Virus record (IMG/VR): IMGVR_UViG_3300049255_000352
Span: 1 to 20,712 of that record
DNA length: 20,712 nt
Reading direction: 5' to 3' (one strand)
Source: a virus
Shown here: positions 1-20,712 of the stretch, piece by piece
Numbering within the stretch: position 1 is the first letter of the stretch
Layout: every line of letters begins with the position of its first letter
Program-made: the position numbers and the translations under genes
Notes under the pieces: generated by a model
What the model was told of the DNA's origin: nothing
The model's input: only the letters and a program-made list of their open reading frames with translations
The model's database searches: none

Positions 1-501
1 GCGGCTCGCCATCGACGGGTGTTCGGCCCGAACGCTTCCGCTCGGGCCAGACGAGTTTTTTATGGCGGCGTCCTGCGATACATGGGCCACGGCCGACATC
101 AGCAGCTCGAATTCTTGGACCGATATGGCATGTAAGAGTTCCACGGTCCAGGCAACGCCGTCGAGCAGCGTTTTGTCTTGTTTGTGCTTGTGATCAAGGG
201 CCTGCCATAGGCGGAAGGCCGGCCGCCATAGCGAGCGATCGAAGGCTGCCCACTCTTCATCGCCAGCGATGCCGCGCGAAGCCGCTGCGGCCACGCCTTC
301 CCACACGGCGGCATGGCGATTGGCCGGCAGCCGCGAGCAAGCCCTCAGGCCGATTTCCACCGGATCGAGCCGCCGCGAGAGGATCACCGCCTCGCTATCG
401 GCATATGCGCTCACTTTAAGCGGCTGCGACAAGGTGAGCGTCTCGCCGGCGACTGTAACTTGGCGGCAAAGTTTTCCGGCGACGCGGGCGGGGCTTGACA
501 T
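1..501 (-). CDS. Probable tail assembly chaperone (lambda G-like), partial, open at left edge
   Basis: An uninterrupted minus-strand frame runs from an ATG at 501 to the window edge (167 codons), starting MSSPARVAGKLCRQVTVAGE. I recognise no family from sequence alone. The call rests on position: it directly follows the tail-tube-like gene, where tailed phages with long tails encode the G/GT-type chaperone before the tape measure. It also has the feature expected of that family, an in-frame slippery heptamer A_AAA_AAC at 61-55 around codons 147-149, close to the usual length of a G protein. After a -1 slip the reading would be KKLVWPERKRSGRTPVDGEP, charged and proline-containing, as in GT tails. 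The zero frame has no stop before the edge, so termination cannot be judged. No Shine-Dalgarno is visible; TTTTCAG repeats lie immediately upstream of the start. Confidence 0.6.
   Translation of the reverse strand, partial: MSSPARVAGKLCRQVTVAGETLTLSQPLKVSAYADSEAVILSRRLDPVEIGLRACSRLPANRHAAVWEGVAAAASRGIAGDEEWAAFDRSLWRPAFRLWQALDHKHKQDKTLLDGVAWTVELLHAISVQEFELLMSAVAHVSQDAAIKNSSGPSGSVRAEHPSMASR
55..61 (-). promoter_or_regulatory. Candidate -1 programmed frameshift site (A_AAA_AAC)
   Basis: The minus strand reads ATA AAA AAC in the frame of the putative tail chaperone, so the heptamer A AAA AAC has the X_XXY_YYZ phasing needed for tandem -1 slippage. Frameshifting at this kind of site is well known for tail assembly chaperone genes. 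I did not identify a downstream stimulatory structure with confidence, and only 54 bases follow before the window ends. Confidence 0.45.
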
Positions 502-519
502 AGTTTTCAGTTTTCAGTT

Positions 520-692
520 GTAGGGTGGGACAAGCTCCGACATCCGCGCAGCGGTGTCGGAGCGCCGGCCCACCATCCGAGGCTTGAGGCTTGAGTCCTG
601 AGGCTCGAGGAGAATCAGATTCGGCTGCGCCTCAAGCCTCAGGACGTTCCTTGTGGGCCGGCGCTCGCTAACGCTCGCTGGTCCCACCCTAC
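520..692. repeat. Long imperfect palindrome, copy A (GTAGGGTGGGAC family)
   Basis: The element is bounded by GTAGGGTGGGAC at 520-531 and its reverse complement GTCCCACCCTAC at 681-692. Further complementary blocks lie inside: GCCGGCCCACC near 570 pairs with GTGGGCCGGC near 655, and CCTGAGGCT near 600 pairs with AGCCTCAGG near 635. On the minus strand it begins immediately after the TGA stop of the tail-tube gene, filling the gap to the next gene. It could act as a transcript-end hairpin or be a MITE-like mobile element. Two more copies occur at 4961-5148 and 15242-15408. Confidence 0.85.
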
Positions 693-1184
693 TCATCCAA
701 CACTTCCCGAATCTTCCGTGCTGCATTCGAAACCACCCCATTCGTCGCTGTCGTTGGGTAGGCCATGCCATTTGCCGCGGGACTTGAATTTATAGGTCAC
801 CTCAACCGGCTTGCCGTCTTTGATGCTTACCTTCATGGGCGTGCTTTCGATGCCGGCGTATCCGGAATACTTCGTGCTAAGCGCGCGGCCCAGCGGATAG
901 AGTTCGAGGTAGGCGAACTGTGCCGGACCAAGCTCGATCGGACTGGCCGGGCGGACCTTCACGACAATGGTCCCTTCCAGCCGTTTGGTTCCGAAGCATA
1001 GGTCTTGCCAGCCAAAACTTTTATCGTGGGCATACTCTTCCGACGCGGCCGACGGCGTGAAGTCGAAATCGGTCAGTTCGCTTTCCATCGTTTGCGTCGT
1101 GCCGGCCGGCGCGTTGCCTTCCAAGTCGACCGGGCAATCGCCGGCCAACAAGTAGATTTTGCCTTCTTTGCTGCTCAGGGCCAT
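693..1184 (-). CDS. Putative major tail (tail tube) protein
   Basis: This 163-aa protein starts MALSSKEGKIYLLAG and ends shortly after a segment reading VEVTYKFKSRGKWHGLPN. The beta-rich pattern, with a central GTIVVKVR strand, a YPLGRALS segment and a strand-turn-strand near the C terminus, fits tail tube proteins. So does its place between a tail-completion-like gene and the probable chaperone. Tail tube proteins are the repeated subunit of the hollow tail through which DNA passes. I cannot name a specific family. The ATG at 1184 is the only start giving the full conserved-looking N terminus. The stop TGA directly abuts palindromic repeat copy A. Confidence 0.6.
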   Translation of the reverse strand: MALSSKEGKIYLLAGDCPVDLEGNAPAGTTQTMESELTDFDFTPSAASEEYAHDKSFGWQDLCFGTKRLEGTIVVKVRPASPIELGPAQFAYLELYPLGRALSTKYSGYAGIESTPMKVSIKDGKPVEVTYKFKSRGKWHGLPNDSDEWGGFECSTEDSGSVG

Positions 1185-1216
1185 GAGGCGATCCTTTGCT
1201 TGTAGGGTGTTTTGCG

Positions 1217-1702
1217 TTAAGTCGTCGATTCTTCCGCAAAGCTGGACGCATCATCACCGGCGACGGTATCGACCCGCTCGCGTTCGATGATGAACGTCAA
1301 ATTCTTAATGGCTTGCCAGGCTTTGTAAGTCGGGCGGTTGATCTGATTCTTCACTGCCGGGCCTTGGTCGACGATATCAAGCACCTGGCCCTGGCCGAAG
1401 CCAGTGTCGTAGCTCCAGCCCCCTTCGGCATACGCGGCCGTAAGCGCTGCCTCGATTCGTTCGGCCGTGGCAATGTCGGCGTCGTCGACCCAAATATGGA
1501 AGGCGATGCTCACCGCATAGCTTTGCGTTTTATCCGTTCGATACAGCGACCTCGACGCACCTTGCGCGATCGACACATAGGGCATGCGATACTCTTCCGT
1601 CGTCGGAATGCGGCCGGTGAAGACTCGGGCCAGCGGCATGAGCGCCGTCAGTTCGGTGCTGGCTTGCCAGCGGTCGGCGATGGATTGTAGGAACGTAGGC
1701 AT
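1217..1702 (-). CDS. Putative tail completion/terminator protein (DUF3168-like)
   Basis: A 161-aa protein starting MPTFLQSIADRWQASTELTA. Its layout resembles the tail-completion or minor tail families encoded just before the tube gene: an N-terminal helix, a MPYVSIAQG segment, a YAVSIAFHIWVDD strand, a DADIATAERIEAALTAAY helix and a terminal KNLTFIIERERVD strand. Such proteins cap the tail tube or join it to the head. The family assignment is from fold-like pattern and synteny, not from a diagnostic motif. The start ATG at 1702 lacks a Shine-Dalgarno and is preceded by the repeat-derived leader AATTATCAATTAAA, the same arrangement as the gene at 2577. Confidence 0.5.
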   Translation of the reverse strand: MPTFLQSIADRWQASTELTALMPLARVFTGRIPTTEEYRMPYVSIAQGASRSLYRTDKTQSYAVSIAFHIWVDDADIATAERIEAALTAAYAEGGWSYDTGFGQGQVLDIVDQGPAVKNQINRPTYKAWQAIKNLTFIIERERVDTVAGDDASSFAEESTT

Positions 1703-1708
1703 GGGGCT

Positions 1709-1802
1709 TTAATTGATAATTGATAATGGACAATTGACAATGGACAACGACAGCAGGCAACTTTTTGTTCATTGAACATCGAACCTTGTTCATTGAACAT
1801 TC
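1709..1802. repeat. Intergenic short-repeat array (GATAATGGACAATTG and TTCATTGAACATTC units)
   Basis: The gap between two tail genes consists almost wholly of repeats. AATTGATAATTGATAATGG and ACAATTGACAATGGACAA occur on the right-hand gene's leader side, and two GTTCATTGAAC units follow at about 1776-1800. Both repeat families occur throughout the window. Confidence 0.85.
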
Positions 1803-1809
1803 ACTTCTC

Positions 1810-2577
1810 TTACGCGCTACTGCCGAACGATTCCGACGTTGGTATCGATGGCTGACTGGCTGATACAGACGTATGTGAAGCGTCCCAATATTCGGACCCT
1901 TCGAGGATCTTGACGGCGATGGCCACCGGCAGGGTGTCGATCCGTTCTTGATCGAGATATTCCACGACGCGATAGCGATAGCCTTGGGCATCCAGCAGAC
2001 GATACTCGCCGCCCGCCAGTTCGATCGGGACAGGCCGCGAAAAGATGACGCGGTAGGTCGTCTTGGTGTATTCCGAGCCCAGGAAGATCCGTGCCGCTTC
2101 CGTCGAGGGTTGGAAGCGGGCCGGTATATCGGCCGCGACCGGGTGCCACTGGGGGCTGGCCACGTTGCCTTCGGCTTTGGTGTAGTCGGCTCGCAGCACG
2201 GTGGCGCGGTCAGCAGGCTCCATGGCAATGGCCAGGTTTCGCGTCTGGGCCTCGTAGTTGTTGACTTGCTCGCGATAAACGATCCGCAATATCGTCCAGT
2301 AGACGCCGGCGTCATCGACGAACACGGAACCGAGCTTGGGACGCGGCCCGGCATCGGCCGACCAGACCACCTTGCGATCGGTTTTGGTAACTAGGCCCTT
2401 CGAGGCTTCGAGCTCGGCAATCGAAAACGGCTCGACGAGCGCCTGCTCGATCGTCAGGTCGCCGCCATCGCGATACTTGAGCGTCAGCGCGGCTAGCCCG
2501 TCTGCATATTGCAAGTCGGCGGCGATGTCGGCGACAAGGGCTGTAGAGCCGTAGGCTAGGTCGAGGAGGTAGTACAT
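1810..2577 (-). CDS. Phage structural protein with an internal duplication, head-tail region
   Basis: From the ATG at 2577 the product is 255 aa, MYYLLDLAYGSTALVADIAA onward. An upstream in-frame start at 2643 would put translated repeat DNA at the N terminus, so I reject it. Two halves look alike: TDRKVVWSADAG...VFVDDAGVYWTILRI and TTYRVIFSRPVP...RLLDAQGYRYRVVEY. Each is a strand followed by an aromatic-rich strand, suggesting a tandem domain duplication. Its place before the tail-completion-like gene suggests a head-closure or connector role, but I recognise no family. The stop TAA is followed within ten bases by repeat DNA. Confidence 0.7.
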   Translation of the reverse strand: MYYLLDLAYGSTALVADIAADLQYADGLAALTLKYRDGGDLTIEQALVEPFSIAELEASKGLVTKTDRKVVWSADAGPRPKLGSVFVDDAGVYWTILRIVYREQVNNYEAQTRNLAIAMEPADRATVLRADYTKAEGNVASPQWHPVAADIPARFQPSTEAARIFLGSEYTKTTYRVIFSRPVPIELAGGEYRLLDAQGYRYRVVEYLDQERIDTLPVAIAVKILEGSEYWDASHTSVSASQPSIPTSESFGSSA

Positions 2578-2580
2578 GGG

Positions 2581-2667
2581 TTTAATTGATAATTGATAAT
2601 GAATAATTGATAATGAAACAGACAAGTCGAAGAGAATTATCAATTGTCCATTATCAATTATCCATTA
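2581..2667. repeat. Inverted short-repeat arrays forming a potential long hairpin
   Basis: TTAATTGATAATTGATAATG and relatives at 2581-2615 face ATTATCAATTGTCCATTATC and relatives at 2636-2667, separated by about 20 bases. The two arms are near reverse complements. The right-hand array supplies the TAA stop of the neighbouring 224-aa gene. Confidence 0.9.
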
Positions 2668-3339
2668 CTTGACGCTTACGATTGCCTTAGCGTTGGATTG
2701 GCGTATCAGAGTTTTCGTGGCGAACGGGGTGACTCCGTCGGTGCGATAGACGGTGAGTTCATTGGCGTGACCGGCGGGGATGGCCCATTCGCTCATGGCG
2801 AGGATGACGTAGGCGAGCGAATGCGGATCGGCAGACGACTCGACGGCTGCTACGCCTTGCGAAAGCACCGCGGCGGCAATCGCCGCTGCGCTGGGCGGTG
2901 CGGGAATGCCCGCGATCGATGTTGCCATCGAGGCGAGCGTCGTGCTTTGCGCCTCCAATTGAGCAAGCGCTGTGGCCGCATCGGCATCGTCGCCGCTGGC
3001 GAGCGTGGCGGCCAGCTTGCCGATCTGCAAGCCGGGCAGTCTCGCAAGATAGGTCGTACCTGAAAAAGTGACCATGCCTACCGGCGCGTAGCTCCAGCCG
3101 TCGCGGCCGGCGGGGACGATCCCTTGCACGATCCACACGATGCCATCCCCGTCGGGGTTGCTGATGTTGATTGAAGCTGCCCACGAGGAAGTATCATTGC
3201 TGAAGTTGCCGCTGGAGTCTTGCGAAAGCATGGTGATGACCGGTGCGGCGTCGGGGGGCGGACTGCCCGGCGGGCTGCCTGGCTGGGCCACGACCAGCAC
3301 CTCCATCCACGGCTGTCCGCTCAATAGGATTTGGCTCAT
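2665..3339 (-). CDS. Phage structural protein, unknown family, Ala-rich C-terminal half
   Basis: From the ATG at 3339 the product is 224 aa (MSQILLSGQPWMEVLVVAQP). I choose this start because it overlaps the stop of the upstream LamG-like gene as ATGA, with AAGGGG about ten bases upstream; the longer frame from 3465 only reads through that gene. There is a proline-glycine linker near residue 20-30 and a beta-like region with SWAASINISNPDGDGIVWIV. An alanine-rich helical stretch with coiled-coil character follows (LAQLEAQSTTLASMATSIAG). The ATGA overlap implies translational coupling to the LamG-like protein, so the two may be partners such as fibre and anchor. The function is not recognised. 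Confidence 0.7.
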   Translation of the reverse strand: MSQILLSGQPWMEVLVVAQPGSPPGSPPPDAAPVITMLSQDSSGNFSNDTSSWAASINISNPDGDGIVWIVQGIVPAGRDGWSYAPVGMVTFSGTTYLARLPGLQIGKLAATLASGDDADAATALAQLEAQSTTLASMATSIAGIPAPPSAAAIAAAVLSQGVAAVESSADPHSLAYVILAMSEWAIPAGHANELTVYRTDGVTPFATKTLIRQSNAKAIVSVK

Positions 3340-3977
3340 GAGGCGACCCCTTGAAAAACTTGTGAATCGAACGGATTGCCGCCGCCGTAAGGCGAAATCA
3401 GGTCGTAATCGCTCCCCAGGCTGCCATAATTGGCGAGGTCGCCGTCGGCCAGCGGCCAGTGACAAAGGGGAGTGCCCGGCACGCTGGAACCGGCGATGAC
3501 GGTCGTCAGATCGTCGCCGACCAAGGCGGCATCGTAGACCACTAGTTCGCTGAGACTTCCCATGAAAAAGCCGCCGCCCAACATCCAGCCGCCGACGTAA
3601 ACCGACGTGCCGCTCACGACGGTGTTGAGGCCGGCATACAGCGAGGCGATCGGTTTGCGGTGCGACGTTCCGTTGGCATACATAACGACATTCGTGCCGT
3701 CAACGACCAGTACATATCGGTGATCGGCCCCGTCGATGCAGTCGAAATCGATCTGGTCGCCGTCGCCGAACTGCGTGTAATTCAAGTTCGACGAAGGGCT
3801 CATGCCCACGGCCATGACGAGCAATTTGCCATAGTTCGGCGTTCCATAACAAAAGCACACATTGCCTTGCGGCACGACCGCATTCATGGTGAAAGCGATC
3901 GTGCGTGGACTGCTGCCCGAGGGCAATGCGTCCGCTGGGGACTTCAGGATTTGGGAACCGGTGAAGGTGTAGGGCAT
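3336..3977 (-). CDS. LamG/concanavalin-like lectin-fold phage protein
   Basis: A 213-aa protein starting MPYTFTGSQILKSPADALPS. It reads like a LamG-type jelly roll: an early RTIAFTMNAVV strand, a central HRYVLVVDGTNVVMYANGTS (the usual W/Y-HH-V-DG-T-LYVNG pattern), VYVGGWMLGGGFFMGSLSEL VVYDAAL (the G-x-I-DE-V-IY-x-AL pattern) and a final LCHWPLADG segment. Such domains bind carbohydrate or act as structural sandwiches in capsid decorations and tail fibres. Placement among head-tail genes suggests a surface-exposed accessory protein. The stop overlaps the start of the next gene by ATGA. Confidence 0.75.
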   Translation of the reverse strand: MPYTFTGSQILKSPADALPSGSSPRTIAFTMNAVVPQGNVCFCYGTPNYGKLLVMAVGMSPSSNLNYTQFGDGDQIDFDCIDGADHRYVLVVDGTNVVMYANGTSHRKPIASLYAGLNTVVSGTSVYVGGWMLGGGFFMGSLSELVVYDAALVGDDLTTVIAGSSVPGTPLCHWPLADGDLANYGSLGSDYDLISPYGGGNPFDSQVFQGVAS

Positions 3978-3990
3978 CGTAGGAAAGAAT

Positions 3991-4080
3991 GTTCAATGTT
4001 CAAGGTGCAATGTTCAATGATTCGCAAGCGTTTGGTAAGCTGTCCAAGATTCTATTTGTTCATTGAACCTTGAACCTTGT
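3991..4080. repeat. Inverted TTCAATG/CATTGAA arrays
   Basis: GTTCAATGTTCAAGG and TGTTCAATG at 3991-4019 face GTTCATTGAACCTTGAACC at 4058-4076 in inverted orientation. The arrays fill the gap between the LamG-like gene and the upstream 147-aa gene. Confidence 0.85.
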
Positions 4081-4088
4081 AAATTTGG

Positions 4089-4532
4089 TCATTTAGCCGG
4101 TACACCGCTGCCGTCTGTGTTCCAGTTGATGGTCCACGCGGCCGGGTAGCAGGGTTGATAGCTGGACAGGAGCGTCGGATCGGGCACCGGCTGGCCCGCG
4201 GCGGCCGGTATCAACTGGATGCCGGGAATGTTGACCGGCGCGGCAAGCGAACGCGTGGCCGCGGCGCCATTCACGCCGGGTGTGACCACGAGTTTATCAT
4301 GCAGCCAGGTTTGCAGCAGGGCCTGGTTGAGCGCGGCGAAAACTTGGAATGCCGCTTGCAGGTCGGCGCCGAATGCGGCGGCCATGTTCAGCGGATCGGC
4401 CCAGAATTCGGCGTAGCTTGCGGTTTGCGATGCAGTGATCGCGGCCAATAGCCGGCCATTCGACTGCACCCGCGCCGCAACCGTGGCCTGCGCGGCTTGG
4501 GCGGGGGTGACGGTTTGTGATGCGATGCCCAT
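4089..4532 (-). CDS. Small phage structural protein, unknown family
   Basis: A 147-aa alanine-rich protein starting MGIASQTVTPAQAAQATVAA. The first hundred residues look helical (LLAAITASQTASYAEFWADP, DLQAAFQVFAALNQALLQTW). The C-terminal third is proline-rich and ends with an aromatic segment, AAWTINWNTDGSGVP. GGAG lies about ten bases upstream of the ATG. Position downstream of the capsid gene suggests a connector, decoration or neck protein, but nothing in the sequence identifies it. Confidence 0.65.
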   Translation of the reverse strand: MGIASQTVTPAQAAQATVAARVQSNGRLLAAITASQTASYAEFWADPLNMAAAFGADLQAAFQVFAALNQALLQTWLHDKLVVTPGVNGAAATRSLAAPVNIPGIQLIPAAAGQPVPDPTLLSSYQPCYPAAWTINWNTDGSGVPAK

Positions 4533-4572
4533 TCGATTAAGACTCCAATGAAATAGGAAGAATGATCAATCT

Positions 4573-4693
4573 ACAAGGTTCAATGTTCAATGCGTGAAGG
4601 TTTGTATTTTCGGTCATGTTCGACGAGCAAGGCTCATCGAACGATGAGCCGAAGCTTGTCTCCGATCATTGAACCTTGTACATTGAACATTCA
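4573..4693. repeat. Inverted TTCAATG arrays enclosing a GC-rich hairpin
   Basis: ACAAGGTTCAATGTTCAATG at 4573-4592 is inverted relative to CATTGAACCTTGTACATTG at 4667-4685. Inside, GTTCGACGAGC at 4618-4628 and GCTCATCGAAC at 4632-4642 form an 11-bp stem with one mismatch and a three-base loop. The outer array reaches the TGA stop of the 68-aa gene. Confidence 0.85.
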
Positions 4694-4897
4694 TCCGTTA
4701 CTCACTTCCTCGAACGGCTCGGCCTGGGCGAGGAGTTTGTTGCACTCCGCGATCTGCTCGCGGAGCATCGTGGCGTAGTCGGTCCAGGTGTAGCTTTGAC
4801 CGTGAATGCTGTAGGTCGGTTTGGGAGATGCGAGAATCTCCGCAAGCGTTTCCGCCGCACGGTCGCGAGCCAAAGCGATGTTGTGTTGCCAGGGCAT
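4691..4897 (-). CDS. Small conserved-looking phage protein (68 aa)
   Basis: A 68-aa product starting MPWQHNIALARDRAAETLAE, with a polar SIHGQSYTWTDYATMLREQI segment and a C-terminal helix ending EPFEEVSNG. The good codon pattern, position in the head-tail operon and bounding by repeat arrays argue that it is real. Its helical hairpin layout would suit a small connector or chaperone, but the function is unknown. There is no convincing Shine-Dalgarno; a pyrimidine tract precedes the start. Confidence 0.6.
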   Translation of the reverse strand: MPWQHNIALARDRAAETLAEILASPKPTYSIHGQSYTWTDYATMLREQIAECNKLLAQAEPFEEVSNG

Positions 4898-4901
4898 GGG
4901 G

Positions 4902-4946
4902 AAGAGAAGTTAGGAGAAAGGAGAAAGGAGTTAGGAGTTAGGAGGG
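4902..4946. repeat. Purine-rich TTAGGAG/AAAGGAG direct repeats
   Basis: Seven-base units (TTAGGAG, AAAGGAG, AAAGGAG, TTAGGAG, TTAGGAG) run in tandem on the plus strand between the 68-aa gene start and palindrome copy B. On the transcribed strand they are pyrimidine-rich, so they are not ribosome-binding sites for the minus-strand genes. Confidence 0.8.
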
Positions 4947-4960
4947 GCCGATTGAGGTTT

Positions 4961-5148
4961 GTAGGGTGGGACAAGCAAAGGCTACCGCGAAGCGGGCCGA
5001 TGCGCCGGCCCACCGCGGACAGGCGTGAGGCTTGAGTCCTGAGGCTTGAGGAGCTACATCTTCGGCTGCGCTTCGGTGCTTATTCCTCAAGCCGCGGGTC
5101 TCGCCCTGGTGGGCCGGCGCTCGCTACCGCTCGCTGGTCCCACCCTAC
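4961..5148. repeat. Long imperfect palindrome, copy B (GTAGGGTGGGAC family)
   Basis: Bounded by GTAGGGTGGGAC at 4961-4972 and GTCCCACCCTAC at 5137-5148, with the same internal GCCGGCCCACC/GTGGGCCGGC pairing and TGAGGCTTGAG blocks as copies A and C. Its terminal GTAGGG supplies the TAG stop codon of the adjacent 147-aa gene on the minus strand. Confidence 0.85.
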
Positions 5149-5588
5149 TTTGCCGATGTGGCCGGCTGCACGACGGGCTGCGCCGCCGGCGTAACAGCCG
5201 GTTGAACAACAGGCTGTGCAACCGGCGTCGGCGTAGCGGGTGCCGCAGGTTGTGCGGGCGGTATCGCGGATGCTGCCGGAGTTGCAGGCGCCGTTATTAC
5301 AGCCGCAGCGGCCGGAGCGGCAGGTGTCGTACTCGCCGGCGCCGCAGTCGTACTCGCTGACGTTACGACCGGCACGGCGGGCAACGCCGGCGCCGCTGTG
5401 CCGAGATACGTGTGGCCGCTCTCGAAGTGCTGCACGAAGGCCTGCGCCTTGGGCCCCATTTCGGCCAGAATCTGCTCGGCCGTATAGCCGTTGGGATTCT
5501 TCGTCAGTCGATGGGTGACGCTGTTGAGCATGTTGTTGATGTCGCCGTTGATGTTGTGGACGACGGCGAGAACGGGAGGCTTGGGCAT
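5145..5588 (-). CDS. Phage protein with a long Ala/Pro/Thr-rich low-complexity tail
   Basis: From the ATG at 5588 the product is 147 aa. This start has a clear AAGGAG six bases upstream; the longer frame from 5717 is translated repeat DNA. Residues 1 to about 60 form a compact domain (MPKPPVLAVVHNINGDINNM, then a helical NPNGYTAEQILAEMGPKAQA). The remainder is an Ala/Pro/Thr/Val low-complexity stretch with repeated PAAPA, QPVVQPA and TPAA motifs, likely extended. It lies directly downstream of the major capsid gene. Proline-alanine tails occur in decoration and spanin-like proteins, so the role is open. The stop codon TAG is contributed by palindrome copy B. Confidence 0.7.
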   Translation of the reverse strand: MPKPPVLAVVHNINGDINNMLNSVTHRLTKNPNGYTAEQILAEMGPKAQAFVQHFESGHTYLGTAAPALPAVPVVTSASTTAAPASTTPAAPAAAAVITAPATPAASAIPPAQPAAPATPTPVAQPVVQPAVTPAAQPVVQPATSAK

Positions 5589-5630
5589 GAGAAACTCCTT
5601 GATTGCAAGAACCGAAAGTGAAAGCTGAAT

Positions 5631-5720
5631 GGACATTGTGGACAATGGACAACGGCGAACGGATATGCTAAGGCCCTCTGTCCGGTCATTGAACATTGAA
5701 CCTTGTACATTGAACATTCA
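5631..5720. repeat. Short-repeat array (GGACAATGGACAA and CATTGAACATTG units)
   Basis: GGACATTGTGGACAATGGAC at 5631-5650 is followed by CATTGAACATTGAACCTTG and TACATTGAACATTC at 5687-5719. The array fills the gap between the 147-aa gene and the end of the major capsid gene. Confidence 0.85.
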
Positions 5721-5725
5721 TCTAT

Positions 5726-7120
5726 TTATTCCATCTCTTGAAAATTGTTCCGCTGCAAAACGCGCGGGTTCCAGACCGACCAGGTGCCGCGTTCGCTGGC
5801 TTTGAAGCGCACGACCACGTCTTGCAGGAACTCGGCCTCGCTGTTGACCGGGGCCTGCGTAACGGTGATGGGCCAGTTCTCCTGGTACTTGATCGCTTCG
5901 GCAAAGTCGCCATAGAACCACAGCTTGTCGGCCGAGCCGTTGTCGGTGCCGCCGTAAAGCTGCTGCACCATCTGGGCCCGCAACTGCCGCGAGAGCTTGA
6001 AGTCGACCATGCCGACAGCCGACTTGATCGGGTTGGGGCTGTTGGTCAGCACCGCCCCGACGCTGTTGATGCCCTGCTGCGAGAGCTTCCAGATGTTGAC
6101 GGCTTCCAAAATCTGCGGCAGGTCGAAAGCGCGGGTGTGCGGGGCAAAGACCATCGGCTTGCCGACGACGATCGGCTCGCCCGTGCTGGGATCGACCGTC
6201 TTGGAGAAATACTGCTCGGCCAGTTTGAAGCTTGTGTAATCCGTGAGCGGATTGGCCGGCACGTCGTTGACGAACGGGAAAGGCCGCGTGGGATAGGCAT
6301 ACGACAACTGACCCGAGCCGCTGGTCGCGCCGGCCGCCTGATAGAGATCGATAGTGACCGGCGAGTTGTCGAACTGGCGAAATTCCGTGTACTGTGGGCC
6401 GAGACCTAGCAGCGTGCCGATGCCGCGCTTCTCTTTCCGCAGGCCAAGCACATAACCGACCTCGCCTGCCTGCCGCGCCACGAGGCCGGTGCGATCGGCG
6501 AAGATGGCCAAGCGCGTCACTGGAATGATCAGCCCGCGCGTGGCCGTCGCAGGCAGGTCGACATATTCCTGGCCGAAGCCGATGCTTTTATACGCCTGGC
6601 CTTCGGGCACGAGCGTCACGTCTTCATCGCCCGTGGGGTCGGGATCGGCCGGCAGGGCCACGCCGGGAATGCGTTCGCCGTCGACGAGGTTCGTGGGATA
6701 CTTGCCGGCGATCTGCGTAAAGACGAAGTCCTCGGCCGTGAAGCGGTTGAGCACGGCGTTGACGAGCAGTTGCCCGGTGATGCCCATGAACATCGAGTAG
6801 TCGACGGCGCCGATTGCGCCGCTTTCCAACATGCGGGCATGGCCGTTTTCATCGCGGAAGTACTCCTGTACGAAACCGTCGCCCACCGGCTGGCCGTCGC
6901 TGCGATTGCGGACGAGCGAGCCGAACATCTCGCGAATCGAGAAGTCTTCGAATTTCAGTTGCGGCCGCTTTCCTTCCAGCGGCCGGTTGTCTTCGCCCAA
7001 CCCCAAGGCTTCCTGGAGTTGGTGGAAGGTGGATGTGCCGCGCACGTCTTCGGTGCAGCGGACCGGCCGCCCCTCCGAAGCGATGCGGCGATAAAGGTCA
7101 CGGGCTTTGATGGCAGGCAT
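5726..7120 (-). CDS. Major capsid protein (HK97-fold-like)
   Basis: A 464-aa protein starting MPAIKARDLYRRIASEGRPV, with AAGGA about eight bases before the ATG. The order prohead protease, small decoration-like protein, this protein, and its size fit the HK97-type major capsid subunit. The early QLLVNAVLNRFTAEDFVFTQ region looks like an N-arm and E-loop. The centre carries VPEGQAYKSIGFGQEYVDLP, resembling the spine and P-domain strands. The C terminus has the typical FLQDVVVRFKASERGTWSVW pattern ending in a basic NPRVLQRN. It would form the icosahedral shell. It could in principle be a capsid-like relative of unusual family, but no other protein in the window fits better. Confidence 0.85.
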   Translation of the reverse strand: MPAIKARDLYRRIASEGRPVRCTEDVRGTSTFHQLQEALGLGEDNRPLEGKRPQLKFEDFSIREMFGSLVRNRSDGQPVGDGFVQEYFRDENGHARMLESGAIGAVDYSMFMGITGQLLVNAVLNRFTAEDFVFTQIAGKYPTNLVDGERIPGVALPADPDPTGDEDVTLVPEGQAYKSIGFGQEYVDLPATATRGLIIPVTRLAIFADRTGLVARQAGEVGYVLGLRKEKRGIGTLLGLGPQYTEFRQFDNSPVTIDLYQAAGATSGSGQLSYAYPTRPFPFVNDVPANPLTDYTSFKLAEQYFSKTVDPSTGEPIVVGKPMVFAPHTRAFDLPQILEAVNIWKLSQQGINSVGAVLTNSPNPIKSAVGMVDFKLSRQLRAQMVQQLYGGTDNGSADKLWFYGDFAEAIKYQENWPITVTQAPVNSEAEFLQDVVVRFKASERGTWSVWNPRVLQRNNFQEME

Positions 7121-7135
7121 GGAAAGTTCCTTAAA

Positions 7136-7224
7136 GTTTTCAGTTTTCAGTTTTCAGTTTTCAGTCACGGCAAGTTTTCGAATGTCCAGCTTTCATACTG
7201 AAAACTGAACACTGAAAACTTCAA
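7136..7224. repeat. Inverted TTTTCAG/CTGAAAA arrays
   Basis: Four consecutive TTTTCAG units at about 7137-7164 face ACTGAAAACTGAACACTGAA at 7197-7216 in inverted orientation. They occupy the gap upstream of the major capsid gene and could fold into a hairpin in the transcript. Confidence 0.9.
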
Positions 7225-7230
7225 ACTGTC

Positions 7231-7764
7231 TTATTGTCCGCTGCCGGCGCCGGCTACCTGGTTCTGCACTCCGCCGCCGAAGAGCGTGGAGTTGATGAGC
7301 ACAGCAATCTGCGTGACGGCGTTGGTAAGTGCCGCCACGCCGGGCCGGGCCACGCCGATGGCCAGCGACGCGCTGGCGGCCGGCATGACCTGCTGGTTCT
7401 GGCAGCCGGTGCTGTCGGCATACACGCCTACAAGATCGCCCGGCGACCATTGATGCGAAGGGCACGGATACAGAAACGCGCCGCTCGTGGCGACAACCAC
7501 GTAATTCGGATTCGTCACCAAACGGAACGACTTTTCGCCGGGCTGCAGGCCGCACTTGGTGATGGCCACGCCCACGAAATATTCCTGAAACGCGTCTTGA
7601 TTGACGCTGGCCGAGCCTTGGTTGGGCATCTGCGCGGCCGTGCGGGCGGTGCCGTCGGCCGGATGACGATAGACGAGATCGCCGTCGTCGATGGGGTAGC
7701 TAGAGTTGATGGGCAGAATCACCGGAGCGGTGTCGCCGTCGAGGTAGCGGAGTTGGTTGGGCAT
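7231..7764 (-). CDS. Putative capsid decoration / head fibre-like protein (DUF2190-like)
   Basis: A 177-aa protein starting MPNQLRYLDGDTAPVILPIN. It shows a run of beta strands typical of small capsid stabilising proteins: an IDDGDLVYRH entry, VGVAITKCGLQPGEKSFRLV, a GAFLYPC turn and a SPGDLVGVYAD segment. The pattern of a property list with 'GDLV' and 'ASLAIGVA' repeats resembles the DUF2190/decoration group. The C-terminal 20 residues are Gly/Gln-rich. Its position between prohead protease and major capsid is the normal place for a decoration protein. GGAAA lies upstream of the ATG. Confidence 0.55.
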   Translation of the reverse strand: MPNQLRYLDGDTAPVILPINSSYPIDDGDLVYRHPADGTARTAAQMPNQGSASVNQDAFQEYFVGVAITKCGLQPGEKSFRLVTNPNYVVVATSGAFLYPCPSHQWSPGDLVGVYADSTGCQNQQVMPAASASLAIGVARPGVAALTNAVTQIAVLINSTLFGGGVQNQVAGAGSGQ

Positions 7765-7775
7765 GGGATTTCCGA

Positions 7776-7807
7776 AGGTTCAATGTTCAAGGTTCAATGT
7801 ACAATGA
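7776..7807. repeat. TTCAATG repeat array
   Basis: GGTTCAATGTTCAAGGTTC and a following AATGTACAATG occur in the short gap between the decoration-like gene start and the prohead protease stop. Confidence 0.8.
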
Positions 7808-7831
7808 GCGGACAGGCGAAACGGGGAATGA

Positions 7832-8725
7832 TCATTTGAAAAGCGCACTCAGCGAATCGCGGTCGCTTGCGATTTCGCGAACGGCTTGAAATGGAGACGT
7901 TCCGGTGATGTTGATAGTGCTAGCGGACCGGTACAAGAGCTTCACGCGATCTTCGATCAATGCTCGACGTGCGGCTTCGTTGGGCGCGGACATGAGTTGC
8001 TGGCGGAAGGCTTCGCTGACAACGGTCGCGTCGTCGGCATTTAGACGAGCGGCCTTGAGCTCTTCAGCAATTGAGTTCGCCTTTGACTGTAAAGACTCTT
8101 TGAGCTTGAATTCGGCCAACTCCTGCCGCAGGGCTTCGAGCGATTCTTTGAGCGCCTGGTTCTCGACCGCCAGTTGGTCGCCGCCAGCTTCGAAGAGACC
8201 GCGCGTTGTGGCCGGGTTGGCCACCAGGTCGACCGAGTTGACCTTGAGGATTTCTTCCACGATCACCCGGCCGTCGCGGCGCGTGGTGCGGGCGTTGGCG
8301 TCGTGACTGAAACCGACATTCTGCGGGGCGTTTTCGGCGTCCCAACAAAGCTGCTCGGCCAAGTGATGCTTGGGGTTGAAGTGGAAGTCGGCATACAGGC
8401 CGTCGTCTCGCTGCACGACATTCTTGATGGCCCCGATCCGCTGCGCGTAGGAAACTTTCTGGCCTTCGTCGCGGTGGTCGATATTCACCTTGGCGCCTTC
8501 ATAGAGCGGCACGGCTTTGTTGAGTGCGGCGGGCGTATAGCTGCGTTTGTTGAGCGACTCCAGGCCCACGATCTTCACGCCGTGGATCACGCCCTGCGTG
8601 CGATCGACCCGCAGGGTTATGCCGGCGCTCGATGCATACTCGCGAAGCGTTTCGCCGCCGACTTCGACGGTGAGGTCTTGTGAAATGGGGACGGTTGTGG
8701 TTGATGTTGGATTCGTGATTGTCAT
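7832..8725 (-). CDS. Prohead maturation protease with C-terminal scaffold-like coiled coil
   Basis: From the ATG at 8725 the product is 297 aa (MTITNPTSTTTVPISQDLTV). The upstream in-frame start at 8902 adds a basic stretch encoded by repeat-containing DNA and is rejected. Residues about 45-200 resemble phage prohead proteases: an NKRSYTPAALNKAVPLYEGA segment, then NIDHRDE with a candidate catalytic His, then QNVGFSHDANA with a candidate Ser, then VNSVDLVANPATTRGLFEAG. The last third is highly charged and helical (ALKESLEALRQELAEFKLKE), like a scaffold domain removed during maturation. It would process the prohead built by the downstream capsid protein. The exact peptidase clan is not decided. 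Confidence 0.7.
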   Translation of the reverse strand: MTITNPTSTTTVPISQDLTVEVGGETLREYASSAGITLRVDRTQGVIHGVKIVGLESLNKRSYTPAALNKAVPLYEGAKVNIDHRDEGQKVSYAQRIGAIKNVVQRDDGLYADFHFNPKHHLAEQLCWDAENAPQNVGFSHDANARTTRRDGRVIVEEILKVNSVDLVANPATTRGLFEAGGDQLAVENQALKESLEALRQELAEFKLKESLQSKANSIAEELKAARLNADDATVVSEAFRQQLMSAPNEAARRALIEDRVKLLYRSASTINITGTSPFQAVREIASDRDSLSALFK

Positions 8726-8842
8726 CGTGTGCCTTTGCGGCTGGAGGTGTTGTTTATGTCTGGCATTTTGGGCTGGTAACGATATAGTACGCAAAAGTAA
8801 ATTTCTGGATCGAAAATCTTTAGGAAATTTTAAGCGCCGTGG

Positions 8843-8861
8843 CATGGGAATCTTGCCCATG
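8843..8861. repeat. Small inverted repeat CATGGG-N7-CCCATG
   Basis: Six-base perfect arms flank AATCTTG. It resembles a dispersed REP-like hairpin rather than a terminator, since no T-run follows on either strand. Confidence 0.6.
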
Positions 8862-8879
8862 ATTTCGTGACACCGGCAT

Positions 8880-8909
8880 TGTGCCATTGATCTTTGTGCC
8901 ATTGATCTT
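8880..8909. repeat. Perfect tandem 15-mer TGTGCCATTGATCTT
   Basis: Two identical head-to-tail copies (8880-8894 and 8895-8909) lie just upstream of the candidate plus-strand promoter. They may be a regulator binding site or simple slippage. Confidence 0.9.
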
Positions 8910-8978
8910 CCATGGCAAGTCGTAGGCGGCCGTGATAAAATGCGCGTTCACTTTCGGGCGAGCGTTGGAGTGATTGCC

Positions 8979-9527
8979 GTGAATTCCGAATTAATCTGTG
9001 AATGGCTTTACCTCCACGAAATGGATGGTTTATTAGTTGATGCAATGCAAGAACTCCTAACCCAGGCACCCGACATCCAAATCTATACGATCAGCATCTG
9101 GACTGACCCGAACGCGGCTGCCAGTGCGGTAGATTTTGATACGTTGGAGAACTCCAACCAAGTGGTGCAACGGTCTAACGCGTGGAACAAGGGTTATTAC
9201 GACAAGTACATGGCTAGCGGTGACGAAGAGCAGGCCCGACTTTTTCTACCAAGCCAGAACCGAAATCAAAATCCGGCCAACTTCCAATTCGATCGGGCAG
9301 CATTCGTTAAGCACGATTCGTTCAATCGTCTTGACTGGCCCATGCAGATTGCCGGGGGCGATAAGCCGGTAGCTAGCCCTATCTGGCCCGTTTTAGAGGT
9401 ACTGCTCAAAACCGTCCAAGAACGGGCCAAGGCGCTTTATCGTGATTTGACATTGCATCCGGACGCTAAAATTGCCGTCAACAGTCCGCACTCGTGGTAT
9501 GACCACGAACTTTCGATGCTCGGCTGA
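8979..9527 (+). CDS. Hypothetical protein, only plus-strand gene; weak DUF4303/immunity-like look
   Basis: I choose the GTG at 8979, with GGAG eight bases upstream, giving 182 aa (NSELICEWLYLHEMDGLLVD after the start); an ATG at 8940 in the same frame lacks a ribosome site. The protein is acidic and soluble, with an N-terminal helix, an IQIYTISIWTDPNAAASAVD strand region, a tryptophan-rich NAWNKGYYDKYM segment and a C-terminal helix. The 'yalsiytd' plus 'WN' pattern faintly recalls DUF4303-type proteins, some of which are found near immunity genes, but this is a weak impression. It converges on the PIN gene and reads against the rest of the cluster, so it has its own promoter and is probably an accessory cargo gene. 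Confidence 0.65.
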   Translation: MNSELICEWLYLHEMDGLLVDAMQELLTQAPDIQIYTISIWTDPNAAASAVDFDTLENSNQVVQRSNAWNKGYYDKYMASGDEEQARLFLPSQNRNQNPANFQFDRAAFVKHDSFNRLDWPMQIAGGDKPVASPIWPVLEVLLKTVQERAKALYRDLTLHPDAKIAVNSPHSWYDHELSMLG

Positions 9528-9543
9528 CGATAGGCGAATTGTT

Positions 9544-9561
9544 GTGCCGTTGGTATGGCAC
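9544..9561. terminator. Possible small hairpin between convergent genes
   Basis: GTGCC-N8-GGCAC lies between the plus-strand stop and the PIN gene stop. The stem is only five base pairs and has no T-run, so terminator activity is doubtful. Confidence 0.2.
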
Positions 9562-9580
9562 GCATCTTGCCATTTCATTT

Positions 9581-10438
9581 TCAATCGGCCGTCTGAAGTT
9601 CCACGCCGCCTTCCGGATTATTGGGAAGGTTATAGCAGTTCTGATTCAGCACTTTTGCCAAAATCTGGCTTTCCTTGTAGTTTTGGGTAACGATGTTCCT
9701 ATAGTCCTTGCCGTCGACTGCAATGATTGCATCGGCCAAGAGTTTGCAGCCCGTCTTGTAATTGAGCAAGATCGTGGGATCCTCGTTCGCTTCTCCAATA
9801 ACGCGCGAGAAGTCGTTAAGTTGCGGCGTTCGCTGCGCGTTGTCGAGCCCATCGATCGCCGCCTTGATCCGCAAGAATAGGTCGCGATTCTTTCTGAAGA
9901 ATCCATCCAGGTTGCATGCTTTCTTTGCGGACACACAAGTCGGCTTGTTCCAAACGAATGCAGAACTGCCAAGGCGTTTCAGCCCCGTCGTGCCCCAGTG
10001 ACATTCGGTTCCGTCTTCCAAAGGCGCATCACAATGGGCGTCAATGGCGCGGGAACCAAGTTTCAGGAGTCGTCGCAACGATGCCCGAGCCAAGCGAGTG
10101 CGATCTTCCTTCGATTCAGCCAGCGTATCCAAGAGAGTGAATGCCCAAGTCTTCTTCGCGACATGCTGGAAGTTCAAAACATGGTTGACGTGTTCGATAA
10201 CCGCGGCGACGTCGCCGAGTTCATTGAGCTTATTCAAACACCAGGCCGCCACAGACAATATATTATTGCCATATTCCAACCTGGAGTAGGTTGATGAACC
10301 TTTCCAATCGAATTGCCGCAGCAGCCAATTAAGGCGTGGCTTGACTGGCCCCTTGAGAAAGCAATAATGAACCGATGTATCGAGGAAAACCTCGGACGAT
10401 GCAGATTGATGATCTTCATTCAATTTCACGAAAGACAT
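9581..10438 (-). CDS. PIN-like nuclease with embedded four-Cys motif (module 2)
   Basis: A 285-aa protein starting MSFVKLNEDHQSASSEVFLD, with AGGGGG upstream of the ATG. It overlaps the small partner gene by 23 bases. PIN-like acidic positions are visible: D20 in FLDTSV, E55 in SRLEYGNN, D236 in LLADAIIAV and N253 in VTQNYKES, where classic PIN domains have a D/N. PIN domains are usually metal-dependent RNases. A central insertion carries C136, C146, C168 and C175, suggesting a zinc site, and is much longer than small VapC toxins. It is collinear with the PIN protein at 11422-12252, including AF160-161, N164, P166, C168, C175, F180 and R182-K183 at the same numbers. With the partner and ASCH genes it forms a three-gene unit. 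Confidence 0.75.
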   Translation of the reverse strand: MSFVKLNEDHQSASSEVFLDTSVHYCFLKGPVKPRLNWLLRQFDWKGSSTYSRLEYGNNILSVAAWCLNKLNELGDVAAVIEHVNHVLNFQHVAKKTWAFTLLDTLAESKEDRTRLARASLRRLLKLGSRAIDAHCDAPLEDGTECHWGTTGLKRLGSSAFVWNKPTCVSAKKACNLDGFFRKNRDLFLRIKAAIDGLDNAQRTPQLNDFSRVIGEANEDPTILLNYKTGCKLLADAIIAVDGKDYRNIVTQNYKESQILAKVLNQNCYNLPNNPEGGVELQTAD

Positions 10439-10835
10439 CGATACCCCCTCTGATCAATTCCTCCGTCAGGTCATTCGCGTTTTGATCGTCGATTTCCGGA
10501 TCGTCGAGCATTTGCTTGAGAACAGAATCAAGGGCCATGAATTGTTGTTCGGTTAGAGGCTCGCGATCATCGTGCAACGCTACCTTGAGTATCGCAATCA
10601 TTTCCTCGAATGCTTCGGATTGCGCGTCGTTTGCAAGATCCCAAAGAACACGGAGGTGATACTTGACCTCGGTTCGCGCGTTGCCTTGCGATATGGGGTC
10701 GTCGACCATTTCGCGGACAGTCGTTAGCGCTTCAATACAGCCCTGCAAACTGAGACGCCTGGCAGCGATACGATCGAAGAAGTTCGCGGAACCCCTCATA
10801 TTACGATAACGCCGGCTTGCTTTGGTTAAACTCAC
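10416..10835 (-). CDS. Small acidic partner of the PIN protein (module 2)
   Basis: The frame reaches a GTG at 10835 (139 aa), preceded by AAGGGTGG. An ATG at 10799, one base after the ASCH stop, would give 127 aa and tight coupling; I cannot decide between them. The protein is helical and acidic: LSLQGCIEALTTVREMVDDP, then FEEMIAILKVALHDD, then a C-terminal EIDDQNANDLTEELIRGGID and FREIE. This C-terminal half aligns by eye with the 203-aa partner at 12262-12873 (LK, I-D, E, G-x-D-x-FR). A small acidic protein translated just before and overlapping a PIN gene fits an antitoxin or regulatory subunit, but no DNA-binding motif is evident. Confidence 0.65.
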   Translation of the reverse strand: MSLTKASRRYRNMRGSANFFDRIAARRLSLQGCIEALTTVREMVDDPISQGNARTEVKYHLRVLWDLANDAQSEAFEEMIAILKVALHDDREPLTEQQFMALDSVLKQMLDDPEIDDQNANDLTEELIRGGIDVFREIE

Positions 10836-11283
10836 CGAGCGCCACCCTTATCCCCTCGCCATCCACCTCAAAAATCTTCTGCTGCCCGCGCATCGGCACT
10901 GGCCGGGCAAATGCAACCGGCTGACTGAGCAGAAAACAAACTGGCCCAATCGCTAGCGGATGCGAAAGCCTTTCGTCGGTCGTAGCGGCGTCTGGTGATA
11001 GCGAACAGCAATCGTCGAGATAGACCCTACCGACGATCGCGCCGTCGGACACTTCGTCCGGCGCCGTCACTCCCAAAGCTGCCAGCAAAGCTCGCGCGTC
11101 CTTGTCCCCTTTGCGACTCTCCGGCGATTTGGCCGCTGCATGAATCAGCAGCGGCCCGCGGTGCCGCGTCCGCCAGGATCGATTCTCGACCGGTTTGTGC
11201 CCATGGACGATTGCCCAAGCCCAGACGGGATAAACGACTAAAGCCTTCGGCTTAAACGGGCAATGGACAACGATCGGAAGCAT
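10801..11283 (-). CDS. ASCH-domain protein (module 2 leader gene)
   Basis: From the ATG at 11283 the product is 160 aa (MLPIVVHCPFKPKALVVYPV); the start at 11304 would add residues encoded by repeat DNA. The ASCH signature is clear: ALVVYPVWAWAIVHGHKPVE, then NRSWRTRHRGPLLIHAAA, then a DGAIVGRVYLDDCCSL strand and a second half ending in a IFEVDGEGIRVAL strand. ASCH domains have a PUA-like beta-barrel proposed to bind RNA; characterised members include ribonuclease and acetylcytidine amidohydrolase activities. Stand-alone ASCH genes are common in phages. Here the gene is followed with no gap by the partner and PIN genes, suggesting one transcript. Confidence 0.85.
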   Translation of the reverse strand: MLPIVVHCPFKPKALVVYPVWAWAIVHGHKPVENRSWRTRHRGPLLIHAAAKSPESRKGDKDARALLAALGVTAPDEVSDGAIVGRVYLDDCCSLSPDAATTDERLSHPLAIGPVCFLLSQPVAFARPVPMRGQQKIFEVDGEGIRVALGEFNQSKPALS

Positions 11284-11421
11284 TCTTATTTCCTCGTTGT
11301 CCATTGACCATTAACTGCTGTTTTGCTGCTAGTACAGAAATCGAAGGACATTGAAAATAGTGTGACGCACTCCAGCGCTGTATGCCGGGCGAAAGCCGTG
11401 CGTTACCTGATCGCTCTTGGA
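11284..11421. other. Short gap between modules with repeat remnant
   Basis: The ASCH-proximal part holds a single GTCCATTGACCATTAA remnant (11299-11314) of the window-wide repeat family. The rest shows a weak ACGCAC/GTGCGT inverted pair (11365-11403) around CCGGGCGAAAGCC and no gene. The module 2 promoter is presumably here but is not recognisable. Confidence 0.5.
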
Positions 11422-12252
11422 CTAGCCGTCTGCGTACTTAACGCGCTGAAATTCTAGGCCCGTGACTTCCGATACAACAGACCAGTCTCTCGCGTTCGTT
11501 GACAACGAATGAGTTGCGCCGCTGGCCACTCCCTCAAGGGCGATCAGCATATCACCTGCGCGGCGGCATTCTGAGTGCGAGAGCTTTGCGTCCTTGTCGA
11601 GAACCGATCGAAAGACCTCAATTGTACCTCTCAACTGTTGAGCATCCTCGGAATTCATCGCCTCGACTTTCGCTGCTACCGATTCGATTATCGGAGCGGC
11701 GGCTTTTCTGATAAACTCTTCGACCTTACAGAATTTGTTGCCCATCCTGCACTTTGGCAGATTTGGCTCAAAAGCAACCCCTTTTATCGCAGGGCGTTCT
11801 TTCGCCCTCGTGCATTGAATATCAAGCGTTTGAACCGAACCGACGCTGGCGCAAAACCAGTCGTACAGTCGAGGGATTTTTGTCGCGAGCAATAGTCGCG
11901 CCCGTTCTGCCAGCCGACGGTCTTTTTCTTCGGTTATGACGAACGAAGATTGGCCGGATATGCTGATAATATTATTGAATATATGGCCTCTCAGCTTGGC
12001 CTGCCGGTGGGATGATTCGGTCAACCTGTCTCGAACCTTGGTGTACAATCCCACACGTTTTAAAAAATCATGAATCGTAATGCATTCTTGAATTAAGGTG
12101 GCCTTAAACTCCAGCAGAGAAATCCCCGTAGAAATTACGAAATCGTAGGCCTGAAGTAGTTCTTCGATTGTCTTTCTGCGAGTCGCCATTTTGCAACGGT
12201 CGACCTGGATCGTTGTATCAAGAAGAGCAAGTTTTCGGGAAGTCGGTTCCAT
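11422..12252 (-). CDS. PIN-like nuclease with embedded four-Cys motif (module 1)
   Basis: A 276-aa protein starting MEPTSRKLALLDTTIQVDRC, nine bases after the partner stop. PIN-like positions are D12 in LALLDTT, E48 in SLLEFKA, D234 in RAGDMLIALEGV and N253 in HSLSTNARDW, the last being a recognisable PIN C-terminal motif. Four cysteines occur at 134, 147, 168 and 175. Between them and after them, AF160-161, N164, P166, F180 and R182-K183 match the PIN protein at 9581-10438 residue for residue. A preceding helix also aligns (EEKDRRLAERARLLL against SKEDRTRLARASLRRLL). It is predicted to cleave RNA with two metals, though this is a family inference. The local DNA is more AT-rich than the structural genes. 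Confidence 0.75.
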   Translation of the reverse strand: MEPTSRKLALLDTTIQVDRCKMATRRKTIEELLQAYDFVISTGISLLEFKATLIQECITIHDFLKRVGLYTKVRDRLTESSHRQAKLRGHIFNNIISISGQSSFVITEEKDRRLAERARLLLATKIPRLYDWFCASVGSVQTLDIQCTRAKERPAIKGVAFEPNLPKCRMGNKFCKVEEFIRKAAAPIIESVAAKVEAMNSEDAQQLRGTIEVFRSVLDKDAKLSHSECRRAGDMLIALEGVASGATHSLSTNARDWSVVSEVTGLEFQRVKYADG

Positions 12253-12261
12253 ATCACGGAA

Positions 12262-12873
12262 TCACTTGTCGATTTTTTCAATGCGGTACTCTGAGATGTA
12301 GTCGTCACCGGAGATAACGCCACGAAACTGATCGAGACCGCGCTCCTCGATCATGTCGTTGACTTCGTCGATAGTGTACTCGTCTATGTCTTTTCGGGCT
12401 TTAAGAACCGATACCGCCTGTTCGATCAAACGAACATGGTTGGGCGACCATACGACGTTATTTAGCTGCGCTTGAAGAATAACGGCGATCGTCTTAAGGC
12501 TTTCTCCGTGTCCAAATGGGCAGTCGTATAATTTTTCCAGCAGAGCTTGGATTTCAGCAATGTGACTTGCCGACTCTTCCTCTGGTAGAGTATCGTCAAT
12601 AATCAAGCTACCGAGGGCTTCAGTTTCTTCGTCTAGGCTTTGGCAGATTCGCTGGAGTTGCTTTTCGCCCATCTCGTCATGCCTTTTCGGAACATACTTT
12701 AACCCCCAGCCAAGCGCTTCGCGAGCCAACAGTCCTTGGGTGCTTACATAACCCATCGCTGCAGGTTTCGAAGGCACGTCAACGGAAGCCCCGGTAGTCG
12801 GGCTTAGCGTTTGAGTTTCGATCTGCCGGGTATTCACAGGGACAACAGTTGGAGTGTCAATTGGATCTGTCAT
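12262..12873 (-). CDS. Small acidic partner of the PIN protein (module 1)
   Basis: I choose the ATG at 12873, giving 203 aa (MTDPIDTPTVVPVNTRQIET); a TTG at 12882 is possible. It overlaps the upstream gene by 17 bases. The N-terminal 45 residues are polar and Thr/Pro-rich, probably disordered. The rest is helical: LLAREALGWGLKYVPKRHDE, a DEETEALGSLIIDDTLPEEE segment, then a C-terminal domain with ILQAQLNNVVWSPNHV, DIDEYTIDEVNDMIEERGLD and QFRGVI. That last region matches the 139-aa partner of module 2 in pattern and spacing. It is likely an antitoxin-like or bridging subunit for the PIN protein. No database family is recognised. Confidence 0.7.
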   Translation of the reverse strand: MTDPIDTPTVVPVNTRQIETQTLSPTTGASVDVPSKPAAMGYVSTQGLLAREALGWGLKYVPKRHDEMGEKQLQRICQSLDEETEALGSLIIDDTLPEEESASHIAEIQALLEKLYDCPFGHGESLKTIAVILQAQLNNVVWSPNHVRLIEQAVSVLKARKDIDEYTIDEVNDMIEERGLDQFRGVISGDDYISEYRIEKIDK

Positions 12874-13687
12874 GTTCACCAAACAGCCTTTCCATTCGTT
12901 TGTCTATGAAGTTCCTCAGGCTAACGGACCACGCGCCAGCGGCGGAGATAAAATCTTTTGTGGCGAAGGTCGTTCCGCTTAGCTCCGAATCAAATGCATA
13001 TTCTAGGTCAAACTGAATCGCTATTTCAGCCTGCTGTGAATGCTGCCGACGAATAGACCTAAGTTTTTCCAGCGAACCGTGATAACGCTCCGGAATCTGT
13101 TTTAGGCGCATCATAATCCGTTCGTCAAATTGCGGCTGCCTCTCTTGCTTGATAACCTTGGCATCCAGTCGCTTTCGTGCCTTAACGCGTCCCCTATTCC
13201 ATGTAACGTTTTCTTCAGCGACCATCGTTAAGGCCACGGACGAGGTTTTGCCACTTAGTTCTTGCATGATAGACTCGTCGAGAGAGCAAAGCTTAAGCCC
13301 TAACAAAACCTCATCGGCATCATCAGCGTTAGAAAAGCCGAGTTGGTAAATTGACCTCAATGTAGGTGTAAGGATCCGTTTGATTCCGAAGGTCGTTAAG
13401 AGAGTTTCGTAAATTCGGCATGTCTGGTCCAAAAAAATATCGAATGCCAAGAACTCGGTCTGCACGGTCTCCATACCGACGTAGTTGAACCGTGTTGACA
13501 TACCCAAGGCAAAGTTTCGCAGGTTTGCGCCGTTCGGATCGATTCCGCCGGGAAGCCATCCCTCCTGAAGTTTGTCCTCGAGCCTAATAATTGCCTCGCC
13601 GCACTTGTCCAGGTATCGATAGCCCTGATCGAAGCGAACATAAAAAGCATAATGAGTTGGGTTTAGGTCGGTAGTCCACTTACGCAT
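12857..13687 (-). CDS. Unrecognised protein, first gene of PIN module 1
   Basis: A 276-aa protein starting MRKWTTDLNPTHYAFYVRFD. I recognise no family. There is a conserved-looking N-terminal block (GYRYLDKCGEAIIRLEDKLQ) and a PNGANLRNFALGMSTRFNYV segment. A helical FLAFDIFLDQTCRIYETLLT region follows, then a basic middle (NRGRVKARKRLDAKVIKQER) and a C-terminal FISAAGAWSVSLRNFIDKRM. No transmembrane segment or nucleotide-binding motif is seen. The basic middle could bind nucleic acid, and the N-terminal helical region could be a sensor, both speculative. It occupies the place that the ASCH gene holds in module 2, so the two modules may share an effector pair but differ in the leading component. 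Confidence 0.7.
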   Translation of the reverse strand: MRKWTTDLNPTHYAFYVRFDQGYRYLDKCGEAIIRLEDKLQEGWLPGGIDPNGANLRNFALGMSTRFNYVGMETVQTEFLAFDIFLDQTCRIYETLLTTFGIKRILTPTLRSIYQLGFSNADDADEVLLGLKLCSLDESIMQELSGKTSSVALTMVAEENVTWNRGRVKARKRLDAKVIKQERQPQFDERIMMRLKQIPERYHGSLEKLRSIRRQHSQQAEIAIQFDLEYAFDSELSGTTFATKDFISAAGAWSVSLRNFIDKRMERLFGEHDRSN

Positions 13688-13855
13688 AGCGCAGAGCCCA
13701 ATTTCGATTTTACGACAAGCATTCGTTCGTCTATTATTTTACCATCGCCGCGGGGCGAGAGTAAACAGCCACCCCTCACGGGTGGACAAACATAGTTTCG
13801 GATTGATCGCTTCGGAAACTAAAGTCAAAACGACCACAACAGTCCATCTGGATTG
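13688..13855. promoter_or_regulatory. Intergenic region upstream of PIN module 1
   Basis: About 170 bases without a gene. TAGTTTC at 13793-13799 and GAAACTA at 13815-13821 form a dyad that could be an operator. CCACCC/GGGTGG at 13769-13785 forms a six-base stem. The minus-strand stretch around 13720-13735 (TAAAATAATAGAC) is AT-rich and could hold a -10 box. These are visual candidates for module promoter and autoregulation, or for termination of the ABC-GNAT transcript. Confidence 0.3.
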
Positions 13856-15034
13856 TCAATTGTCCATTAAACTGCGTTTGGTCGTCGCGAATCGTAACGC
13901 TTCCGCCCGCGGCATCGCCGGGCCAACGTAGCGGAACGACGCCGTGATGCGGCCGGCGCTAGTGGTTATTTTTGCATATTTGCCGGTGTTGTGAAAGGTC
14001 TTGTAGCGGGCGCTGGTGCATAGGCCGAGGTGCGTCCGCTGCCAGTTGGGAGATGCACTGCGATAATGGATCATGCCGGGGTGGCTGGTGACGGACGCGG
14101 CCCCTTTGCCTAGGCCGGTCCAGATCGACGCGCAAAACTCGCTGAGACGATTTCCGATTCCGAGCCCTTGATAATCTGGCAAGACCACCGTGCGATGTTC
14201 ACGCATGTCGGGGGCTCGTCCGCGGGACGACGGCATGCCGCTCAGCCAGGCCGAGAAGGCTACGGGCTGGCCGCGAAGAAAGGCGCAGAAGCATTGGGAG
14301 CTTTTGCTGATGGCCGTGTTCAGATAATGATGACGGCGGAAGATCGTCCAGGCATGGCGATGGACCGGAGCGATCTCGAACTTGATGGGCGGCCGCCGCC
14401 AAAGACGCCCCCTTGCCAGCACGCCGCTGGCTTCGCTGGTCGGCGTCATGTCGAGCACCCAATCGGGTTCAAGCCAATCGAGAATGTCGTAATGGCAAGT
14501 AATGGCCACGAACCGCCGGGTGAACTGGCCTTTGCGAATGGCCTTTGAAAGAGCCGCGCTGCCCATCTGGGCCACCGTGCGATCGACGACGCTCGTGAAC
14601 TCGTCGAAGGCCACGACCGGCCGATCGGTGAGCATCGCCCGGGCCAGGTCGCAACGGAAGCGTTCGCCGTTCGAAAGGACTGCATAGGGTTTGACCCATG
14701 ACGGCGGTGAACTGATGCCGACGCTGGTGAGCGACTGAACGATGCTCTTGATCGATAGTCCTGCGGGAAAGCCGTCGAGCATGGCCCGACCGGACGGCCA
14801 GCCGCGGCTTTTATAGAGTGCTTTGCCGAAGACCTTGCGGGCCACGGTACTCTTGCCGCTGCCGGATGGGCCCACGATGGCCCCGATCTGCCAATCCTCA
14901 TCCGCGCCGGGTACTTCCACGTGAAACTTGCTTCGGGCAGCTTTCTCGAGTTGCAGATCGAACATGCCGCGAACCTGATCGACGCGAAAGCTCGTGTAAA
15001 CGGGGCACTCGACTATAGCGTCAACAACCGGCAT
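13856..15034 (-). CDS. ABC-type ATPase fused to a GNAT acetyltransferase domain
   Basis: From the ATG at 15034 the product is 392 aa (MPVVDAIVECPVYTSFRVDQ). I prefer this start because it overlaps the 67-aa gene by 22 bases; the longer frame reads through that gene and a palindrome. The N-terminal ATPase has Walker A GPSGSGKST (55-63), an ABC signature-like LSNGE (120-124), Walker B VVAFDE (140-145) and an H-loop His181. The C-terminal half is GNAT-like, with HHYLN near 235 and the acetyl-CoA loop Q289-G-x-G-x-G294 in LPDYQGLGIGNRL. No membrane segment is present, so it is not a transporter. The last residues, LMDN, and the stop are encoded by intergenic repeat sequence. The role in a phage head operon is unknown; a modification or DNA/ribosome-acting ATPase is possible. 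Confidence 0.85.
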   Translation of the reverse strand: MPVVDAIVECPVYTSFRVDQVRGMFDLQLEKAARSKFHVEVPGADEDWQIGAIVGPSGSGKSTVARKVFGKALYKSRGWPSGRAMLDGFPAGLSIKSIVQSLTSVGISSPPSWVKPYAVLSNGERFRCDLARAMLTDRPVVAFDEFTSVVDRTVAQMGSAALSKAIRKGQFTRRFVAITCHYDILDWLEPDWVLDMTPTSEASGVLARGRLWRRPPIKFEIAPVHRHAWTIFRRHHYLNTAISKSSQCFCAFLRGQPVAFSAWLSGMPSSRGRAPDMREHRTVVLPDYQGLGIGNRLSEFCASIWTGLGKGAASVTSHPGMIHYRSASPNWQRTHLGLCTSARYKTFHNTGKYAKITTSAGRITASFRYVGPAMPRAEALRFATTKRSLMDN

Positions 15035-15219
15035 GATCGGCCCTCTTGTCGCATGCGTTCGTAGAGCGTCCTCTGGTCGGCCTCGTCCGTACATTCCACG
15101 ACGACGCTCCAACGCTCGGCGATTTTCGGACGCGCGATCAGCGCAGGCTCGGGCCGCCTTCGGCCGCGCGAGGCAGGTCGGTTTGGTTGGTGCTTCTTGT
15201 CGCGGGATGCTTTTGCCAT
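15013..15219 (-). CDS. Small basic protein overlapping the ABC-GNAT gene
   Basis: A 68-aa product starting MAKASRDKKHQPNRPASRGR. The first 28 residues are strongly basic and look disordered. The remainder is a compact-looking alpha/beta element, ERWSVVVECTDEADQRTLYE followed by a helix and a final CRLLTL strand. It overlaps the ATPase start by 22 bases, so translation is probably coupled and the two products probably act together. The same reading frame has no better alternative, and its codon pattern looks coding. Function unknown; a nucleic-acid-binding accessory subunit is a reasonable guess. Confidence 0.65.
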   Translation of the reverse strand: MAKASRDKKHQPNRPASRGRRRPEPALIARPKIAERWSVVVECTDEADQRTLYERMRQEGRSCRLLTL

Positions 15220-15241
15220 TTTCCCAATTTCCGAGGTGATT

Positions 15242-15408
15242 GTAGGGTGGGACCAGCGAGCCTCGGCGAGCGCCGGCCCACCATGGAGAGGCTTGAGGAA
15301 CCACAGTTTCCGCTGCGCCCTAGGACGCGAGCCTCAGAACTCAAGCCGCTTCCTGGTGGGCCGGCGCTACGGCTCGCTTCGCGATGGCCGTCGCTTGTCC
15401 CACCCTAC
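15242..15408. repeat. Long imperfect palindrome, copy C (GTAGGGTGGGAC family)
   Basis: Bounded by GTAGGGTGGGAC at 15242-15253 and GTCCCACCCTAC at 15397-15408, with internal GCCGGCCCACC/GTGGGCCGGC and TTGAGG/CTCAAG pairing. It lies between the portal stop and the small basic gene, so it is transcribed as a large hairpin at the end of the portal gene. Confidence 0.85.
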
Positions 15409-15420
15409 CATCTGAAAACT

Positions 15421-16911
15421 TCAGACTCCTTCGACCTTTATCTGCTGCTGCTCGCTCTCGGCGTCGAGATTGTTTCGTACCGACCACGACTTTCGGCTCA
15501 AGACTTTGTTGCCGGCCAGGATGGCGTCGGCTTGCGTGTCTTTCAGGCGGTCGCGGCTGATGATCAGCGGTGGCTCGGCGTCGATGTCGATCAGTTCGAG
15601 GACGTCCGAGGGCAGACGGTCTTTCTCGGCAGCCAGGTCCAATGCTCGTTTGAGGATGATCAAATCGTCGTCAATCATGGCCTGTTGCATCACCTGAAAC
15701 GTTTTCACGGCCGGGCCTTCGGCCACCATGGTGCTGGAGAAATTGGCGTTGCTGGCGTCGGCCGAGACCATGTACTCGGGCAACCCTATGGCGGCGGCCA
15801 CGGAACGCAGCTCGGCCTGGATGCTGGCCGCGATCTTGTCCACGTCGGTCTGGGCCGAGGGAAACTCGTAGGTCGTTTGATCGTTGGTGTCGAGTATCGC
15901 TGCCTGCGGGTAGCGATTGATCGTCGAAGGCATGCCGTCGCCTTGCGCGGGCTTGCCAGAAAGCAACGTTTTCACCGTCGATACGGTCGCGTTGACGTGC
16001 TTGCGGATGAGGGCGATCTTCGCGCGGAACTCGACCAGCGCGCCCATATTGCTCAGCGTGCGCAACGCCTGCCGGCAGCGGGTCATGACGAAGAAGGTCG
16101 TGGGCAGTCCGCGCGGGCTCGACATATCGACATTGGCCGTGCGGTGCAAGATTTCTTCGGGCGGGACAATCATCGCCCAACCGGCCGCGCCATCCATCCT
16201 GGACGGGCTATCGCCGCTGCCGGGAAAGGCCGAGCCCAGATAGTTCGCCGGGCGGATGTAATAGCCTTGCGGGTCTTCGTAATCGCCCGCGTATTGGATG
16301 CCGAACCACACGTCTTGCTCGGGGCCTTTGCTTGGCGGCGTTGCGACCAAGAGCGGCTCGACGAAGCGAACCCTGAGAATGCCATCGTCCGACTTATCGA
16401 AGAACCGCAGAAAGAACTCGCCGTCGCGTTCCAGGCGGCGGCGTCGCTCTGCCTGGCGAGCGCCCCAGCGGTTCACGCGGCAGAAGGCGTCAATCTCGCG
16501 TTTGGCGTCGCGCAAAACCTGTTTCATGTCTGGATCGCTGGCGTCGGCCTCGGGATCTTTGGGAACGACCTTGTACGCATGGCCAGTGCCGACCACGTGC
16601 GTGACGATGTTATGCTCCACGGCCAGCCAATAGGGATTGCGGATGGCAAAGGCCCTCGAATTGGCGCGAAGCTGCTTGAGTTCCGTCTCGTTGATGTACA
16701 CGGCGGCCGTTGAGCCAGGGTAGATGAAGGCCCGCGACTGGCCGGTAGCTTCGTCGAAGAGCATGCCGAAGTTGCTCGGCCCGTCGAAGGAAGATATCTC
16801 CGACAGATCGACCATGCGGCCGAACATATCGGCAGCTTCGGAGAGCGTTTCGAGCCGAGCCAGCGCGGTGCGGCGGGCGGCGTCGGAGTCGTGCGTTGTG
16901 GATTCGGTCAC
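15421..16911 (-). CDS. Phage portal protein
   Basis: A 496-aa protein with a GTG start at 16911 preceded by GAGG. The size and place directly downstream of the large terminase fit a lambda-B/SPP1-type portal. Recognisable portal features are the N-terminal RNPYWLAVEHNIVTHVVGTG (stem-like), RWGARQAERRRRLERDGEFF, the ILRVRFVEPLLVATPP wing, a PPEEILHR segment and the ATVSTVKTLL helix. The region AASIQAELRSVAAAIGLPEY to the following SNANFSSTM segment is the classic portal 'GlP..l.sd.s.aNyss' motif. Twelve copies form the DNA entry vertex and dock the terminase. Confidence 0.9.
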   Translation of the reverse strand: MTESTTHDSDAARRTALARLETLSEAADMFGRMVDLSEISSFDGPSNFGMLFDEATGQSRAFIYPGSTAAVYINETELKQLRANSRAFAIRNPYWLAVEHNIVTHVVGTGHAYKVVPKDPEADASDPDMKQVLRDAKREIDAFCRVNRWGARQAERRRRLERDGEFFLRFFDKSDDGILRVRFVEPLLVATPPSKGPEQDVWFGIQYAGDYEDPQGYYIRPANYLGSAFPGSGDSPSRMDGAAGWAMIVPPEEILHRTANVDMSSPRGLPTTFFVMTRCRQALRTLSNMGALVEFRAKIALIRKHVNATVSTVKTLLSGKPAQGDGMPSTINRYPQAAILDTNDQTTYEFPSAQTDVDKIAASIQAELRSVAAAIGLPEYMVSADASNANFSSTMVAEGPAVKTFQVMQQAMIDDDLIILKRALDLAAEKDRLPSDVLELIDIDAEPPLIISRDRLKDTQADAILAGNKVLSRKSWSVRNNLDAESEQQQIKVEGV

Positions 16912-16927
16912 GGTTAAGCCTCAAAGT

Positions 16928-17031
16928 GATAATGGATAATGGATAATGGATAATGAGGAGCGAGAGTGACGAGTAGATAAATGAAATGTAATGGTCTGGA
17001 AATTATCCATTATCAATTATCCATTATTCAT
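16928..17031. repeat. Inverted GATAATG/CATTATC arrays
   Basis: Four GATAATG units at 16928-16955 face AATTATCCATTATCAATTAT at 17001-17020 in inverted orientation. The distal array overlaps the terminase stop codon (TGA within AATGAATAATGG on the minus strand). Confidence 0.9.
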
Positions 17032-18402
17032 TCGAGCCCGCATTTCTCTCGCAACAGTCGCACCGCCATCTCGAGCGCGTCCGGACCGTCGTCGTGTTCG
17101 CCTAGGGGGAACTCTTCAAGCTGCCTGACCAAAAGTTTGGCACCGGGCGAGTCGGACTTGAAGCGGAGTTTGCGCTGTTGCAGATACGGGCTGAGTCGTT
17201 GAATGCGGACCCGCTTGCTGCAGCTTTCGGTGGTGATGCCTTCCACCGGCACAAGCAGGTTGCGGCGAGCGGCCGACGATGCGATCATAGCGAGCAACGC
17301 TTGGCCGCCAAACTCCTGTTCGATGCCCAAGTAATGCACGTTCCAGGCAACAGCCAGGTCCACGGCCAGGTCGGCGATGGTGATCGTATTGCGGTCGTTG
17401 GCCATGTCGGCGTCGCAATACAGGGTGCCGTCGAGCAGTTGCACCTTCACGAAGGCCGAATAGTCGCCGCTGTTGCCGCCTACGCCTTTGGAAGAATCGA
17501 CCGCAATCACTCGCTGGCCGCCGGGCAGCCATTCGTCGAACCAGATATGGGGGCCGAAACATCTCCGGCGGCCACTCCACGCCGCCTTCTTTACGAGGAT
17601 CGAGTGCGTACTGCGCGGCCCACCAGTAAGGCGACGCGGCCTGCTTCTTCAGGATCTCGACCGGCCACAAATCCGGCCACAAGGACTCGCTTTCACCGCG
17701 GCCGAGGAAGTCGAGTTCTTCCGACAAGGCCGGCAGCCGCAGCAGCGTCCAAGGCTCGCCGCGCTTTTCGCCCTCTTCCAAAATATGCCCTAGCAGGTCG
17801 TTGGAATGCCAGCGATAGCCGGTGACGATGATCCACCCCTCTGGCATGAGCCGGGTCATGAGCGTCGATTGCCACCATTGCCAGGCCGACGCGCGCTGCA
17901 CAGCCGAGAGGGCTGCGCGGGAATCTTTGAGAAGGTCGTCGGCAATGATGCCATGCGGATGGTGGCCGGTAAGCGGTCCGCCCATGCCCACCGCGCGCAC
18001 GCCGCCGGCATGCCCTGCCAGATGCCAGCGTGTGGCAGCCGCACGGCGCGGATCGACATCCACGCCGGAATGCTCCGGGCCATATTCTCGGCACAGGTCG
18101 CGAGCGATCTCGCTCGAATCGCGGGCCAGGTCCTTGCCATAGCTGACAATCTGCAAGACATGTTCCGGGTTATTGCCCAAGTACCACGAAGGATACCACT
18201 GGCTGATCTGCATCGTCTTGCCGTGGCCGGGCGGCTCCAGAACCATCAGCCGCTTGAGCCGACCGTCGGCCACGTTCCTCAAGTAGCAGTCGACCAAGCC
18301 AGCATGGCGATTAAGCGTCCAGCGGCCATAACTGCAAAGCTTAGCCCAAGCACCGGGGGTGGCGAAGCTGGGAAGTATTCCGTTGTTTTCGGCGTTAAAC
18401 AT
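17028..18402 (-). CDS. Terminase large subunit, interrupted by a one-base frameshift
   Basis: The ATP-dependent DNA packaging motor, about 457 aa if the frame is restored. The first frame (from ATG 18402) carries Walker A PPGHGKT (residues 57-63) and Walker B HGIIADD near residue 150. It loses sense after GVEWPPEMF near 17557. The nuclease half continues in another frame: GPHIWFDEWLPGGQRVIAVD, then GIEQEFGG and DDGPDALEMA, giving the catalytic D, E and D of the RNase H-like nuclease. The switch falls at a G5 run on the plus strand (17549-17553); removing one base restores EMFRPHIWFDEW. A sequencing error or a real inactivating mutation are the main explanations. Upstream 116-aa protein, downstream portal: normal packaging order except that no small terminase is seen. 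Confidence 0.85.
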
Positions 18403-18404
18403 AG

Positions 18405-18490
18405 TTCAGTTCGAAGTTTTCAGTTTTTAGTTTTCAGTCAGAGCGCGCGAAGCGTGTGCCTTCCCGTTGTCCATTGTCCATTGTCCATTC
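18405..18490. repeat. Mixed TTTTCAG and TTGTCCATTG repeat array
   Basis: GTTTTCAGTTTTTAGTTTTC at 18417-18436 is followed by TTGTCCATTGTCCATTGTCC at 18467-18486. It fills the gap between the terminase start and the 116-aa gene stop; the latter abuts the repeat directly. Confidence 0.85.
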
Positions 18491-18491
18491 G

Positions 18492-18842
18492 TTACGGCAT
18501 CCAACGTCGAAAGGCCGCGGTAATCAGGGCGCCGACGGCCAGCAGCAACACCGATTGCAACAGCGACAGGCTCCAAGTCTCGCGGCTCTTGATGCCGTCG
18601 AGCCGTTCGCCGTGGCTTTCCAGAGTGGCGTTGACATCGCGAAGTTGGCCCTTCAGTCCCGGCCGGTTGGGATCGCCGTCGATGCCGAAGACCTCGCAGC
18701 GGATGCCGGCCACTTCGCGGGCCACGCCCTTCTGGCGTTCCATATTCTGCCGCACCTCAAGGCGCAGGTTTTCCACCTTATGCGTCAGTTCCTTGACATC
18801 GCACGATAGTTCTTTGATGCAGTTGTTTTCTGTGTCGGTCAT
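18492..18842 (-). CDS. Coiled-coil protein with C-terminal TM segment (XhlA/holin-like)
   Basis: A 116-aa protein starting MTDTENNCIKELSCDVKELT. Residues about 5-45 form a heptad-rich coiled coil (ELTHKVENLRLEVRQNMERQ). A polar middle, with GIDGDPNRPGLKGQLRDVNA and a second coiled coil, precedes a single hydrophobic helix near residues 92-110 (LLQSVLLLAVGALITAAF) and a short basic tail. This layout matches XhlA/holin-associated small proteins and other phage membrane anchors. Location beside the terminase rather than with an endolysin leaves a lysis role uncertain. The ATG is directly preceded by the repeat AATTATCAATTAAC and has no Shine-Dalgarno. Confidence 0.65.
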   Translation of the reverse strand: MTDTENNCIKELSCDVKELTHKVENLRLEVRQNMERQKGVAREVAGIRCEVFGIDGDPNRPGLKGQLRDVNATLESHGERLDGIKSRETWSLSLLQSVLLLAVGALITAAFRRWMP

Positions 18843-18844
18843 GT

Positions 18845-18988
18845 TAATTGATAATTGATAATGGATAATGGATAATGAGAAGGCTGATAGCCGATCGTTG
18901 ATTTTTCATAAACGCGGAGATAATGAATAGCTGGTAATTGGGACAGATGTGCGTGAATTATCAATTATCCATTATCAATTATCCATTA
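18845..18988. repeat. Inverted GATAATTG/CAATTATC arrays, widely spaced
   Basis: TTGATAATTGATAATGGATA and neighbouring units at 18847-18877 face AATTATCAATTATCCATTAT at 18956-18975, with about 80 unrelated bases between. The right-hand array supplies the TAA stop of the thioredoxin-like gene. Confidence 0.9.
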
Positions 18989-19369
18989 CTTCACGCCGAG
19001 CCACAGCCGAATGCTCGGCAGGCCGACGATGATGCGGGGAGCAAGCCAGCGGCCGCCTCGGCGCTCGTAATAGAGGATGGCGGGGACCATGGGCGTGGCC
19101 GGGAACTGTTGGGCGAAACGCGGATCGCGATCGACATCGATATGGATATAGCAACCGCGTTGGGCAATGTAGGGCGCGTAGAGTCGTTGCATCTCGTGGC
19201 AGGGCTGGCAGTAGGTCGCTCCCAAGGCAACGATCAAGGGCCGATTCGTTTGCTCGGCCGTGCTGTAGGCGTCGGCATAGCTGAAGTGCTCGGCCGATTT
19301 GGCCGGAAGCGAAAGGCACACCGTGATAAACAAGGCGATGGCAAGTTGGACGATGGACTTCCGTTTCAT
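18986..19369 (-). CDS. Exported thioredoxin-like protein
   Basis: A 127-aa protein with a classic signal peptide: MKRKSIVQLAIALFITVCLS, followed by LPAKSA with a likely cleavage after AKSA. The mature part has a thioredoxin-fold layout: PLIVALGATYCQPCHEMQRL contains the redox CQPC, then a helix, a YIHIDVDRDPRFAQQF strand-helix and MVPAILYYER with the cis-proline segment (VP). It lacks the full length of a standard thioredoxin C terminus but ends with a helix-like LPSIRLWLG. It would act outside the cytoplasmic membrane on disulphides, perhaps of its Cys-rich upstream neighbour, which is an inference. It is an unusual passenger next to packaging genes. Confidence 0.85.
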   Translation of the reverse strand: MKRKSIVQLAIALFITVCLSLPAKSAEHFSYADAYSTAEQTNRPLIVALGATYCQPCHEMQRLYAPYIAQRGCYIHIDVDRDPRFAQQFPATPMVPAILYYERRGGRWLAPRIIVGLPSIRLWLGVK

Positions 19370-19400
19370 GGTTTAGATCCAGTTTGAAGTTTTCAGTTCC

Positions 19401-19451
19401 GTTGGAGTCTCGCCTTTAGGCGGCATTTCCGGCTAAAGGCGGGACTCCAAC
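19401..19451. repeat. Perfect-looking hairpin with 19-base arms
   Basis: GTTGGAGTCTCGCCTTTAG at 19401-19419 and CTAAAGGCGGGACTCCAAC at 19433-19451 pair along 19 positions with one G-U-type mismatch and a 13-base loop. It lies downstream of the right-edge gene on the minus strand, so it may end or stabilise that transcript. No T-run follows, which argues for a dispersed repeat rather than a canonical terminator. Confidence 0.8.
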
Positions 19452-19477
19452 AAATACGACAATTCGGAGACACTCCG

Positions 19478-20712
19478 CTAGGACGCTGGTGCCGGAGCAT
19501 GGACATTCACGACATTGCTAGCTGGCGCCGGTGTTGCAGACGCTGTGGCAGGCGCTGTGGGTGAAGTGTGGACTACCGTCACCGGTTGCGGCGCAGTGAT
19601 CGCGCCGGCCGACGGTGTTTGCAGCGCCATGTCGACCATCTTGTTCGACATCTGCGTTTGATTGTCGAGCAGTTTATGCACCAAGGCATCCAGATTGGCC
19701 GATGCCGACGCCGCCGGCGAAAGCAGCGTGTTGGTCTTCGCATCGCTTTGCAGCTTGGCGGCCAGGGCGTCAAGCTGCTTTTCCAGCGGATCGGGCTGCC
19801 CTGCCGCAACCGCCGCCTTGTGGGCATGGATCGCATGGACCACCAACGCCACCGATGCCAAGGCAATGATAACCGCAATCGCGAGCAAGGCATGCTTGAT
19901 CCAGGCGGTGGGGTCGTCGGCTGGACTGGCAGTGGCGAGTTGGGACGGGTTCGGCTTCTGCCAGAACTCAAGCAGTTCGATCTTCCGCTCAAGCATCTCC
20001 AGCGGGGCTACGGCCCTATTGATGGCTTGCAGCGATTCATGGGTTTGCTGAAGGTCACCGCGAAGCTGCTGCACCTCGCCGCGTATGCCGCCTATCTCGC
20101 CCTCATGCCGCGAAAGCATGGCCATCATGCCAGGATCGGCATTCAATGAGTTGGACGGCTGCTGGTTACGAAAAGTGTCTTGCAGCCGATCGATCGCGCC
20201 AATTACCGGCGATAGATCGGTCGTCGGGGCTTGGATAATGGGCGATGGCGATTGGTATGGACCGCTTTGATACGGACTAGGTGGCCCTGCGGCTTGGCCC
20301 AGGCCGATGGCCAGTTCGGCTTCATAGCGCGGGTGCAAGCGCGGGAAGAGGTAAGGCGAGCGAGCCGCTTCGTCGACCATGGGAGCGGATCCGTACGTTT
20401 GTGGGCCGCAACCGCCCGGGCAGCCGCCGCCGATAGGGCAACTGCCGCCGGGACAACTCGGGCAGCCGCCGGAGCCGGGACAGCAGCCGCCGGGGCATTG
20501 CACCCACACGTCGGCAACTTCCTTGCATGGACGGAAGGTAGCGGCGCTGGCATGCATGGCCGTGCAGATGCGGCCTTTGAGCGTGTCGAGATCGACCGCG
20601 CCGCCAGCGCTGTCGTCGCCCATGCGTACCCGAAGCAATGCGACTATCTCGCCGGCTTCGTTCGTGATAGCGCTGCCGCTTCGGCCGTCGGCTGGCGGCG
20701 GCACGAACCACA
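19478..20712 (-). CDS. Membrane protein with trypsin-like Ser motif and Cys/Gly-rich segment, 5'-truncated by the window
   Basis: The frame is open to the right edge, with WF preceding the GTG at 20704, so the true start lies outside. The first visible residues, DGRSGSAITNEAGEIVALL, match the nucleophile region of trypsin-like proteases (G-x-S-G-S) followed by the last strands, implying a protease domain mostly beyond the window. Then come a Cys/Gly/Pro-rich stretch (about ten Cys in CPGG-type repeats), a Pro/Ser/Tyr-rich linker and a coiled coil (EIGGIRGEVQQLRGDLQQTH). A transmembrane helix follows (HALLAIAVIIALASVALVVH), and the product ends in an Ala/Pro/Thr-rich tail. A membrane-tethered protease or adhesin-like protein is plausible. 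The adjacent exported thioredoxin could service its cysteines. Confidence 0.7.
   Translation of the reverse strand, partial: WFVPPPADGRSGSAITNEAGEIVALLRVRMGDDSAGGAVDLDTLKGRICTAMHASAATFRPCKEVADVWVQCPGGCCPGSGGCPSCPGGSCPIGGGCPGGCGPQTYGSAPMVDEAARSPYLFPRLHPRYEAELAIGLGQAAGPPSPYQSGPYQSPSPIIQAPTTDLSPVIGAIDRLQDTFRNQQPSNSLNADPGMMAMLSRHEGEIGGIRGEVQQLRGDLQQTHESLQAINRAVAPLEMLERKIELLEFWQKPNPSQLATASPADDPTAWIKHALLAIAVIIALASVALVVHAIHAHKAAVAAGQPDPLEKQLDALAAKLQSDAKTNTLLSPAASASANLDALVHKLLDNQTQMSNKMVDMALQTPSAGAITAPQPVTVVHTSPTAPATASATPAPASNVVNVHAPAPAS

What the first reader, a model, noticed from the sequence alone, without database searches (positions are those of the whole stretch)
9581..12252. Two collinear PIN-like proteins sharing an embedded four-cysteine motif
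The proteins at 9581-10438 and 11422-12252 have PIN-type acidic residues at D20/E55/D236/N253 and D12/E48/D234/N253. Cysteines fall at 136/146/168/175 and 134/147/168/175. AF160-161, N164, P166, F180 and R182-K183 fall at identical numbers in both. Such conservation between otherwise divergent proteins implies a distinct PIN family with a zinc-binding-like insertion, much larger than VapC toxins. I know no described family with this layout.
Basis: partly seen in the sequence, partly recalled or inferred. Interest (0 to 1): 0.85.

Follow-up and report, generated by a model that had tools for sequence, protein, structure and literature searches.

The report
Three-gene PIN-nuclease cassette in planctomycete phage
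The two look-alike proteins are real members of an undescribed family of RNA-cutting (PIN-type) enzymes with a conserved four-cysteine insert; each is the last gene of a small mobile cassette found sporadically in planctomycete bacteria and their phages, probably a toxin-like or phage-defence module.

Summary
Both ORFs are on the minus strand, and they are homologous. They are the last genes of two cassettes, the first being A-B-C: A 12857-13687 (distantly TIGR04255-like), B 12262-12882 (probably helical), C 11422-12252. The second lacks A: B' 10416-10835, C' 9581-10438. I found C in 23 further loci: 22 in planctomycete genomes (a few fragmentary or frame-broken) and one in a second virus contig. 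B lies next to C in every cellular locus with room for it. A is upstream in 16, and the A, B and C trees agree (r 0.92-0.94).

In 23 C proteins the PIN residues D20/E55/D236/N253 are conserved. Four cysteines, C146/C168/C175/C231 of C', are essentially invariant. PIN membership is supported by profile comparison (score 29.4 against at most 14.5 in 100 shuffles) and by Pfam PIN hits once the insert is removed. No library searched names A, B or C.

The two cassettes lie in different clades, so they were acquired separately. Best reading: a toxin-antitoxin-like or abortive-defence module, with C the RNase, B its partner and A an accessory or sensor. Function is inferred. The structure predictions failed (pLDDT 41-43).

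The parts
12857..13687 (-). Gene A (276 aa), first gene of cassette 1; distant TIGR04255-like protein
   Evidence: Homologues directly upstream of B-C in 16 cellular loci; global hhalign to a TIGR04255 alignment P=6.5e-5, local P=0.0044
12262..12882 (-). Gene B (206 aa), cassette 1; low-complexity N-terminus, then an apparently helical domain; start overlaps the end of A
   Evidence: B precedes C in every cellular locus with room for it; alignment A8; no Pfam family
11422..12252 (-).
11812..11814 (-). Codon of C147 of C (invariant Cys 1)
   Evidence: 23/23
11749..11751 (-). Codon of C168 of C (Cys 2)
   Evidence: 22/23
11728..11730 (-). Codon of C175 of C (invariant Cys 3)
   Evidence: 23/23
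11566..11568 (-). Codon of C229 of C (invariant Cys 4, five residues before catalytic D234)
   Evidence: 23/23
10801..11304 (-). ASCH-domain gene between the two cassettes; phage backbone gene, also near ABC/GNAT genes in other phages
   Evidence: Pfam ASCH E=5.5e-4, phrog_3193 E=5.7e-31, 12 related loci
10416..10835 (-). Gene B' (139 aa, no long N-terminal extension), cassette 2; overlaps C'
   Evidence: HMM match to the B family E=4.9e-36
9581..10438 (-).
10001..10003 (-). Codon of C146 of C' (invariant Cys 1)
   Evidence: 23/23
9935..9937 (-). Codon of C168 of C' (Cys 2)
   Evidence: 22/23
9914..9916 (-). Codon of C175 of C' (invariant Cys 3)
   Evidence: 23/23
9746..9748 (-).
   Evidence: 23/23
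9731..9733 (-). Codon of D236 of C' (PIN motif III)
   Evidence: 23/23

Best explanation
The two proteins are members (C and C') of an undescribed PIN-superfamily nuclease family. The PIN core is split by an insertion of roughly 100-130 residues. Three invariant Cys of the insertion plus a fourth just before catalytic motif III probably bind one structural metal (Zn, less likely Fe-S) and pin the insertion to the active site. C is the effector of a compact mobile cassette A-B-C. B, encoded just upstream of C and often overlapping it, is most likely the partner that folds or restrains C. A, a distant TIGR04255 relative lost at least three times, is most likely an accessory or sensor that stabilises B or recognises a trigger. 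When restraint is lifted, for example on infection by another phage, C would cleave RNA (tRNA or rRNA by analogy with VapC) and stop growth. The phage carries two such cassettes as cargo. Shown here: the family, the residue pattern, the conserved gene order, coevolution, purifying selection and mobility. Inferred: metal binding, RNase activity, antitoxin role of B, sensor role of A, and defence function.
For: Relatives in 8/392 sampled Planctomycetota, 5/75, 2/9 and 1/29 in three classes (a second hit in the last is an endonuclease III homologue), and 12/398 Planctomycetia. B accompanies C in every cellular locus with room for it, and A in 16. A was found in 10 of 398 Planctomycetia genomes, all among the 12 with C (P=2.7e-18). 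Distance matrices agree: r=0.92 B-C, 0.94 A-C, 0.93 A-B, each P=5e-4. pN/pS is 0.18-0.42 for all three genes. Conserved D/E/D/N and four Cys. PIN core vs PIN alignment hhalign P=2e-4, score 29.4 vs max 14.5 in 100 column shuffles; Pfam PIN_12 5.8e-4 and PIN 1.4e-3. The two window cassettes lie in different supported clades and the region is 49-54% GC against mostly 55-63% around it, fitting separate acquisition. Some loci have MazF, DNA-methyltransferase, integrase or phage-like neighbours.
Against: No structure: both AlphaFold runs used two sequences and failed. B has no recognisable antitoxin or DNA-binding domain. Most cassette loci have ordinary neighbours, so defence association is anecdotal. 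B-C without A persists under purifying selection (L170/L171), so A is not strictly needed. No toxicity, RNase or metal data exist. The TIGR04255 link is remote: 8% identity, P=6.5e-5 in global mode but only 0.0044 in local mode.
Confidence: 0.55

Rival explanations
1. [quoted passage not shown] coli (PMC13092281).
For: C is likewise a PIN domain whose motifs are split by a large insertion. Phage cargo location; DNA methyltransferase genes and a PADLOC candidate-defence gene lie near the L171 copy.
Against: Homology to DS-3 or DS-5 could not be tested: their sequences were not on hand. No C relative in 398 Pseudomonadota genomes or in the plasmid collection. The tight B-C pairing looks more like a TA.
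Confidence: 0.25
2. A housekeeping or host-takeover RNA-processing module (for example tRNA or rRNA maturation, or degradation of host mRNA by the phage), not a TA or defence system.
For: PIN/NYN domains with zinc sites occur in RNA processing, e.g. PRORP (PMC5039416) and Nob1 (own knowledge). The cassette sits among phage head genes.
Against: Sporadic distribution (2-7% of genomes in the larger samples), copies from different clades in one genome, and mostly cellular locations argue against a housekeeping or phage-specific role.
Confidence: 0.15
3. Chance or convergent similarity: two unrelated ORFs, not a PIN family.
For: Single-sequence Pfam, PDB and PADLOC searches gave nothing.
Against: A profile of the two recovered full-length relatives at E down to 2.3e-37 in independent genomes with the same gene order; PIN profile similarity.
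Confidence: 0.01

Closest known systems
VapC / PIN domain (Pfam PF01850) of VapBC type II toxin-antitoxin systems
   Same: Order and kind of catalytic residues (D, E, D, N/D) and local profile similarity; small partner gene directly upstream
   Different: About 280 aa against about 130; large insertion with conserved Cys; partner B has no recognised VapB-type DNA-binding domain; third gene A
TIGR04255 family (sporadTIGR04255, NCBIfam, function unknown)
   Same: Gene A: collinear weak similarity over its length; similar size (about 260 aa); also sporadic in Planctomycetia (29/149 genomes)
   Different: No member of A reaches the NCBIfam model; the TIGR04255 genes sampled lie without B or C nearby
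Toxin-antitoxin-chaperone (TAC) modules, e.g. CmdTAC (PMC11618068) and M. tuberculosis TAC (PMC5105189)
   Same: Three-gene logic of toxin, partner and third protein
   Different: A shows no SecB similarity in Pfam; the chaperone-addiction tail of TAC antitoxins is C-terminal, whereas B varies at its N-terminus
DS-3 and DS-5 PIN defence systems of E. coli (PMC13092281)
   Same: PIN RNase as effector; in DS-3 the PIN domain is split between the ends of the protein
   Different: One- and two-protein systems; sequences not available for comparison here
PRORP (NYN metallonuclease with bipartite zinc-binding domain, PMC5039416)
   Same: PIN-like nuclease combined with a Cys-rich metal-binding element made from separate sequence parts
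   Different: NYN subgroup with PPR domain; zinc ligands lie on both sides of the nuclease, whereas here three lie inside it and one next to motif III

Membership tests
PIN-domain superfamily | Three to four acidic/polar catalytic positions in the PIN order (LDTS; E; D; T-x-N/D) | tested here: met
   23 sequences: D 21 (one E, one unassigned start), E 23, D 23, N 21 / D 2
PIN-domain superfamily | Sequence-profile similarity to PIN domains above chance | tested here: met
   hhalign score 29.4, P=2e-4; 100 column shuffles max 14.5. Pfam PIN_12 and PIN hits on core sequences
PIN-domain superfamily | PIN (Rossmann-like) fold | tested here: inconclusive
   AlphaFold2 with 2-row alignments, pLDDT 41-43
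Four-Cys metal site | Four invariant Cys in the family | tested here: met
   C146 23/23, C168 22/23, C175 23/23, C231 23/23; C136 only 4/23
Four-Cys metal site | Cys cluster in space around one metal ion | not testable with these tools
   No usable structure; needs a structure or metal analysis
VapBC type II toxin-antitoxin | Compact toxin of about 130 aa | tested here: not met
   Intact C is about 271-310 aa
VapBC type II toxin-antitoxin | Upstream antitoxin with a DNA-binding domain | tested here: not met
   B upstream, but no Pfam family of any kind recurs in 23 members
Toxin-antitoxin system (function) | C toxic alone and neutralised by B | not tested
   Needs experiment
TAC (SecB-chaperone TA) | SecB-like third gene | tested here: not met
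   No SecB match for A in Pfam; fold not tested
TIGR04255 | Match to the NCBIfam model | tested here: not met
   no A member matches
TIGR04255 | Remote profile-profile similarity | tested here: inconclusive
   Global P=6.5e-5, local P=0.0044; controls B or C against TIGR04255 P=0.15-0.5. The best A-profile hits among ORFs of 20 TIGR04255 loci are TIGR04255 genes, but at E=0.027-0.047
Known anti-phage defence systems (PADLOC 2023) | HMM match of A, B or C | tested here: not met
   nothing above background for the window's A, B, C

The most novel reading that the evidence does not exclude
A-B-C is a new tripartite immune or addiction system, found so far in Planctomycetota and rarely in phages, in which a metal-stapled split-PIN RNase is held by a helical partner and triggered through a TIGR04255-like sensor. 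It would give the TIGR04255 superfamily its first function.
Probability: 0.4. Interest if true: 0.78.

Novelty: new variant of a known kind. Interest (0 to 1): 0.62.

Why it matters
A recurrent three-gene system with a PIN nuclease, found in about 2-7% of the planctomycete genomes in the larger samples and unknown to the family libraries searched, is a concrete candidate for a new toxin-antitoxin or phage-defence type in a phylum whose immunity is little explored. It predicts four metal-binding cysteines and four catalytic residues that can be mutated one by one, and it offers a route to a function for the TIGR04255 superfamily.

Tried and rejected
Single-sequence pattern searches of viral contigs with both PINs, the capsid and the portal found no relatives; profile-derived patterns also failed. 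A hand-made DNA pattern for C-x3-GD-x-LIALE found one true relative, L242, among 13 hits. L179 (E=4.9e-26 in the iterated search) was rejected: it looks like an endonuclease III homologue with its own FeS cysteines, an iteration artefact. A tandem-duplication origin of the two cassettes was rejected (different clades). A as a SecB chaperone by sequence was rejected. A three-row alignment (A10) was misaligned around the first Cys and was not folded. The 86-aa ORF in front of C in L242 may be the end of B cut by an IS66-like gene, but the HMM match is weak (E=0.13).

Full report
What the window is. The 20,712-base window is an IMG/VR virus record with a tailed-phage head module: a terminase large subunit gene broken by a frameshift (17116-18402), portal (15421-16911), a probable protease (7832-8902) and a probable capsid (5726-7120) (the last two are only weakly identified). 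The ABC/GNAT gene at 13856-15304 has its closest genome relatives in Planctomycetota (up to 48-53% identity), so the host is probably a planctomycete. Between ABC/GNAT and the protease lies a region of 49-54% GC against mostly 55-63% elsewhere.

Check of the observation. Both ORFs are real, on the minus strand. They match each other at E=6.7e-4 in a whole-record search and align end to end at 22% identity. None of Pfam, PADLOC, PHROGs or the PDB gave a meaningful match to either.

Finding the family. A two-row profile searched in 392 Planctomycetota genomes gave relatives in 8, down to E=2.3e-37. With a ten-row profile it was found in 5/75 and 2/9 genomes of two classes, 2/29 of a third (one of these two is the endonuclease III false positive), 12/398 Planctomycetia and 0/398 Pseudomonadota; these samples overlap. 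A translated search of phage and plasmid collections with several members found nothing. A degenerate DNA pattern found a second virus contig, L242, with C at E=6.9e-38 upstream of terminase-like and portal-like genes. The negative searches outside Planctomycetota are limited and do not show absence.

The cassette. In the relatives C is the last gene of a unit A-B-C. Iterated HMM searches of the fetched loci found C in 22 near-full-length copies including both in the window (one, L173, with an unassigned start), plus a fragment at a contig end (L178) and a frame-broken copy (L177); B next to C in every cellular locus with room for it; and A upstream in 16 cellular loci plus window cassette 1. 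In the window: A 12857-13687, B 12262-12882, C 11422-12252, then an ASCH phage gene (10801-11304), then B' 10416-10835 and C' 9581-10438 without A. No trace of A was detected upstream of B'. A-less units arose at least three times: the L170/L171 pair, L176 and window cassette 2; L133 cannot be judged because its contig ends there. In genome G664 a truncated A (L253) and the B-C pair of L176 lie on different contigs, each next to a copy of the same 98-99% identical element, so there A was apparently split off by a rearrangement.

The genes travel and evolve together. Distance matrices correlate at 0.92 (B-C, n=22), 0.94 (A-C, n=17) and 0.93 (A-B), permutation P=5e-4 each. These correlations partly reflect shared descent, which is what a travelling unit predicts. 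In 398 Planctomycetia genomes A was found in 10, all among the 12 with C (P=2.7e-18). pN/pS is 0.18-0.42 for A, B and C, also in the A-less pair L170/L171. The two window cassettes lie in different supported clades (100/100 and 96/95), as do the two copies within G553 and within G664. This is a mobile unit acquired repeatedly, not a local duplication. Neighbours vary; some copies lie near a MazF gene (L135), DNA methyltransferases and a PADLOC candidate-defence gene (L171), a phage integrase (L175) or a Zot-containing phage-like region (L137), but most do not.

The nuclease. In 23 C sequences (mean pairwise identity 27%) the almost invariant positions are the PIN residues and four cysteines: D20 (21 of 23; one E, one unassigned start), T21, E55 (23), C146 (23), C168 (22), C175 (23), C231 (23), D236 (23), N253 (21 N, 2 D), plus L121. 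With the insertion removed, the core matches PF16289 PIN_12 at 5.8e-4 and PF01850 PIN at 1.4e-3 in individual members. Profile comparison with 27 PIN domains from planctomycete genomes gives score 29.4, P=2e-4, against a maximum of 14.5 in 100 column shuffles and 10-14 for three unrelated profiles. The confident part covers motifs I and II; in the extended alignment D236 and the T-x-N stretch also fall opposite motifs III and IV. Three Cys lie in the insertion and the fourth five residues before motif III, which suggests a metal site fastening the insertion beside the active site. That is an inference.

Partners. A has no curated family. Its profile matches TIGR04255, a family of unknown function, at P=6.5e-5 over the full length in global mode, but only P=0.0044 in local mode; controls with B or C against TIGR04255 gave 0.15-0.5. 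I call this probable, not proven. B has a variable low-complexity N-terminus and an apparently helical C-terminal part with an LW-x-x-R-like motif in many members, and no family.

Mechanism. Most likely C is a PIN RNase effector, B its folding or inhibitory partner and A an accessory that stabilises the pair or senses a trigger. The logic resembles TA and TAC systems (PMC11618068, PMC5105189), but membership in VapBC and TAC fails on tested features (toxin size, antitoxin type, no SecB match), so I do not file it there. PIN-based non-TA defence systems are the main rival (DS-3, with the PIN domain split between the protein's ends, and DS-5; PMC13092281).

Novelty. The PIN fold class and TA-like operons are known. 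This family, its four-Cys arrangement and the A-B-C composition were not found in any library searched here, nor in the papers I could search. I rate it a new variant of a known kind.

Noticed in passing
L181-L199 (e.g. L192:1041-1481 minus, downstream of TIGR04255 at 1495-2259): TIGR04255 genes of several Planctomycetia are followed by a conserved ~150-aa gene (motifs WDGFGA, PS(I/F)GAEPDG, HYA(A/G)LFG), seen in L185, L187, L189, L191, L192 and, more diverged, L188, L195 and L199: a possible partner pair, perhaps distantly comparable to the A-B pair here.
   Followed up: no
window intergenic regions, e.g. 1705-1805, 2578-2675, 4058-4089, 4664-4695, 5691-5722, 7134-7172, 16918-17041, 18400-18498, 18840-18996: Short heptamer-like repeats (ATTGAACATTGAACC, TTGATAATGGACAA, AGTTTTC) occupy many intergenic gaps of the phage genome.
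   Followed up: no
window 17116-18402 and 17028-17510 (minus): The terminase large subunit reading frame is broken by a frameshift near 17500: decay or sequencing error.
   Followed up: no
L003, L004, L005 and window 13856-15304 with 10801-11304: An ABC-ATPase/GNAT fusion gene (phrog_11143) and an ASCH gene (phrog_3193) recur near each other in phages with unrelated head genes, often with small variable genes between them: a possible cargo hotspot.
   Followed up: partly
L167:19-236 and 3249-3466: The A-B-C cassette of L167 is flanked by a 218-bp, 97% identical direct repeat of the 5' end of carB, as if it had inserted at or duplicated the start of carB. L169 also has flanking repeats.
   Followed up: partly
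L176:9516-10219, 11595-12365 and L253:2146-3624: Near-identical element copies lie next to the A-less B-C unit and a truncated lone A in the same genome (G664), apparently having split one cassette.
   Followed up: yes
L171:1437-6561 against L170: Two related genomes share the locus with B-C, but L171 has extra genes (C5-DNA methyltransferase, a 373-aa protein, a trypsin-like gene matching PADLOC PDC-S45) between C and a D12 DNA methyltransferase: a variable defence-like spot.
   Followed up: partly
L135:2636-4191 and L176:3383-4797: ParA-like ATPase genes with a small companion gene lie near the cassette in two unrelated genomes.
   Followed up: no

Follow-up and report, generated by a model that had tools for sequence, protein, structure and literature searches.

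The window analysed here, a 20,712-base virus record that may be a fragment, carries on its minus strand, in this order, a terminase large subunit gene (positions 17116-18402; phrog_38, 9.5e-56), a portal gene (15421-16911; PF05136, 1.3e-19), a small gene encoding 68 amino acids (15013-15219) and a gene encoding an ABC ATPase-GNAT fusion (13856-15034), referred to below as ABC-GNAT. The portal gene is the immediate upstream neighbour of the small gene, and it and the terminase gene confirm the phage head setting described in the first-pass annotation. Upstream of the terminase gene, a thioredoxin-like protein is encoded at 18986-19369 (PF13899, 1.1e-5, slightly below the cut-off). The longest open reading frame of the fusion begins at a GTG at 15304; this start was dropped in favour of the ATG at 15034, which yields a protein of 392 aa and an exact 22-nt overlap with the small gene (15013-15034). 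Of 119 relatives, 32 offer a start codon that would give this 22-nt overlap (ATG in 22 of them) and 65 offer one that would give an overlap of 4 nt. In most loci the upstream gene thus ends 22 or 4 nt inside the enzyme gene, an arrangement consistent with the translational coupling proposed earlier for the window.

ABC-GNAT is a member of phrog_11143, a family widespread in phages: the profile spans the whole fusion (2e-94; residues 102-464 of the longest open reading frame), a full-length family match, and the homologue of phage pT24 (match H46) aligns at 1e-48 over 81%. The polypeptide comprises a complete ABC ATPase (residues 1-213) and a GNAT acyltransferase domain (residues 212-392, positions 13859-14401) with an intact acyl-CoA loop. 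Pfam reports ABC_tran above the cut-off (5.2e-8) and GNAT domains slightly below it (2.6e-4 and 8.7e-4). Walker A, the LSNGE signature, Walker B, the H-loop and the GNAT loop, which had been read from the sequence as parts of a single polypeptide, are all present, and conservation scoring on an alignment of 59 diverse relatives showed that they are nearly invariant. On the ABC side (all positions on the minus strand) these are Walker A (GPSGSGKST, residues 55-63, 14846-14872), in which G55, S57, G58, G60 and K61 are invariant; the signature LSNGE (residues 120-124, 14663-14677; L120, S121 and G123 invariant); Walker B with the catalytic Glu (VVAFDE, residues 140-145, 14600-14617; D144 and E145 invariant); and the H-loop His181 (14492-14494), which lies in a CHYD motif invariant throughout (C180, H181, Y182 and D183). 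On the GNAT side, P286, Q289, G290 and G292 of the acyl-CoA loop PDYQGLGIG (residues 286-294, 14153-14179) are invariant, as are Y237 and L238 of the family-specific element HHYL (residues 235-238, 14321-14332), in which H236 is kept in at least 90%; the WxxF/HYL and R/V/P positions of the domain are likewise invariant.

AlphaFold modelled the whole fusion with a pLDDT of 88, and residues 1-213 superposed on solved ABC NBDs (best Z 15.1, rmsd 3.4, 186 aligned residues). As the VIA list for the whole model contained ABC chains only, the GNAT part was modelled and searched separately. This second model (pLDDT 88) aligned with the GNAT 1y9k (Z 13.3, rmsd 3.2, 136 residues) and with RimI (Z 12.5). 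In the model of the whole fusion, QGLGIG, a loop of the Q/R-x-x-G-x-G class, lies between a strand (residues 277-284) and a helix (residues 293-307). The first-pass annotation had allowed that the C-terminal half might prove not to be a GNAT; these comparisons give it a GNAT fold. In the model, the NBD and the GNAT domain leave no room for a transmembrane domain, which rules out an ABC transporter and agrees with the earlier remark that no membrane segment is present. Foldseek matched the GNAT model to the base acetyltransferase TmcA (2zpa, E 2.3e-5) among many other GNATs, and its fold neighbours are mostly protein or small-molecule acetyltransferases. The PADLOC mad3 profile also matches the region of the ABC signature (residues 105-164, 1.3e-11), probably through general ABC similarity.

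In most relatives, a protein with a ParB/Srx domain is encoded directly upstream of ABC-GNAT. A profile built from the C-terminal 35 residues of the window's small protein finds an equivalent segment at the C-terminal end of these upstream proteins, and the C-terminus of the small protein is 58% identical over 36 aa to that of the ParB of contig L002 (5e-12). Moreover, phrog_28816, an independently built PHROG, matches the window's small protein (8.3e-5), the small protein of locus L049 and residues 196-223 of the L002 ParB. The shared segment and these matches identify the small protein as a free-standing copy of the ParB partner's tail, an identification that is new here; only the C-terminal tail is present, with no ParB/Srx core domain. 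The conserved domain (residues 34-68, positions 15016-15120, minus strand) has the consensus YxVIVxCxDExxQxxxYxxLxxxGxxCxVxx and, judging from the alignment pattern, evidently folds as beta-alpha-beta. The small basic protein of the first-pass annotation is therefore encoded by a real gene, but its basic N-terminus is not conserved and it is a detached ParB/Srx C-terminal domain rather than an independent protein.

Stand-alone tails recur in the Mu-like group and in a Phycisphaerales genome (L129). A FastTree tree (with SH-like support values) places L002 and L004 as the sisters of the window; as these two carry a ParB-tail protein, the simplest reading is that ParB was lost or moved in the window lineage. 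ParB, Com, Mom and formyltransferase genes are all absent from the 20.7 kb of this record, which may be incomplete; for ParB, the absence holds for this record only. The interval between the portal gene and the small gene (15238-15412), where ParB would be expected, contains nested inverted repeats with arms of 22 and 29 nt, ~90% complementary, and resembles a mobile element of small size or a REP-like one.

Across the family, the tail adjoins ABC-GNAT in 119 of 127 loci, a count that, like the other locus counts, takes in related phages, while tree-based counts come from a set thinned of near-identical rows. Of the eight loci with no detected tail, two are truncated where the contig ends, and in a third (L091) a divergent tail was recognised by eye. 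Whole-genome searches with the tail alone gave one match in each of six genomes, every one beside ABC-GNAT. In 294 Planctomycetota genomes, searched independently with the tail only, there were 16 matches, 15 of them adjoining ABC-GNAT and one weak and partial. None of 122 Mom loci carries the tail. The T4-like phages L090 and L093 encode ABC-GNAT with no recognisable tail, which may thus be dispensable there; the constant co-occurrence that had been proposed as a check therefore extends to most of the family but not to these phages. Terminase genes lie within 6 kb of ABC-GNAT in at least 37 of 127 loci (a lower bound, because eight terminase seeds only were used), and the order ParB, ABC-GNAT, terminase is found in Gordonia, Lactococcus, Streptococcus and Leptospira phages, but ABC-GNAT is not beside the terminase gene in Mu-like prophages and T4-like phages. 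No natural direct fusion of the tail to ABC-GNAT was found. At three loci (L006:6009-6575, L021:1299-1835 and L054:3874-4611) two tail-bearing reading frames stand in tandem, the second lying either upstream or downstream of ABC-GNAT.

The tree separates two clades. Clade I has 32 non-redundant rows, the window included, none with a formyltransferase gene. Clade II has 61 rows, takes in the Mu-like prophages with Com in front, and carries a formyltransferase gene (PF00551, up to 4.5e-18) directly after ABC-GNAT in 49 of the 54 members with enough downstream sequence. Formyltransferases typically carry an active-site Asn (N-x-H). The clade II partner (L049:9104-9709 and 60 other loci) reads G-Y-H-P-S-L-L-P in 54 of 61 cases and, lacking the usual Asn, may catalyse a different reaction.

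Clade I has a partner of its own. The window contains an ASCH-domain gene (10801-11304, minus strand; PF04266, 5.5e-4, slightly below the cut-off) 2.6 kb from ABC-GNAT. ASCH domains belong to the PUA superfamily, whose members bind nucleic acids and modified bases. Among solved structures, the nearest to the window protein is the human ASC-1/TRIP4 ASCH domain (1.9e-12), to which an enhancement of DNA binding has been attributed (PMC10076317). Only three of the 24 window genes have relatives in the closest contigs, L002, L003 and L004: the tail (56-58% identity), ABC-GNAT (58-60%; 61% to L002 in the alignment of 59 relatives) and the ASCH gene (38-45%). Within the stretches compared, this trio thus travels between otherwise different phages. 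Apart from the window, ASCH genes lie within 2.6 kb of ABC-GNAT in 13 of 35 clade I loci, often convergent with it, and in eight of them within ~160 nt of its end; none was found near clade II members with an ASCH profile that was seeded with clade I members and so favours that clade. An identity as a YqfB-type N4-acylcytosine amidohydrolase, which would make the protein an eraser, was rejected: the nucleophile of the Lys21-Thr24-Glu74 triad is not conserved, and the window protein reads GHKPVENR, with Glu in place of Thr24.

The gene order of the Mu-like prophages links ABC-GNAT to a known DNA modifier. There, Com (PF10122, 3.4e-13) is followed by the tail, ABC-GNAT and, in most cases, the formyltransferase, and Com is present in 43 ABC-GNAT loci. 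According to its record annotation, the Com of Mu activates translation of Mom, a DNA-modifying enzyme; ABC-GNAT thus holds the mom slot. A second shared slot is seen in Psychrobacter phage Y8A, where ParB overlaps Mom and the terminase gene follows, matching the ParB, ABC-GNAT, terminase order; ParB directly precedes Mom in 7 further viral contigs. The Mom loci (n=122) were sampled from Mu and Y8A queries, and the counts of 68 with Com and 8 with ParB therefore record occurrence, not frequency. The L049 Com had no match in the phage collection. GATC clusters before Com, a feature of Mu mom, were rejected as a general trait, most loci having none.

ABC-GNAT and Mom share, besides these late slots after Com (in Mu-like phages) or between ParB and terminase, membership of the GNAT superfamily and an HY[S/L] motif close to the domain's N-terminal end. 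ABC-GNAT is set apart from Mom by its acyl-CoA loop, its ABC ATPase, a presumed need for the tail, and the absence of ELNRxW and SFADxRxG. Membership of the Mom family was rejected, since the hhalign comparison was not significant (E 0.06 over 50 columns) and the Mom motifs are absent; Com in front, a trait of that family, is not seen in the window either. Mutual exclusion of the two enzymes also found no support, both being present in 2 of 44 records: Aeromonas phage PX29 (L093 and L170) and the L050 record. By analogy of position and presumed product, ABC-GNAT would work like Mom, yet it is not Mom.

Iyer et al. 2013 reportedly predicted that ABC ATPase-coupled GNATs are DNA base acyl-modifiers. 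An ABC ATPase-coupled GNAT family that includes the pT24 protein was earlier predicted to acylate a DNA base (PMC7824862), and the family itself is therefore not new. Protein family, architecture and predicted role are the same here; the tail partner, its separation from ParB, the control by Com, the formyltransferase clade and the ASCH linkage go beyond that prediction, although Iyer et al. 2013 may mention some of them. We found no experimental test of it in the literature; what such a test needs is provided here, namely a near-constant partner (the tail), a control element linking the family to Mom biology (Com), the additional enzyme of one clade, and carriers in culture, among them Pseudomonas phage Komp_PAO1_1, which has the formyltransferase, Lactococcus P335, and the Gordonia phages BiggityBass and Jace. 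Related systems have been interpreted along the same lines. Associations of ASCH, GNAT and ATPase elsewhere were likewise read as base acylation, and in the (PIN)-GNAT-EVE-ASCH systems a GNAT is found with partners of the PUA superfamily, ASCH among them, and in many cases with an ATPase, but this is of the AAA_17 type, EVE is fused, and no ParB or tail is described (PMC7641849). A ParB fold is also linked to an acetyltransferase in a reported fusion (PMC12704722), which is direct and reportedly binds GTP, whereas the link here is made by a separate tail domain.

Taken together, the mom slot behind Com, the position of ParB before Mom, the earlier prediction and the ASCH-GNAT-ATPase associations argue, from context, for DNA acylation. 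The specificity of the tail for ABC-GNAT, the recurrence of the trio in the nearest contigs and the TmcA match also speak for it. The ABC-GNAT family very probably modifies nucleic acid by adding a small chemical group, the most likely predicted target being the phage's own DNA just before packaging, and on balance we favour the prediction that the gene pair of the window is a late, ATP-dependent acyl-modifier of phage DNA, Mom-like in its working. Two ABC domains would dimerise on ATP and clamp or scan DNA, with the tail domain docked on ABC-GNAT; where it is fused to ParB, the tail would link the enzyme to a nucleotide-switched ParB clamp on DNA, and in the window it would act alone. The GNAT domain would then use acyl-CoA to acylate an exocyclic amine of a base (N6 of adenine, N4 of cytosine or N2 of guanine), and the modified DNA would resist host nucleases and be packaged. 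The ASCH protein may bind, regulate or protect the modified nucleic acid and, in the other half of the family, the formyltransferase-like enzyme may supply or alter the added group. The first-pass annotation saw no obvious packaging role for the fusion; its setting, by portal and terminase genes or under Com, is that of a late Mom-type modifier, which offers a sensible answer, namely DNA modified before packaging. The same annotation's suggestion that host or phage macromolecules are modified is plausible. Counting against DNA acylation are the GNAT fold neighbours, the Mom profile comparison, the two records with both enzymes, the tail-less T4-like relatives and the lack of ParB, Com, Mom and formyltransferase in the window record.

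Acetylation of a protein instead (host RNA polymerase, or a ribosomal, nucleoid or head protein), serving host takeover or a block of defence, appears unlikely. RimI and Naa50 are among the GNAT fold neighbours, and the phage GNAT Rac is predicted to acetylate the alpha subunit of host RNA polymerase, leading to its cleavage (PMC7824862), but such an activity would not account for the presence of an ABC ATPase, the pairing with ParB-tail, the Com gene upstream or the slots shared with Mom. An RNA target has a slim chance. The enzyme would then be an ATP-dependent base acetyltransferase on host or phage RNA, like TmcA/NAT10, with ASCH as its RNA-binding partner; the Foldseek matches include, next to TmcA, a chain of the human SSU processome (7mq8), and ASCH/PUA domains often bind RNA (PMC7641849). 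The cytidine N4-acetyltransferase TmcA/NAT10 does pair a GNAT with an ATP-hydrolysing domain and TmcA does acetylate a nucleobase; however, in TmcA that domain is a helicase, unlike the ABC domain of the window's protein, the TmcA substrate is RNA, and the repeated ParB/Srx pairing, the Com control and the position before the terminase gene fit DNA better.

We consider it improbable that the proteins are a packaging or genome-handling factor, in which the terminase would receive DNA marked or organised by the ParB-tail and the ABC ATPase, with acetylation by the GNAT as the regulator: terminase proximity and the ParB-terminase synteny of several cultured phages would fit, but the Mu-like prophages and T4-like phages, with no terminase gene alongside, would not. 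A prophage-borne defence or toxin module against other phages is very improbable, for although GNATs and ABC ATPases are known in defence systems, the weak mad3 match is limited to residues 105-164 and the gene also occurs in lytic-type and T4-like phages and in late-gene positions.

Returning to DNA acylation, the family might even form a distinct class of DNA hypermodification, in which an ATP-driven ABC clamp, an acyl-CoA-dependent base modifier, a detachable, ParB-borne tail for targeting and, in one half of the family, a second step by the formyltransferase-fold enzyme that lacks the usual Asn yield one or two base modifications new to nature, with an origin independent of Mom under the same Com switch. 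We put this forward tentatively, as a possibility that is open to considerable doubt. DNA acylation by the family, if true, would by itself give phage anti-restriction chemistry a further class of enzyme and explain many phage genes labelled as ABC or siderophore transporters.

Finally, the concern that the fusion might be an artefact of two adjacent genes did not hold: ABC and GNAT form one continuous open reading frame in the window and in nearly all relatives. In eight genomes of Firmicutes phages, from Lactococcus, Streptococcus, Oenococcus, Enterococcus and Thomasclavelia (L085, L084, L092 and L279-L283), the two halves lie in the 0 and -1 frames, and these overlap by 31-44 codons. No consistent slippery site was found in the overlaps of these eight genomes. 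In six of them the GNAT frame has no ATG, GTG or TTG ahead of the conserved HYL motif, which suggests that a programmed -1 frameshift joins the halves. In a planctomycete ABC-GNAT (L265), the family match is split in two inside a 562-aa open frame, a pattern that suggests an insertion.
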